Shown here: positions 1 through 50,691 of the stretch, in pieces
Layout: every line of letters starts with the position of its first letter
Position numbering within the stretch: position 1 is the first letter of the stretch
Notes under the pieces: model-generated
What the model was told of the DNA's origin: nothing
Seen by the model: the letters and a program-made list of their open reading frames with translations, nothing else
The model's database searches: none
Virus record (IMG/VR): IMGVR_UViG_3300048549_001834
Coordinates: 1 to 50,691 of that record
DNA length: 50,691 bases
Strand: one strand, 5' to 3'
Origin: a virus
Made by a program: the position numbers and the translations under genes

Positions 1-133
1 CTAGGTTTGAATTGGTTGGAGAATGGAATTCTACACCAACAGGCTCGCCTTCGGGTACGGGCATATTAGAGTCTTCATAGAAAAATTCTTCTACTTCAGA
101 CGCACAAACTATATCGAATGATTTATTATTCAT
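1..133 (-). CDS. hypothetical protein, N-terminal part, runs off the window
   Basis: A minus-strand reading frame starts at the ATG at 131-133 and stays open for 44 codons to the window edge, so the C-terminus is missing. The visible part begins MNNKSFDIVCASEVEEFFYE and is acidic, with a Pro/Gly-rich stretch (PVPEGEP) after residue 30. I do not recognise the family. It lies 15 bases downstream of the stop of the next minus-strand gene, so it probably belongs to the same operon. No Shine-Dalgarno sequence is visible; the space before the ATG is only A and T. Confidence 0.5.
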   Translation of the reverse strand, partial: MNNKSFDIVCASEVEEFFYEDSNMPVPEGEPVGVEFHSPTNSNL

Positions 134-148
134 ATTATTTATTATTTA

Positions 149-409
149 TTAATTAAAAAGCTCTAGTTGATTTGGATCATCTTCTTCCTCTTCAATAGAT
201 TCTAAAAGTTCTTCAGTTTTATTAAAAGAATCTGCACTTTTAAGCCAATTTCTTTGAGCCATTCTGATTACAAAACGCATAAAAGAAAAAGCATAAATTT
301 TATTTAATTCAATATAACCATTAAAGCCATCAGCTTCCATAATGGTGAATACTTTTTTCTCGTCATCATATATAAAAGTTGCGTTTTTTAATTCTTTTTT
401 AATCTCCAT
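149..409 (-). CDS. small protein with C-terminal beta-clamp-binding motif
   Basis: This 86-residue protein has a folded-looking N-terminal part (residues 1-60), then a Glu/Asp-rich linker (EESIEEEEDD-like, about 67-78), and ends in QLELF at residues 81-85 followed by one Asn. QL-x-LF is the classic pentapeptide by which bacterial polymerases and MutS-type proteins bind the DnaN sliding clamp, and a C-terminal position after an acidic disordered linker is typical. I therefore infer a clamp-interacting accessory or inhibitor protein; the N-terminal domain is unknown. A promoter with TTGACA and 17-bp spacing lies directly upstream, inside the 3' end of the speD-like gene, and places transcription start near the ATG. 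The gene may thus be transcribed on its own. Confidence 0.7.
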   Translation of the reverse strand: MEIKKELKNATFIYDDEKKVFTIMEADGFNGYIELNKIYAFSFMRFVIRMAQRNWLKSADSFNKTEELLESIEEEEDDPNQLELFN

Positions 410-411
410 AT

Positions 412-816
412 TTATATTCTGACAGATTTTTGTTTATTTGTCAAGTTATTATTTGCAATTTGCTTGATAAAATTTTTGTCCCCTCTGTTAATTAATTTTG
501 ATGTATATTTGTCGCTAAAGAGTTCGTATTTCAAGTTGTCTAAAACAATTTTATTATTTAATTTATCGCAACAAGAAAATATATCAACGGCACAATAATT
601 AAACTCATGCCATGTATGAATACTCATATGACTTTCTGCGATCACTAAGACTCCTGTGACTCCATACGGACTAAAAGAATGAAATAGACTATTGACTATA
701 TTTGCATTACCTAGTTTAGCAGATTTAATAAATATTTTTTTTATCAAATTAGAATTTTTTAAAATATCTTCATCGCAATTATAAAATTCAACTAATTCGT
801 GACTGCCTAAGTGCAT
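412..816 (-). CDS. speD: S-adenosylmethionine decarboxylase (SpeD) proenzyme
   Basis: The protein makes decarboxylated SAM, the aminopropyl donor for spermidine. It starts MHLGSHELVEFYNC, the usual bacterial SpeD opening. It then shows the processing and active-site block AESHMSIHTW at residues 60-69, with the Glu61-Ser62 bond where SpeD cleaves itself to form the pyruvoyl group. This is followed by the conserved VDIFSC segment with Cys82/Cys83. At 134 residues the length fits the short prokaryotic class. SpeD genes are known in marine phages. A relative of SpeD could instead decarboxylate ornithine or arginine, which cannot be excluded by eye. It has its own leaderless promoter just upstream and precedes the clamp-motif gene. 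A second, divergent SpeD-like gene lies 1.6 kb away. Confidence 0.85.
   Translation of the reverse strand: MHLGSHELVEFYNCDEDILKNSNLIKKIFIKSAKLGNANIVNSLFHSFSPYGVTGVLVIAESHMSIHTWHEFNYCAVDIFSCCDKLNNKIVLDNLKYELFSDKYTSKLINRGDKNFIKQIANNNLTNKQKSVRI
416..444 (-). promoter_or_regulatory. sigma70-type promoter, leaderless, for the clamp-motif gene
   Basis: On the minus strand TTGACA (439-444) is followed after exactly 17 bases by CAGAAT (416-421), and the ATG starts 6 bases after the -10 box. The -35 is a perfect match; the -10 matches 4 of 6. The site overlaps the 3' end of the upstream speD-like gene. Transcription would begin close to the start codon. Confidence 0.6.
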
Positions 817-823
817 AGGTATA

Positions 824-852
824 AATATATCATATTATTTGAGAAAAGTCAA
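824..852 (-). promoter_or_regulatory. sigma70-type promoter, leaderless, for speD
   Basis: Minus-strand TTGACT (847-852), 17-base spacer, TATATT (824-829), then 7 bases to the ATG of speD. The -35 overlaps the last codons of the upstream DUF2452-like gene, so speD is separately transcribed. Confidence 0.75.
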
Positions 853-1247
853 GAAAAAATTACTTTATCCCATCTGTTGTCATAATTAAGTTTAAAACTA
901 CCTTTATGTTTATCTCCCCATGTGCATTCATTTGGAGCAAATAAACTCATAAAATATTTCCCATTATCTTTTTGGTATAAATGATATATATTTCCAATGA
1001 CAGGTTTCATCTTCATTTCTGCATTAAATATTATTTCGTTCCATTTGACATCTTCCGTCAAATCTTCAAGCTCTTTTTTTAATTTATCAAATCGCTCTTC
1101 ATAATGCTTATTTGCAGAGTGAACCGCTCCAACTTTCCAACCTCCGAGGCTATGATTGGGTTTTATGACAGGAGCAGACAGATTGCTTGCATAAGGTAAC
1201 GCATAAGCATTTGGTACATAATTATCAGGCAAGTCTTTCTTGCTCAT
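849..1247 (-). CDS. DUF2452-like protein
   Basis: The 132-residue protein has the layout I associate with DUF2452 proteins. There is an N-terminal segment with NAYALPYASNLSAPVIKP (about residues 13-30), then a KGRAVS-like stretch (KVGAVHSANKH, 38-48) leading into a helical region. A C-terminal block follows, with NAEMKMKPVIGNIYHLYQ (about 75-92) and a final aromatic beta-rich part. The family has no established function. The start codon overlaps the stop of the upstream gene by four bases (ATGA), which implies translational coupling. It is the last gene of the operon that starts at the promoter near 4600. The family call is from memory of the sequence pattern. Confidence 0.65.
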   Translation of the reverse strand: MSKKDLPDNYVPNAYALPYASNLSAPVIKPNHSLGGWKVGAVHSANKHYEERFDKLKKELEDLTEDVKWNEIIFNAEMKMKPVIGNIYHLYQKDNGKYFMSLFAPNECTWGDKHKGSFKLNYDNRWDKVIFS

Positions 1248-1696
1248 GATCGACTTTTTACTATTTTATTATAATATTCCTTATCCCAAAATTCATAATA
1301 ATTTGTTTTATGTAATTTTTCAGAATATTTATTTAATTCAGATAATTTTTGTATTAACAGAATAGCATATTCTTTATTATTTGTCTCAATTCCATTTATT
1401 TTATTTATTTGATCAGGATGATCCCATATTAACCAAAGATCTTTACTGCGTGAATACTTTTTATTTATTTGGCAAAATTTTTCAAGCCATTCTGTGCTAT
1501 ATTTATCCTTGTCTCCATATATAAGGTAAAGCATTGGATGCTCTTCATTTTCCATACATTCTGTAGCGTCAATCCAAAAGTTTGTGGACTCTATTATTTG
1601 CACTTTATCCAAAAAAGCTTTAGCAAAAGGGCATATCGCATGACCGCCAATCTTTTTTCTTTGCAGGGAAATATAATCAATATAATCTTTAATCAT
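1244..1696 (-). CDS. hypothetical protein with a GGHAICPFA motif
   Basis: A 150-residue protein I cannot assign. Residues 17-26 read GGHAICPFAK, which resembles the xxCPFA motif near the N-terminus of some uncharacterised small bacterial families and could bind a metal or nucleotide. The middle is rich in Trp and Asp (WLIWDHPDQ near residue 90) and the C-terminus is Lys/Tyr-rich. No signal peptide or membrane segment is seen. It overlaps the upstream gene by 8 bases and the downstream gene by 4, so it is a mid-operon gene. Its base composition matches its AT-rich neighbours. Confidence 0.6.
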   Translation of the reverse strand: MIKDYIDYISLQRKKIGGHAICPFAKAFLDKVQIIESTNFWIDATECMENEEHPMLYLIYGDKDKYSTEWLEKFCQINKKYSRSKDLWLIWDHPDQINKINGIETNNKEYAILLIQKLSELNKYSEKLHKTNYYEFWDKEYYNKIVKSRS

Positions 1697-2453
1697 TTAT
1701 AAAAAAATTTTTATCATCGTATCTTTTTATTTTATCTAAATCTTTTGTTTTTTCAATTTTAGAATCTCTCTCGCATAACCATTTATAATCTTCTGTGTTA
1801 TTCGACCACGCTTCTCCGTTCCAAAATTGAAACCCTTGGTAGTCAGACTTATATATACAAGCTTTTTCATACCCTACTCCTGTATACATATAATCTTTAT
1901 TATTTGCAATACAATAGTCTATTTCTGCAAGGTTTGCATATTTGCCTAAATATAATTTTGGATTTTCATAATTCCACGCAAACTGCGTTGAGAAAACACT
2001 ATTCTCTCCGACATCTCTCAAAAATGTAAAAGCAATAGGTTCGTCATTTAAATAATAAATTAAAAAATGTTTTCTCTCAATCTCTAAACTTAGTAGAGGC
2101 TCTAGCTTCCAAGGCTTAAAGTTTCTGTATTCAAAATATTTATTAAATATATCTTTTAAAATTTCTATATTTGCTTTATTCGCTTTCGTATATTTGACCA
2201 CAATATCTTTGCATTTTTTTCTAGCCTTTCGACTACTGCGAGTATCAATAAATTTGCTTAAATCAATTCTTGTTTGTCGAGCTTGATACCAATGGGATTT
2301 TACTGCATTTTTAGGAGCAAAATAGTCATCAGGTAACCATCCTTCCTGCAAAGCTCGCTCTTCTTCGTCTAACGGAACTTCTGCCATGCAATCAAAAAAT
2401 AAATAATCGTATTCAGTGATTGCTCCTGAGTAATGCCTAAAATATATTCTCAT
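1689..2453 (-). CDS. GNAT-fold protein resembling arginyl-tRNA--protein transferase
   Basis: The 254-residue protein resembles the C-terminal half of Ate/Bpt aminoacyl-tRNA--protein transferases, a GNAT-like fold. Residues about 128-150 (FLIYYLNDEPIAFTFL) look like the central strands. The stretch YLGKYANLAEIDYC (about 168-181) followed by YMYTGVGYEKACIYKSDYQG (about 188-207) matches the family pattern of a glycine-rich cofactor segment and a Tyr/Lys-rich ending. The N-terminal Cys cluster of true Ate enzymes is absent, so the substrate is unknown. It overlaps the second SpeD-like gene by four bases (ATGA). That coupling could mean it works on a polyamine-related or amino-acid substrate, but this is inference. 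Confidence 0.45.
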   Translation of the reverse strand: MRIYFRHYSGAITEYDYLFFDCMAEVPLDEEERALQEGWLPDDYFAPKNAVKSHWYQARQTRIDLSKFIDTRSSRKARKKCKDIVVKYTKANKANIEILKDIFNKYFEYRNFKPWKLEPLLSLEIERKHFLIYYLNDEPIAFTFLRDVGENSVFSTQFAWNYENPKLYLGKYANLAEIDYCIANNKDYMYTGVGYEKACIYKSDYQGFQFWNGEAWSNNTEDYKWLCERDSKIEKTKDLDKIKRYDDKNFFIND

Positions 2454-2860
2454 GCCTTGCTTTCATCAAACATTGACCATCCTTTAGTATTTCGTACTCT
2501 TCTATCTAGGAATTTTAACCCAAGAGATATTGGATGAAATTTTTTAATTTCATACTCAATTAAATGAGGGTCAAAATCTTTACAACTATAGACATCAAGT
2601 TGTAATAAATTCGGAGTTTTTTTCTCCCAAGAATGCAAAGATAAATGACTTGTTGTTATTAAACAGAACCCACTAACGCCCTCGTTATTTTTTTCATCAC
2701 ATCTCACCGAGACAGGTTCATGCAAAACTTCCATGTCAATTAATTTAACAATTTTTAAAAGCCATTTATTTGTGAAATCTGTATTCGTAAATGGGGTCTG
2801 CTCGAAAGTAGCATTAACTAAAAGATGTTTATGTTCCACAAAATATATTACACTTACCAA
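2450..2860 (-). CDS. divergent SpeD-like protein lacking the cleavage-site Glu
   Basis: This 136-residue protein aligns by eye with SpeD. GVSGFCLITTSHLSLHSW at residues 61-78 corresponds to the GVSG...ESHxSxHTW core, and LQLDVYSCKDF (87-97) to the VDxFTC segment. The residue before the processing Ser71 is Thr70, where SpeD has Glu. The Ser that becomes the pyruvoyl group is kept. Family members with TSH at this point may have a different substrate or may not self-process. It overlaps its downstream neighbour (GNAT-like) by 4 bases and its upstream neighbour by 7. The activity is uncertain; the fold assignment is fairly secure. Confidence 0.65.
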   Translation of the reverse strand: MVSVIYFVEHKHLLVNATFEQTPFTNTDFTNKWLLKIVKLIDMEVLHEPVSVRCDEKNNEGVSGFCLITTSHLSLHSWEKKTPNLLQLDVYSCKDFDPHLIEYEIKKFHPISLGLKFLDRRVRNTKGWSMFDESKA

Positions 2861-3111
2861 AAGTTTAAAGTGATGTTTTCTCTGTTACATTTATGGTCTT
2901 TTATTTGCGTTAAAACAGTTCGTAGAATATTTATTTCATTCAAAGTTTTTTTAGATTTTCTAGCCTCATATTTCTTTTCAAGCTCTATAATTTTGTCTTG
3001 TATTATTTGCCTGTCAAACTTTCCTTTATATGACCAGCCTAAATCAAATCCTCTATGCAAACCTTTCTGATGAGCTTTTTCGAATTCATTATTTAAGCCG
3101 CTGTCATACAT
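2854..3111 (-). CDS. hypothetical small helical protein
   Basis: An 85-residue, highly charged protein. The N-terminal third has HQKGLHRGFDLGWSYKGKFD, and the middle (about 38-65) is a long Lys/Glu/Arg-rich helix that could form a coiled coil. No family recognised. Its 3' end overlaps the start of the SpeD-like gene by 7 bases and its start is 3 bases after the stop of the nuclease-like gene, so it is part of the same operon. Confidence 0.55.
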   Translation of the reverse strand: MYDSGLNNEFEKAHQKGLHRGFDLGWSYKGKFDRQIIQDKIIELEKKYEARKSKKTLNEINILRTVLTQIKDHKCNRENITLNFW

Positions 3112-3114
3112 GAT

Positions 3115-3567
3115 TCATTTTAAAACCCAAGTTTTTACATCCTTCACAAAATCTTCTGTTTTAATTATAGATATAATGTCTTTTCTATTTTTACGCTGAT
3201 AAAGTCTATACAAAGCTTCTTTCGGACTTGAAACAAAAGATCGATTTGTAATTTTAGATTTGCACCAATCTAGTAAATCTTGGCGACTTACTATCAAAAA
3301 ATGTTTTGAATGCTCAAAAGCTATGTAATCAGCTTTTCCACGCAACCAACCTTTATTGCCTCGCACATTTTGCAACTCTATCCAAATTTCATCGTGATTA
3401 AAAAAGGCATCAGACCTAGAGGTTTTCTTGAATCCTTTTACATCAATTAAAGAATCTCTAACTTTAAAATCCCAATGTTCGTGCATGTCCTGATTTTTTG
3501 AGGCTTTTTCGACACTCCAATTTCTGGACACACACATGTCGTAGAACCTTTTTTCACTACTATTCAT
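3115..3567 (-). CDS. nuclease-like protein (possible PD-(D/E)XK fold), paralogue of the gene at 24897
   Basis: The 150-residue protein carries HWDFKVRDSLIDVKGFKK (about residues 31-48), which reads as a restriction-fold core: an Asp on one strand and an ID-V-K (D-x-K) hairpin. It is followed by EIWIELQNVRGNKGWLRG (about 60-77) and ADYIAFE, then FLIVSRQDLLDW. The same string of features (W-I-E-x, KGW-x-G-x-A, IAFE, L-V-x-R-x-x-L) recurs in the protein encoded at 24897-25379, so the two are paralogues. A phage DNA-processing or nuclease role is inferred from the motif only. It sits one base from the next upstream gene. Confidence 0.5.
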   Translation of the reverse strand: MNSSEKRFYDMCVSRNWSVEKASKNQDMHEHWDFKVRDSLIDVKGFKKTSRSDAFFNHDEIWIELQNVRGNKGWLRGKADYIAFEHSKHFLIVSRQDLLDWCKSKITNRSFVSSPKEALYRLYQRKNRKDIISIIKTEDFVKDVKTWVLK

Positions 3568-3762
3568 TTACCAATTTTTTATTATATTTGCGACTATGAA
3601 AAAACAAGTTATTAAATTAACTATTACAATTAAACTTCTTAATAAAAGACTTATTTGAGCGTCTCTTAATGATAATATAGGTATATCAGGTTCATCATTG
3701 TCTGTTCTTCCCACTCTATGATCGAGAGTTCTAGCCCATATAAGCCAAAATTTTCTAAGCAT
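3568..3762 (-). CDS. small single-pass membrane protein
   Basis: A 64-residue protein with a basic N-terminal half containing RKFWLIWARTLDHRVGR, then one clear membrane segment at about residues 38-60 (LLLRSLIVIVNLITCFFIVA). No signal-peptide cleavage site is evident, so it would stay in the inner membrane, probably N-in. It overlaps the gene before it by 8 bases and abuts the next. The function is unknown. Confidence 0.5.
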   Translation of the reverse strand: MLRKFWLIWARTLDHRVGRTDNDEPDIPILSLRDAQISLLLRSLIVIVNLITCFFIVANIIKNW

Positions 3763-4156
3763 GATTAAGTTCTTTATTTGGCTTAAAAGAGTTCATAGTC
3801 AAGAACCAAAAAATTGTAGCACAAACTTCTTCATCTGACAAACTTGACGAATTTACTATATTTGATCCCAAGACTTCTTGCCAAGGAGCTTCATTGAAAT
3901 TATGAAAAAGCTTGCTTTTGGTATCACGAAGCTCTGCACAAGGAAAATCTTCGCTTTGGAAATCTTTACAGAATCCAACATGGATTTCGTGCTTTGATCT
4001 TTGGGGTTGAGCTTGTAATAAGAAATCCCATGCACTTCTAGCTTCTACATCGATTTCTCTAATACTTTTAGGTTCTTCGTATTTAAGTTGGCTGGAATAT
4101 AGTTTATTAAATATCTTTTTGTAAGATTGCTTATTTATAAGTTGGCTGAAATTCAT
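3755..4156 (-). CDS. hypothetical protein, possibly DUF6557-like
   Basis: I chose the start at the internal Met (MNFSQLINKQSYKKIFNKLY), giving 133 residues. The frame also stays open for 14 more codons to an upstream ATG at 4198, but that would overlap the preceding gene by 68 bases. The opening pattern (x-F-x-x-L-I-x-x-x-S-Y-x-x-I-F) and the ending LSDEEVCATIFWFLTMNSF recall the small DUF6557-type proteins that open with a TFKELL-like helix and close with LSxEEIxAHxLWExT. That match is from memory and weak. No function is known. It is mid-operon and overlaps both neighbours. Confidence 0.5.
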   Translation of the reverse strand: MNFSQLINKQSYKKIFNKLYSSQLKYEEPKSIREIDVEARSAWDFLLQAQPQRSKHEIHVGFCKDFQSEDFPCAELRDTKSKLFHNFNEAPWQEVLGSNIVNSSSLSDEEVCATIFWFLTMNSFKPNKELNHA

Positions 4157-4385
4157 TTTGCGGATTATTTGGATACATGATTCTTTTTTGAAAATCAATT
4201 AAAACATTTTGTCTTTCTATTGCTTCATGCTGTATTTTAATGGTATCTTTTAAATATGTTATTTCGTGATTCTGTTTAAAAATATAAAAAACTACACAAC
4301 ACCCGATTATAGTTAATAGCAAATTTATTATTCTCTCTTGCACAAATAAGATTACACTTTTATTTGTCCCATTTCTCAAGATCAA
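4131..4385 (-). CDS. small membrane protein with coiled coil
   Basis: An 84-residue protein with one membrane segment at about residues 18-38 (IINLLLTIIGCCVVFYIF), preceded by a short polar N-terminus and followed by a Gln/Glu/Lys-rich amphipathic helix (about 43-70). It ends in a Pro/Asn-rich tail. The topology (single TM plus periplasmic or cytoplasmic helix) is also that of inner-membrane spanin subunits, but there is no lysis gene beside it and I do not call it one. It overlaps its upstream neighbour by 26 bases. Confidence 0.45.
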   Translation of the reverse strand: MILRNGTNKSVILFVQERIINLLLTIIGCCVVFYIFKQNHEITYLKDTIKIQHEAIERQNVLIDFQKRIMYPNNPQNEFQPTYK

Positions 4386-4581
4386 CTCCCCTTTCTTCGC
4401 AAAGAGCTACGGCATAACCTACTCTAAAAGAATGTTTGTCTAAAAAACACAAAAGCCCCATAATTATATATGGCTGAACTTTATAAAATCCAAATTCAAA
4501 AAATACTAAAAAACTAATTAAAACATATGGCATAAACTTATTTAAAGAATATTCAAGAATAGATAGGAATTTATTGTTCAT
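4360..4581 (-). CDS. small two-helix membrane protein, first gene of an operon
   Basis: A 73-residue protein with a hydrophobic stretch at about residues 17-47 long enough for two short membrane helices, then a charged tail (CEERGVDLEKWDK). No family recognised. It is the promoter-proximal gene of the run that extends down to 849: a near-consensus promoter ends 7 bases before its ATG, so it should be translated from a leaderless mRNA. Confidence 0.6.
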   Translation of the reverse strand: MNNKFLSILEYSLNKFMPYVLISFLVFFEFGFYKVQPYIIMGLLCFLDKHSFRVGYAVALCEERGVDLEKWDK

Positions 4582-4588
4582 GTTATAA

Positions 4589-4617
4589 ATTATAAGTGTT
4601 TATTTGCGAAATGTCAA
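4589..4617 (-). promoter_or_regulatory. sigma70-type promoter, leaderless, for the 849-4581 operon
   Basis: Minus-strand TTGACA (4612-4617), 17-base spacer, TATAAT (4589-4594), 7 bases, ATG. Both hexamers are perfect consensus. This is the best candidate to drive the ten overlapping genes down to 849. Confidence 0.85.
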
Positions 4618-4624
4618 GAAAAAA

Positions 4625-5263
4625 TTAGTCAAAATATAAAGTAGTTTTATTATTGTATATACTATAAGTGTCTAACAAAAAATCTAAAGATTTCATTTTG
4701 TCACACAAATCATTAGCATAAGAATTATCAAAGACTTTAGAATTATTATTTAAGTTAATTTGATTAACATTTGCGTCATCTTTGTTCATGATTGTGTTGT
4801 CGATCCCTACGGAATATTCTTTAGATTTTACCATATAGTTATTTTTGAAGTTCGCGCGATCTACCAAAAACTCTTCGCAGTAAATATTGCGATAATCTGA
4901 GCTTAATTGATAAAACTTTATTAAATGATTTAAATAATCCCAACCTACTCCATAATAAAAAAAATTAACTTTTGAATTATGAATATTTATATTTAAGAAG
5001 TTGAACAGCTGCTCGACTAAGTTGTAGAAGTATTTATTTTTAGTCTTTTTACCAAAAGCAAATCTTCCATAATTAATTAATCCTGAGTTATCAACTGATG
5101 GACAAAAGGTATACGCAGAGATATGCTCATTTATGAAAATATCTTTTTCATCTATATTTGAAATACATTTACTAATAAATAAATTTTCTTCAATAGATAG
5201 GTTTGAATTTAAATTAAAAAAATACTTGCTATATAGATCAAGTTTATATTTAATTTGATTCAT
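4625..5263 (-). CDS. hypothetical protein, Asn-rich
   Basis: A 212-residue protein of unknown family. I chose the ATG at 5261-5263, which overlaps the kinase stop by one base (TAATG), over an in-frame ATG at 5278 that would overlap by 16. The sequence is rich in Asn, Tyr and Phe, with VNFFYYGVGWDYLNHLI near residue 100 and a low-complexity stretch (NVNQINLNNNSKV) near 170. No signal peptide or membrane helix is seen. It is co-transcribed with the dNMP kinase. Confidence 0.55.
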   Translation of the reverse strand: MNQIKYKLDLYSKYFFNLNSNLSIEENLFISKCISNIDEKDIFINEHISAYTFCPSVDNSGLINYGRFAFGKKTKNKYFYNLVEQLFNFLNINIHNSKVNFFYYGVGWDYLNHLIKFYQLSSDYRNIYCEEFLVDRANFKNNYMVKSKEYSVGIDNTIMNKDDANVNQINLNNNSKVFDNSYANDLCDKMKSLDFLLDTYSIYNNKTTLYFD

Positions 5264-5838
5264 TATGCTAAAACGCATTGAATATCAGACAAAAAAGAGC
5301 GAGCAAAACCTACGCACTCTGCCATGCTGTCATCGCCAAACGTAGGCCAAGAAACAACAAAATCTCTATAATTCATAAGCTTTAATGACTCTCTCTTTTC
5401 TTCTTCATTAGCAGGAGCAACAGACTGTCTAATAATCTCCACGATAACTCCATCATTTTCTTTAATCCATGCAGCCTCATTTTCATATCTAACATCTGTA
5501 ATAACAGGTATTTCGCTGTTAGCAGAACAATATTCAACTGAATCTTTTATTTTATTGATCCAGCAATTTTGATCTAACTTTCTTCTTATATGAGTCCCAT
5601 AAGTCACTAAAAAAGGGCGGATTAATTCTTTAGATTCATTTTCTTGAGTCCAAGCAGATATTCCTATGTTATCAAGCAAAAAAGGGTCGCATTCTTTTTT
5701 TAATTCATCAGCAAAAGCGAATCTTCGAAAATCTGGTAGGCCCATCTCTCTTGAAAGCATGTTAATGGCGGTAAAAAAAGTATCTTTACCACTTCTAGCG
5801 AATCCTGTTAATCCAATAATTTTGGGTAATTTATTCAT
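5263..5838 (-). CDS. deoxynucleoside monophosphate kinase
   Basis: This is a 191-residue P-loop kinase like phage T4 gp1, which phosphorylates dNMPs to supply phage DNA synthesis. The Walker A motif GFARSGKDT lies at residues 12-20 and is followed by FRRFAFADELKKE (about 37-49), the nucleotide-kinase helix. VTYGTHIRRKLDQNCWI (about 78-94) and the strand VITDVRYENEA (about 112-122) are both typical of this family. The length is normal. A consensus promoter sits 6 bases before the ATG. The next gene starts on its stop codon. The exact nucleotide preference cannot be read from the sequence. Confidence 0.85.
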   Translation of the reverse strand: MNKLPKIIGLTGFARSGKDTFFTAINMLSREMGLPDFRRFAFADELKKECDPFLLDNIGISAWTQENESKELIRPFLVTYGTHIRRKLDQNCWINKIKDSVEYCSANSEIPVITDVRYENEAAWIKENDGVIVEIIRQSVAPANEEEKRESLKLMNYRDFVVSWPTFGDDSMAECVGFARSFLSDIQCVLA

Positions 5839-5844
5839 CTAATG

Positions 5845-5873
5845 ATTATAGATGAATTTAAATTATTTGTCAA
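5845..5873 (-). promoter_or_regulatory. sigma70-type promoter, leaderless, for the dNMP kinase
   Basis: Minus-strand TTGACA (5868-5873), 17-base spacer, TATAAT (5845-5850), then CATTAG and the ATG. Both boxes are perfect. The -35 overlaps the stop codon of the DUF1501 gene by a few bases, so the kinase operon is separate from it. Confidence 0.85.
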
Positions 5874-7162
5874 GATAAAATATCAAACAAAGGCTCGCCT
5901 TTATGGGCTATAGTAAAAGGTCTTCCTGACGGGGAATATTGATAATTATTTAAAGATAAACCAAGGGTATGAGCTATAGTAGCATTCAAATCTTCTGGCT
6001 TGATAGGTTTTCCTTCAACAGGAGATCTGCCTGTTTTGTCTGTCTCACCATAAGTAAATCCACCTTTCACTCCACCTCCTGCGAGAAAAGCTGTGAAGCA
6101 ATAAGGCCAATGGTCTCTCCCGTCTCTTCCATTTATGTTTGGCGTTCTGCCAAATTCAGAGGTTAATACAACCAAAGTCTCTGATAAAAGCCCTCTTCTG
6201 TCTAAATCAATAAGAAGTCCGCTTAAAGCTTGATCGATATCAGCACAATTTGCAGCAACTCTTTCAAAGTTATTATCATGAGTATCCCAACCTCCTCGCG
6301 TAACTTCTACATACCTAACACCATGCTCAACTAGCCTTTTAGCTAACAAGCAACCTTTACCGAAGTTAGTGTTTCCATAAAGATCACTTGCAGATGCTGG
6401 CTCTTTAGTGATATCAAAAGCATTTAGATCATTACTATTCATTAATTTTATTGCGTCTTTATATAAGTCACTGTAAGCTCTTACTTGTTTTAATGGAAAT
6501 TCTGTAGAAAAATTTTGATTCAATTGCTCGGCAATAGATATTCTGCTTTGAAAATGCTCATGATCTAAATACGAAGCCATTTTACTATTAGCTAGACCTG
6601 AGGAAGGGTTGTTAATAGGAAGAGCGCCGTATTTAGACTCTAGAAAGCCAGCTCCGCCTCCTCCACCTCCAATCTTAACATTGCTAGGTATTGTTTTATT
6701 CATTGAACCTGAAAGCTTTGACACCCAACTCCCGAATGTAGGATGCACAATTGTGCCCCTCTTAAGATAACTAGTGTGCATTAAATAACTTGCTTGCATG
6801 TGGGCTCCTTGACTAGTATTCATTGTTTTGATAATTGACCCAAGATGCATTAGTTTCGCTGTTTTTGGTAGATTTTCGGATAAAATAACTCCATCAGCGC
6901 TTGTTGCAATTGATTTAGTAGGCCCTTGAATATCAGGAGCGTCAGGCTTTGGGGCAAATGTGTCAAGATGCGACATCGCTCCTGACATATTTAAATAAAT
7001 GACATGCCTAGCTGTCGGAACTCTAGTACTAGGCTCAAGAGCGCTCACTGTATTGTTAATATAAGCTCCTGCCATCGGCATAAGCCCTACTCCGAAGCAT
7101 GCTTTTGCGGCATGCGCTATAAATTCTCTTCTCCCTAATTCATCAATTGTATTTAAGTTCAT
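5870..7162 (-). CDS. DUF1501 family protein with Tat-type signal
   Basis: A DUF1501 protein (sulfatase/alkaline-phosphatase-like fold, function unknown), about 430 residues, full length. Near the N-terminus GRREFI followed by a hydrophobic stretch is a twin-arginine export signal, so it should be exported folded. Family hallmarks are VIYLNMSGAMSHLDTFAPKP early on, GWDTHDNNF in the middle, and the C-terminal VVLTSEFGRTPNINGRDGRDHWP, GGGVKGGFTYG and PEDLNATIAHTLG blocks. These proteins are abundant in Planctomycetota and Verrucomicrobiota, usually next to DUF1549/DUF1553 genes, as here. The ATG at 7160-7162 is preferred because the Tat signal follows quickly and a TAATAAT box precedes it; an in-frame ATG at 7178-7180 is possible. 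Finding it among phage genes is unusual. Confidence 0.9.
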   Translation of the reverse strand: MNLNTIDELGRREFIAHAAKACFGVGLMPMAGAYINNTVSALEPSTRVPTARHVIYLNMSGAMSHLDTFAPKPDAPDIQGPTKSIATSADGVILSENLPKTAKLMHLGSIIKTMNTSQGAHMQASYLMHTSYLKRGTIVHPTFGSWVSKLSGSMNKTIPSNVKIGGGGGGAGFLESKYGALPINNPSSGLANSKMASYLDHEHFQSRISIAEQLNQNFSTEFPLKQVRAYSDLYKDAIKLMNSNDLNAFDITKEPASASDLYGNTNFGKGCLLAKRLVEHGVRYVEVTRGGWDTHDNNFERVAANCADIDQALSGLLIDLDRRGLLSETLVVLTSEFGRTPNINGRDGRDHWPYCFTAFLAGGGVKGGFTYGETDKTGRSPVEGKPIKPEDLNATIAHTLGLSLNNYQYSPSGRPFTIAHKGEPLFDILS

Positions 7163-7215
7163 AATATTATTATTACACATTTTAAAGAAAAATCAACACA
7201 AGTGTAATACAATAT

Positions 7216-7602
7216 ATGAGGTTTTCGCTTCTTTTTATATTAATATATATTTGTCTAGAAGCAAGGGTGGAAAGAAAAGATTTTCTAGATAATTGCGATT
7301 GGTGCAAAAATCAAGCTAAATCTACTCAACCGTTAGATCTTGGCGAATGGATGGCAAGATGCGGTAAAAAACCGAAAGGCTTGTGGTTCACAATGAAAAC
7401 TTTGGGGAGAGTTTATGGAACTTACAAAAAATCTATTTCTAGAAGTTGGTTGTATTCTGAAAAATTAGGATGGATATATAATGCTCCAAGCTATAAAGGG
7501 TATTTTTATACAGAGAAATGGGGTTGGATTTATATAAAAGATGATATGATTTATTTTTTTAAATATAATAGATGGGATTACCTAACAAACATAAATTCAT
7601 GA
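7216..7602 (+). CDS. small secreted Trp/Tyr-repeat protein
   Basis: A 128-residue protein divergent from the DUF1501 gene. Residues 1-16 form a signal peptide (MRFSLLFILIYICLEA), then a Cys pair (CDWC) and a mature part with tandem aromatic motifs. These are SWLYSEKLGWIYNAP, YFYTEKWGWIYI and YFFKYNRWDYL (about 75-122), a repeat with W-I/L-Y cores. Similar GWLY-type repeats end many secreted proteins of Verrucomicrobiota and Planctomycetota, where their role is unknown; surface or glycan binding is a guess. Its 3' end overlaps the 3' end of the convergent DUF1549 gene by 25 bases. Confidence 0.65.
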   Translation: MRFSLLFILIYICLEARVERKDFLDNCDWCKNQAKSTQPLDLGEWMARCGKKPKGLWFTMKTLGRVYGTYKKSISRSWLYSEKLGWIYNAPSYKGYFYTEKWGWIYIKDDMIYFFKYNRWDYLTNINS

Positions 7603-9848
7603 CTATTAATTAATACCCATATTATTTCTTTATATGCATCTTTCGTATTTTTTAAATTATCAGTAAATATCCTTAATTCTTTAGAAGTAGGCTCTCGGTT
7701 TAATATATATTTATAACCTACTGTTATTTTATCACTTAACGACTTTTGAGATTCAATTGCTTTAATAACTTCAAAGTTTTTATTTTTCAATAACCTTGTT
7801 TCAACGAACCCATTTAATAAATTTAATACTTGTGTCGCTGAAGCGCTTTTGTTTGCGTTTTCGATCTGCTCTCTATCTGAGCCGCCAAACTCTCTGATTA
7901 AATGACCAATCGGAGCGGGAGAAGATAGTTCGGAAGCTCTAACTGAATTTCTATCTTTGACAAAATTCTGCTTGTACTCTTGCTCTCTAGCTTTCTTTTG
8001 AGATTTGTATTTATCAACACAAGATTCACAGCAAAATGCCAAAGTTTCACCGTTCTCATTGAGAGCTAATAATGTTGGGTCGATTGCTCTTCCAGGCTTG
8101 ATAGGGCAATCAGTATTTATCGGCTCACCAAATTTTGATTTACTTGCAGCTTTAGGCTTTTCGGTTTTATTGATTTTAGCCATTATATCTTCAAATAATT
8201 CTTCTCCACTCATGGCTGAAAGAGTTTGAAATTGATCGTAACCTTTTGTATTTTGCTCTAATTTTCTAGAATCTATATTATCAAATGTTAAATTTACTAA
8301 AGAATCCCAAATTTGCTCCCCACTCATTCTTTCTAATATCGGCCCTTGATAAAAATAAGGGACAGCTCCTTTAGACTGAGCTTTGGTATTTGGCCCTGCG
8401 ATAATCCACTCAACTTCTACAGGCATAGATTGATCTTTATTATCCTTAGGTATTACATCTCTGGTTACAGACTCTTTTTGGAATGTTTTAGTGTTATACA
8501 ATATTCTTAAAAACTCTCTTAAATCATAATTTAAGGCAACCATGACTTTTTCGAGATGTAATTGCAATTTTGGGTCGGTAGCAAGAGTGTCATCGAACAT
8601 ATTATCAATTGGCTCTATTAAAGCTAATCCAAAAACTTCCTTCCACAAGCGATTTACAATAACAGCTGTAAATCTTGGATTTGATTCAGACGCCAACCAA
8701 TTAGCATAAATTTCCCTAGAACCTGCATTTGGAGCAACAGTTTTAATATCTACCTCTTTACCGAAAATCGTTTTCCCTAGTAAAGCTTCATTAGGTTTTG
8801 CATTATCATACTGATAATCTTTAGGCAAACTGATCTTTCCGTTACCTAAACTCGTTAATCCAGTTTGCAAAATATCTTGGATATCTCTTATGCTATTTTG
8901 TAGCTGTCTAGATTTTTGAGGTTGATCGGACTGCTCTAATTTTCTTCTTTCATCTCTCGCTAATCTATTTAAGACGCTTAAATTTTCTGGACTTTTTGTT
9001 CTCAAATTAGTCGAGCCACTTGTGAATGCAGCCATTTCGTAAAATTGTTTTTGAGTCCAACGATCAAAAGGATGGTCATGGCATTGGGCGCACTCGAGGC
9101 TTGTGCCTAAAAAAATACGTACTGTGTTAGCCATGCTATCAAGAGGCATATTGACATCACGAGCAAAATAACTTACTCCTTCGTTGCCTTTAATCCATAG
9201 AGAGCCTGATGAGGATAACATTTCTCTAACCCATTCATCGTATGGTCTGTTATTTGATATAAACTCTTTTACATAATTCTTATAAGGCACTCCAGATATT
9301 CTATTGGTTAACCTATCTTTAATTCTTAATATATCCGCCCAAAAATTAAACCAGTGACTTACATATCCTTCACTACCTAATAACTGATCAACTAATTTTG
9401 ATCTTTTATTTTTATCTTTATCATCAAAAAAAGAGTTTACTTCTGCTAAAGAAGGCGTCCTCCCGATAATTTTAAGATATGCTCTACGTAAATATATAGC
9501 ATCATCGACCTCCTTATTTGGCCTAAGATTATACCCTCTGAGTTTTGCTTCAATTAAGCTATCAATATAATAAGCATGAGTTTTTAAATCTCTATCAGAT
9601 AATGGTCTTTTAAATTTAGGCAAAGCTTCATGACTCGGTGGAAAATTATTTTTAATATAAGCTTGGTTGTCTTTTGTTAAAGAATCAATTGAAATCCTGA
9701 ATAATTGCAGATCACTTGATCTTTTAATTAACGCATGTGTAGCATTCGCCTCTACAATATCGCCTTTCAAATTTTTTCCGTTATTAAAATATAGCGTATC
9801 CCCAAAACAGAGAATTGAAGATAAAAACAATAAGATTAAAATTTTCAT
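7578..9848 (-). CDS. DUF1549/DUF1553 secreted protein with SHD1-like and TRASH-like domains
   Basis: A 756-residue secreted protein. The ATG at 9846-9848 gives a clean signal peptide (MKILILLFLSSILCFG); the frame also has a TTG three codons upstream. After it comes a small SHD1-like beta domain (about 20-65: NGKNLKGDIVEANATHALIKR...SIDSLTKDNQAYI). Then comes DUF1549 (about 90-280) with CAQCHDHPFDRW at 253-264, a cytochrome-like CxxCH. DUF1553 follows in the C-terminal half (SNPRFTAVIVNRLWKEVFG near 390; YKYILNREPTSKEL near 710). A TRASH/YHS-like metal site is inserted near 590-640 (CPIKPG...FCCESC). These proteins are typical of planctomycete and verrucomicrobial genomes and pair with DUF1501; the biochemical role is unknown. 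Length is close to the family norm. Confidence 0.9.
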   Translation of the reverse strand: MKILILLFLSSILCFGDTLYFNNGKNLKGDIVEANATHALIKRSSDLQLFRISIDSLTKDNQAYIKNNFPPSHEALPKFKRPLSDRDLKTHAYYIDSLIEAKLRGYNLRPNKEVDDAIYLRRAYLKIIGRTPSLAEVNSFFDDKDKNKRSKLVDQLLGSEGYVSHWFNFWADILRIKDRLTNRISGVPYKNYVKEFISNNRPYDEWVREMLSSSGSLWIKGNEGVSYFARDVNMPLDSMANTVRIFLGTSLECAQCHDHPFDRWTQKQFYEMAAFTSGSTNLRTKSPENLSVLNRLARDERRKLEQSDQPQKSRQLQNSIRDIQDILQTGLTSLGNGKISLPKDYQYDNAKPNEALLGKTIFGKEVDIKTVAPNAGSREIYANWLASESNPRFTAVIVNRLWKEVFGLALIEPIDNMFDDTLATDPKLQLHLEKVMVALNYDLREFLRILYNTKTFQKESVTRDVIPKDNKDQSMPVEVEWIIAGPNTKAQSKGAVPYFYQGPILERMSGEQIWDSLVNLTFDNIDSRKLEQNTKGYDQFQTLSAMSGEELFEDIMAKINKTEKPKAASKSKFGEPINTDCPIKPGRAIDPTLLALNENGETLAFCCESCVDKYKSQKKAREQEYKQNFVKDRNSVRASELSSPAPIGHLIREFGGSDREQIENANKSASATQVLNLLNGFVETRLLKNKNFEVIKAIESQKSLSDKITVGYKYILNREPTSKELRIFTDNLKNTKDAYKEIIWVLINSHEFMFVR

Positions 9849-9886
9849 AACAATCAATAGACAATTATGATTAAATTACACCGTTT

Positions 9887-10051
9887 TTATTTCCACTTGC
9901 AATAATTCGGGTCTTCTTCTCTTTTGCGACGCATGTAATCTCGCTTCTGTTGCCTACGTTTTTCCTTGTCTGCTTCATCATATTTTTTTCTAGCTCTAGA
10001 TAATGATTCTTTCCCTTTATCTGTTTGTTGGTATTTTTTATTTCTATCCAT
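9887..10051 (-). CDS. small basic protein
   Basis: A 54-residue, highly charged protein (MDRNKKYQQTDKGKESLSRA at the start, ending DPNYCKWK), with repeated K-Y...R...K-K-Y spacing and many Arg/Lys. It is like the small basic helix proteins of many phages, perhaps binding nucleic acid. Its ATG overlaps the stop of the upstream acidic protein by 8 bases, the overlap pattern seen for true genes here. The acidic/basic pairing could mean the two proteins bind each other. No family name is known. Confidence 0.6.
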   Translation of the reverse strand: MDRNKKYQQTDKGKESLSRARKKYDEADKEKRRQQKRDYMRRKREEDPNYCKWK

Positions 10052-10283
10052 CTAGATTAAAATCGTCAAGGTTTTCATCATCTTCTTCTTCATCTGGCTC
10101 ATCTAAATTAAAAACTATATCGTCTCCAAGTAACTCTTTAATTTTTTCCATCAAAGCTCCAGCTATTGTAAAAACATTAATGTCAAACTCTTCTAAATAT
10201 CTATCACACATATCATCAAGATCAAAACGAAATGCATCGGTTTGCTCATCAAAATCTCTTGGGCCAGTATATTTGTCAGACAT
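10044..10283 (-). CDS. small acidic protein
   Basis: A 79-residue, strongly acidic protein. It starts MSDKYTGPRDFDEQTDAFRF, has a helical middle (FTIAGALMEKIKELLG, about 38-53) and ends in a run of Asp/Glu (PDEEEDDENLDDFNLDG). No family recognised. It overlaps fcl by 8 bases upstream and the basic protein by 8 downstream, so it is a tail gene of the glycan operon transcript. It may be a partner of the basic protein; this is inference. Confidence 0.55.
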   Translation of the reverse strand: MSDKYTGPRDFDEQTDAFRFDLDDMCDRYLEEFDINVFTIAGALMEKIKELLGDDIVFNLDEPDEEEDDENLDDFNLDG

Positions 10284-11223
10284 TTTTAAGATACCAGTTG
10301 TATGTTTGGCGAATACCTTCTGTTAAGGCTATTGATGGAGTAAAGCCAAATTTGAACATACGATTGCTGTTCATTAATTTTCTAAAAGTTCCATCTGGCT
10401 TCGTTTTGTCATATCTGATTTCCCCACGAAACCCTACTATAGATTTAATTATATTAGCTAATTCAAGTATAGAAAATTCTTGATAAGATCCACAATTTAA
10501 ATGAGAAATATTATATTTATAAATATCTTCGGCGTTAATTTTCTGAAGGCATAACAAAATTGCACTCGCTAAGTCTCTGACATGAAGAAACTCTCTTCTT
10601 GGTTTGCCTGAGCCCCAAATCTTAACAAATCCCAATTCATCTTGCTTCGCTGCGTGAAACTTATTGATTAACGCAGGTAAAACATGAGAGCTGTATAGGT
10701 CGAAATTATCATTCTCGCCATAAAGGTTGCATGGCATTATGGAGTAAAAATTGTCTCCATATTGGTGATAGTAGGCTTCGCACATTTTGAGAGCTGCAAT
10801 TTTTGCAACGGCATAAGGCTCGTTCGTTTTCTCTAGAGGTCCAGTCAGTAACTGCTCTTCTGTTATAGGCAGTTTTGGGCTTTTGGGGTAAATGCAAGAA
10901 GATCCTAAATTAATTAATTTTTTAACTGAGGAATTGTGAGCTGATTTAATTATATTTGTGGCAATTTGTAAATTATCATATATATAATCCGCTCTATAAA
11001 CATTATTAGATTCAATTCCTCCAACTTTTGCGGCGCATAAAATCACTGCGTCAATTGAATTATTTTTAAAAAAGGAGTGAACTTTACTTTGATCTCTTAA
11101 ATCCAGTTCTCTTCTGGATCGGGTAATGATATTTTCATAACCAGATTTTTTGAGCAAATCAAGGACTGCGGAACCTACCATGCCTTTATGCCCTGCAATA
11201 AAAATTTTAGATTTTTTGTCCAT
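10276..11223 (-). CDS. fcl: GDP-L-fucose synthase
   Basis: This 315-residue extended SDR converts GDP-4-keto-6-deoxymannose to GDP-L-fucose (epimerase/reductase). The NADP-binding GHKGMVGS motif is at residues 11-18, AAKVGGI at 64-70, SSCIYP at 108-113 and the catalytic YAVAK at 137-141. GSGKPRREFLHVRDLA, the family's substrate-binding stretch, lies further on at about 203-218. All diagnostic residues look intact. Its start overlaps the end of gmd by 17 bases, so the two enzymes of the pathway are coupled. Together with gmd and the GT11 gene it makes a complete fucosylation cassette. Confidence 0.93.
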   Translation of the reverse strand: MDKKSKIFIAGHKGMVGSAVLDLLKKSGYENIITRSRRELDLRDQSKVHSFFKNNSIDAVILCAAKVGGIESNNVYRADYIYDNLQIATNIIKSAHNSSVKKLINLGSSCIYPKSPKLPITEEQLLTGPLEKTNEPYAVAKIAALKMCEAYYHQYGDNFYSIMPCNLYGENDNFDLYSSHVLPALINKFHAAKQDELGFVKIWGSGKPRREFLHVRDLASAILLCLQKINAEDIYKYNISHLNCGSYQEFSILELANIIKSIVGFRGEIRYDKTKPDGTFRKLMNSNRMFKFGFTPSIALTEGIRQTYNWYLKNV

Positions 11224-12268
11224 TTAAAATTGAGTAATCGTTATTATACATTTTAAGCACTAAATCTTTAAATGAAGTCTTTCGCTTCCAACCTAACTCA
11301 GATTCTGCTTTAGATGGGTCTCCGCAAAGTTTGTGGACTTCTGCTGGTCGATAAAACTTCGGGTCAACTTCAAAAAATAACTGTCCAGATTCGGTATAAT
11401 ATTTTTCTGAGTCACTTTCTCCTTCAGAATAAAATTTAATATCAGCATGACTTAGGCATGTATTTAAGAAATGTCTCACCGTAAACATTTCTCCGCTCCC
11501 TAAAACATAATTCTCTGGCTTATCTTGATTTAACATTAACCAAACTCCTTCCATAAAATCTTCTGCATCGCTCCAGTCTCTCTGAGCTTCTAAGTTGCCA
11601 AGTTTAAGAATCGGTAGAGGTTTATTATTTTCGAGGGCAATTTTTATCTTGGCAATTGTATGGGTGATTTTACGAGTAACAAAATCCAACCCTCTTCTCG
11701 AACCTTCATGGTTAAACAACCAGCCTTGCACTGCATATAAGCCATATGACTCTCTATAAACTCTAACGATATGCCTTGCGGCACACTTGGCTGCACCATA
11801 TGGAGACTGAGGTAGTAGCGGATGATTTTCATCTTGTGGCGTATATACGACATCGCCAAACTCCTCAGAAGAACCTGCGTTATAAAATCGGCAATGAGGA
11901 GCAAATCTACGAATAGATTCAAGTATATGCAACACCGAGCTTGCGTCTGTATCCCATGTTTGAATAGGGTATTCCCAACTACCTGCAACGAAAGATTGAG
12001 CTGCAAAGTTAATAAAATAATCTGGCTGAATGTCAATGACTACATCTCGAATACTATGGGCGTCGTTTAAATCCATATTAATTAGTTGAAATCTAGGCTC
12101 ATCTTCTAAATGCAAAATATTTTCATGATTTTTAACACTAAGCCTGCGCGCAGTGCCGTAAAGCATGAAATCAGTTTTACCAAATTCTTGTTTAAACAAT
12201 TTTAAAAGATAGTCTACCATATGACTACCATCTTGTCCTGTGACTCCTGTTACAACGATTTTTTTCAT
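11207..12268 (-). CDS. gmd: GDP-mannose 4,6-dehydratase
   Basis: This 353-residue enzyme catalyses the first step to GDP-fucose. The cofactor motif TGVTGQDG is at 7-14 and FAAQSFVAGSWEYP at 88-101. The active-site GSSEEFG is at 132-138, YGAAK at 157-161 and LFNHEGSRRG at about 184-193 (usually LFNHESPRRG). The late LGNLEAQRDWSDAEDF block is characteristic of Gmd, and the length is standard. Substrate GDP-mannose must come from the host, as no gene for it is seen here. A TATAAT box lies 5 bases before the ATG. It is followed by fcl with a 17-base overlap. Confidence 0.94.
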   Translation of the reverse strand: MKKIVVTGVTGQDGSHMVDYLLKLFKQEFGKTDFMLYGTARRLSVKNHENILHLEDEPRFQLINMDLNDAHSIRDVVIDIQPDYFINFAAQSFVAGSWEYPIQTWDTDASSVLHILESIRRFAPHCRFYNAGSSEEFGDVVYTPQDENHPLLPQSPYGAAKCAARHIVRVYRESYGLYAVQGWLFNHEGSRRGLDFVTRKITHTIAKIKIALENNKPLPILKLGNLEAQRDWSDAEDFMEGVWLMLNQDKPENYVLGSGEMFTVRHFLNTCLSHADIKFYSEGESDSEKYYTESGQLFFEVDPKFYRPAEVHKLCGDPSKAESELGWKRKTSFKDLVLKMYNNDYSILNGQKI

Positions 12269-12273
12269 ATAAT

Positions 12274-12279
12274 ATTATA
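12274..12279 (-). promoter_or_regulatory. possible -10 box before gmd
   Basis: Minus-strand TATAAT ends 5 bases before the gmd ATG (TATAATATTAT then ATG). No convincing -35 lies 16-18 bases upstream. It resembles the boxes before the genes starting at 22450, 44130 and 47750 and may be a promoter of a different class from the TTGACA sites. Confidence 0.4.
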
Positions 12280-12296
12280 TCTTGATGTTTAAAAAA

Positions 12297-13097
12297 TTAA
12301 ATAACAATCCATTCTTCAGGCCTAACTGTTTGATAATCGACATTATTCCCATACCAAACTTTTGGTGAGACGACTTTTTTTTGTGGATTTTGATTGAGCC
12401 ACGCCCCCATCCAACTGAAAGAACTATTAGCTATTATGTTATTGTGGCACATAGTCATTAGTTTTAAATCATCTATATTCGAATTGTTTTCCATAAAAAT
12501 CATATTTTCAAATTCAAGGTTTTGCTTGCACCACGCGATATCATCAGAAAATACAAATAAATTACCTTTAGGTTTTATTATCTCTAAAGCTTTTTGATAA
12601 TATGTAATATCTAAAACAGGATGATAGCCATTCGATTTTAAATAGTCTCCTCTCCTGACATGTAAAGAACAGGAGTCTGTAAAGTCAAGATTATGATTTA
12701 AATCTAAATCTAAGCAAGATATAATTTCGCTTCTATAATCTTTTATGTATTTTTCGTTCTGCCAATAACCATCAAAATAATAAAAAAATTTTTTATCATA
12801 TTCAATTTGTATAAAAGACCCATTGGACGGTTCTTGTATAAATTTTTGAGCCCCGTCTCGATACGCTTTAGAATGAAATTGATCTATTGCATCTTGAGTT
12901 AGTATTGGAATTTTTATATTTAATAAGTCAGGCAAACAAAACTCTCTAGCATCTGTATATCCCACGCGATTAGCTCCGCTAGTATAAAAACTAATATCAT
13001 AATAATCTTTAACACCAAATCTTTTAGATAATGAGCGGCCAAAAGCCCATTGAAATAATTGATTACAAAGGCCACCTTGCATTTTTATAATAATCAT
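12297..13097 (-). CDS. GT11 fucosyltransferase (alpha-1,2-type)
   Basis: A 266-residue glycosyltransferase family 11 protein, which moves fucose from GDP-fucose to galactose or another sugar. It starts with MIIIKMQGGLCNQLFQWAFG (GGLGNQLFQ-type motif, here with Cys). It has the GDP-fucose-binding HVRRGDY at 146-152, then FVFSDDIAWCK at about 181-191 and the closing CHNNIIANSSFSWMGAWLN at 217-235. All GT11 motifs are present. It stands 28 bases upstream of gmd, in the same direction, so donor synthesis and transfer are encoded together. The acceptor is unknown. Confidence 0.9.
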   Translation of the reverse strand: MIIIKMQGGLCNQLFQWAFGRSLSKRFGVKDYYDISFYTSGANRVGYTDAREFCLPDLLNIKIPILTQDAIDQFHSKAYRDGAQKFIQEPSNGSFIQIEYDKKFFYYFDGYWQNEKYIKDYRSEIISCLDLDLNHNLDFTDSCSLHVRRGDYLKSNGYHPVLDITYYQKALEIIKPKGNLFVFSDDIAWCKQNLEFENMIFMENNSNIDDLKLMTMCHNNIIANSSFSWMGAWLNQNPQKKVVSPKVWYGNNVDYQTVRPEEWIVI

Positions 13098-13099
13098 TT

Positions 13100-14212
13100 T
13101 TAAAAGATTTTTTTTGAAGCATCTTGTAATATTTTAATAATTTTTTCTATTTGAGAATCTAGAGAGTATTCTTTTTTATATCTTTCGTAGGCTAACTTTG
13201 ATTTTTCGCAATAATATTTTTTTTCATTTTTTAATTTCAACATTTCTAAAGAATAACCTTCTATATCGGACCTAGAAAAACATTTCCCAGAATCACCTAT
13301 GACTTCAACATGTCCATTTGCGAAAGACGTGTGACTTATGCAAGGTTTTTTGTGATACATGGCTTCTGTAAAAACAGCGCCAAAGGTTTCTCCATCGTTT
13401 CTGCCGTGACTAAAAACATCTATCGTTTCTAAAAACGAATGTATCGCATCAGAATCACCTGTATGCGGTAATGATATGAAATTTTTTAAACACAATTCTT
13501 TAGCTTGATTATTATAATCGTCATGCCCGCCTAATAAGATGAAGCAAGTATCATCAGTTTCGATTTGCTTATACGCATTAAGAGGTACTTCTGAGAACAA
13601 GCCACTTGAATTACGTTGGTGAAATCCGTAGACGAACTTATCACTGACGCCTAATTCCTCACGCATATTCGTGAATGGTGGTTCTGGCATTTCTTGGATA
13701 ACTGGCACAATCTCTAATCTACTAGCGTCACCACCCTGTTTAATCCATTGTTGACCGCACCAGTTGGTTATGTGGAATGATTTAAATATATTCCTTTGAT
13801 TATCTACACCAGCATTTAGCGCTAAGATATTGATTAATGGTGTTTTAGTTATCATGTGAAATGGGAACTCTGGGTGGCCAGCTCTACCCCCAAGAACAAC
13901 ATCGTAATTATCTTCACTAAATAAGTCCCATAAGTTAGTGTTAACCCATGGATGTAACCTATCTCTAACATCCTTGAATTCAACTTCCACCTTAATTAAG
14001 TTAACATTCTTACTCTCCATATATTTCTTTCTATCTGGGTCCGTATCTGGATGTTGCCAGTCAGAACCCAAATATGGTGCAGCATCTGTATAGTAGTAAT
14101 CAACCTCAAATATATCTTGTGGTAAATTACCAGCTATTGCATGTAAAAATCTTTCTGTACCACCAGCAGAAAGTCCACCAAATTTTATAAATGCAACTCT
14201 TATCTTATTCAT
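13100..14212 (-). CDS. glycosyltransferase, GT4-like
   Basis: A 370-residue GT-B fold enzyme. The N-terminal glycine-rich loop GGLSAGGTERFLHAIAGNLP (about 12-31) is that of GT4 enzymes (GGxxxGGxExxL). The C-terminal domain has VYGFHQRNSSGLFSEVPLNA (about 194-213), then IDVFSHGRNDGETFGAVFTEAMYHKKP near 265-292, with the E-x(7)-E nucleotide-sugar motif (ETFGAVFTE). Donor and acceptor are unknown. It is 2 bases from the GT11 gene and overlaps the next upstream gene by 8 bases. The N-terminal half appears less A/T-run-rich than its neighbours, which may reflect separate origin. Confidence 0.85.
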   Translation of the reverse strand: MNKIRVAFIKFGGLSAGGTERFLHAIAGNLPQDIFEVDYYYTDAAPYLGSDWQHPDTDPDRKKYMESKNVNLIKVEVEFKDVRDRLHPWVNTNLWDLFSEDNYDVVLGGRAGHPEFPFHMITKTPLINILALNAGVDNQRNIFKSFHITNWCGQQWIKQGGDASRLEIVPVIQEMPEPPFTNMREELGVSDKFVYGFHQRNSSGLFSEVPLNAYKQIETDDTCFILLGGHDDYNNQAKELCLKNFISLPHTGDSDAIHSFLETIDVFSHGRNDGETFGAVFTEAMYHKKPCISHTSFANGHVEVIGDSGKCFSRSDIEGYSLEMLKLKNEKKYYCEKSKLAYERYKKEYSLDSQIEKIIKILQDASKKIF

Positions 14213-15056
14213 TTCTCAAATTGTTTATATCTGCAACATGCCAAATGTTTAAATCTTTAAAATAATCTAAACCATGATGTTTTATCCATTCTTCAATCTC
14301 TTTTATTCTCCATAATGTGTTTTGATATATTTTATCCAAATCAGGAAGAACAACTCCTTCGTACCACTCTTCTGGCGCTTTTCTTAAATGACAATTTTTA
14401 TCATCAAGAGTTATAGAATAAGTTTTATTTATTTGTCCTATAGACTTATTTGGATTACTGACCCTTTCTAAACATCTATACCAAGATTGTTTAATTTGAA
14501 AGGCTTCCCATGAAGAAAATTGAAAATGAAAAACACCCCCAATATCAGTAGGAATTTGTTTTGTAGGTTTTACTATTGGTAATCTAGGCTCATGAATCCA
14601 GTTTCCTGAATAATTGATTTTACCATCATCGCAAATTATAAAATCCTTAAAACTATTAGACCAAGCACTATTGTCTTGTCTGTATTCGTATAAAGATTTC
14701 CACATTGGAAGCCAATGTAAAGTGCATCTCTCTCCTGGTTTAATTGATGATGCAATGATATCAAAATTTTTTATTGCATTTGCTGTAAAAGCTTCGTCAG
14801 CATCTAATCCTACAATATGAGTAGGAGAGTATTCTCTAGCTAAATTAAACAAATGAGACCTCTTAGAACCCCAGCCATCATTATTCTTTAATTCTACAAT
14901 TTCTATTTTATCATATTTCTTTAATAACTCTACTGAATTATCAGTTGAGCCATCATCTAAAACAATGACTTTATCGCAAACTTGTGTGGCTGATGAAGCA
15001 AAAGAATCAATAAAAGCTGATTCGTTTTTTATTGGCGTAATTCCAACTATTTTCAT
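14205..15056 (-). CDS. glycosyltransferase family 2
   Basis: A 283-residue GT-A enzyme. It begins MKIVGITPIKNESAFIDSFA, has VIVLDDGSTDNSVELLKKYD at about 31-50 (nucleotide-binding Asp residues) and IVGLDADEAF at about 82-91 as the metal-binding DxD. The C-terminal part has several Trp/His motifs (HWLPMWKSL, WIHEPRLP) of the kind seen in the WaaE/KdtX-like GT2 subgroup; the acceptor is unknown. It overlaps both neighbours by 4-8 bases in the glycan operon. Confidence 0.87.
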   Translation of the reverse strand: MKIVGITPIKNESAFIDSFASSATQVCDKVIVLDDGSTDNSVELLKKYDKIEIVELKNNDGWGSKRSHLFNLAREYSPTHIVGLDADEAFTANAIKNFDIIASSIKPGERCTLHWLPMWKSLYEYRQDNSAWSNSFKDFIICDDGKINYSGNWIHEPRLPIVKPTKQIPTDIGGVFHFQFSSWEAFQIKQSWYRCLERVSNPNKSIGQINKTYSITLDDKNCHLRKAPEEWYEGVVLPDLDKIYQNTLWRIKEIEEWIKHHGLDYFKDLNIWHVADINNLRNE

Positions 15057-16270
15057 AATGAATTGTAAATTTTTATATCTTCTTTATATAACCCTTCAAT
15101 CTTTGACACAAACTTATCTTCTTTTAGAAATTTTAATAACTTTTTTTTGACAGCATTATTACTTGTTCGATTTAAATTAGGAGCCTTTCCAAGACCAAGG
15201 TCTTTAGATAATTGGTCTAAATTTTCCATTTTATAAATCTTAAACCTATCATCATTATTCAAATAAAAAGATTGAGGGAATGTATGAGGTTCAAAAAAGC
15301 CGTTTTCTATAATATATTCGGTAAAAGACTTAAACTTTTCTATATCATCTAATATTTTATTGATATTGTCCAAATCGTTTATTACATCATTTGACAAATT
15401 TAAATTATGATGATATCTACACTTTGGATAATCTGGAGCTGGGTACATGACTTCAATGAAGCCAGAAACGTATCTTTCTACAGGCTCTCTTATTACAGTA
15501 AAACCATTATAATCTTCTGGTATATCTGTATCTGAAAGAGTGTTGCACCCAGTGAAAACTCTTAATGTAGTTGATGCACATTTGGGTATTCCTAAAAACC
15601 CTAACTTTCTATCATGATTATACCATATTACAATATCAGCGTTTGCCATTTTATTTTTAAATTTAAACAATCCAAAACCAGTCTCATGGCACCAATTTCC
15701 CATACTATACTTTTCTCCTTCCCACTCTTCGTAAAATCTTCCTTTATCATTTAATTTTATATCATCCATAAAGATTATAGAATTATTTTTTAACTTATTT
15801 TTATAGGCTTTAAATTCACTATCAACTTGCTTGTAATAATGAATAGTATCTGAAAACAAAAAATCTATTGACTCATTTTCAAATAACGAAACTATGCCAT
15901 CACTAACACAATCACCATAAATGACATTTACTCTACCATCATCAAAGAAAGATTTTGGCATAACACGAAGATCTTTTATTATATCTATTGTATAGAATTT
16001 TTGATTATCCTTTAAGGCATCATATATGGCCAACGTGCTCATTCCCTCTCTGTTGCCCAATTCAACTATTATCGCATCATCTGGTAGGCTTTTAACTACA
16101 TTGTGAATTAATGTGAAATAGCCATGAACCTTTCCTTTATTGGGAAAAGTTTCATTGTTTAGGTAAGACTTTAGTGCGGGTTCAATCGCATTTAAATGCT
16201 CCTTGTGAGCCGTCCATTTAATCGTTGGATTGTTTTTTGTTTTTTCTATTAAATTTTTTAAGTTTGTCAT
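15053..16270 (-). CDS. class I methyltransferase fused to a sulfotransferase domain
   Basis: A 405-residue two-domain protein. Residues about 55-205 form a class I SAM-dependent methyltransferase: IVELGNREGMSTLA (68-81) as motif I, FYTIDII (102-108), and FLFSDTIHYYKQ...IIFMDDI (137-171), like the Methyltransf_24 group. Residues about 222-405 form a sulfotransferase: LGFLGIPKCASTTLR (223-237) is the PAPS 5'-phosphosulfate loop and VIREPVERYVSGF (259-271) the 3'-phosphate site. It overlaps the next gene by four bases. The fusion predicts two modifications, methylation and sulfation, on one glycan or acceptor. Both active sites look intact. The sugar acceptor is unknown. Confidence 0.8.
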   Translation of the reverse strand: MTNLKNLIEKTKNNPTIKWTAHKEHLNAIEPALKSYLNNETFPNKGKVHGYFTLIHNVVKSLPDDAIIVELGNREGMSTLAIYDALKDNQKFYTIDIIKDLRVMPKSFFDDGRVNVIYGDCVSDGIVSLFENESIDFLFSDTIHYYKQVDSEFKAYKNKLKNNSIIFMDDIKLNDKGRFYEEWEGEKYSMGNWCHETGFGLFKFKNKMANADIVIWYNHDRKLGFLGIPKCASTTLRVFTGCNTLSDTDIPEDYNGFTVIREPVERYVSGFIEVMYPAPDYPKCRYHHNLNLSNDVINDLDNINKILDDIEKFKSFTEYIIENGFFEPHTFPQSFYLNNDDRFKIYKMENLDQLSKDLGLGKAPNLNRTSNNAVKKKLLKFLKEDKFVSKIEGLYKEDIKIYNSL

Positions 16271-16296
16271 GTTGTATGTATTTTTGGATTGGCTTT

Positions 16297-17103
16297 TTAT
16301 TGGGTATTGATGTAATTAGTGTATTTGGTTTTTTTTTGAAAACTAGTGATATTTTCAACATCATATTCCATGGCTTTATCCATGAATATATGACATCTTT
16401 CACGATCTATTTTATCATGAATACCATATCTAACATAAATGAATGTCTTCTCTATTGGTTGTAAATCACCGCTCGTACTAGCGCCTTTCCCTTCGTCTAG
16501 ATAATAACCGCCATTACCCTCCGAAAACATCACATCGCCATTATGAGCTAATCTAATAGCGAAGTCAAAATCAGCGCCAGATTTAAGTTGCTCATCAAAG
16601 TATCCAGCTTTGAGACATATTGATTTTCTGAACATAAAGAATGGCCCTAAAACCATTCCTCTCTTATATTCTGATTCATCATATTTTCTATGGTCAATCT
16701 GTCTGCCAGCTTTAGCTCCAAATGAATTAACTATTTGAAAATTGGTGTTGACGATATCCACACCTTCATTTTCATCTAACACTTTCATTTGACTTTCAAG
16801 TGATTCTGGGGTTCTTAAATCGTCTATATTCCAAATCGTTAAGTATTCGCCAGAAGCTTCCTTAATGCATGTGTTCATTGAAACACCGATTGGGTCTACT
16901 GGTTTTGTAATGATATGTTTGATAACACCATCTGGGTATTTCTCAATATATGATTGAACCAGTTCCACTTCCCAATCTTCTGGGTCGTTATGATCTAACA
17001 CAACTTCGAAGTTTGGGAATAGTGTTTGTTGTTCTAATTCTTCTAAGAACTTTGGGAGATATTCTCCCATCTTATAGCATGGTGTAATTGTACTGACTTT
17101 CAT
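16297..17103 (-). CDS. glycosyltransferase family 2
   Basis: A 268-residue GT-A enzyme: MKVSTITPCYKMGEYLPKFL at the start, VVLDHNDPEDWE near 34-45, then EYLTIWNIDDLRTPESLE (about 86-103). NIDD stands where GT2 enzymes carry DxD or DDD, so metal binding may use the two Asp only. GPFFMFRKSICLKAGYFDEQLKSGADFDFAIRLA (about 152-185) is the usual acceptor-side GxF...ExD region, with D177 in the ADFDF motif. It follows the FkbM remnant by 6 bases. Confidence 0.83.
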   Translation of the reverse strand: MKVSTITPCYKMGEYLPKFLEELEQQTLFPNFEVVLDHNDPEDWEVELVQSYIEKYPDGVIKHIITKPVDPIGVSMNTCIKEASGEYLTIWNIDDLRTPESLESQMKVLDENEGVDIVNTNFQIVNSFGAKAGRQIDHRKYDESEYKRGMVLGPFFMFRKSICLKAGYFDEQLKSGADFDFAIRLAHNGDVMFSEGNGGYYLDEGKGASTSGDLQPIEKTFIYVRYGIHDKIDRERCHIFMDKAMEYDVENITSFQKKTKYTNYINTQ

Positions 17104-17109
17104 ATTCTT

Positions 17110-17262
17110 TTATTTATAAAACAAAACGTCCCTCTGAAAAACTTCACCTTTCTGAAATAGTCCATGGAACTCACCAACATTAGCACCAATATCTAATATT
17201 TTCTTAGGTTTAAACCCTTGATTACTTAACTTTACTAATCTGTTTTTAACTCCGCTACTCAT
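17110..17262 (-). pseudogene. N-terminal remnant of an FkbM-type methyltransferase
   Basis: A 50-codon frame starts at the ATG at 17260-17262, overlapping the upstream SDR gene by 8 bases. It reads as the start of an FkbM-like methyltransferase: a helix (RLVKLSNQGFKPKK) and the SAM motif ILDIGANVGEFHGLF at about residues 24-38. It then ends after a few residues at a TAA. A functional FkbM protein needs about 200 residues, so this is a truncated remnant, probably left by recombination between the GT2 and SDR modules. A complete FkbM gene exists at 19804-20427 but is not its obvious parent. It could still be expressed as a short peptide. Confidence 0.6.
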
Positions 17263-18046
17263 GTTTAAACTCTTTTACCATTCTTGTTAAGCCTTCTTTT
17301 AGGAAAACACTTGGCTCCCAACCAGGAACAAAGTCTTTATTATCGATTAATAGACTATCACCTAATTTTTCACCCCTGACAACCTTACAATCTGTAATTT
17401 CACTTATTAGAAGCGCTAAATCAATTAATTTAACCCACTCACCAGTTGATAGATCATATGTCTTGCTCCTGTCCTTAATGTCAAATGCTTTAACTAACCC
17501 ATTACACACATCGTCTATGTGAATATATTGTCTAAATTCTTCACCCATTGTGAGCATGTTAATTTCCTTATTAGTCATTGCTTGAAATATGAAGTCAGAA
17601 ACTACATGACTTCTTTCTGTGAAATCCTCATTATAACCGTAAATGTTCCATAGCCTAACAGCTATACCATGCTTTGATAGTTTGGTCCACACTTCACCCA
17701 TTTGTTTCTGTACACCATAAACAGTGTCAGTAACATCTGCTAATTGGGATGAAATAAACACAAACGGAATATCCATGATTTGTTTAAACACATTAAGCAT
17801 TAACTCATTATTCCATGTCATTTGTGTTTCTTGACTACCCTCTTTGTAAAGATATTTAGAACCACCAACATCCCACGCTAAGAAATAAACTCTATTAACA
17901 CCGTCTAATGGTAATTCTCCAAGCCTAGCGTCTTGCGTAACACTATTCTTTATATCATATTCTATAACTTGATCCCCAAGGTCTCTTAAGTGCCTACATA
18001 ACTGCGTACCTAAGAAACCTCCAGAACCTATTACTAAATTTTTCAT
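17255..18046 (-). CDS. NAD-dependent epimerase/dehydratase (extended SDR)
   Basis: A 263-residue extended SDR for a nucleotide sugar. It has NLVIGSGGFLGTQLCRHL (GxxGFLG, residues 3-20), SSQLADV (about 98-104) in place of the catalytic Ser region, and YGVQKQMGE (about 109-117) with the Tyr-x3-Lys pair. FRQYIHIDDVCNGL (about 171-184) is the usual sugar-dehydratase C-domain motif. The exact substrate is unknown. Its start overlaps the stop of the adjacent SDR by one base, so the two probably act on the same sugar. Confidence 0.82.
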   Translation of the reverse strand: MKNLVIGSGGFLGTQLCRHLRDLGDQVIEYDIKNSVTQDARLGELPLDGVNRVYFLAWDVGGSKYLYKEGSQETQMTWNNELMLNVFKQIMDIPFVFISSQLADVTDTVYGVQKQMGEVWTKLSKHGIAVRLWNIYGYNEDFTERSHVVSDFIFQAMTNKEINMLTMGEEFRQYIHIDDVCNGLVKAFDIKDRSKTYDLSTGEWVKLIDLALLISEITDCKVVRGEKLGDSLLIDNKDFVPGWEPSVFLKEGLTRMVKEFKHE

Positions 18047-18972
18047 TATAACCTCGCTTTATACCATTCAATAGTCTTACTTAGACCTTCTTTGAATGTG
18101 TGAGTCTTAGTCCAGCCTAAGCCTTTTAATTTATCAGCCGACATATATTGGAATGGAATCTCAATAAAGTCCTTATCAGCAATTTCATACCCACCTTTAT
18201 ATTCCATTATTTCTGAGATAATTTCTACTACTTCTTGAATCGTATAGAATTCACAATCACCAATATTGTAAATCTCACCTGGAACACCGTTATCAGCCAT
18301 TAATAGGTAAGCGTCAACTACATCTTCAATGAAAACAAATTCACGTTTGAATTCTAATACCCCAGAATAAATCCTAGGCTTCGTTCCGTTCTTAATATTT
18401 CTAATCGTGTTTGGTATAATCCTAGATAAGTTCATATCTCTAGGGCCGTAGATGTTAGCACATCTAATCACATTCACGTTTAAGTTATATGTTTTGTTGT
18501 AGGATTGTGCGATTAAGTCAGAACATGCTTTGGATGTTGAGTATGGGTCATCTGGCTGTAATTTCATATCCTCGGTATACGGTAATTTATCGTGAGTACC
18601 ATAAGCTTTATCAGATGAAGCCATAACCACTTTAATTAAAGGATTAATCTTTCTGACTCCATCCAATATATTAATCGTACCTATGACATTACTCATATAA
18701 CAATTTAATGGATTCTTATCAGCAATCTTAACAATTGACATTGCAGCTAGGTGATAGATTAAATCAACCTCATAATCGGCAATAACCCTATCAATGAGTT
18801 GCGTATTAGTTATATCGCCATATATAATAGTACATTTATCTAAGATATCTTTTTGGCTCTTTCTGTTGATATCCCTAACGATTCCAATTACATTGTTACC
18901 TCTTTCTAATTCTCGTTTGGCTATCGAAGACCCAACAAAACCGTTTATACCTGTTATTAAAACATTCTTCAT
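18046..18972 (-). CDS. nucleotide-sugar 4,6-dehydratase/epimerase (CDP-glucose-dehydratase-like)
   Basis: A 308-residue extended SDR. NVLITGINGFVGSSIAKREL (3-22) binds NAD(P). LIYHLAAMSIVKIADKNP (about 75-92) is the core strand. SSDKAYGTHDKLPYTED (about 119-135) is the phrase I know from CDP-glucose 4,6-dehydratases and relatives. YSTSK (about 144-148) is the catalytic Tyr-Lys pair, and CANIYGPRDMNLSRIIP follows. It overlaps the following GT by 4 bases. It likely makes a 4-keto-6-deoxy sugar nucleotide distinct from the GDP-fucose route; this is inference. Confidence 0.83.
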   Translation of the reverse strand: MKNVLITGINGFVGSSIAKRELERGNNVIGIVRDINRKSQKDILDKCTIIYGDITNTQLIDRVIADYEVDLIYHLAAMSIVKIADKNPLNCYMSNVIGTINILDGVRKINPLIKVVMASSDKAYGTHDKLPYTEDMKLQPDDPYSTSKACSDLIAQSYNKTYNLNVNVIRCANIYGPRDMNLSRIIPNTIRNIKNGTKPRIYSGVLEFKREFVFIEDVVDAYLLMADNGVPGEIYNIGDCEFYTIQEVVEIISEIMEYKGGYEIADKDFIEIPFQYMSADKLKGLGWTKTHTFKEGLSKTIEWYKARL

Positions 18973-19811
18973 AATAAGTTCATTATTGTTAAAATATTAT
19001 TTGTAGCTTTCTCTATTGATAAATTTTCCATCACATATTCCCTTGGTTTATAATTTGACAGATTCTCGGTTAAGTCATTATAAGCTTTTTCTAAATCTTC
19101 GCCATTGTCAAAATTAATACCACATCTTTCGTCCCAGTAAGGTATTGAGGTTGCCTTAATCTTGTATTTTTCACCTCTATCAACCCAATGAGTTACATCC
19201 CAAACTAAAAGTGGTAAATTACAACTCATCATTTCTTGAATTGCTATACCCTGACTTTCTGTGTTGTCTAAAATTATTCCATATTTGCTTTTTGTAATAA
19301 CGTCTATAAATTGAGCCTCATTATATTTCCCGTATTCCACAAGAACAAAAGATTGTTTTTTTTCTTTTAAAAAATTTTTGATTATATTTAATTCTTCAGA
19401 ACTTCTTCTTTTGAAATAAATTAAACAGTCGTTAGTTTTTTCATTATTAGATTTGTCAGAAAAAAGGTCGGTATCTATACCAACCGCCCAAGTGCATATT
19501 TTCTCTGCTGGTATCCATTTTGAATAAAGATTTTTAACCCATTTGGAGGGGACGATAGTTTTTTGATATTTCTGTTCCATCATTATCCTGTCATCAATAG
19601 GTAGAACACAGATGTTTGGCCCTACAAAAGAATTGTTTATTAGATTCGATTGAATAGAATTGTGTTTATTTAAAAATACTGTAACAAACCCATTTTTTGG
19701 GTTCGGATCATTGTGAGAATAATTAACCCCCAAGGATTCTAAACCTTTTTGTAGGTTATTATAGACTTTTTGTGGGCCCATAGAGCAATGATTATAGCAA
19801 AGATTAATCAT
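18969..19811 (-). CDS. glycosyltransferase, GT-B type
   Basis: A 280-residue protein with a GT4-like C-terminal half. Residues about 86-115 read IVPSKWVKNLYSKWIP...WAVGIDTDLFS, the usual hinge and first loop of the C-domain. CLIYFKRRSSEELNIIKNFL (about 127-146) and KYGIILDNTESQGIAIQEMMSCNLPLLVWD (about 170-199) follow, containing the E-x-x-G-I-A-x-x-E sugar-nucleotide motif. The N-terminal domain is shorter than in GT4 enzymes. It overlaps both neighbours (4 and 8 bases). Confidence 0.7.
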   Translation of the reverse strand: MINLCYNHCSMGPQKVYNNLQKGLESLGVNYSHNDPNPKNGFVTVFLNKHNSIQSNLINNSFVGPNICVLPIDDRIMMEQKYQKTIVPSKWVKNLYSKWIPAEKICTWAVGIDTDLFSDKSNNEKTNDCLIYFKRRSSEELNIIKNFLKEKKQSFVLVEYGKYNEAQFIDVITKSKYGIILDNTESQGIAIQEMMSCNLPLLVWDVTHWVDRGEKYKIKATSIPYWDERCGINFDNGEDLEKAYNDLTENLSNYKPREYVMENLSIEKATNNILTIMNLL

Positions 19812-20427
19812 TTTGTTTTATGTACAAAGCATCCCCCCATTCGTATTTAGTCATTGCTGTTGCAACTCGTTTAAATTCATACTTTTCTAAATATTCATCT
19901 ATTTGCGAAACCAACGCACAATCTTTATACAAAAAATTAGTATTTACTTCTGTGTAAATATATTTGACTGATCGCAAGCAATCACCGAAACCTTTTAATG
20001 CTAAAAGTTCCGCGCCTTGGATATCGATATTAACAAAATCATAATCTTGAATGTTAATAGAGTTCTCTTTAATTAAAGTGTCGATTCTGCTTGATTTCAC
20101 TTTTATGGTTTCAGTCACATGTATATGCGGATGATGGGTTTTGTGTAAATCCAGATCTAGTATTGAGCTAGATTCTCCATTATTAGTTATATTGAAATCG
20201 TAAATTTTATTATCTACATCTGAGACCGCACATCCAAAAACACTTTCCAGAGGAGATGTTAATGATTGATTGCGCTTAACAAGTTCAGGGTTGGCTTCGA
20301 TCCATATAATGTCCTTAATGCCACTCGCTAGATAATCTTCGCGCTCTTCCATTTTGTGAGCGCCAATATGGATGATCCCTTTTGGCTTTCCGTATTTAGC
20401 TACTATATCTTTGAATTTTATTAACAT
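19804..20427 (-). CDS. FkbM family methyltransferase
   Basis: A 207-residue SAM-dependent O-methyltransferase of the FkbM type. Motif I is GIIHIGAHKMEEREDYL (about 17-33), then IIWIEANPELVKRNQ (about 40-54), NNGESSSILDLD (about 82-93), and the FkbM-specific VNIDIQGAELLALKGF (about 132-147). FkbM proteins are often in glycan or exopolysaccharide clusters, methylating a sugar hydroxyl. It overlaps GT25 by 7 bases and the next GT by 8. All family motifs are present. Confidence 0.87.
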   Translation of the reverse strand: MLIKFKDIVAKYGKPKGIIHIGAHKMEEREDYLASGIKDIIWIEANPELVKRNQSLTSPLESVFGCAVSDVDNKIYDFNITNNGESSSILDLDLHKTHHPHIHVTETIKVKSSRIDTLIKENSINIQDYDFVNIDIQGAELLALKGFGDCLRSVKYIYTEVNTNFLYKDCALVSQIDEYLEKYEFKRVATAMTKYEWGDALYIKQND

Positions 20428-21059
20428 TGGTAATTTACGAACCTTTTTTCTAAGTCACTATAATCTGCGCGCTGATAGCCGCATCTTTTTAATTGAAACC
20501 ATTTATTATCTTGTGTTTGAAATTTCTTCCAGGCTTGATCGTATGCAAATAAGGAATGACAACCTTCTTTGGAGAGTTGCTCGATAGACTCTTTGATGTG
20601 AGTTATAATTTTTTTTGCAAAATTAATTTTTATAATATAAGCGGATGCAGTCTGAGAATTGTCGCAAAAGTAAACTAAACCTGAGTCATCGAGTTGGATG
20701 GCTGGTTTTATATTATTATAGCTTATTTGACATAAGTTAAAATCTGCAAAGTTTTCAGTGAAATAATTCCACCTGGAATTAAATTCAAAAGAATCTACCA
20801 AAGGATAAAAGTCGTCTTCTAAAATTAATACATAATTATAGTTTTTTGCTATAGCCTCTTCGAGCACTCCTAGATGAGACTTTGCGCAACCAACACTCCT
20901 CGAAGAGAGAGTTTTTTCGTGCGAAGTATTTACTCCAGAAAATCTAGTATACTCTTCCTTAGAGAAACCGAAAAAAGGCATTACCTTATCTTTCATCACT
21001 TGATTCCTATCAGTTCTGTGATCAAGATTTATATAATAACAATGGTTTATAAGTTTCAT
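20421..21059 (-). CDS. glycosyltransferase family 25
   Basis: A 212-residue GT25 enzyme of the type found in lipooligosaccharide synthesis (galactosyl- or glucosyltransferase). CYYINLDHRTDRNQVMKD (about 7-24) opens the domain. SRSVGCAKSHLGVLEEAI (about 53-70) and YVLILEDDFYPL (about 76-87) are the GT25 signatures, with EDD as the metal-binding triad. The donor sugar is unknown. It overlaps the FkbM gene by 7 bases. Confidence 0.85.
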   Translation of the reverse strand: MKLINHCYYINLDHRTDRNQVMKDKVMPFFGFSKEEYTRFSGVNTSHEKTLSSRSVGCAKSHLGVLEEAIAKNYNYVLILEDDFYPLVDSFEFNSRWNYFTENFADFNLCQISYNNIKPAIQLDDSGLVYFCDNSQTASAYIIKINFAKKIITHIKESIEQLSKEGCHSLFAYDQAWKKFQTQDNKWFQLKRCGYQRADYSDLEKRFVNYQC

Positions 21060-21060
21060 G

Positions 21061-21717
21061 TTATCCTATTAAAGCTGAGGCGACAGCCATGTCCTCGCAG
21101 CCCCCCATTAAGTTTTTAAATTTTTGAAATAATTTTTTTTGAGCAATAACTTTTTGTATAGATTTTTGCCCTAAACAATAACAACCACCAGCCCAATAGT
21201 TCGTAGCCCATTTGCTTTCTCCTATTTCAGAGATTAAAACTTCTGGCATAACAAAGAGTTTTTTTGATGAAGCCCAATTTCTAAATTGTTCGACAGTATT
21301 TCCTTGAATTGGAGTCAACCCATTATATTCACCAAAAACTCCTTCGTTATAAAATTTTTTCAAAAAATACTCAAAAGAAAACAACATGCTAGTTTTATTA
21401 TGGCGATTTTTAATTATATTACTATCTATTTTAAGTAAATGATCAAAATCAAAGAGTTTGCTGCATGCATCTATCATGTTATATGTTTTCATACATAGAT
21501 TATCGTAAGATTCTTCAGTTTTTAAAGTTAAAATATTATTTTTAAAAGAATACTCTTCTTTGATTGAGGGATCTGCCAGAACTTCAATAATTTCAAAATT
21601 ATCTCTAGAAGACACATCTTTAAACCAATCCGTGTCCTTTAATTCTGCGACAGATTCAGCGTCTTGTGCGCAAGTATAAATGCACACTAATATTTTACTT
21701 GTGGATAAAGTAGACAT
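21061..21717 (-). CDS. GT31-like (beta-1,3-galactosyltransferase-like) protein
   Basis: I start this protein at the ATG before STLSTSKILVCIYTCAQ (218 residues). The frame is open further upstream, with another ATG at 21727-21729, but starts far above would lie inside the preceding gene. It follows the GT31 outline: a first strand KILVCIYTC, LKIDSNII (about 96-103) in the place of the DxD, and YWAGGCYCLGQKSIQKVI (about 176-193). It ends with GGCEDMAVASALIG, where the EDM matches the E-D-V of GT31. GT31 is mainly eukaryotic but occurs in bacteria and large viruses. Donor and acceptor are unknown. Confidence 0.6.
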   Translation of the reverse strand: MSTLSTSKILVCIYTCAQDAESVAELKDTDWFKDVSSRDNFEIIEVLADPSIKEEYSFKNNILTLKTEESYDNLCMKTYNMIDACSKLFDFDHLLKIDSNIIKNRHNKTSMLFSFEYFLKKFYNEGVFGEYNGLTPIQGNTVEQFRNWASSKKLFVMPEVLISEIGESKWATNYWAGGCYCLGQKSIQKVIAQKKLFQKFKNLMGGCEDMAVASALIG

Positions 21718-22450
21718 CTTCTCTTTCATTTTGGTATTGTTTAAATTCACTACAAACAGGTTCGCCCATAATAAAATTTTTATCTTTAAATTGTGATCTA
21801 AGTAAATACTGGCAAAGCCACATATCTGAATTAAATTCTGGAACACCCATAGATTCCCTAACCTCTACAAATTTAGAATAAAAGTTAGACATGTCTTCAT
21901 GAGTTCCGCCAACTACTCCCATATTAATTAAATCCCACGAATCAATGTTTAGCATAAACATCATTTTATCCTCGAAATTAAATTTGTCATGAACATTTAA
22001 ATAATCGCCAAAATGCTTAAGCTTAATGCTGTCTTTACATGCGAAGTAAGATATGTCGGGATGATCCTTGATTAAGTTCACTGGGTTCTTTACAACCTTT
22101 ACATCTGAAGCATCAGCATGAAAAACGTAATTAAATTTATTCTCTTTTAAAAAATCATTGAAACAAAAAAACCGATAATCATTATTTGAGTATTCGAAGT
22201 CTCCTACTTTTATAAATTTTATATCTTCTGTTGTATATTGCTCAACAAAAGCGTCAGAAAGATTATCGTGAAATATAAAACCTTTTAATTTTAATTTATC
22301 AACTGATTCATACCAAGGTTTAATGTATTCAATTTCATTGTTCTGCACTTTACCATCCGCAGCCCTTCCTACGACATAAGCATCAGTTGGGCTATTTGGG
22401 TGTTTCTTTTTAGAAAAATAAGAAGTTAGAATAGCTATTGAATCTGACAT
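21695..22450 (-). CDS. putative glycosyltransferase, GT-A fold
   Basis: A 251-residue protein beginning IAILTSYFSKKKHPNS (5-20). A DxD-like motif stands in YVFHADASDVKVVKNP (about 109-124), which is the best sign of a GT-A glycosyltransferase. It has AACKDSIKLKHFGDYL-type polar stretches and WDLINMGVVGGTHEDMSNFY (about 172-191), a G-V-V-G-G loop typical of sugar-transferring enzymes of the DUF616/GT34-like kind. The precise family is not certain. It is the first gene of the glycan transcript: a TATAAT box ends 6 bases before the ATG and a terminator lies upstream. Confidence 0.6.
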   Translation of the reverse strand: MSDSIAILTSYFSKKKHPNSPTDAYVVGRAADGKVQNNEIEYIKPWYESVDKLKLKGFIFHDNLSDAFVEQYTTEDIKFIKVGDFEYSNNDYRFFCFNDFLKENKFNYVFHADASDVKVVKNPVNLIKDHPDISYFACKDSIKLKHFGDYLNVHDKFNFEDKMMFMLNIDSWDLINMGVVGGTHEDMSNFYSKFVEVRESMGVPEFNSDMWLCQYLLRSQFKDKNFIMGEPVCSEFKQYQNEREDVYFIHK

Positions 22451-22456
22451 TATATT

Positions 22457-22462
22457 ATTATA
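22457..22462 (-). promoter_or_regulatory. possible -10 box at the start of the glycan operon
   Basis: Minus-strand TATAAT followed by AATATA and the ATG of the first glycan gene. No -35 with more than a weak match is present at 16-18 bases. A terminator directly upstream (22484-22509) makes an independent promoter here likely. Confidence 0.45.
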
Positions 22463-22483
22463 TATTAACTTAGATAAAAATCC

Positions 22484-22509
22484 ATAAAAAAGGGGCGCAA
22501 AGCGCCCCT
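22484..22509 (-). terminator. rho-independent terminator
   Basis: On the minus strand an 8-bp stem AGGGGCGC / GCGCCCCT with a 3-base loop (22491-22509) is followed by six T residues (22485-22490). It ends transcription of the membrane/outer-membrane gene pair at 22537-23438, 28 bases after the stop codon, and separates it from the glycan operon. Confidence 0.9.
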
Positions 22510-22536
22510 AAATTAAACTCAATAAAGAGTTAGTTG

Positions 22537-22779
22537 TTACTTATCAGAACTTGTAGATTTCTGGAATAAGGCAACAATTAGCAAAAGCGTAATAACTCCT
22601 GCAAGACTTGCGCCTTGTCCTACAAATCCAGTAACTACTTCTTGGAGATTTCCAATTACATCAATTGGAGCTCCAGTACCGAATACAACTTGAGCGACAA
22701 CAAGAAGCCCAATTAGCGTTAATAACAAGCTAGTGACTCCACCAGCATAAGTTTTGATTATTTCTAACGTATTTTTCAT
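22537..22779 (-). CDS. small two-helix membrane protein (holin-like topology)
   Basis: An 80-residue protein with two hydrophobic helices (about 15-34 and 52-74) joined by a short loop rich in Gly/Asp/Val, with a charged C-terminus (QKSTSSDK). The size and topology fit a class II holin or a small coat or pilin-like protein, but no lysin lies beside it. Only a membrane location can be claimed. It follows the outer-membrane protein gene after 5 bases and is closed by a strong terminator, so these two form the end of a transcript. Its GC content is higher than the surroundings. Confidence 0.55.
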   Translation of the reverse strand: MKNTLEIIKTYAGGVTSLLLTLIGLLVVAQVVFGTGAPIDVIGNLQEVVTGFVGQGASLAGVITLLLIVALFQKSTSSDK

Positions 22780-22784
22780 AATAA

Positions 22785-23438
22785 TTAAAATTTAACAGTT
22801 AAAGCAGTTCCGAACACAAATTCGCGCTCATCCAAGTCATCTGCATCTACATAATCTACTCCGACAGAGAATTCTGCATTTTCCGAAATACTTTTGGAGA
22901 TGTCAGCTCCAGCGGCATAATATGTTCGATCTGTACTGTTTGTTAAATCTGTATTACCAACTGCGGCTGACAAGTCGAGAGAGGCAATCGACAGATCGAA
23001 AGAATGACCTACTCCTAGCTCTACAGTATACAAAGACTCATCAAAGTCTCTATAGACTGAAACAGATGGATTTAGCGCTACATTTGAAGAGACTCTAACC
23101 TGAAATTCAGAGAGAGCATCTCCAGGGCGATCTTCGAAATGATTTACTCCAGCATAAACAGATAGCAAGCCGTCCGAGAAAGATTTGCCTACTCCTGCTC
23201 CAAGATTATAACTATCTACTCCTGTATCAACAGATTGGTTCGTGCAAGCATGAGCGCTTAAATCCACACCTCCAAGCGCTGAACCAAGTTTTACGGAAGA
23301 TTGAACTGATTGTTCTGCCTTTTGAGCTCCTCTGTAAAAGAAGTCAGATGCGTAACCTACTTTCGCAGAGTTGCCAGAAAAGGCGGCGTTAGTTGTAAGC
23401 CCTAAGGCTAGTAATAATGATACGATTTTTGTTTTCAT
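22785..23438 (-). CDS. outer-membrane beta-barrel protein
   Basis: A 217-residue exported protein. Residues 1-21 are a signal peptide (MKTKIVSLLLALGLTTNAAFS, cleaved near Ala-Phe-Ser). The mature part alternates polar and hydrophobic residues and has an early VGYASDFFYRGAQKAEQSVQ motif and a middle LLSVYAGVNHFED. It resembles the bacterial outer-membrane family annotated as TIGR02001 (opening with SDYxFRG). It ends in a C-terminal Phe (ALTVKF), the usual BAM signal. Porin-like proteins are rarely carried by phages; superinfection exclusion or receptor masking is a possible use. The family match is from memory. The upstream gene ends 19 bases away. Confidence 0.75.
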   Translation of the reverse strand: MKTKIVSLLLALGLTTNAAFSGNSAKVGYASDFFYRGAQKAEQSVQSSVKLGSALGGVDLSAHACTNQSVDTGVDSYNLGAGVGKSFSDGLLSVYAGVNHFEDRPGDALSEFQVRVSSNVALNPSVSVYRDFDESLYTVELGVGHSFDLSIASLDLSAAVGNTDLTNSTDRTYYAAGADISKSISENAEFSVGVDYVDADDLDEREFVFGTALTVKF

Positions 23439-23457
23439 ATATTTTTTATAATTAAAT

Positions 23458-24003
23458 TTATTTTATTCTAATTTCTTTCCAGCCTACTTTTTTGTCTTTG
23501 ATTAAATCCCTTACTCTTCTTTGATTATTGTTTAATTGACTGTTTCCGCTTTTTACTTCTATAAAGGTAATTTCTTCTTCGCCGAATGATATATAATCTA
23601 TGGGTTTTCCTAAAAATGTACAAGCTTCTGGATCGAATTCAAATTGATCGAGGAAAGGAGCTAGAGTTTCTGCGATATGGCCAAGCCTTACTTCGCTACT
23701 CTTTTTTTGTGATGTGACTTTCTTTTTTGCTTCTTTTTCTTTAGCTAATTGTATTTCTAAATCATTTAAAGTTAAAACTATACCTTTCTCTTTTTTATCT
23801 AATTCAATTTTTCGTTCTTGAATAATTTCTTGTTCACGTTTTAATGATGCGTTAAGTTCAGATATTGTTGTATTTAATTGATCCTCTCTAGTTTTTAATA
23901 ATTTATTTTCAGATGATAATAAACTGACGTTGTTTTTATATTGAGATTGAAAGTATAAACTTGCTATTAGTATAATTATAGATATAAAAGCGATAATTTC
24001 CAT
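23458..24003 (-). CDS. membrane-anchored nuclease related to archaeal Holliday-junction resolvase
   Basis: A 181-residue protein. Residues 1-18 are a membrane anchor, about 28-98 a long Glu/Lys-rich coiled coil, and 103-181 a nuclease-fold domain. This domain has VRLGHIAETLAPFLDQFEFDP (about 105-125), PIDYISFGEEEITFIEVKSG (about 134-153) with the Asp and E-V-K triad, then Gln/Asn-rich QLNNNQRRVRDLI. This is the PF10107-type endonuclease related to archaeal Holliday-junction resolvases. Anchoring through a coiled coil suggests it acts on DNA near the membrane. It lies 8 bases from the following gene. Confidence 0.75.
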   Translation of the reverse strand: MEIIAFISIIILIASLYFQSQYKNNVSLLSSENKLLKTREDQLNTTISELNASLKREQEIIQERKIELDKKEKGIVLTLNDLEIQLAKEKEAKKKVTSQKKSSEVRLGHIAETLAPFLDQFEFDPEACTFLGKPIDYISFGEEEITFIEVKSGNSQLNNNQRRVRDLIKDKKVGWKEIRIK

Positions 24004-24010
24004 ATTTTTT

Positions 24011-24553
24011 TTAGTTTGATCTTAGAAAGAGAGTTAAATCTCTGTCTTTTCCTAGAATATTAACCTCATTTTTGAGCTCACACTCTACCTCTAAATAACC
24101 TTTTTTAACTAGAGTATGACACATTCTTAATGATTGAACATTATCATTAACGACAAAAGCTCTTAATTTTTTGCATTGAAAAATTTCTCTGAATTTATCC
24201 ACTAAATAAAAATATGTAGGCACAGCTCTAATAAATTCTATTCCGTTAATGCCTGAGTTTGGGGGATTAAATACATCTAATGTCCACGCATTGTTGAAGT
24301 CTTGAGGTTTATTGAATAACCAATACATTTTATTATTGTTTTTGCTGAAGCTGAAACCTTTTGTTGTGAAAGATTTTAATTTAAAAAATAATTCTCCATC
24401 AGTCTGATCCCAAAACATAAGCTTTCTGGATTCTTTGTCTAGGTCTCTTAAATCTTTTAAGAAATTATCTACCCACAATGTTGATGGGGAGATTTTAAAT
24501 CCTTTATGCTGATATGTTTTTTGAGAATTTGACGGATCAAATTCGCCAATCAC
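24011..24553 (-). CDS. hypothetical protein, possibly GNAT-like
   Basis: A 180-residue protein. The segment FVVNDNVQSLRMCHTLVKKGYLEVE (about 132-156) resembles the C-terminal acetyl-CoA-binding end of GNAT acetyltransferases (N-x-x-S-L-x-x-x-x-x-x-x-G-Y). The N-terminal half, with WVDNFLKDLRDLDKESRKLMFW, looks helical. I cannot name a substrate and rate the fold as only possible. It overlaps the small upstream gene by 4 bases and precedes the membrane nuclease by 8 bases. Confidence 0.45.
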   Translation of the reverse strand: MIGEFDPSNSQKTYQHKGFKISPSTLWVDNFLKDLRDLDKESRKLMFWDQTDGELFFKLKSFTTKGFSFSKNNNKMYWLFNKPQDFNNAWTLDVFNPPNSGINGIEFIRAVPTYFYLVDKFREIFQCKKLRAFVVNDNVQSLRMCHTLVKKGYLEVECELKNEVNILGKDRDLTLFLRSN

Positions 24554-24738
24554 TTAATTAAATGAGGCTTTTCAGTTTCTACTACTTCTACTTTATTCCT
24601 GTCTTTATCTTTCCATTTTTTTAAAGTAGTTATAAGAGAATCTGCTCTCTTAAGCGCTCTGTCTTTAGTCCAATAGTCTTTCTCTTCTACTCTACGACCA
24701 TTTCGTGTTACAACATAGAATTTATCTTGATTATTCAT
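24550..24738 (-). CDS. small basic protein of unknown function
   Basis: A 62-residue protein, MNNQDKFYVVTRNGRRVEEK onward, with many Lys/Arg/Asp. The opening FYVVTRNGRRVEEKDYWTKDRALKRADSL looks like a short beta-hairpin plus helix found in small phage proteins of unknown role. Its ATG overlaps the stop of the upstream membrane protein by 8 bases and its stop overlaps the next start by 4, which supports real translation. Confidence 0.55.
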   Translation of the reverse strand: MNNQDKFYVVTRNGRRVEEKDYWTKDRALKRADSLITTLKKWKDKDRNKVEVVETEKPHLIK

Positions 24739-24904
24739 ATAGTTTTGATTTGATTATTTTTAATAAGTTTGATGATTGTAGCTGTTTATTCCTAAAGTAA
24801 ACACTCACTGGTAATGATATTGCTAATCCAATAGTAATAATTAATACAATAGTTCCAAAAAAATGCCACACATTAAAAAGCGCGACTTCTAATAAATTAC
24901 TCAT
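24731..24904 (-). CDS. small single-pass membrane protein
   Basis: A 57-residue frame from the ATG at 24902-24904 to the TAA at 24731. It has one strong membrane segment (FFGTIVLIITIGLAISLPVS, about 15-34), followed by FRNKQLQSS and a basic tail. It overlaps the gene upstream by 8 bases (ATGAGTAA) and the gene downstream by 8 (ATGAATAA), the same junction style as other genes here. No family recognised. Confidence 0.6.
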   Translation of the reverse strand: MSNLLEVALFNVWHFFGTIVLIITIGLAISLPVSVYFRNKQLQSSNLLKIIKSKLYE

Positions 24905-25379
24905 ATTTTTTCCAAACTTGTACAGATTTTAATTTTAATAAATCATGCGTTTTGATTTGAGTCAAAGTTTCTTTTGTCTGAGGTCTTCTGAAGACTCTAT
25001 ATTTAGCCTTCCAAGGTTGATCTACGAAAGGGAGATCAAAGCGAGCTACATTTGTTCTCTGTAAAAATTCGGCAAGCTCAGATCTATTTACTAGAATAAA
25101 AGAGTCTGCTGTTTCGAAAGCGATAAATTTCGCCCTACCATAAACCCATCCTTTTCTGCCATGCTTGTCTGCAAATTCAATCCAAATCCATTTATCAAAA
25201 GATTTATTTTTAAAACGTTTTTTAGTTTTTAAATCTACCTCAATATCTTTATGGGTCGGCGTTTGAAATAGAAATTGCACATTTTCTTTTTTTAAAGAAG
25301 TGGTGGCTCTTTTAGGTCTATATCCTTTTTTTTCTGCTAAATCTTGAAACACGGAGAATGGGGTTGGGTTTTTATCCAT
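24897..25379 (-). CDS. nuclease-like protein, paralogue of the gene at 3115
   Basis: A 160-residue protein sharing a distinct set of motifs with the protein at 3115-3567: WIWIEFADKHGRKGWVYG (about 66-83), AKFIAFETADSFILVNRSEL (about 84-103), and a C-terminal K-x-x-V-W-x-K ending. A D-x-E-V-D-L-K hairpin (about 46-52) stands where the other has its ID-V-K. A PD-(D/E)XK-type nuclease is plausible. Keeping two diverged copies 21 kb apart points to an early duplication or two uses. It overlaps the small membrane gene downstream by 8 bases. Confidence 0.5.
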   Translation of the reverse strand: MDKNPTPFSVFQDLAEKKGYRPKRATTSLKKENVQFLFQTPTHKDIEVDLKTKKRFKNKSFDKWIWIEFADKHGRKGWVYGRAKFIAFETADSFILVNRSELAEFLQRTNVARFDLPFVDQPWKAKYRVFRRPQTKETLTQIKTHDLLKLKSVQVWKKYE

Positions 25380-25380
25380 A

Positions 25381-25800
25381 TCAAAGGCCTAGTAAAAATC
25401 GTTTTTTATGATTTTGTTGAAAGCCTGAAGGATCTTTTATGTTTGAGTTAATATAATCAATTATATTCATTGATTGAGATTTTTCAATATTTTCGACATC
25501 GAAAGTTACATAATTTTCGACATACTGTTCTTCGGCATAATCATATTCATATATGTGTGGGGGCTGATCCCACTTGTTGATCATTTTAAGTCTGCTACCA
25601 CTGACTAAAGGCATGTGATAAAGCTTTACTCGCACAGGGACCGACTCTTTAAGAGCGTCTCCAGCTTCTCCAATTTCTCTGATGATCGGCGGGTCGAATT
25701 CTCTGACGAGTTCATTATTTTGCCCTTTATGGATTTTTGTGATTGAACTGGAGCAGCCAATTGAATAAAAAAAGATTGTTGCAAGTAAAATTTTAGACAT
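25381..25800 (-). CDS. lipoprotein
   Basis: A 139-residue protein with a type II signal: MSKILLATIFFYSIGCSSS, where S-I-G-C at residues 13-16 is the lipobox and Cys16 the acylated residue. The mature part is rich in Glu, Asp and Pro and has no clear domain. An outer-membrane lipoprotein encoded by a phage could be an outer spanin, a superinfection-exclusion factor or a moron product; none is proven. It abuts the nuclease-like gene by one base and is 23 bases from the upstream gene. Confidence 0.7.
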   Translation of the reverse strand: MSKILLATIFFYSIGCSSSITKIHKGQNNELVREFDPPIIREIGEAGDALKESVPVRVKLYHMPLVSGSRLKMINKWDQPPHIYEYDYAEEQYVENYVTFDVENIEKSQSMNIIDYINSNIKDPSGFQQNHKKRFLLGL

Positions 25801-25823
25801 TGTAAGTATTTGTTACACAATTA

Positions 25824-26027
25824 TTAAAGCTTTTTTTGAGTGTACTTTTCGATTTGTTCTTTAGTATAGATATCAAAACCTAATTGTTCTAGCCACGACT
25901 TATGAACAGGAACCAAAGTTTCGGCGCCAACAAATTTACCTAAGTCTTTATAAGTTAAATGAGTGAAAGATGTAGAGCCTTTTTTTCTTCCTCTTTTAGT
26001 AGAGTTTGAGTTGTTTTCAATTTTCAT
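25824..26027 (-). CDS. small protein with an AT-hook-like basic stretch
   Basis: A 67-residue protein. Residues 10-17 read TKRGRKKG, resembling the GRP/AT-hook type of minor-groove DNA-binding motif, and the rest (LTYKDLGKFVGAETLVPVHKSWL) is a short mixed domain. DNA binding is inferred from the motif only. It has a leaderless promoter immediately upstream and so may be an early gene. Confidence 0.6.
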   Translation of the reverse strand: MKIENNSNSTKRGRKKGSTSFTHLTYKDLGKFVGAETLVPVHKSWLEQLGFDIYTKEQIEKYTQKKL

Positions 26028-26035
26028 ATATATAG

Positions 26036-26064
26036 ATTATATTTTAAAAGTATTAAAATGTCAA
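26036..26064 (-). promoter_or_regulatory. sigma70-type promoter, leaderless, for the AT-hook-like gene
   Basis: Minus-strand TTGACA (26059-26064), 17-base spacer, TATAAT (26036-26041), 8 bases, ATG. Both boxes are perfect. Confidence 0.83.
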
Positions 26065-26077
26065 TAAAAAAATAATT

Positions 26078-27115
26078 TTATATCATTGATATAGAAATCA
26101 TGTTTGCAAAATTAACACCATTTTTGTTCACTAAGTCAAGGTCTGGATGCATTGCGCTGAGAAAAAAGTTTTGTGGGAAATGTTCGGCAAGATAATATTT
26201 ATTTTCATATGCAATCTCATCATACAACGGAAATAAAAAACTTCCATCGAGCATAGAAAAGTCTAAATAATTAATTAATTTATTATTTGGAGGGTTTTTA
26301 AATTTTATTGTAGTTGTATTATCTATTTTATTGACTTCATCAATAACTAATTTAATTTTAGAATCTGTGTCTTGTATTCCTGTTTCTGCGTAAATTAATT
26401 TACTGTTGTTATTAACGCTGAAAGATTCTGAAATATTTAGAGATGGCGCGGAATCAATTGACCTAAAATACTTTGTGATATCTGTCGAATTATCGGGAGA
26501 TCGAAAAGTTATGATTTTTAATCTTAAAAAATCTGATAATTCTTTTTTTATGTTTTTATATTGCTTCTCAAGTGCCGTGGATATAATTGCATAATTCTTT
26601 GTTATGCAAATTTCATTCAAAGAAATTTTTTGAGGTAAGTAAGTAAAGTAGGTAATCTGGTCAGGCTGATTAAATAATTGTCGGAAGTCTGTTAGATACT
26701 CTTCATGCATAAAACTATCAGATTGGGGGCAACTAATTAATTCTTGTCTGTTTCCAGTTTGGTAAAATAAATAATTTCTTGGGTTCAGATTTAGATGTCT
26801 AATTTCATAATGATCAGGAGTATTTATAATAAGTCTGTAATCTTCAACTACATATTTTTCAGTTATTTTCAAAAACTTGTGGGGCGTAATAACTTTAACT
26901 TTAAATAAATATTCTAAAGTCCCACAAAGATGATTAAATAATTCTATATATCTTCTTTTAATGTCGTCATTTTTAAACTGAATACAATAAGGCGTAATAA
27001 GTGAAGCTATTTTTTGATGATCTAATTTTTGATAATCATGAGACAAATTTTCATCTCTGAGGGAAATTTTTAATCTGATTAAATCAAAATCTATTAAAGG
27101 TTTTGCCATATTCAA
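26078..27115 (-). CDS. hypothetical protein, 345 residues
   Basis: I do not recognise this protein. It has a long N-terminal helical part (LIRLKISLRDENLSHDYQKL), a middle section rich in Tyr/Leu (about 120-200) and a C-terminal section with VVIDEV-like strands and SFLFPLYDEIAYENKYYLAEHFP (about 294-316). No membrane or signal sequence is apparent. The start could be Met1 or Met3. Its gene lies 8 bases downstream of the UV-endonuclease-like gene in the same orientation, so the two are likely co-transcribed. Confidence 0.5.
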   Translation of the reverse strand: MNMAKPLIDFDLIRLKISLRDENLSHDYQKLDHQKIASLITPYCIQFKNDDIKRRYIELFNHLCGTLEYLFKVKVITPHKFLKITEKYVVEDYRLIINTPDHYEIRHLNLNPRNYLFYQTGNRQELISCPQSDSFMHEEYLTDFRQLFNQPDQITYFTYLPQKISLNEICITKNYAIISTALEKQYKNIKKELSDFLRLKIITFRSPDNSTDITKYFRSIDSAPSLNISESFSVNNNSKLIYAETGIQDTDSKIKLVIDEVNKIDNTTTIKFKNPPNNKLINYLDFSMLDGSFLFPLYDEIAYENKYYLAEHFPQNFFLSAMHPDLDLVNKNGVNFANMISISMI

Positions 27116-27123
27116 AAACTTAT

Positions 27124-28227
27124 CTAGAACCCGTATATCGAGTTGAAGCCGCTACCACCTTTAGTTTCAAGAGCTTCTTTAATCTTTTTATGAGCAATAT
27201 CAATTTCTGTTTCGTTAATCTCGCTATCGTCAATCTCAACTTTAACTGAGAGCAAGTCATCAAAACTGCTAAGATTAAGGTTTTCATCTTTTATGACGAC
27301 ACCTTTCATTTGAAAAATATTCTGATCGCTATTAATACCGCAACATATCCACCCTATGTCCTTTCCAAAAGACGGTATTTCTTTCGAAAAAGCATCATCT
27401 AAAGGTTCTTCATCCCAAAAGAAGCAAGGTGTATTATTTTCTGGCCAAGTGTGTTTAAAAGCTTCGACATTCTGCTTATCAGAAACTTCTTTCCCTCCAA
27501 TAACAGAAGGGTTTAATTTGTGATTTAAGTTGTTATAAACTAAAGGAAAAAACTTACCATATTCTCCACCACAATAAAGATGAAGCCATTTAAATAAATT
27601 TTGACAATTCCAGCAACCTTCTTTTTCGTTTGTAACTGAAACTCTTGATTGAGAAGATTCTGGTAGGTTTTCAAAAGAATTATAAAATTTATCAATTACG
27701 TTTTTTAATTTTAGCTCTTCCGACTCATTAACAGAATTATTCACCTGTATAATAATCGGTGATTCCAATCCTTGATCTAGCTCAAATAAATCAAAAATTG
27801 TAGACCATAAATTAATTAAATTTAAAGATTTTTTAATAGTTGTTTCTGTGCCTGATAATAGAACTTGCTTTCTTAACTCGACACAAATTTTAACATTAAA
27901 TTTTCTAGCTATAATTCCTATTTTTTTAAGTTCTTTTATTATTGATTCATAATCAGCGAGATCTTTAATGGAGCAAGGGATCGAATCATCATGCAATAAA
28001 GGAATTAAGTCGTTGAAGATAGAATATAGTTTAATGTTATTTTGGGCACAAAATTTAATATGGTTTTGAGCACATATTGCATTATGCATTATGATTTGGC
28101 TAAGCTCCGAGATAGCTTCATTCAAAGGTTTTGCATTAAAAGCTTTCTTAGATAAACTTCTAAAAGAGTTTTCGCTAGACGATTGAGATAAAGTAGAGCT
28201 CGAGCTTAGTAAACCATAAGTATTCAT
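27124..28227 (-). CDS. UV-damage endonuclease-like (UVDE) protein
   Basis: A 367-residue protein with a TIM-barrel outline like UvdE/UvsE. GLLSSSSTLSQSSSENSFRSL at the start corresponds to the G-Y-C-x...S-S-T-x-R opening. NHIKFCAQNNIKLYSIFNDLIPLLHDD (about 54-80) matches the strand that usually reads W-N-x-x-x-I-x-F-Y-R-I-S-S. SRVSVTNEKE (about 193-202) matches L-E-N-D, with metal Glu. FPLVYNNLNHKLNPS (about 228-242) sits where D-x-H-H lies, and HTWPEN (about 260-265) is the T-W motif. Several metal-ligand residues differ, so activity is uncertain. It follows a DUF736-like gene by 18 bases. Confidence 0.55.
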   Translation of the reverse strand: MNTYGLLSSSSTLSQSSSENSFRSLSKKAFNAKPLNEAISELSQIIMHNAICAQNHIKFCAQNNIKLYSIFNDLIPLLHDDSIPCSIKDLADYESIIKELKKIGIIARKFNVKICVELRKQVLLSGTETTIKKSLNLINLWSTIFDLFELDQGLESPIIIQVNNSVNESEELKLKNVIDKFYNSFENLPESSQSRVSVTNEKEGCWNCQNLFKWLHLYCGGEYGKFFPLVYNNLNHKLNPSVIGGKEVSDKQNVEAFKHTWPENNTPCFFWDEEPLDDAFSKEIPSFGKDIGWICCGINSDQNIFQMKGVVIKDENLNLSSFDDLLSVKVEIDDSEINETEIDIAHKKIKEALETKGGSGFNSIYGF

Positions 28228-28245
28228 AATAAAAGTATTTACACT

Positions 28246-28551
28246 TTAAAACAAGTTATCAGGGACTTCATCTTCAGAGCCTACAGAAGCTGCTACTGCT
28301 TGAGGTTCAACTTGTTGACTTTCTGTAACATTGTTAGGTTTAGACTTATAGATGATTAAGTCTGGAGCCCTTTCATTATCTTTTTTATTTTTGTTAGCAA
28401 AAATAACAACTTTATGGACGACTTCTTGACCAAGCTCTGTAGTCTTGAAGTGCCCTGTTAAATAGTCGGTATTACCGCTTTTGCGCCAAAGTGCCCCCAT
28501 TTCTCTGGAAGACCACTCAGTAGAAGTTTTTGATTTATTTTCAGTATTCAT
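28246..28551 (-). CDS. DUF736-like small protein with acidic SSB-type tail
   Basis: A 101-residue protein. The start is set at the ATG before NTENKSKTSTEW because a leaderless promoter ends 7 bases before it; the frame is open above, but that part lies inside the promoter. The core, WSSREMGALWRKSGNTDYLTGHFK...VIFANKNKKDNERAPDLIIYKS (about residues 11-70), resembles the phage DUF736/replication-accessory fold. The last eight residues, DEVPDNLF, are acidic with a terminal aromatic, like the C-terminal tail of SSB. A partner-recruiting role in replication is inferred. Confidence 0.65.
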   Translation of the reverse strand: MNTENKSKTSTEWSSREMGALWRKSGNTDYLTGHFKTTELGQEVVHKVVIFANKNKKDNERAPDLIIYKSKPNNVTESQQVEPQAVAASVGSEDEVPDNLF

Positions 28552-28558
28552 GTTTATG

Positions 28559-28587
28559 ATCATAATGCATATTAAGTAATTTGTCAA
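28559..28587 (-). promoter_or_regulatory. sigma70-type promoter, leaderless, for the DUF736-like gene
   Basis: Minus-strand TTGACA (28582-28587), 17-base spacer, TATGAT (28559-28564), 7 bases, ATG. It decides the start of the gene. The plus-strand tail genes begin 81 bases beyond, so this is a divergent promoter region. Confidence 0.82.
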
Positions 28588-28667
28588 GTATTATTTTTGT
28601 ATATCGTCCACTATGATTTTAAATTTGTTCGAAAAAATTTTTAAGTTGTTTAAGTGTAAAAAAAAAT

Positions 28668-28979
28668 ATGGATTTAATTGTAGATGGTAGTTTGACGGCT
28701 CCGCCTAGTCAAGTATACTGTTTTAGAGACCTAAGTTTATATGTAAAATGTTTTTTAAATAAAAATTTATTAATAGAATGCCAAGAAGAGGAGATTGATT
28801 TGTATTGGTCTTGGCTGAAGCAAAATAATTCATATGATTTTGTTGACGCTATAGTAAGCAGAGACGAAGTTCAAGGTTTTTATATAGGCCCGCGCCGAAA
28901 AAGTAACTTGAAGATAGAATTAATTAATTACAATAACCAATCTTTTGTATTGAAGAAAATATTAAATAGATTAACATAA
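28668..28979 (+). CDS. hypothetical protein, first gene of the tail module
   Basis: A 103-residue protein of unknown family with aromatic and charged residues (YCFRDLSLYVKCFLN; LYWSWLKQNN) and no signal peptide. It starts the plus-strand block and is 3 bases ahead of the JmjC-like gene. No convincing promoter is visible in the 116 bases to its left; poly-A precedes the ATG and no Shine-Dalgarno is seen. Confidence 0.5.
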   Translation: MDLIVDGSLTAPPSQVYCFRDLSLYVKCFLNKNLLIECQEEEIDLYWSWLKQNNSYDFVDAIVSRDEVQGFYIGPRRKSNLKIELINYNNQSFVLKKILNRLT

Positions 28980-28982
28980 AGT

Positions 28983-29729
28983 ATGTTAAATGTTAAAAAT
29001 ACTGATAATATAACACATTTGTTTAAAAAAAATCAACCATTTGTTTTAAGTCATGATTTTGGATTGAGTGAAATTATCAACGTTGATAAAATATTAAAAG
29101 ATTATGGAGACCTTAAAGTTATTGTACCAGAGATAGTAGAGGGAGGTCAGTTATCAAATTTGCAAGAAATAAATCGTATAGAGATAACTATAGAACAATA
29201 TGTTAAAGAATATATAAACAAAAAAAATAACAAATATTACCTGCGTTCAGAAAATCCTTTTGGATTTGTACAACCTGAGAAAATTTTAAAATTAGAAAAA
29301 GAAATTATTAATAAGTATAATTTTGGTAAAGTAGGAGATATATCATTATGGTGGGGAGGGAAAGGTACTACCACTCCTTTACATTACGATTCCTATAGCT
29401 ATAAAATCGACAGAACCCTTAAGCAGATTCATAAAGAAAACTTCTATAAAAAACCAATAGCTCATTCTTTGTTAAGTGTTGTGAGTGGCAGCAAAGAGGT
29501 ATTGTTAATTAGCCCTCAATACAATGAATTAATAGAAAATTTAGATTTAGATCATTCTGGAGCCATGTATTCTAAGACAGAGATTTCAAAAATTTTAATT
29601 AAAAATAATATAAAACAAAATATAATAATATTAAATGAAAACCAAAGTTTAAATATACCTAGGTTTTGGTGGCATAGAATAAATAATATAAAACAAGGAA
29701 TTTCAATAACTTATAATTTTAAACTATAG
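28983..29729 (+). CDS. JmjC/cupin-like Fe(II)/2-oxoglutarate oxygenase
   Basis: A 248-residue protein. SLWWGGKGTTTPLHYDSYSY (121-140) gives the H-x-D metal pair (His134, Asp136). HSLLSVVSGSKEVLLISPQ (161-179) is the central strand of cupin-8/JmjC enzymes. LNENQSLNIPRFWWHRINN (217-235) supplies the distal His231. These enzymes hydroxylate protein side chains or other substrates with Fe(II) and 2-oxoglutarate. It sits next to the minor tail proteins, so a virion protein might be its target; that is inference. Its start is 3 bases from the previous gene and it ends 13 bases before the L homologue. Confidence 0.75.
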   Translation: MLNVKNTDNITHLFKKNQPFVLSHDFGLSEIINVDKILKDYGDLKVIVPEIVEGGQLSNLQEINRIEITIEQYVKEYINKKNNKYYLRSENPFGFVQPEKILKLEKEIINKYNFGKVGDISLWWGGKGTTTPLHYDSYSYKIDRTLKQIHKENFYKKPIAHSLLSVVSGSKEVLLISPQYNELIENLDLDHSGAMYSKTEISKILIKNNIKQNIIILNENQSLNIPRFWWHRINNIKQGISITYNFKL

Positions 29730-29742
29730 TGTAAATACTTAT

Positions 29743-30945
29743 ATGGAAGATTACCAGAAACAAGGATTAAATATGGAGCAAGCTTTTGGGCTAGCTCCCA
29801 CAGCTTTAATTTCTTTGTACGAGATATATTATTTAGAAGGATATCAAGATGTAGATGTTTATGATAACAGAAATTATGCGCTACGCCTGTGCTCAGCCGA
29901 TAACCTATCTAATATAGATGCTCAATCAGCTCAATATATACAAGAAAATGGATTGAAATGGGCAGGCTTTTCATATATGCCTATAGGCCTTCAATCTGCA
30001 AATTTTTCATCTTCTTCTCAAGGCCTGCCTAGACCTTTGATTACTATATCAAATAAAAACATATCTACATTAATAAATCAAGTTGGGCATAAAGGTACGG
30101 TTTTAGAAACTATTTCTACTTATAATAAATATTTTAATGATATGACGAACGCAAGGGTTATGAGGAGGCAAGTATTCGCTAAATTTTTAGATGGAGATAA
30201 CTTTCCTCAAAATAATAATGTAAATCCTTGGGGAGTAAGGCCTCCTGGCCCTGGTCAAGCAGCAGATTCAGCTTATGAATTTTCTTCTAGCTTATATTTT
30301 ATATCAAAAAAAGCTAATGAAACGAAAGAATCTGTTGAATATGAATTGACATCATCTTTAGATGTTGAAAACGTCACTATACCCAACAGAACCATTTTAG
30401 GGGGATATTGCTCATGGTGTTATAGGGGAGAAGGTTGTTATTTCACTGGCCCAGCCGTAGCTACAGAGTTAGACGAAACCAACTTTATGCTAGGACCTCA
30501 AGATTCTTATGAAAATTCAGCTGCATTGTCCAGATTGAATGGAGCCAGACCAAAAAAAAGAGGCGGCAGCTCTATAATCGGCGAGTTCGATTATACTGCT
30601 ACTATTTCCGATTGGACTATAGACGTAAACTATCAAGCAGGTGATGTTGTTAAAACTCCTCCAGCTGCTGCTGGAGAAGGTTTTGTGGCTGGCACTAAAC
30701 AGGTTCAGTTAACTGCTAACGGAAACCTTTCTCAACAAAATGATAAAACTATATGGGTTTGTGTTCTAGACCACTTATCTAATTTAAATAATGCTCCAGA
30801 AAAAAAGGGTGGCCAATGGGTCGCTGACCAATGCTCTAAAAGTGTAGATGCTTGCAGATTAAGATTTAGATCTGGTTATACAAAAAACAACACGCTGAGA
30901 TTTGGAGGCTTTCCAGCTACAGAAGGTTATGACACAAATTCTTAA
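29743..30945 (+). CDS. minor tail protein L homologue (Fe-S type)
   Basis: A 400-residue homologue of lambda gpL, which joins the tail tube to the tip. The C-terminal Cys set (C223, C226, C232 in GYCSWCYRGEGCYF, and C364/C371 in CSKSVDAC) corresponds to the gpL [4Fe-4S] site. The residues between (about 281-345) hold an extra domain whose DWTIDVNYQAGDVV ... IWVCVLDH pattern resembles small carbohydrate-binding modules (W..Y..G..V....W.C). It overlaps the K homologue by 17 bases. Confidence 0.83.
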   Translation: MEDYQKQGLNMEQAFGLAPTALISLYEIYYLEGYQDVDVYDNRNYALRLCSADNLSNIDAQSAQYIQENGLKWAGFSYMPIGLQSANFSSSSQGLPRPLITISNKNISTLINQVGHKGTVLETISTYNKYFNDMTNARVMRRQVFAKFLDGDNFPQNNNVNPWGVRPPGPGQAADSAYEFSSSLYFISKKANETKESVEYELTSSLDVENVTIPNRTILGGYCSWCYRGEGCYFTGPAVATELDETNFMLGPQDSYENSAALSRLNGARPKKRGGSSIIGEFDYTATISDWTIDVNYQAGDVVKTPPAAAGEGFVAGTKQVQLTANGNLSQQNDKTIWVCVLDHLSNLNNAPEKKGGQWVADQCSKSVDACRLRFRSGYTKNNTLRFGGFPATEGYDTNS

Positions 30946-31300
30946 AAATATAAAAATACACGCCTTAAGTAAACTTCAAGAAGAAGTTTGCGGCTTTGTT
31001 GTTGAGCTAGATAGCGAAGTTTTTATTAAGCAATGTAAAAATATTTCGACAACTCCTGAAAGCAGGTTTGAGATACATCCTGAAGCATATCTGCAAACAA
31101 AATTAGAGTCTGATATTTTAGCTATATATCATAGCCATCCAAATTCAGAGTCTTTTTCAGAAACAGATAAATTAATATCTAGAATTAATTGTTTGCCAAA
31201 TATTTTATATATAAACGAAAAGGATAAATTTGAAGCTTTTTACCCAGATCTATGCAAAGAGTATAAAATTGAAAAAATAAAGGAGATTATTGATGGTTGA
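30929..31300 (+). CDS. tail assembly protein K homologue (JAMM/Mov34 domain)
   Basis: The ATG at 30929 follows AGAAGGTT; the frame is open above, but the upstream part lies inside the L homologue. The 123-residue protein is a JAMM/MPN metalloprotease-type domain: a Glu in EEVCGF (18-23), then HSHP (68-71) and S77-x-x-D80. In lambda gpK this domain is fused to an NlpC/P60 peptidase, absent here. The spacing from the second His to Ser is one residue shorter than usual, so catalysis is not certain. It overlaps the I homologue by 8 bases. Confidence 0.8.
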   Translation: MTQILKNIKIHALSKLQEEVCGFVVELDSEVFIKQCKNISTTPESRFEIHPEAYLQTKLESDILAIYHSHPNSESFSETDKLISRINCLPNILYINEKDKFEAFYPDLCKEYKIEKIKEIIDG

Positions 31301-31790
31301 AGTATATTTACATGGTATATTTGAAGAAAAATTTCGGTCAAAGTATGAATTTGAGTTAGAGTCTGTAAGTGATGTATTGAAAGCTATTGATGCTGTCGAG
31401 TCAAATTTTATGACTTTTTTAGCGCGAAATTTTGACCAAATGGAATTTTCTATGCTAGTTGACGGAAAAGTTGCATCTTTAGAAGACGCTAACAAAAAAG
31501 ATATGAAAAGAATAGATATTTTACCCGCAGCAAAAGGAGCCTTCCTTTTTACTTTTATTGTTGGGCTAGTTGTGTCAATCGGAGTAAGTGTTATAATGGC
31601 AGCTAATTCTGTTCAGGCTCCAACTATGGATAATGCATCAACACAATCAGCAAAAACATCCTCTTACTCTTTTCGCGGGGAAACTAATGTAGAAAGTCAA
31701 GGAAAGCCTGTTCCTTTAGGTTATGGTAGATTGAGGGTTGGTAGTAATGTTATAGGCAATCAGACATGGAATAGGAATTTGTTTAGATGA
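31293..31790 (+). CDS. tail assembly protein I homologue
   Basis: A 165-residue protein resembling lambda gpI. It has a ubiquitin-like N-terminal part (VEVYLHGIFEEKFRSKYEFE) with KAIDAVESNFMTFL, then KKDMKRIDILPAAKGA. A hydrophobic stretch follows (about 85-107, FLFTFIVGLVVSIGVSVIMA), then a GETNVESQGKPVPLGYGRLRVGS-like ending that is characteristic of gpI (PVPVxYGRxxVG). The ATG at 31293 is preceded by AAAGGAG 8 bases upstream, one of the few good Shine-Dalgarno sites here. The following J gene overlaps by 4 bases. Confidence 0.82.
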   Translation: MVEVYLHGIFEEKFRSKYEFELESVSDVLKAIDAVESNFMTFLARNFDQMEFSMLVDGKVASLEDANKKDMKRIDILPAAKGAFLFTFIVGLVVSIGVSVIMAANSVQAPTMDNASTQSAKTSSYSFRGETNVESQGKPVPLGYGRLRVGSNVIGNQTWNRNLFR

Positions 31791-34700
31791 TAAATGTAAA
31801 ATTTTATGGCATTCTCAATAAAACGCTTGGGAAGAGGAAGTATAAAAATTTAGATGAATTAAAATTTTTTGTAAAGTATAATATATATCCTTGTAAAATT
31901 ATTGAGCAAAAAAAAAGCTACGCAGTCCTACCATTAGTTTCTGGAGAAGGGGGAGGAAAAGGGAAAGGATCACCTCCCACTCCTTTGCTGAAACCTCCTG
32001 CTCCAGATGAAAATTCTTTACAGAGCTTTTCTCAATCTGAAACACTTGACTTAATATGCGAAGGCCCGATTGAAGGCTTTTGCGACAGTAATGGAAATTT
32101 AGTTACTGGTACTGATATCGCAAAAGGTGTTTATTTTAACGGGACAGTAGTCCAAAACGAAAATAGCACTTATAATTATAGAAGGCTAGCTTTAAATTAT
32201 GCAGTTGGAAGCCATAAAGGCATAAACCCATATTCTCGGGACGAAAAGTGGGCTCGAAGTAAAATTTATAATACCCAGTCAATTAAACAAGCTCTTGTAG
32301 GACCAAATATGGCTACAACGGATACTATGCTTGAGGAACAAAGCGCATATAATACAGAGACCTTACAAGAAGCGGCGAAAAGACCCTTCGGTTTTTTTGC
32401 ATTACTTCTTCTTCAACTTGGCGGAAAAAAACTTGGATCTACATTTAATACTGCATCCTGGTTTCAAACACAAGGATCGCATATAGGCTATTTTATAGGA
32501 GACACAAGTGGTTTGCAAAAAGCAATAGATTACGGTTATGCAGCAAGTCAAGTAGAGCATGGATCAGACATTAGGACACATACATCAACTCGAGACTTTA
32601 CTGCTTGGAGTGCTGGCCATGCAGAATTTTCAGAAGGAGGATTTCCTGTTTCTCATACAATCAAAAATAGCGAAGTTGATTTTGCATACGCTACAATATC
32701 TATAGATGAGTTAAAAGATACCGTAGACCATGGAGCAGGAGCTGGCAAGGTTGGTTTAATGACAACAGCCAGGGAGCATAAAGTAGGATTCTCGATAGAA
32801 ATAGGCATAAACGGACTAACTGATGAAGAAGCTCAATCTAGTGAGTTTAGAGCGTGGCTGGCACATCATGGCCTTTCTCAATCCTCATCCAATCCTCGGA
32901 AATCGATCACACGAAATTATTTTGTGCAGGGGTTGGTTGCAGGTAGTAAATATTTAATAGATGTGGGAAGAGCTAGTTTCGGAGTTGATGGAGAGGTAAT
33001 TTTTGGAGAAGACAGCGATTTTGATGAAGGAATGGATGATCTTGAGAGTAAAAGAAACCCAGCAGAAGTTTTTGACGCTGAAGGCTTAACGGCATTAAAG
33101 GAAGATCAAGCTCTTCCTCATAATTACACGTCAGATCAAACCGAACCAAATTTAGGGCTTAATCGATTTCAACAATTTGGATCAGCAGACGCAATTAGAG
33201 AAGTTTACGAGAGTGGAATGGAAACTTTTTTTATGCCAACAGATGACGCAAATAACGCTTTTAATTGCTTCAAGCTACCACCTTCTATAGTGACTGTTAA
33301 TGGAGATAAAATATCTAAAGCAAGATATCTGAAAGTGACAAAAACAGGAAGAGAATTAATATCTCCAATTATGGGTTCAAAAATTAGCTTGGAGAGTGTC
33401 ACAGAAATTATAGACGAAAAAATGTCTTATCCTTACTCGGCAATTGTACAGCAATCTTTTAATTCTAGATATTTTACAGAAAAACCAGAGAGAACTTATC
33501 ATTTAAAACTTAAGAAAATTTTAATACCATCTAACTATACCCCAGACAATAGATCAACAGTTGGAGCTAATGTATACGATGGAGCTTGGGATGGTACATT
33601 TAAGTATGCTTGGTCTGATAATCCTGCATGGGTTTTATATGATTTAATGACAAATAACAGATATGGTATTGGAGCCTATTTAGATATTAACAAAATTGAT
33701 AAATGGACATTATATAAAATAGGTAGATATTGTGATGCTGTGGATGATGATGGAAACTTTGTAGGGGTTGATGATACATACAATGGTAAAGAGCCTAGAT
33801 ACTCAATGAACGTACTAATTTCAGAAGAAGAAGAAGCTTATGAACTTTTAAAAACTATAGCAGAAACTTTTCATGGGATAGCATATTGGGATGGAAGGGG
33901 GGTTTCTGTCTCTATAGATGGAGGAGGTAATACCATAAAATACGAAAATTTTTCAAATTCTGCAAGTTATGTTATAGGAACAAAAGTAGAGTTTCCTCAC
34001 TCCACTTTTAATATATATGAAAAAATTACAAATGGTGGTGTTGGTATTAGGCCTGGAGTAGATCAAGATTGGAAAAAATACTGGAATAAAATTCCTGCGA
34101 TTGAAATTGATGAACCTGCGATTAACTTCACCAACACAAATGTTGAAGGAGGTGTTTTCGCATATTATACAAGTTCAAAATCCACAAGATACACTGTTGC
34201 TAGAGTTGGTTATATGGATAAAACTGATGATTACAGAAAAAAATATGAATATGTAGAAGATAAACAAGGCGTTAAAGAATTAGGAGTAATAAGAAAAAAC
34301 ATCGAGCCACTAGGATGTACATCAAGAGGTCAAGCGCGAAGAATGGGGCGTTGGTTTTTCCTGACCTCTTCTGTCAATACAGAGACAATCACTTTTTCTA
34401 CAGATTATAGAGCTTTATTTTTAAAACCAGGTAATATTATAGGAGTAAGCGATTCTCTTAAAAATACAAATCAATCAATAGGTAAAATAGTTGATGTTGA
34501 GGGTGATGAAATTTTAGTATTAACTCATCCTATTACTTTACAAACCCTTAATCAAACTACAAGACAAAATAAATATTATGATATAATATTAGGTAACATT
34601 GACCCAAGTTATAATATGGATTTTTTAGACAATAAAGGATCAGTCACTGGGCAAGATATTGCTAATTTAAATAAAGCTCAAAGATTACAAGGGTCAGTTT

Positions 34701-37591
34701 TTCCTGCAGATGGATCAAGCATAACTACTAATAGAATTAAAGTTAAAGACGTTAATGGGAATATTTTAAAATTTACTAGCTCTTTGTTAGATAGCTACGA
34801 TAATGGATATAATGTAGTATCAAAAGGAACAGATTGGGCTTTAGTTAATCCAACTGATGGTGGAACATATGCTAACGATTGGCAAGAAAGAAAATACAGA
34901 ATTGTAGGTATAGAAGAAGAAGGAGAAGGTAAGTATAAAATCATAGCCACCTTATTTGACGAAGAAAAAATCTCTTCCATGGATCAAAGTTTTCCAGTAA
35001 TATCTTCAAATTATGAAATAACACTAGGAGATAGTACTGAGATAGCAAATGCTACCCCACCCATTATTGAAAAATTCTCCATTGTTAGCGGATCAAATCT
35101 TTCTTTTAAAGTTAAATTTTCAACAACTATTGACGAATCCAAATTTAATAGTATAACTAATAATATTATTTTAACTGATCCATCTGGAAGTCAAGCAACA
35201 TATAATAATTCAAGCAGAAATGGTGGCGGAACAAAAGAATTTACAATAAACACTGGAGTGAGTAAAACTTCTAGCTCAGTTGCTGGAGTATGGACTATTT
35301 ATGTTACAACAACAGGTATACAGTCTTCTACATCTCAATCTAAAACATCTGGAGCTGGAATAGCATCAAAACTTATATCTGACGAAAGTTATAGTAATAG
35401 CCCGCCAGGAATTTCAGATGTAGGAGTATTAAACGAAGATGGAGTAACCAAAAGTAATTATCGCGTGGTTGAGACTGCTGGAGCAAGCTTTGATATAAGT
35501 TGGAAATATCAAGATATAAATTCATCTAGAACTATATACGACAACATCGCTGACTTACAAACTAATAGCCCTTTCTTTGAGGGATTCAGGGTAGGTTTGT
35601 GTCCCGTTGATAGGGGTGGATCAACTAATGCAAGTAGCGCTGGCAATCCTCTTACTAATAATGTAAAATGGATTTATGATAATAATAATTTATTGACTAG
35701 AATGCAATATACTTTTAATTATGAATTACGGTATAATACAACAGTTGATGATAATGGAATTCAAAGTTTTGTATATGCCAATTTACAAGATCAAAGAGGA
35801 ATAGCTGTAGTTATTCAGGGTGTGGCAAGAGCGGGCAACATTAGAAAATACAGCTCTAAGCAATCTTTTATTATGTACGACCCTCCGATCTCATACACGC
35901 CTGTAGTCTCTACACTCGTGCCAAGATTTACTCCGCATGATGATATCTTTTATGATTTAAATAAAGATAAAAAAATATCAATCATCTTAACGGATGAAGA
36001 GGGGAATGAAACTCAATCAGAAACATCTGAGCATGGTAAAATACCTGAAAACGCAAAATTTGATTTTGTAGCAGAAGCTTCAAAAAATTCAAACGTCCCA
36101 TCCAATATATATTCGTTGGAGGAGGCTCAAACATTATGGAACGAAATCAGAAATAATACTATTAATTCTAATGTTGTTAATTCGCGAAGTAGAAAAATAA
36201 GTCGATGGACAGGAGGCAATGCTCAAACAATATATATAGATATATCGTATGATAACATTAAGCTTGCTGCTGAAGCATGGGAAGAATATCAGTATATAGA
36301 TCCAAAATATGGCGAACAAGTCGATACCCACTGGGAAAATTTTCCATTAGTGCATTACGCCCACTCCGAAGAAATTAGCGACAAAGAAATGATAAATGAG
36401 TTAGGTGAATGGGGTACTGAGGATGTAATTTTTAATGACACTAATAAAACAATTTTAAGAAAAAATATTCCAGAAGGTATAGGAAGTAACACCTTATCAG
36501 CATTTGAATCCATAAAATTATTAGTATCTGGAAACTATACAAATGGTAATGCATATGAAGAGACTCAATCTATAGGTTTTATACAGGTATTTATAGGTAA
36601 AGATAACCCAGATTTTGAACCTGCTGATGATAACGAATTCAATTCATTAGAAGGCTCTAATCAAATAATTATCCCATACGATGACGAACTAGAAGAAGGT
36701 ATTAATTATGATAACGATTTTTATATAAAAATAAAAGCATGGGATTATTTTACTTGGAATAATTCTGCGTTAGATTTTTTAGGTAAAATAACGGAGCTTC
36801 CCAGTCAAGAGATTGATTTTGGCGTCACTGGTTTTATAGTTGTGCCCGAAGAAGATTTAGCTGATTTATTGGAAGAAGATGAAGATGAGGCAACTGAAGA
36901 AGACTTGGCTCATGCTTTTGTTAATACCTTTGGCGATGAAAGATTAATGGGTATGAAGCAATTTAGGGAAGGTTTAATTATAGGGGGAACAGAGGCTTGG
37001 TCATCTGCAGATGGCGCTCAAAACAACCCAGATTCTTTCGTTAAATATCCACTAGGAAATCATACAGATTCGCATCAAGGTACTCCTGTTGGTATAGGTC
37101 AATATAACTTAGAAAATGTAACAAGCAAAACTTATACAGACATATTAGGGGAAGGAGATAGTAGTAACAAGTTTGGACTAACTAAAGGAGAGATAAATAA
37201 TGACATGCTTGACTTTTATGTTAATGTCAAAGGAATGAACATTAGATGCTTGGCTGGCGACGACGGAAACTACGATGGCGTTGGAGGAATAATTTCTGGA
37301 CAAACTATAAAAACTAACGGTTTCGAAGCTGGAGAGATTGTGGCTTTTTCTCAAGAGCCTACAATTAACGGTTCGCCAATGTCAACTTACTTCTCTGAAG
37401 GAGAAGGAATATCTGGAAAAATAGATGAAGCTTTAAATAACACAAATATTTTTGACGATAAAATACAAGATACAAACTTTACTGAAAATTTAGTTATATC
37501 TGGAGACTCAAGATTAAAAGTTGAAGATGGTAATCTTCATATAGAAGTTAATGGTATATGGTATAGGATTGAGCCTGATGGCACATCTTAA
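31787..37591 (+). CDS. host-specificity tail tip protein J homologue
   Basis: A 1934-residue tip-attachment protein like lambda gpJ, far longer than lambda's 1132. GGGKGKGSPPTPLLKPPAPDE (about 56-76) matches the Gly/Pro-rich opening of J, followed by QSFSQSETLDLICEGPIEGFCD, where the D-L-I-x-E-G-P-I-E-G motif is diagnostic. The middle has the usual tip domains (NPAWVLYDLMTNNRYGIGAY; RARRMGRWFFL-like segment). The C-terminal ~700 residues are repetitive and rich in Asn/Asp/Ser and acidic residues, probably fibronectin-like and receptor-binding regions. It presumably decides host range. It is the last gene of the tail operon and ends face-to-face with the minus-strand genes. Confidence 0.9.
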   Translation: MINVKFYGILNKTLGKRKYKNLDELKFFVKYNIYPCKIIEQKKSYAVLPLVSGEGGGKGKGSPPTPLLKPPAPDENSLQSFSQSETLDLICEGPIEGFCDSNGNLVTGTDIAKGVYFNGTVVQNENSTYNYRRLALNYAVGSHKGINPYSRDEKWARSKIYNTQSIKQALVGPNMATTDTMLEEQSAYNTETLQEAAKRPFGFFALLLLQLGGKKLGSTFNTASWFQTQGSHIGYFIGDTSGLQKAIDYGYAASQVEHGSDIRTHTSTRDFTAWSAGHAEFSEGGFPVSHTIKNSEVDFAYATISIDELKDTVDHGAGAGKVGLMTTAREHKVGFSIEIGINGLTDEEAQSSEFRAWLAHHGLSQSSSNPRKSITRNYFVQGLVAGSKYLIDVGRASFGVDGEVIFGEDSDFDEGMDDLESKRNPAEVFDAEGLTALKEDQALPHNYTSDQTEPNLGLNRFQQFGSADAIREVYESGMETFFMPTDDANNAFNCFKLPPSIVTVNGDKISKARYLKVTKTGRELISPIMGSKISLESVTEIIDEKMSYPYSAIVQQSFNSRYFTEKPERTYHLKLKKILIPSNYTPDNRSTVGANVYDGAWDGTFKYAWSDNPAWVLYDLMTNNRYGIGAYLDINKIDKWTLYKIGRYCDAVDDDGNFVGVDDTYNGKEPRYSMNVLISEEEEAYELLKTIAETFHGIAYWDGRGVSVSIDGGGNTIKYENFSNSASYVIGTKVEFPHSTFNIYEKITNGGVGIRPGVDQDWKKYWNKIPAIEIDEPAINFTNTNVEGGVFAYYTSSKSTRYTVARVGYMDKTDDYRKKYEYVEDKQGVKELGVIRKNIEPLGCTSRGQARRMGRWFFLTSSVNTETITFSTDYRALFLKPGNIIGVSDSLKNTNQSIGKIVDVEGDEILVLTHPITLQTLNQTTRQNKYYDIILGNIDPSYNMDFLDNKGSVTGQDIANLNKAQRLQGSVFPADGSSITTNRIKVKDVNGNILKFTSSLLDSYDNGYNVVSKGTDWALVNPTDGGTYANDWQERKYRIVGIEEEGEGKYKIIATLFDEEKISSMDQSFPVISSNYEITLGDSTEIANATPPIIEKFSIVSGSNLSFKVKFSTTIDESKFNSITNNIILTDPSGSQATYNNSSRNGGGTKEFTINTGVSKTSSSVAGVWTIYVTTTGIQSSTSQSKTSGAGIASKLISDESYSNSPPGISDVGVLNEDGVTKSNYRVVETAGASFDISWKYQDINSSRTIYDNIADLQTNSPFFEGFRVGLCPVDRGGSTNASSAGNPLTNNVKWIYDNNNLLTRMQYTFNYELRYNTTVDDNGIQSFVYANLQDQRGIAVVIQGVARAGNIRKYSSKQSFIMYDPPISYTPVVSTLVPRFTPHDDIFYDLNKDKKISIILTDEEGNETQSETSEHGKIPENAKFDFVAEASKNSNVPSNIYSLEEAQTLWNEIRNNTINSNVVNSRSRKISRWTGGNAQTIYIDISYDNIKLAAEAWEEYQYIDPKYGEQVDTHWENFPLVHYAHSEEISDKEMINELGEWGTEDVIFNDTNKTILRKNIPEGIGSNTLSAFESIKLLVSGNYTNGNAYEETQSIGFIQVFIGKDNPDFEPADDNEFNSLEGSNQIIIPYDDELEEGINYDNDFYIKIKAWDYFTWNNSALDFLGKITELPSQEIDFGVTGFIVVPEEDLADLLEEDEDEATEEDLAHAFVNTFGDERLMGMKQFREGLIIGGTEAWSSADGAQNNPDSFVKYPLGNHTDSHQGTPVGIGQYNLENVTSKTYTDILGEGDSSNKFGLTKGEINNDMLDFYVNVKGMNIRCLAGDDGNYDGVGGIISGQTIKTNGFEAGEIVAFSQEPTINGSPMSTYFSEGEGISGKIDEALNNTNIFDDKIQDTNFTENLVISGDSRLKVEDGNLHIEVNGIWYRIEPDGTS

Positions 37592-37752
37592 TCTTTGAAT
37601 GTAGATTCTATATCTTGCAATAATTTAATCTTTTCTGATTTAGGTAAACTATTATATTTTTTCTTTAACTTTTTAAACACTCTTTTGTGTTCAGCTGATG
37701 AACCATCATAGGAAATTAATTTTTTAATTAATAACGCTTTTTGTTTATTCAC
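37588..37752 (-). CDS. small basic protein, GTG start
   Basis: A 54-residue frame from the GTG at 37750-37752. The GTG overlaps the stop of the upstream gene by 8 bases (GTGAATAA), and the stop is a TAA overlapping the J stop by three bases. It is Lys-rich (KALLIKKLISYDGSSAEHKR) and reads like a short coiled-coil protein. No family recognised. The junction style supports it, but the non-ATG start makes it less sure. Confidence 0.5.
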   Translation of the reverse strand: MNKQKALLIKKLISYDGSSAEHKRVFKKLKKKYNSLPKSEKIKLLQDIESTFKD

Positions 37753-37966
37753 TTTTTTCTTCTTCTTTAGGAATTAAATTATTCAATGTAGATATAAGGG
37801 AATCGTAGCTATCAATTTCTTCGATAATTTTTTTAATCGTACCACTTAAATCTCCGTGCTCACCTACACCTACAGGAGAGTTAAGCATAACATTTAGATC
37901 TGCAATTTTCTGGTCTCTTAACCCAATGTATTCAGAATAAATTCCTCTAAGATAAACTTCTTTCAT
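37745..37966 (-). CDS. small hypothetical protein
   Basis: A 73-residue protein (MKEVYLRGIYSEYIGLRDQK at the start, acidic C-terminus PKEEEKSE). GTIKKIIEEIDSYDSLIST (about 42-60) forms an amphipathic helix. AAGGAGG lies 9 bases before the ATG, a perfect Shine-Dalgarno inside the 3' end of the upstream small gene, and it decides the start. The family is unknown. Confidence 0.6.
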   Translation of the reverse strand: MKEVYLRGIYSEYIGLRDQKIADLNVMLNSPVGVGEHGDLSGTIKKIIEEIDSYDSLISTLNNLIPKEEEKSE

Positions 37967-38064
37967 TAAAGCTTTCCTCCTTCTGAATATTTAATACATA
38001 AGCAAATGCAATAAATTGCTGCTCCCGCTAAAATAAAATAACCTTGTAATTCTGAATTGTCCAT
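37966..38064 (-). CDS. 32-residue membrane peptide
   Basis: A 32-residue frame from the ATG at 38062-38064 to a stop that overlaps the next ATG by one base. It has one hydrophobic segment (YFILAGAAIYCICLCI, about 9-24), with a short charged end (KYSEGGKL). The gene is short, but a near-consensus promoter ends 7 bases before this ATG and the stop couples it to the next gene, so it is likely real. Its role is unknown; membrane location is predicted. Confidence 0.65.
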   Translation of the reverse strand: MDNSELQGYFILAGAAIYCICLCIKYSEGGKL

Positions 38065-38071
38065 ATATATA

Positions 38072-38100
38072 ATTATAGTAAAAAAGTTTTAAAAAGTCAA
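38072..38100 (-). promoter_or_regulatory. sigma70-type promoter, leaderless, for the 32-residue peptide operon
   Basis: Minus-strand TTGACT (38095-38100), 17-base spacer, TATAAT (38072-38077), 7 bases, ATG. It drives the three small genes down to 37588. Confidence 0.82.
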
Positions 38101-38113
38101 GAAATATTTTAAT

Positions 38114-38653
38114 TTATCTATATTCATGCCTTAATAATCTCCAACGATCAGAATCAATTGGCTTTGATCCGTCATTGATTGCAAATAGCATATCCACAAT
38201 TTCTTCTACCGAATCATAAATGTACTTGTGAGGTAACATACCAAGCATCCAAAGTGGAGTTTTTGACTTGCCCCCTTCCATGCTTATAAAGATTGGCTTC
38301 TTCATCCTAACAGCAGTTACAATTTCTTCAGCGCTACCCCAAGAAGCTACAGAGGGGACAAGATGAGCAATAATAAAGTCACTTCTATCTACTAAGTTTA
38401 AATCATATGCTCTTACGGTTTTCATTCTTTGAGCTGCCCTATCGTATTGCTTAGTTTTCATCCAATTTTCCATCTCAAGCCTAGACGCTTCATCTTCTTC
38501 TACGTCTTTCATAAATGGCTTTTCGTAAGGGTCAAAACAAGTTACATTGATTTCAGAGAGCTTTTGAGTAACTTCAGTTCTCCAATTTCTTCCGCTAATA
38601 TATTGCATATGGCCGACTAGATAAGTTTTAGTTTTTTCTAGAATATTTTTCAT
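38114..38653 (-). CDS. nucleoside 2-deoxyribosyltransferase-like protein
   Basis: A 179-residue protein. The ATG at 38651-38653 is chosen from the promoter just upstream; the frame is open further but would run through that promoter. TYLVGHMQYISGRNWRTEV (10-28) is the opening strand and loop, and DLNLVDRSDFIIAHL (84-98) is the D-L-x-x-V-x-x-S-D motif. SWGSAEEIVTA (104-114) holds the nucleophilic Glu region of deoxyribosyltransferases, followed by KPIFISMEGG. The protein would exchange the base of deoxynucleosides; a related DUF4406 fold is possible. Confidence 0.72.
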   Translation of the reverse strand: MKNILEKTKTYLVGHMQYISGRNWRTEVTQKLSEINVTCFDPYEKPFMKDVEEDEASRLEMENWMKTKQYDRAAQRMKTVRAYDLNLVDRSDFIIAHLVPSVASWGSAEEIVTAVRMKKPIFISMEGGKSKTPLWMLGMLPHKYIYDSVEEIVDMLFAINDGSKPIDSDRWRLLRHEYR

Positions 38654-38659
38654 ATTATA

Positions 38660-38688
38660 ACTATAATATATATAAACAAATTTGTCAA
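38660..38688 (-). promoter_or_regulatory. sigma70-type promoter, leaderless, for the deoxyribosyltransferase-like gene
   Basis: Minus-strand TTGACA (38683-38688), 17-base spacer, TATAGT (38660-38665), 6 bases, ATG. It decides the start at 38653. The -35 is 5 bases from the plus-strand gene starting at 38694. Confidence 0.8.
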
Positions 38689-38693
38689 GAAAA

Positions 38694-38915
38694 ATGAATA
38701 ATAGTACGCCAGAAGAAATGAATTTAATAACGATATTTATGGATGTAAATAAAACTCCAGAGCAAACTTGCAAGGAAATTGATTTTGAAGGTTGCGAGCA
38801 AATGAAAAGAGATTATCTTTCTGAAGTTAATACGCCTGGAGGCTGCTCGTCGTGCAGGAAAGCTAGCGTGAGGAGAAAATACACATCTTTTATTAAACCA
38901 AAAATTAAAAAATGA
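38694..38915 (+). CDS. small protein with Cys motif
   Basis: A 73-residue protein. The start is the ATG at 38694; the frame continues upstream only through the divergent promoter. It contains GCEQMKRDYL and NTPGGCSSCRKASVRRKY (about 48-65), a CxxC followed by basic residues that could hold zinc. Similar short GGC-x-x-C-R-K tails are known to me from marine phage proteins of unknown role. It overlaps the next gene by 4 bases. Confidence 0.6.
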   Translation: MNNSTPEEMNLITIFMDVNKTPEQTCKEIDFEGCEQMKRDYLSEVNTPGGCSSCRKASVRRKYTSFIKPKIKK

Positions 38916-39241
38916 TAAATTATTTATTAATTTATATTGCTTCTGTTTTAGTTGTATCTAATGTTATTGCTATATTGGAATATACTAATTTAAAGGTATA
39001 TGCTCTGTCGTTATTTATAAAAGAAAAAATATATACATTAGATGATTTGCATGATTATATTGTAGATAATTGGGGAAAACTTGGAGAATTATTAAGCTGC
39101 CCTTTATGTTATAGCACTTGGCTGTCTTTGTTTTTAGGGTTGTGGTGTGTTTGGTTTTTTAATTTAAATATTATTTATGCTTTGCTTTGTATGTTTTCAA
39201 TTCCTAGTCTCGCATGTTTAATAAATAAAAAAATAATTTAA
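38912..39241 (+). CDS. DUF1360-like membrane protein
   Basis: A 109-residue protein with membrane helices at about residues 2-24 and 71-102. Between them is a short conserved loop: ELLSCPLCYSTWLSLFLG (about 60-77) matches the L-x-C-P-x-C-x-x-x-W motif that defines DUF1360. The function is unknown; phage and spore-forming bacteria carry members. It overlaps the upstream gene by four bases (ATGA) and ends just before the tmRNA 3' end on the other strand. Confidence 0.7.
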   Translation: MINYLLIYIASVLVVSNVIAILEYTNLKVYALSLFIKEKIYTLDDLHDYIVDNWGKLGELLSCPLCYSTWLSLFLGLWCVWFFNLNIIYALLCMFSIPSLACLINKKII

Positions 39242-39243
39242 AT

Positions 39244-39641
39244 TGGTGGACGTGGCGGGAGTCGAACCCGCGTCTTTAAATTTTCTGTAGATATACATCT
39301 ACAAGTTTAGTTAATTTTTTTTACAGTTATGATATTAACATCCAACTAACCATTTCAATTATTCACTCAAACTTGAGGCCCTCGAATACTCAATGGTACA
39401 GTTTATGAAACGGATAAACTTTTATCTGTTTTGCAGATTGATGACCTCGTAATCTCTTTATCTGCGTCAAAAGTTACGAGGTAGCAGAACTAAGCTGCTA
39501 AGGCAAGCTTTTTAGCTTTTAAGCCAAAAGCTTTAACACGGTTTTTGTTGCCATGTAATTGTTTGCACCTTTTTTAGGAGCCAGATGCAACTCCTACTTG
39601 CAGTATACTAATCTAATTTAAATCGAATCCAGTACACGCCC
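39244..39641 (-). ncRNA. ssrA: tmRNA (ssrA), complete, with encoded CCA
   Basis: A 398-base minus-strand tmRNA. Its 5' end GGGCGTG pairs with the 3' CACGTCC to give a 7-bp acceptor stem (one G-U), and the 3' end is ACCA, with the CCA encoded. A T-stem/loop GCGGGTTCGACTCCCGC and the 5' CTGGATTCGA of tmRNA are present. A tag frame ends in AKKLALAA then TAG (39490-39492); starting at GGC (39550-39552) the tag is 20 residues. Another frame from GCA (39564-39566) begins ANNYMATK but stops after 15 residues without an LAA end. A one-base change in an A5 run would join both frames. Trans-translation rescues stalled ribosomes and tags products for proteolysis. An inverted repeat (39651-39664) lies 9 bases upstream of the 5' end. 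Confidence 0.93.
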
Positions 39642-39677
39642 ATAAATTTTTCAAAGAACTTTGAAGGTTACACCTAA

Positions 39678-40466
39678 TTAAGATGAGTGTAGCGCTTTGA
39701 GTAGAGCTCTCGCTTCTTTAGGAGGAATGTCTGAAAAGTCTGACCAATTTTTAGTGTCAGCATTTTTATACAAATCATTTTGCCACAATTCCCGAAGTTT
39801 GCTTTTGAAGTCGCTATAGTTATTGATGCCAAATTTATCTTTTGCTAGGCTAGCGAGTATTCCAGCAGGAGAGATGTCTGAATTTGACTGCGCTTCAGTT
39901 TCTCTCTGGGTAAGATTCTGCTGAGTATTGTTTGATTTATCGATTTCGTCATCTCCGACAATATGGACATTTAAAAAGTTTCTAACGCAGCGCACAAATG
40001 ATCTATTACAAGCGATTGTTTCTAGAAATTTAGTTGCGAAGCTGCTAGTATTGTTCAGTGTTGCATTAGCCATATCCTCAAACACAATAGGCTCATTGTT
40101 GGTTTCATAGTTGGCTAGAAAAGTAATCGAACAAGATACAGCTACATGGTCTTCTTCGCATTTTACAGTTTTATAGTTAACCGAAGAAAATCCTCTGAGT
40201 TTAGCTAGTTCTTTTATGCCACTTAATTTTATTAAAAGTTGGTGATCCGCGAGACCTTCTATAGTTTTAGGATAATCTTTTCCTCTAGTTTGAAACCAAG
40301 ATCTATTTGGAAATAAATGCTCATCTTTAATCATGGCTCTCCAATTGATTGAGCCATCGTCATTAAATTCATATTGATGGTTTTGTAGTAATCCGTTTTC
40401 GTCTCTAGCATAAAGATTTGGACCAGAGCTGTTATCTATTTTTGTTTGCTTAGTTGTTTTTTTCAT
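39678..40466 (-). CDS. putative phage recombination/ssDNA-annealing protein
   Basis: A 262-residue protein with MKKTTKQTKIDNSSGPNLYA at the start and a middle that reads LADHQLLIKLSGIKELAKLRGF (about 72-93), then VAVSCSITFLANYETN (about 107-122). It continues with FATKFLETIACNRSFVRCVRNFL (about 142-164), which has the A-x-x-x-N-R-x-x-x-R-x-x-R spacing of phage ssDNA-annealing proteins (Erf/Rad52-like). The C-terminal part is a separate helical domain. The match is weak, and I call it only putative. It is controlled by a leaderless promoter and lies upstream of the tmRNA, with which it may be co-transcribed. Confidence 0.45.
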   Translation of the reverse strand: MKKTTKQTKIDNSSGPNLYARDENGLLQNHQYEFNDDGSINWRAMIKDEHLFPNRSWFQTRGKDYPKTIEGLADHQLLIKLSGIKELAKLRGFSSVNYKTVKCEEDHVAVSCSITFLANYETNNEPIVFEDMANATLNNTSSFATKFLETIACNRSFVRCVRNFLNVHIVGDDEIDKSNNTQQNLTQRETEAQSNSDISPAGILASLAKDKFGINNYSDFKSKLRELWQNDLYKNADTKNWSDFSDIPPKEARALLKALHSS

Positions 40467-40475
40467 TGTTTATAT

Positions 40476-40504
40476 ATAATAACATATATTATAAACTAAG
40501 TCAA
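40476..40504 (-). promoter_or_regulatory. sigma70-type promoter, leaderless, for the gene at 39678-40466
   Basis: Minus-strand TTGACT (40499-40504), 17-base spacer, TATTAT (40476-40481), 9 bases, ATG. The -35 overlaps the stop of the upstream GT gene. Confidence 0.72.
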
Positions 40505-41664
40505 TTACTTTTTGAAATAATTCTATAATGATCTGATTCTGACCAAAATAAATCGCTATCTATGATTTTATTTACTCCAGTAGAACTTTCTACGTCGTTT
40601 ACGGCATGCTCAATGGAAGGGTATTTTTTCCCATTTGAAAAGATCAGTTTGCCAGAATAAAAAAACAGATCTTTATTGTTTAAAACATCATCGCCAGGTT
40701 TCTTTTGAGATAAAACTTCAACATTCCAGTCAAAATAGTGCAATCTAAGTTTTTCTATAAACTCAGTTGTTTTTCTGAATAAACTAATGTTTATGCCAAA
40801 TTTTTTAATAGTTTTAAAATACTGTTGATTTTCTGAGATAACTTCTTCACTACAATCATCTGGTATTTGAAAATGGATAACCTGCAAAGAACTTTTAATG
40901 GCATTAATTAAATTTAAATCTATCTTTCTATCTGTAATCAAATTGACCTTACGACCTGAAGCCCAAGAAGGAATATGGTCATCTGATTCTTCATAGTCCG
41001 CTCTAATTGTAATAAATGAATTTTTCAGAAAATCAGGGTTCGGCGAAAAATTAGGTATTACTTCAAAAATTTTGTTGTCATAAAGTTGACCTATAAATTG
41101 TGTATTTTGATCGCTTTCAAATGGAATTTTCAGCCTTTTAAGTATAGCGTTTGCTATATCTTCAGGCTTGATTTGATCAATTGATTTCTCTAACTCTTTA
41201 GAGGAATAAGAAAATTTTTCTGTTTCACACAAAATATCAAATTTATCCTTGTTCCAGAAGGGCGCGGTGCAGGAGGGAGGGATCGGCCCGAATAAAAGCA
41301 CTCCTGGAGTGTTAAAATGCGATGCAATGTTTGAATAAAAAATGTCAGAACCTATGAATAATTCAGATCTATTAATTATATAAGCCCCTTGATGTCTAGT
41401 CTGTATATGTCGGAAATCTTCACAGCTTGGTAGTAGTTGGTCTTTGGGTGAACCTATTTGGATGATTTTAATATTAGATTTGTCAAGATAAGGTTTGATT
41501 ATATCAAATACGTCAGACCAATAAGAATAATTAAATGAACTGATAGAATGGTCATTATTAATACATATAAACTTATCACAAGCTACTGGGATAAAGTCTT
41601 CCTGGATGAATGCCTCTGCAGATTTAATTCCGCAATTAAGAGAAAAGTGTTCAAGTATGTGCAT
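40501..41664 (-). CDS. C-terminal half of a GT9-like glycosyltransferase plus extra domain
   Basis: A 387-residue protein. Its first ~170 residues match the C-terminal (donor-binding) half of a GT9/heptosyltransferase: KIIQIGSPKDQLLP (about 65-78), QGAYIINRSELFIGSDIFYSNIASHFNTPGVLLFGP (about 92-127). The matching N-terminal half is at the end of the preceding protein. The genes overlap by 14 bases in different frames, so the domain is split. The remainder (about 190-387) is unassigned. It may be a fission product, a programmed frameshift or an assembly frameshift. Confidence 0.6.
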   Translation of the reverse strand: MHILEHFSLNCGIKSAEAFIQEDFIPVACDKFICINNDHSISSFNYSYWSDVFDIIKPYLDKSNIKIIQIGSPKDQLLPSCEDFRHIQTRHQGAYIINRSELFIGSDIFYSNIASHFNTPGVLLFGPIPPSCTAPFWNKDKFDILCETEKFSYSSKELEKSIDQIKPEDIANAILKRLKIPFESDQNTQFIGQLYDNKIFEVIPNFSPNPDFLKNSFITIRADYEESDDHIPSWASGRKVNLITDRKIDLNLINAIKSSLQVIHFQIPDDCSEEVISENQQYFKTIKKFGINISLFRKTTEFIEKLRLHYFDWNVEVLSQKKPGDDVLNNKDLFFYSGKLIFSNGKKYPSIEHAVNDVESSTGVNKIIDSDLFWSESDHYRIISKSN

Positions 41665-43561
41665 ATTCTGTTTTATATTCTATTTTATCTCTTCCTTGAT
41701 GACAATAACGAAATGCTCCTGAAGAAGCATCTGATGGATAATAGACTACATCAAAGAAATTCTCGCCTTCCCTTTTCTTTTCCAGAGAAATACAATCAAA
41801 AAGATCTTCCGAGACGGGTAGGCTTTTATATATATGAGGATTACCCTTAAGTATATCTAGGCTATTTTCAGGGGCAAAGAAATATATATTATGATCTGCG
41901 TACAGTCTCTTTATTGAAGGTAGTAAGGATGTGCAGAGAAATGTTTCTGTAGCGTTTTCATTTACAACTATAGCAATTTTTTTAGAAGTATCTTCTCGTA
42001 GGATCCTATCAAGAGAATCCACAATTTCTTGGTTTTCTTTATTTGCTACCGAAATGAAGTAGTTGTGAATACTTTCTCTTGAGCCTCCCTGCTGTATCTT
42101 TGCCATCCAATGCTTGATACCGTCATCGTTTTCATCAACATCTCTTATTAAAATATTTTTATAGAGATCTATAAGCCATTCTAGATTATCTTCTATTTTT
42201 TGTAATGGATAATTGTTGTTTCTTTTTTTGTTATGAGGCTTGATGTCAAAATTATATTCAATTTCAGGACAAGAATCAATAAACTCTTCTACTTGCCTTC
42301 CTATGACTTCTATTGAAAAGTTTTTTAAGACAAACTCACGGGCAATTTTACCTTTTTGCTCTAAGTCTTTTTCATTCATTTTATAAACTTTATTTAATTG
42401 TTTATAAATACTGAAAGGATCTGTGGTAGCTTTAATAAATTGTGTGCCAGGCTCTCGATATTCTTTCCAGTTGAGTGGCAAACCTCCACTTTCTTCAGTA
42501 CAACAGTCTTCCCCGCAACTATAGTTAGTTACTAAAGTAATTAATTCAGTTAATTTAGCTTCTTGAATCGGAATCTCTTGCCCGCCAGATGTAAAAGGGT
42601 GACAATAGACATCCATTAAATTATAAACTTGATTTAATTGATCTTCTGACACACCAGCATTAACACTAGTAGTATTTTGTGTTTTTTCTGAACCACAAAA
42701 CTTACAATTTTGTTGTTGACCTACAAATGTTTTGACTTCATAATTTTTACATTTAGAGCAATAGTAAGTGGTTAAAACTAATGATGGGTCTATTTCCTTC
42801 TCTTTTAAAAGCCTAGGAATGTCCCAGCCTTCTGACCAGTTTGTGTGCAGTAAAAGCTTAGCTTTGGATTCAGGATTTTTATCTCTGAATATTTTAAAAC
42901 CATCTAATAGATTGGGAACGCTTTTGCGGAGTTGGTTTCTAAATACAAAGCCTATAATGAATTCTTTTTCGTCTATACCGAATGCAGACCTTAGTTTTAG
43001 CTTATCATTTTTATTTAATTTAAAAAATTGATTTGTTTCTAAAGAACCTCTTATCATTTTGACGTGACCGTGCCCAAGCTCTTTCATAGCCTTTTCCGCA
43101 AAAGAAGCCCAAACAAAATAGTTTTTAATTCTAGGAGCAGCGCTAACTGCTTCAGGTAGAATAGGTAAACTGTCAAGGGTTGTCCAAACTGCATGATTAA
43201 TTTTATCCCACCAAGGCTTTTCCCAGTAGCCACTAAAGGCCCATATATCTTCTATCCCTATGTAAACATCAGGTTTTTCTTTTTCTATAACTTCGTCTAT
43301 CATGATGCCCCCGTAACCTAGTTGACGTTTTAACTTGGGGTCTCTTGAGGCTTTTTGAGTAGCTATATCGCTATCAGGCGCAGAGCCATATGTTTTCCAT
43401 GGCATTTTAGATAAAGTAGGGTCTGACCACTTTCTACCGTTAGCAAACTCTATTAATTCATACTTACCTGTCTTTTGCAAAAAGATTAATAAATTTTTAG
43501 TATGTTTGCCGAAACCTGTAAAGGCTTTTGAGTGATTGCTGTGAATTAGAACTTTCTTCAT
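41651..43561 (-). CDS. multi-domain glycosyltransferase: GT4 with zinc ribbon, DUF4214, GT9 N-half
   Basis: A 636-residue protein. Residues about 1-430 form a GT4-like enzyme: HSNHSKAFTGFGKHTKNL at the start, and SGGQEIPIQEAKLTEL (about 325-340) with the sugar-nucleotide motif. A zinc-ribbon insertion stands inside it (CSKCKN at 268-273, CKFCG at 286-290). Residues about 462-505 resemble DUF4214 (LYKNILIRDVDENDDGIKHW). Residues about 527-636 are the N-terminal half of a GT9-like enzyme (KIAIVVNENATETFLCTSLLPSIK). The last GT9 half is in the next gene. It starts on the stop of the SSB-like gene. Confidence 0.7.
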   Translation of the reverse strand: MKKVLIHSNHSKAFTGFGKHTKNLLIFLQKTGKYELIEFANGRKWSDPTLSKMPWKTYGSAPDSDIATQKASRDPKLKRQLGYGGIMIDEVIEKEKPDVYIGIEDIWAFSGYWEKPWWDKINHAVWTTLDSLPILPEAVSAAPRIKNYFVWASFAEKAMKELGHGHVKMIRGSLETNQFFKLNKNDKLKLRSAFGIDEKEFIIGFVFRNQLRKSVPNLLDGFKIFRDKNPESKAKLLLHTNWSEGWDIPRLLKEKEIDPSLVLTTYYCSKCKNYEVKTFVGQQQNCKFCGSEKTQNTTSVNAGVSEDQLNQVYNLMDVYCHPFTSGGQEIPIQEAKLTELITLVTNYSCGEDCCTEESGGLPLNWKEYREPGTQFIKATTDPFSIYKQLNKVYKMNEKDLEQKGKIAREFVLKNFSIEVIGRQVEEFIDSCPEIEYNFDIKPHNKKRNNNYPLQKIEDNLEWLIDLYKNILIRDVDENDDGIKHWMAKIQQGGSRESIHNYFISVANKENQEIVDSLDRILREDTSKKIAIVVNENATETFLCTSLLPSIKRLYADHNIYFFAPENSLDILKGNPHIYKSLPVSEDLFDCISLEKKREGENFFDVVYYPSDASSGAFRYCHQGRDKIEYKTEYAHT

Positions 43562-44130
43562 TAAAAAGGAGGATCTTCAGATAAATTTTCAGTTGGAGTA
43601 GCGGATGATTTATTTTTATCTAAATTTTCTGCTTTTGATTTAAAGAAATCAATCAAATAATTTTTTAAAAACTCTTCAATTACCCTAACTTCTCCTGGCT
43701 CAATTGAAATTTTAAAACTTTGATTCCCATTTCTTGTAATTGTTAAACCGAAGGCGCTTACTGTAACGCTTGTTTCATCGAAAGTTTTGCTTTTAGGATT
43801 GTATTTAGAAATTTTTCTTTGCTTGTCCCATGGTGTGAATTTAATCACTGTTTGGTTATCATCAAATTTATGAAAAGTTGAATACTCCACCCGATCCTTT
43901 ATTGAGTTTAAGATTTCGCCACACTCAAATTCGTTTAACTTAATATTGATTGTTTTGTCAGGGTTTTTTGCATTCTCGCTAAAAGAGCCTAGCTTTCTAG
44001 AGTCGTCCCAGCTATGCTGTTGAATTGCGCCTATGTAAAGGGCAGGTACATTATATTTGCCTGAGCCAATTCTTAAATTAACTGCAGTTCCAGTATTTTT
44101 ACTGTTTGGTTTATAAAGGGCTATGCTCAT
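43561..44130 (-). CDS. putative ssDNA-binding protein with SSB-type acidic tail
   Basis: A 189-residue protein. The N-terminal half (IALYKPNSKNTGTAVNLRIG..., NVPALYIGAIQQHSWDDSRKLG, about 2-48) is beta-rich and suggests a compact nucleic-acid-binding fold. The C-terminus is a Lys/Glu-rich linker ending in LSEDPPF, which is the acidic-aromatic end of SSB (DDDIPF-type) used to recruit replication partners. It is therefore called a functional SSB analogue; I do not see the classical OB motif. It has a TATAAT box before the ATG and its stop overlaps the next gene by one base. Confidence 0.55.
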   Translation of the reverse strand: MSIALYKPNSKNTGTAVNLRIGSGKYNVPALYIGAIQQHSWDDSRKLGSFSENAKNPDKTINIKLNEFECGEILNSIKDRVEYSTFHKFDDNQTVIKFTPWDKQRKISKYNPKSKTFDETSVTVSAFGLTITRNGNQSFKISIEPGEVRVIEEFLKNYLIDFFKSKAENLDKNKSSATPTENLSEDPPF

Positions 44131-44135
44131 GAATT

Positions 44136-44163
44136 ATTATATATAGAAATATAAAAAATTCAA
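44136..44163 (-). promoter_or_regulatory. possible leaderless promoter for the SSB-like gene
   Basis: Minus-strand TTGAAT (44158-44163), 16-base spacer, TATAAT (44136-44141), 5 bases, ATG. The -35 matches only partly; the TATAATAAT box also fits the second, -10-only class. Confidence 0.5.
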
Positions 44164-44170
44164 TACATAA

Positions 44171-45328
44171 TTAACCGTATAAAAGTAATTCTTGCAGAGG
44201 GATATCGTCCGCGTTTTGAATATATTCAAATTGTTTTTTATGAGAAAATTCTGGAGATTGAATAATATTTAAAAACCTGTCCTTGAGGTATTTTAATTCA
44301 GAGCTTCTAGATCGGAATTTTAACAATGCATTTGATTGAAATAAGGCGACTGGCGGAAAATTATTTTCATAAATGAGTAATAAAATTCTTTGAACTGTAT
44401 TTAAGAACCTAATATCAACAGAAAAGTCAATTTCAACTCCAGCAATTTTTTCATAAACTTTTTTAATTTCAGAGAAGCTATCTCTTGAGAAGCTACTATG
44501 GTAGTCATCTTCTTCTAGAGATAGCCTGTGATATATTGACAGTAAATCAATAGCAGGAGGAGCTATTATCGATTTATGAAAATTTATAAATTTAAATTTC
44601 TCTTTTGAGTTTGGCTCAAACAAAACAGAAGACTTGCATAAATTATTATGGCACAGAACAAATTCCTTCTTATCTAATTTCGAACATATATCCAAGCAGC
44701 TATCTTTACATTTTAAAATGAAATCATAAAAAGCGGGATCCGAGTCTGACTGAAAAACAAAATCAAATAAATTTTCTTCTTCAAACAAAACGTTTTCGAA
44801 AAAATCGGAAATAAAAATATCTTCATACCGCGAAACGGATATGTTATTTTTTAGTTTGTGCAGTAATAGTAATCTCTCTAGTAAAATTTCTTTATGATTT
44901 GCCCACCAAAAATCAGGATTTGTTCCATTTAAATTGTTATTAACACCTTCTACGGTAGTAAACAAAAAATTTACGTCAGAGCCATTTTGTAGTTCTCCAT
45001 AGTATAAAAGTTCAGGAGAAACATCTAAATCTTTAAGACTTTTTAATATAACTGATTCTTTTTTAATATCTGCCCCATCTGATACTAGGGAAAATTTACC
45101 CAGATATGAAGGTTTTTCGGGTTTCGAAAAGAAAACTGTAAGATAAGTTTTATTGGTGGTAGGCGCAGAAATTCTGAAACCTTGTTCGTCTAAAAATCTA
45201 ATTTCTTTAGGTAGCTCGTTATTTTCAAAGTTTGACTTAAATATTTCGAAATATTCATTTACAAAATTATGGGAGTCTGGTTCATACTCCTCTTGAAATG
45301 TTTTAATATAGTTTAATTCCTCTTCCAT
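44171..45328 (-). CDS. APH-fold kinase homologue lacking catalytic residues
   Basis: A 385-residue protein with the aminoglycoside-phosphotransferase fold: VSPELLYYGELQNGSDVNFLFTTVEG (about 103-128) is the N-lobe/hinge. HNNLCKSSVLFEPN (227-240) stands where APH enzymes read H-G-D-L-H-x-x-N, and FKFINFHKS (245-253) where they read I-D-F-E. Thus the catalytic Asp is Asn229, the metal Asn is Ser234, and the DFE Asp is Asn249: a predicted pseudokinase. It overlaps the ClpC-like gene by 26 bases. It may be a regulatory or scaffold protein. Confidence 0.65.
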   Translation of the reverse strand: MEEELNYIKTFQEEYEPDSHNFVNEYFEIFKSNFENNELPKEIRFLDEQGFRISAPTTNKTYLTVFFSKPEKPSYLGKFSLVSDGADIKKESVILKSLKDLDVSPELLYYGELQNGSDVNFLFTTVEGVNNNLNGTNPDFWWANHKEILLERLLLLHKLKNNISVSRYEDIFISDFFENVLFEEENLFDFVFQSDSDPAFYDFILKCKDSCLDICSKLDKKEFVLCHNNLCKSSVLFEPNSKEKFKFINFHKSIIAPPAIDLLSIYHRLSLEEDDYHSSFSRDSFSEIKKVYEKIAGVEIDFSVDIRFLNTVQRILLLIYENNFPPVALFQSNALLKFRSRSSELKYLKDRFLNIIQSPEFSHKKQFEYIQNADDIPLQELLLYG

Positions 45329-47750
45329 TTTTCGTAGTGGTAATATTGATTTTCTTTTGTTGGTAATTTTTAAGTATAAAGTCAGATAGAGGGTTTTGTA
45401 GCTCGTTTTTTAATGTTCTTGATATAAATCTTGCTCCATATTTTTTATCAAAATTTAAATTATATAAATACTCTAAAGCTTTTTCGTCTACATTGATTTG
45501 TATTTTAGAATGCTTAAGCATTGATTTAATTTTAGATATTTCTATATTTATAATTGATTTAAAGTCATCGTCCTTCAATTGATTGAATACTATAATTTCA
45601 TCGAACCTATTGATTAGTTCTGGCCTCATTGATTTTTCTAAATCTTTAATAGCCAAAGACTCTGCACTTTCTGGAGAAGACATAAAACCTAATGATTTAT
45701 TTTCTATTATTTTTTCAGAGCCGATATTGCTAGTCGCAATAACAATAGACTTCGAGAAATCTGCAGAATATCCAGTATTATCAGTTAAAGATCCCTCTTC
45801 TAGAATTTGCAATAGGATATTCAAGACATCGGGATGAGCTTTTTCTATCTCGTCAAAAAGAACAACTGCATGAGGGTTTGCTCTCAATTTTTCAACTAGC
45901 CCTCCTCCTTCTTCATAGCCTACATAACCAGGAGCTGATCCTATAAATTTAGATATTGAATTTTTTTCAGAGTATTCTGACATATCTATCGAAATAAAAG
46001 AATCTTTTGATTGAAATAAGTGAGATGAAAGAAGTTTTGAAAGATAAGTTTTACCCACTCCTGTAGACCCTAAAAATAAAAATGATCCCAAAGGTTTATT
46101 GGGCTCTTTTAACCCACATAAATTACGCTTTAAGCAATTAGACAAAGATTTTATTGCATCTTTCTGGTTAATTAATTTCCTGGACAAAAACCTATTTAAT
46201 GATTTAGCTTTTTCTACGGTAGATTCATCCATATCTTTTATTGATACATTGCACTTTTCAGAAACTATATCAAGTATTTCTTTTTTAGAAATTATAGGTA
46301 AATTTTTTTCATAATCTTTGTCCCACTCTTTCAGCATTGACTCATACTTTTCGAAAAGTTCTTCAAGGTCTCCTGTCATAGATCCATTATGGAGATAGGA
46401 GGTGGAATCTATTCTCTCTGATATAGTTTTTTCTAAGTCTTTTATAGCGTCAGGTATATTGAAGTTTTTAATTTTACATTTTGATCCTGCATGATCTAGA
46501 ATATCTATAGCCTTGTCTGGAAAATTTCCTTCATTTACATATTTTTCGGCTAGGTTAACGCAATAAGTTAAAGCTTCATCTCGGTACTTAACTTTGTGGT
46601 ATTTTTCGTAGAACGGGCTAATGCCTTTGAGGATTTTAAGAGTCTCTTCTGTGGAAGGCTCATTTACTTTAATAGGATGAAATCTTCTAGACAGAGCTCC
46701 ATCTTTCCTGATAGTTTTTTTGTATTCAGACAAAGTGGTGGCCCCGATGCAAGAGACTTCGCCCCTAGCTAAGGCTGGCTTTAGTATGTTACAGGCATCC
46801 ATTGATCCTTCTGCACCACCTGCCCCGATAATAGTGTGTATTTCATCTATAAATAAGATAGAGTTTTTGAAATTCTTAAACTCATTTAATAATTTTTTGA
46901 GACGTTCTTCAAATTGACCTCTGTACTTTGTGCCAGCGACTAACAGCCCTAGATCTAGGGAAAATATACTTTTATTTAATAGAATATTTGGGCAAGTTTG
47001 ATTTACTATTGACGAAGCTAAACCTTCAATAATGGCAGTTTTACCAACCCCTGGCTCTCCTAGCAGTATAGGATTATTTTTATTTTTTCTACAAAGTATT
47101 TCACATAGAACTTTAAGTTCTGCATCTTTACTAACTAACTTAGCGAACCCATCTTGTTCTGCAACTTTATTTAAATTTTTACAATATTTCTCAATTGCGG
47201 GATAGGATGATTGGGATTTATGCTTGGCGCTTGCAGAGCTTTCTTGGTTAACTGATGATTGACTAGGGCTCCATCCGATATTATCAACTCCTGAGGCTAA
47301 AAATAACTGATTATGTAAAAGAACGTGAAACTCTTTATAGTTAATTTCAAGAGATTCTAAAACTGCAGAAGTTAGGGGGTCTTTTTGCTCTAGTATTGAT
47401 ATTAATAAGTGCTCTACCCCAACATAAGGATGCAACAGCTGCTCTGAAATTTCAATAGCTGAAAATATAACCTCTTTACAGTCTTTGGAGAAATGTATAT
47501 TGAAAGTGCTATTCCTATCTATTGGTTTTACTTTTTGAAGATTTGCCGAAACACAGGTAATAGCTTCGTCAATGCTAATAGAATAAGTAGCCAATAAATC
47601 AGGTATTACGCTAAATTGATTACTAAGAATACAAGAAAATAAATGAATTGGCTCTACTGAATCATGCCTTAGTTTAGAGCATAATTTTTTAGATTCATTT
47701 ATGATGGCTTGGCATCTTGGCGTAAAATTAGCTTGGGGTTCTGCGTTCAT
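45303..47750 (-). CDS. ClpC/ClpA-type double-AAA+ unfoldase with ClpP-binding loop
   Basis: An 815-residue Hsp100 protein. It has an N-terminal Clp_N domain with two repeats (about 8-150), AAA-1 with Walker A GEPGVGKT at 231-238 and Walker B ILFIDE at 298-303, and a short middle domain (about 430-495, ClpC-like). AAA-2 has GSTGVGKT at 561-568 and VLFDEI at 630-635, and [11 protein letters not shown] at 708-718. SLGF at 686-689 is a ClpP-docking [LIV]-G-F loop, so it is built to feed a ClpP peptidase. No clpP is in the window. A TATAAT box precedes it. A Clp unfoldase beside a phage tmRNA suggests joint control of tagged proteins. Confidence 0.88.
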
Positions 47751-47758
47751 GATATATT

Positions 47759-47764
47759 ATTATA
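47759..47764 (-). promoter_or_regulatory. possible -10 box before the ClpC-like gene
   Basis: Minus-strand TATAAT (then AATATATC and ATG, 8 bases) without a good -35 at 16-18 bases. It belongs to the same TATAATAAT class as the boxes before gmd and the glycan operon. Confidence 0.4.
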
Positions 47765-47773
47765 TATTACACT

Positions 47774-50350
47774 CTATTTTAAATCACTAAGTTTCATGTA
47801 AATCTTGTCGTCCATTATAGACATTCGATCTACAAATATTATGTCATCACTCTTTTCTCCTACTATAACAATAATATTATCTTTTTTAGGAGTGACTCCT
47901 CCAGAATCTTTATATTTAGTTAAATTAGGAGTTCTAAAATCACCTATCATTGCTTGGACTGAGCCGATTTCGTCATGTAAAGATAATTTGATATATTTAT
48001 TTCCATTCCGACTCACTCCAGATAAAACATCTTCTACTACACATACCATTTTTACTCTTTCGCCTTTTTGAAAAGTTGAATGCTCATAGGTGTTGTAAAA
48101 CCTGTTTTTGTCCGTACTGAATACTTTTTGTAGAGTTGTAGAATAGCTGTAACCCAACAACTTTGTTTCAAAATACCAATTAGCAAACTGTTCGTAAGAC
48201 TTGTTTTTTTCATAAATCTCTTTATATGGAGATAGTTTAGTCTTAAAGGTTTGAAATCTTTTTTCCGACATAATTGGTTTTCCATTGTCTCCGAGGAGGT
48301 TTTTTGATATACATGTTGATACTGCAGTTAGTATGTCGTAATCAAAGTCAGAGCCGATTTGTGTGAATAAACGCTTTTCTCTATCTGTTAAAATATTGAA
48401 GGCTTGTGCTTCAAGTACTGTGCGAGCTCTGGATTTATTTTCTGTATGCAAAGCCCCTGCCTGGATTAAACCACATAATATTCCAATATTAATTCCGCAT
48501 TCTTTTGCGCATAAAAATAACTCAAACTTATTAGAAGTATTTTCGTTTTCTTTAATGAAAGAGTTGATATTAGCTAAAGACTTATTACTTACCCCTTTAA
48601 TACTATTTAATCCAAATCTTATATTATCTTTCTCTATAGAGAATTCCATATTTGATCTTATTAAATCAGGTTGTAAAAGTTGTATGTTGAAAAAGCTTAA
48701 TTCTCTAGAAACTTTACTTATTTCTTCTTGTGGAGATGGTTCGTATTCCGTCATCTTTAAAAGGCTTAAGAAGAATTGTTTTGGGTGCTTAAATTTTAAA
48801 TAAACTGTCCATGCTGCAAGAGTTGCATAGGATATAGAATGAGATTTATTAAAAGAGTAATTTGCACTATCTTCTGCGACCTTCCACAAAACTTCTCCAA
48901 TTTCTTCATCTAAATTCTTCTCTCGAATTTTTTCTGAAATTTTAGACTTCCATTGAGGCATCTCTTTAACTTTCTTTTTTCCAACTATTCTCCTTAGCTG
49001 CTCTGCTTCATCAAGAGTGAATCCGACTTTAACGGCCATTTTCATTAATTGTTCTTGGTAAAGAGGTATACCGCCTGTATAATTCAATACTTCATCAAAA
49101 AATGGATGAACACTTTGAAAGTCACCTGTTCGAGTATAGTCCGAATAATTATCCATGAACTCTAGAGCTCCTGGACGAGCAATGGCAACAACAGCACTGA
49201 GCTCCTCTAGGCTTGAGGGCTTAATTTTTCTACACACCCGAAAGTTTGTGTCGGCTTCGATTTGAAATAAGCCATGTGGGTTTTCTAGATTCTTGAGTGG
49301 TTTAAAAATTGCTTTTGAATTTAGATCAATACTTTCTGGGGAAATATTTAACTGCTTACAAGTGTCATGAATAACTGTCAGTGTTCTCAATCCTAAGATA
49401 TCGAATTTAACCATTAACTCTGCCACCCAATTCATATCATATCCTGTAACAAGAGCTCCGTCATTAGTCTTTTGGATGGGACAAGCTCTACTAATATCTT
49501 GATGGCAAATTGCTATACCTGAAGGATGGACTCCAGTATTTTTATTTAAACCTTCTATTTTCTTTGCAATTTTGAATATTTTTTCATTAGAATCTACCCA
49601 TTCTTTAAATTTTTGAGATTCATTATAGGCATCTCTTAAAGGAGCTACTTCGCCAAATCTTTTAGGTATATAAGAGCTAACTAAATTTACGTCTTGTTCG
49701 GATAATTCTTTTACAATTTTGCCACATTCTTTAATACAAAGTTTTCCGCTTAATGTATTTAGTGTTAAAATCTTAGCGGTTCTGCCTGGGAATCTGTTTT
49801 CTATATAAGAAATAACGTCTTTTCTTCTTTCGTAGGAAATATCATTATCAATATCTGCTAATAAGCTGCCATCTAAATACGTGACTCCATTTTTTTCAAT
49901 TTTCTTAGCTCGACTCTCACTTACAAACCTCTCAAAAAATAAATCATATTTAACAGGATCAATATTAGTTACTCTGATTAAAAAAAGAACCAAAGATCCT
50001 GCAGCCGACCCTCTGCCTGGGCCTGTTGGGATATCGTTTTCGTGACAATAATTAAGAATGTCCCAATTTAATAAAATGTAATCAACGAACCCAAGCTTGT
50101 CTAGAATTTCTAACTCTGTTTTAGCTCTGTCATAATAGTCTTGCTTGTTCTTGAGTTTGTCTACACCTTTGTCCCTGACCCCCTTCCAGCACAAAGCTTT
50201 AAGGTAGTCTAGGTTTGAACAGTCAGGTTTACATTTAAGCTCTTTTTTTTGTTTCAAAGTGATATTGATCTCGGGGAGTTTTACTCCTGGATCAATACAG
50301 TCATCGTAGTTGGAAAAGTTTTCTTTAAATTTTAAATATCTATTTGCCAT
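47774..50350 (-). CDS. dnaE: DNA polymerase III alpha subunit lacking the PHP domain
   Basis: An 858-residue replicative polymerase of the C family. TGPGRGSAAGSLV at 109-121 is the palm motif. LADIDND at 164-170 carries the catalytic Asp pair and KFDILGLRTL at 315-324 the third (Asp317). ARPGALEFMDNYSDY and PLYQEQLMKMAVKVG follow. An OB domain sits near the C-terminus (VKMVCVVEDVLSGVSRNGNKYIKLSLHD). The usual N-terminal PHP domain (about 280 residues in E. coli) is absent; the protein begins where the polymerase core starts. All catalytic Asp residues are present. It overlaps the DnaQ-like exonuclease gene by 19 bases, so polymerase and proofreader are coupled. Confidence 0.93.
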   Translation of the reverse strand: MANRYLKFKENFSNYDDCIDPGVKLPEINITLKQKKELKCKPDCSNLDYLKALCWKGVRDKGVDKLKNKQDYYDRAKTELEILDKLGFVDYILLNWDILNYCHENDIPTGPGRGSAAGSLVLFLIRVTNIDPVKYDLFFERFVSESRAKKIEKNGVTYLDGSLLADIDNDISYERRKDVISYIENRFPGRTAKILTLNTLSGKLCIKECGKIVKELSEQDVNLVSSYIPKRFGEVAPLRDAYNESQKFKEWVDSNEKIFKIAKKIEGLNKNTGVHPSGIAICHQDISRACPIQKTNDGALVTGYDMNWVAELMVKFDILGLRTLTVIHDTCKQLNISPESIDLNSKAIFKPLKNLENPHGLFQIEADTNFRVCRKIKPSSLEELSAVVAIARPGALEFMDNYSDYTRTGDFQSVHPFFDEVLNYTGGIPLYQEQLMKMAVKVGFTLDEAEQLRRIVGKKKVKEMPQWKSKISEKIREKNLDEEIGEVLWKVAEDSANYSFNKSHSISYATLAAWTVYLKFKHPKQFFLSLLKMTEYEPSPQEEISKVSRELSFFNIQLLQPDLIRSNMEFSIEKDNIRFGLNSIKGVSNKSLANINSFIKENENTSNKFELFLCAKECGINIGILCGLIQAGALHTENKSRARTVLEAQAFNILTDREKRLFTQIGSDFDYDILTAVSTCISKNLLGDNGKPIMSEKRFQTFKTKLSPYKEIYEKNKSYEQFANWYFETKLLGYSYSTTLQKVFSTDKNRFYNTYEHSTFQKGERVKMVCVVEDVLSGVSRNGNKYIKLSLHDEIGSVQAMIGDFRTPNLTKYKDSGGVTPKKDNIIVIVGEKSDDIIFVDRMSIMDDKIYMKLSDLK

Positions 50351-50691
50351 AATAATTTCTCGAATAATAGTTTGTTGATTCTGATATCATATAATGCATC
50401 ATGCAGTTTTGATTCGTCAAAGGGTATATCGTACAATTTGCACATAACTTTTAAGCTACACTTCATTCCTCTTTCTCTAAAAGAGTTTAATCTGTATTGC
50501 CAATTAATTAAAGTTTGATTTTTGTCAAATTTAATTTCTTTTAATTTAGCTTTCGATAAAGATAATGTATCTATGCATCTATTTATGTAAGAATAGTCTG
50601 TATCTCTGCCTAGTAGTTTTCTGAATATATTATGTATATAAACATCAAAGCCTAGTATATTGTGCCCTATAATTAAATATTGATCGTCATA
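50332..50691 (-). CDS. DnaQ-type 3'-5' exonuclease (C-terminal part), runs off the window
   Basis: The last 119 residues of a protein whose start lies beyond the window. IIGHNILGFDVYI (about 7-19 of the visible part) is the Exo II motif with H-N and Asp, and KLHDALYDIRI (about 99-109) the Exo III motif (H-D-A-x-x-D) of DEDDh exonucleases. It ends 19 bases inside the dnaE start, so it is the proofreading partner encoded just upstream. Whether it also carries a PHP or other domain cannot be seen. Confidence 0.85.
   Translation of the reverse strand, partial: YDDQYLIIGHNILGFDVYIHNIFRKLLGRDTDYSYINRCIDTLSLSKAKLKEIKFDKNQTLINWQYRLNSFRERGMKCSLKVMCKLYDIPFDESKLHDALYDIRINKLLFEKLLWQIDI

Follow-up and report, generated by a model that had tools for sequence, protein, structure and literature searches.

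A DUF1501 and DUF1549-DUF1553 gene pair of cellular ancestry encoded among phage genes, with probable hosts in marine Opitutales

What could a phage gain from two large, apparently exported proteins of families that are multiplied in planctomycetes and Verrucomicrobia? The question is raised by a DUF1501 gene and a DUF1549-DUF1553 gene in the window, that is, the whole stretch of 50,691 nucleotides analysed (IMG/VR record IMGVR_UViG_3300048549_001834). In Rhodopirellula baltica, DUF1549 and DUF1553 each number 41 copies, according to the available text of PMC2754498. Despite the heavy multiplication in both groups, the accessible text of the literature searched gives no function for DUF1501 or DUF1549/1553. 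No study of DUF1501, DUF1549 or DUF1553 as viral genes was found there; a weak match to DUF1501, in a 61-aa ORF, appears in one phage paper. The original prediction that no role in a virus has been described is in line with this. The features of the locus are as follows.

5263..5838, minus strand: deoxynucleoside monophosphate kinase (PHROG phrog_139 and Pfam), in this lineage the next gene downstream of DUF1501; context, outside the pair.
5870..7180, minus strand: DUF1501, 436 aa, likely start 7162 (MNLNTIDELGRREF), with a Tat-type twin-arginine motif and a predicted alkaline-phosphatase-superfamily fold (Pfam, model, fold matches, conserved residues).
7216..7602, plus strand: Trp/Tyr-rich ORF, 128 aa, leader-like start, with an overlap at the 3' end of DUF1549.
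7578..9848, minus strand: DUF1549-DUF1553 (PSCyt2-PSD1), 756 aa, with a Sec-like leader, a heme CxxCH and one TRASH-like segment (Pfam, invariant residues, model).

The pair was expected to be phage-borne, and phage genes indeed lie on both sides of 5.8-9.9 kb: the kinase, lambda-like tail genes at 29743-37591 and a DnaE polymerase at 47774-50350. The same stretch recurs elsewhere. Positions 1-19857 of the window match a segment of a viral contig of 193,844 bp at 100% identity, and positions 1240-12280 are 99% identical to a contig bearing another metagenome number. An assembly chimera with host chromosome, the event that would have undone the original prediction, is thereby rejected for the window, since the same junctions are found in two contigs of different metagenomes and the window genes searched are absent from cellular loci (0 of 14); likewise, none of 10 flank queries was found in 15 host loci. 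That host chromosome was joined to phage contigs more generally, or that host contigs were misclassified, is extremely improbable. The IMG/VR records are metagenomic, and host DNA may account for some of the 550 matching stretches. However, phage polymerase, RNR, primase, helicase and ClpA-like genes surround the pair in many contigs, and tail gene J is present in 8 of 50 records. The artefact is refuted for the window and the V1-V4 loci shown, and may apply to part of V5 and V6. All of the viral records are metagenomic, and completeness is given for none.

The DUF1501 protein is a full-length family member, scoring 362 bits against PF07394 (cut-off 27) over profile positions 1-389 of 390. The open frames of both genes were confirmed, and the export signals of both proteins were assessed by eye and alignment. 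The twin arginines are conserved, R17 in 126/126 rows and R18 in 125/126 with a single viral lysine, and the intact DUF1501 with a Tat-type signal was thus correctly anticipated. Viral DUF1501 retains most conserved polar residues. R17, D73, H127, D299, H301, R345, D356 and H357 are kept in 66/66 viral rows; among the residues fixed in hosts yet variable in viruses, E285 is kept in 50/66 and E260 in 61/66.

On the structure model (pLDDT 88.8), DUF1501 is assigned to the alkaline-phosphatase-superfamily fold, which is common to NPP/ENPP phosphodiesterases, PafA and S1 sulfatases. Foldseek gave a best E of 1.8e-7, but the TM-scores were low (about 0.4). The VIA comparison with ENPP6 gave a Z of 20.6 (244 aligned, rmsd 3.0), and Z was about 20 to NPPs and PafA and about 19 to sulfatases. 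The host ortholog has a marginal Pfam match to phosphodiesterase PF01663 (24.2 bits, cut-off 23). The best hit of a DUF1501 profile in the PDB sequence search was a sulfatase at E 0.017, and NCBIfam has no name for the window protein. In contrast to the superfamily, DUF1501 lacks CxPSR, carries an invariant His at the putative nucleophile position and has different predicted metal-site residues. Helix 127-136 of the model begins with the invariant H127; its register against a host sulfatase was set by eye on a shared Thr(-Gly) motif, and the profile comparison aligned the C-terminal part only. In this register an invariant His would occupy the nucleophile position. Since it would be His and not Ser/Thr/Cys, ordinary phosphatase or sulfatase chemistry is doubtful for DUF1501. 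A canonical S1 sulfatase was ruled out by motif: the corresponding segment is GAHMQASYLMHT, without the C/S-x-P-x-R formylglycine motif, while the neighbouring host sulfatase has CTPSR, and the window protein gave no PF00884 match at E 0.001. Weak sub-cut-off PF00884 matches to DUF1501 in 6/50 viral records fit a distant relationship; a sulfatase over cut-off occurs in 1/50. No reported activity for any DUF1501 was found in the literature searched, and therefore its substrate class is read from the fold.

Both PSCyt2/DUF1549 (PF07583, 156 bits, cut-off 29.8) and PSD1/DUF1553 (PF07587, 87 bits, cut-off 28.5) were matched in one protein at 7578-9857(-), together with DUF4214 and a heme CxxCH, which identifies it as PSCyt2-PSD1. 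Its start had been placed at 9848, and relatives support this ATG over the TTG at 9857. The predicted Sec signal, CxxCH and TRASH-like site were also recovered, as a Sec-like leader and one copy of each motif. The CxxCH (residues 256-260 of the 759-aa frame) is invariant in 41/41 aligned sequences. TRASH-like Cys segments, counted with our own regular expression, number one in V1 and none in V2; among host proteins there are two in 11/12 full-length copies of L060-L073 and one in 8/11 of L150-L163. A weak SHD1-like N-terminal domain and DUF4214-like C-terminal helices are also present. The structure model (pLDDT 80.5) had no PDB match at E ≤ 0.001, with weak SHD1-like, Hfq-like and phycobilisome-linker-like pieces only; the PDB sequence search gave nothing significant, and NCBIfam gave a sub-cut-off match.

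A secreted Trp/Tyr-repeat protein had been noted between the two genes. The ORF exists, but it lies on the opposite strand and is found in some V1 phages only. It has no Pfam, PHROG or NCBIfam match, and beyond the window and its near-copies, four V1 loci have a recognisable copy at 58-66% (L004, L005, L007, L013). It is an accessory of some V1 phages, outside the core.

The family-wide scan of IMG/VR found 550 DUF1501-encoding stretches, from which the best 80, ranked by similarity to the window, were retained. Absence of the domains from related phages would have spoken against the original prediction; instead many related phages carry them, with DUF1549 also present in 21 of 36 viral records that have DUF1501. 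The DUF1549 domain is absent from 9/9 V3 records and from some V1 and V2 records, and DUF1501 alone is the constant part of the viral module. Each phage record searched has one DUF1501 copy, except for two in one record (G021). Among the 50 viral records, which we selected from those found for the scans of PSCyt1, tail gene J, sulfatase, PhoH and PstS, none has PSCyt1, whereas the positive control of host genomes gave 3/3. In tblastn, both proteins had no match at 1e-5 among 50,697 named phage records; the listed polymerase matches to named phages are 25-31% identical, and the listed J matches are 30-40% identical over about a fifth of J. Therefore, the window group is far from named phages. 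One uncultured Caudovirales phage protein is already annotated as DUF1501 domain-containing (BFVD A0A6J5M742), at 13% identity in the structural alignment.

The closest cellular DUF1501 relatives, in Opitutales/Opitutia, are 72-79% identical, followed by 52% and then 42% or less. In marine Opitutales both genes head a three-gene chromosomal cluster that ends in a multi-heme PSCyt1 protein: the DUF1549/1553 gene is directly upstream of DUF1501 in 15/15 host loci, and a PSCyt1-type gene is downstream in 14/15. Phages have the same gene order and strand. For DUF1549/1553, the best-segment identity to H1-type host loci L060-L066 is 54-58% in 6/7 and 42% in the seventh, a fragment. The phages differ in that no PSCyt1 was found, in fewer TRASH-like segments and in the extra opposite-strand ORF of a V1 subgroup. 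The host phylum indicated by the pair is Verrucomicrobiota, as proposed, and more specifically marine Opitutales; judging from gene phylogeny, the phages carrying the pair probably infect this group. Of the original prediction, the intact, phage-borne and host-derived state of the genes is also supported, and use of the proteins on host envelope or environmental polysaccharide is a conjecture.

In trees with host homologues, which the original prediction had called for, viral copies are nested among cellular ones. Viral DUF1501 falls at several places inside one Opitutales ortholog group, and in the trees of both proteins V1 groups next to host clade H1, with V2 inside the H2 group. The main tree omitted L075, L141-L143, L146 and L148 (a fragment and second copies of included loci), and the AU tests additionally omitted the planctomycete rows and L022b. 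These tests gave p = 9.4e-8 against a single V1+V2 clade and 1e-4 against a V1+V2+V3 clade, for groups named after the tree had been seen. By this phylogeny, the V1 and V2 versions both come from a single Opitutales ortholog group, and there was more than one acquisition. The DUF1549 tree covered 13 V1 loci plus the window, 5/7 V2 loci and host rows of at least 400 aa; its placement of L058, together with a single truncated host row and on a branch of 1.7, is not trusted. A further tree held 5/10 V2, 6/9 V3, 3/4 V7 and 17/22 V5 rows, with L022b omitted. Phage polymerase trees disagree with the DUF1501 types. Two other host DUF1501 paralogs had 0 viral relatives, against 35 loci for this ortholog, in a control of 2 of 17 other copies in one host genome using single-sequence patterns. 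When one V5 DUF1501 was searched against 387 genomes from the phylum of the host, the top match by E-value was 46% and the highest among the matches listed 48%; therefore, V5 has no close donor there. Viral DUF1501 has a higher G+C than its phage flank and, mostly, a lower one than the host genes.

The viral copies are under purifying selection: group medians of dN/dS are 0.037-0.126, with pS near saturation in most groups and no usable value from the V4 DUF1549 set. Encoded among phage genes, nested among cellular homologues and under purifying selection, the two are candidate auxiliary genes of host origin.

The V1-V4 genes are mostly near replication or nucleotide genes (RNR, primase, polymerase). 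At least one replication, nucleotide or ClpA-like flank gene was present in 15/16 V1, 10/10 V2, 8/9 V3 and 11/15 V4 loci, against 0/22 V5, 0/2 V3b and 1/4 V7 loci. The order NrdA-NrdB-D1549-D1501-PHP-EXO-POL is found in V2 loci L017 and L020, and NrdB is convergent within 3 kb in 9/16 V1 and 6/15 V4 loci. Because phage loci share ancestry and recombine, these counts are not independent.

Host-derived phosphorus genes such as phoA are known in marine cyanophages. Our leading reading of the present genes is tentative, somewhat short of an even chance: the pair would be a host-derived exported hydrolase with a heme/metal partner, made early in infection and used in the host periplasm or on the surface. 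Large dsDNA tailed phages would have taken both genes from the DUF1549/1553-DUF1501-PSCyt1 cluster of marine Opitutales and would express them early or mid infection along with the replication genes. DUF1501, exported by host Tat, would be a metal-dependent enzyme of the alkaline-phosphatase superfamily that hydrolyses phosphate, phosphodiester or sulfate esters in the periplasm or at the cell surface. DUF1549/1553 may be exported by Sec, receive heme in the periplasm and act as the redox or metal partner of DUF1501, perhaps alongside PSCyt1 from the host. Nutrient scavenging or hydrolysis aiding phage DNA synthesis would be the most likely benefit, similar in role to cyanophage phoA. Unlike cyanophage phoA, the present genes belong to another family, and the host is verrucomicrobial. 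None of the 50 viral records has a PstS-like gene, which weakens the phosphate-scavenging reading; PhoH, found in 29/50, is uninformative.

It is rather unlikely, though second in our ranking, that both exported proteins, together with sugar-modifying genes of the phage, modify a host surface glycan or an envelope polymer at an early stage of infection, so that other phages are excluded or the receptor is masked. Gmd-like nucleotide-sugar genes, some weak, occur in the fetched flanks of 12/16 V1, 3/10 V2, 3/15 V4 and 1/2 V3b loci, the window holds a long glycan gene cluster at 10276-22450, and V1 and V2 match different host clades, as expected for a clade-specific target. However, none of the 9 V3, 4 V7 and 22 V5 loci has such genes in its flanks, and hosts keep the same protein in a cluster whose scanned genes are not for glycan synthesis. 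We consider it unlikely, slightly more so than remodelling, that phages repeatedly acquire the first two components of an Opitutales envelope complex made of three, leave the multi-heme PSCyt1 to the host and replace the subunits during DNA synthesis. The phage pair would then have to fit the host's third part, so related phages would swap in the allele of the infected host clade, at much the same place in the replication region. If true, such a replacement of subunits in a redox-hydrolase complex on the host cell surface would be a novel form of takeover.

Less probable still is that the heme protein sustains periplasmic electron transfer or metal supply, for example for an iron-dependent ribonucleotide reductase, with DUF1501 as a structural or maturation partner. 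The invariant CxxCH and the TRASH-like segment agree with it, as do the NrdA-NrdB genes directly upstream in the 5 of 10 V2 loci that were displayed, and a nearby NrdB in V1 and V4; the domains were called suggestive of redox function in 2009 (PMC2754498, available text). However, DUF1501 occurs without the DUF1549 domain, and therefore the heme protein is an optional part; moreover, V2 lacks TRASH segments. A virion component, such as a tail-borne depolymerase, is very improbable. Polymer-cleaving enzymes are commonly borne on phage tails, but both proteins carry leaders, of Tat and Sec type, and in the window and most V1-V4 loci their genes lie beside those for replication or nucleotides, not beside tail genes.

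Compared with the multi-copy PSCyt2-PSD1 and DUF1501 families of planctomycetes and Verrucomicrobia, the phage proteins share the Pfam families, twin arginine and heme motif; DUF1501 numbers 6 to 58 copies per host genome (16 Opitutia genomes searched) against the single phage copy. Separately acquired versions of one ortholog on distinct phage backbones, without the third partner, single out the copy of importance, and a minimal unit for expression and assay is DUF1501 by itself or both genes together. The pair may also serve to mark large phages that infect marine Opitutales. In the available literature text, the one cultured phage found for this host group is the 33-kb P8625 of Verrucomicrobia subdivision 4 (32,894 bp, 51% G+C; PMC4642752); its host is marine and verrucomicrobial too, but, unlike in the window, the text reports a signal peptide in none of its proteins. 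In Proteobacteria, the available text of PMC5122149 describes a DUF1501-DUF1800 gene pair beside chitin synthase, which likewise joins a twin-arginine DUF1501 to an operon partner and differs in that partner being DUF1800 and in involving no phage.

The DUF1501 and DUF1549-DUF1553 genes of the original prediction were confirmed by profile matches, and phage genes lie elsewhere in the 50,691-bp IMG/VR virus record (G+C about 26-40% per kilobase): dNMP kinase, ClpA-like ATPase, DnaE polymerase, tmRNA and lambda-type tail genes, along with a long cluster of sugar-nucleotide and glycosyltransferase genes.

5870-7180, minus strand: DUF1501 gene, full profile length
7578-9857, minus strand: DUF1549-DUF1553 gene, ATG at 9848 favoured as start by relatives
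7216-7602, opposite strand to the pair: 128-aa ORF between both genes, overlapping the 3' end of the DUF1549-DUF1553 gene

A leader-bearing 171-aa protein of locus L049 (9473-9988), encoded just ahead of DUF1549 and in the same orientation, is 25% similar to the 128-aa ORF. An assembly chimera with host chromosome, which would have refuted the original prediction, was ruled out. The stretch is identical or nearly so in two contigs from different metagenomes, and in the longer one, of 193,844 bp, tail gene J (33.6-36.7 kb) shares the contig with the pair (59-63 kb).

Scans of viral contigs with single sequences recovered 35 loci for DUF1501 (60-100% identity) and 23 for DUF1549 (41-100%), so the possible absence of both domains from related phages did not hold. 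The expected co-occurrence was found: among 38 such records PF07394 (DUF1501) was present in 36, PF07583 (DUF1549) in 23 and both in 21, part of the remainder being contig ends. PF07583 was absent from all nine records of viral group V3, which reach 205,857 bp. With family-wide profiles, a DUF1501 relative was encoded in 550 of 569 matching stretches (the best 80 of the 550 were kept) and a DUF1549 relative in 66 viral loci. Neither protein matched the 50,697 named phage records at 1e-5; a DUF1501 annotation already exists for a single phage protein in BFVD. Record G021 carries a second, unrelated DUF1501 (L022, 13064-14239; 37% to that of the window) near its V2 copy in the same contig. A V3 phage record, G025, encodes a PF00884 sulfatase at 68813-69850 (172 bits, above cut-off).

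The nearest cellular relatives of DUF1501 were Opitutales/Opitutia genomes (72-79%), followed by one at 52% and then, at 30-42%, by Planctomycetota and a few others, among the best 80 of 127. In all 15 Opitutia loci (L060-L074) the DUF1549/1553 gene is directly upstream of DUF1501 on the shared strand, and in 14 of them a PSCyt1-type gene, the multi-heme third member of the host cluster, is directly downstream; the one scanned held three PSCyt1 stretches. Beyond it, most loci have a SufS-like gene (named by eye) and an opposite-strand sulfatase. A sample of 273 genomes from the host's order included 31 with a DUF1501 copy at 61-79% and 62 with any match at E ≤ 1e-120; the 16 host genomes searched for copy number have 6 to 58 each. 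In measured examples of V1-V4, the G+C content of the DUF1501 gene is 38.9-44.0%, that of its fetched locus 31.6-38.2% and that of the host genes 43-47%.

Trees with host homologues, as originally proposed, were built for both proteins and placed V1 and V2 beside or within Opitutales clades. In the DUF1501 tree, V1 (17 rows including the window) groups as the sister of host clade H1 (support 94), V2 (10 rows) lies inside the H2 group (support 100), and V3 (9 rows) splits off before both and their host clades, after other host orthologs. The DUF1549/1553 tree is concordant for V1 and V2. Constraining V1 and V2 as one clade cost 126 log-likelihood units (AU p 9.4e-8), and adding V3 to that clade cost 167 (p 1e-4). 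A quick tree of 126 rows added V4 and placed V7 (L198-L200) inside another host subclade; its starred branches require at least seven virus-label changes tree-wide, counting V5 and V6. Synteny of the chromosomal locus favours vertical inheritance for the host copies. Polymerase trees conflict with DUF1501 type, pairing L014 (V1) with L031 (V3) at 100/100 and L024 (V2) with L034 (V1) at 99/96. Ten V1 loci with both genes are 80-91% identical to the window in DUF1501 and 58-64% in polymerase. The tree placements and this mismatch show that hosts donated DUF1501 on at least two occasions and that the gene passes between phage backbones. A control search of the same collection with two further DUF1501 paralogs, both from host G040, found no viral relatives. 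This result, from two of the 17 other G040 copies, suggests that viral capture is specific to one ortholog.

Group medians of dN/dS ranged over 0.037-0.090 in DUF1501 and 0.044-0.126 in DUF1549 (the V4 DUF1549 set gave no usable value), with synonymous sites close to saturation in most groups. A search of 50 viral records for PSCyt1 found none; the positive control gave 3 of 3 host genomes. By regular expression, the DUF1549 protein has one TRASH-like Cys segment in V1 phages and none in V2 and L058. Among the host copies of full length, 11 of 12 in L060-L073 have two and 8 of 11 in L150-L163 have one; the approximately 50% paralogs L074 and L164-L169 have none.

With Foldseek, the AlphaFold2 model of DUF1501 (pLDDT 88.8, 74 aligned sequences) matched sulfatases (best E 1.8e-7, TM about 0.4); on VIA-align it matched ENPP6 (Z 20.6), further NPPs, PafA and sulfatases. 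All 66 viral rows keep D73, H127, D299, H301, R345, D356 and H357; E342 is Glu in 62 and Asp in four, E260 is retained in 61, and E285, fixed in hosts, in only 50. Judged by eye, helix 127-136 appears to correspond, via a common Thr-Gly motif, to the sulfatase helix starting with the catalytic Cys. DUF1501 shares the sulfatase fold but has the invariant H127 where, in this register, that Cys is expected; a canonical sulfatase was therefore rejected. DUF1501 is an alkaline-phosphatase-fold protein with what appears to be an unusual site. The DUF1549-DUF1553 model is mostly helical (pLDDT 80.5) and matched no solved fold. A DUF4214 match, which also ends the DUF1549 protein, was seen below cut-off in a window glycosyltransferase (41651-43561, minus strand).

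V2 loci, L017 and L020 among them, read NrdA-NrdB-DUF1549-DUF1501-PHP-exonuclease-polymerase-ClpA-like on one strand throughout. A convergent NrdB lies within 3 kb in 9/16 V1 and 6/15 V4 loci, then mostly NrdA, PHP, exonuclease and polymerase. DUF1501 follows ClpA-like in L029 and L031 (V3), L014 (V1) and L212 (V4), preceded by polymerase where shown, and adjoins dNMP kinase in the window. Nine neighbour genes were scored (polymerase, PHP, exonuclease, primase, helicase, NrdA, NrdB, dNMP kinase, ClpA-like). At least one was in the fetched flank of 15/16 V1, 10/10 V2, 8/9 V3, 11/15 V4, 1/4 V7, 0/2 V3b and 0/22 V5 loci, where V5 counterparts may escape because the query sequences were taken from V1 phages and the window. 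L305, a V5-like DUF1549 locus, gave polymerase (47%) and ClpA-like (36%) matches. The phage tmRNA (39244-39641, minus strand) has the tag ANNYMATKTVLKLLA, and tmRNA-like sequence (73-87% at the nucleotide level) adjoins DUF1501 in 8 of 9 V3 loci.

Our preferred reading is that the host-derived pair is a hydrolase module, which would be exported from the infected cell's cytoplasm and act in its periplasm or on its surface during phage DNA synthesis, presumably to the phage's benefit. The main rival is envelope remodelling by the pair, favoured by gmd-like genes nearby in 12/16 V1, 3/10 V2 and 3/15 V4 loci. A phosphate role is disfavoured by the unusual residue at the putative nucleophile position of DUF1501 and by PstS in 0 of 50 viral records. 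Published work gives the function as unknown, with carbohydrate or membrane links proposed (PMC5615132, PMC5122149, PMC4452313); PMC2754498 suggests a redox role. Among the ten papers found to name DUF1501 and the four naming DUF1549, DUF1553, PSCyt1 or planctomycete cytochromes, PMC5418858 alone is on phages, judged by title, subscription papers and preprints being largely outside the search; it reports a 61-aa Pseudomonas phage ORF with a weak DUF1501 match. No viral role was found in the literature searched, in agreement with the original prediction. The pair is real and host-derived and, as far as the searches go, undescribed in phages. Phages carrying host genes are already known; what is new, within the same scope, is that a single ortholog from an uncharacterised family with many copies was taken repeatedly, without its third partner.

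The window's sugar cluster (10276-22450, minus strand) includes GDP-fucose-type epimerases, a GT11 fucosyltransferase-like gene, several glycosyltransferases, an FkbM methyltransferase and a methyltransferase-sulfotransferase fusion (15053-16270). A UvdE-like endonuclease (27124-28227, minus strand) and a Cupin_8/JmjC-like protein (28983-29729, plus strand) lie beside the tail genes. An ATE_C (arginyl-tRNA-protein transferase C-terminal) match at 1689-2453 (minus strand; 29.8 bits, cut-off 25) and the two-domain ClpA-like AAA ATPase with Clp_N at 45303-47750 (minus strand) occur in the same phage, where an N-degron or protein-degradation takeover is possible.
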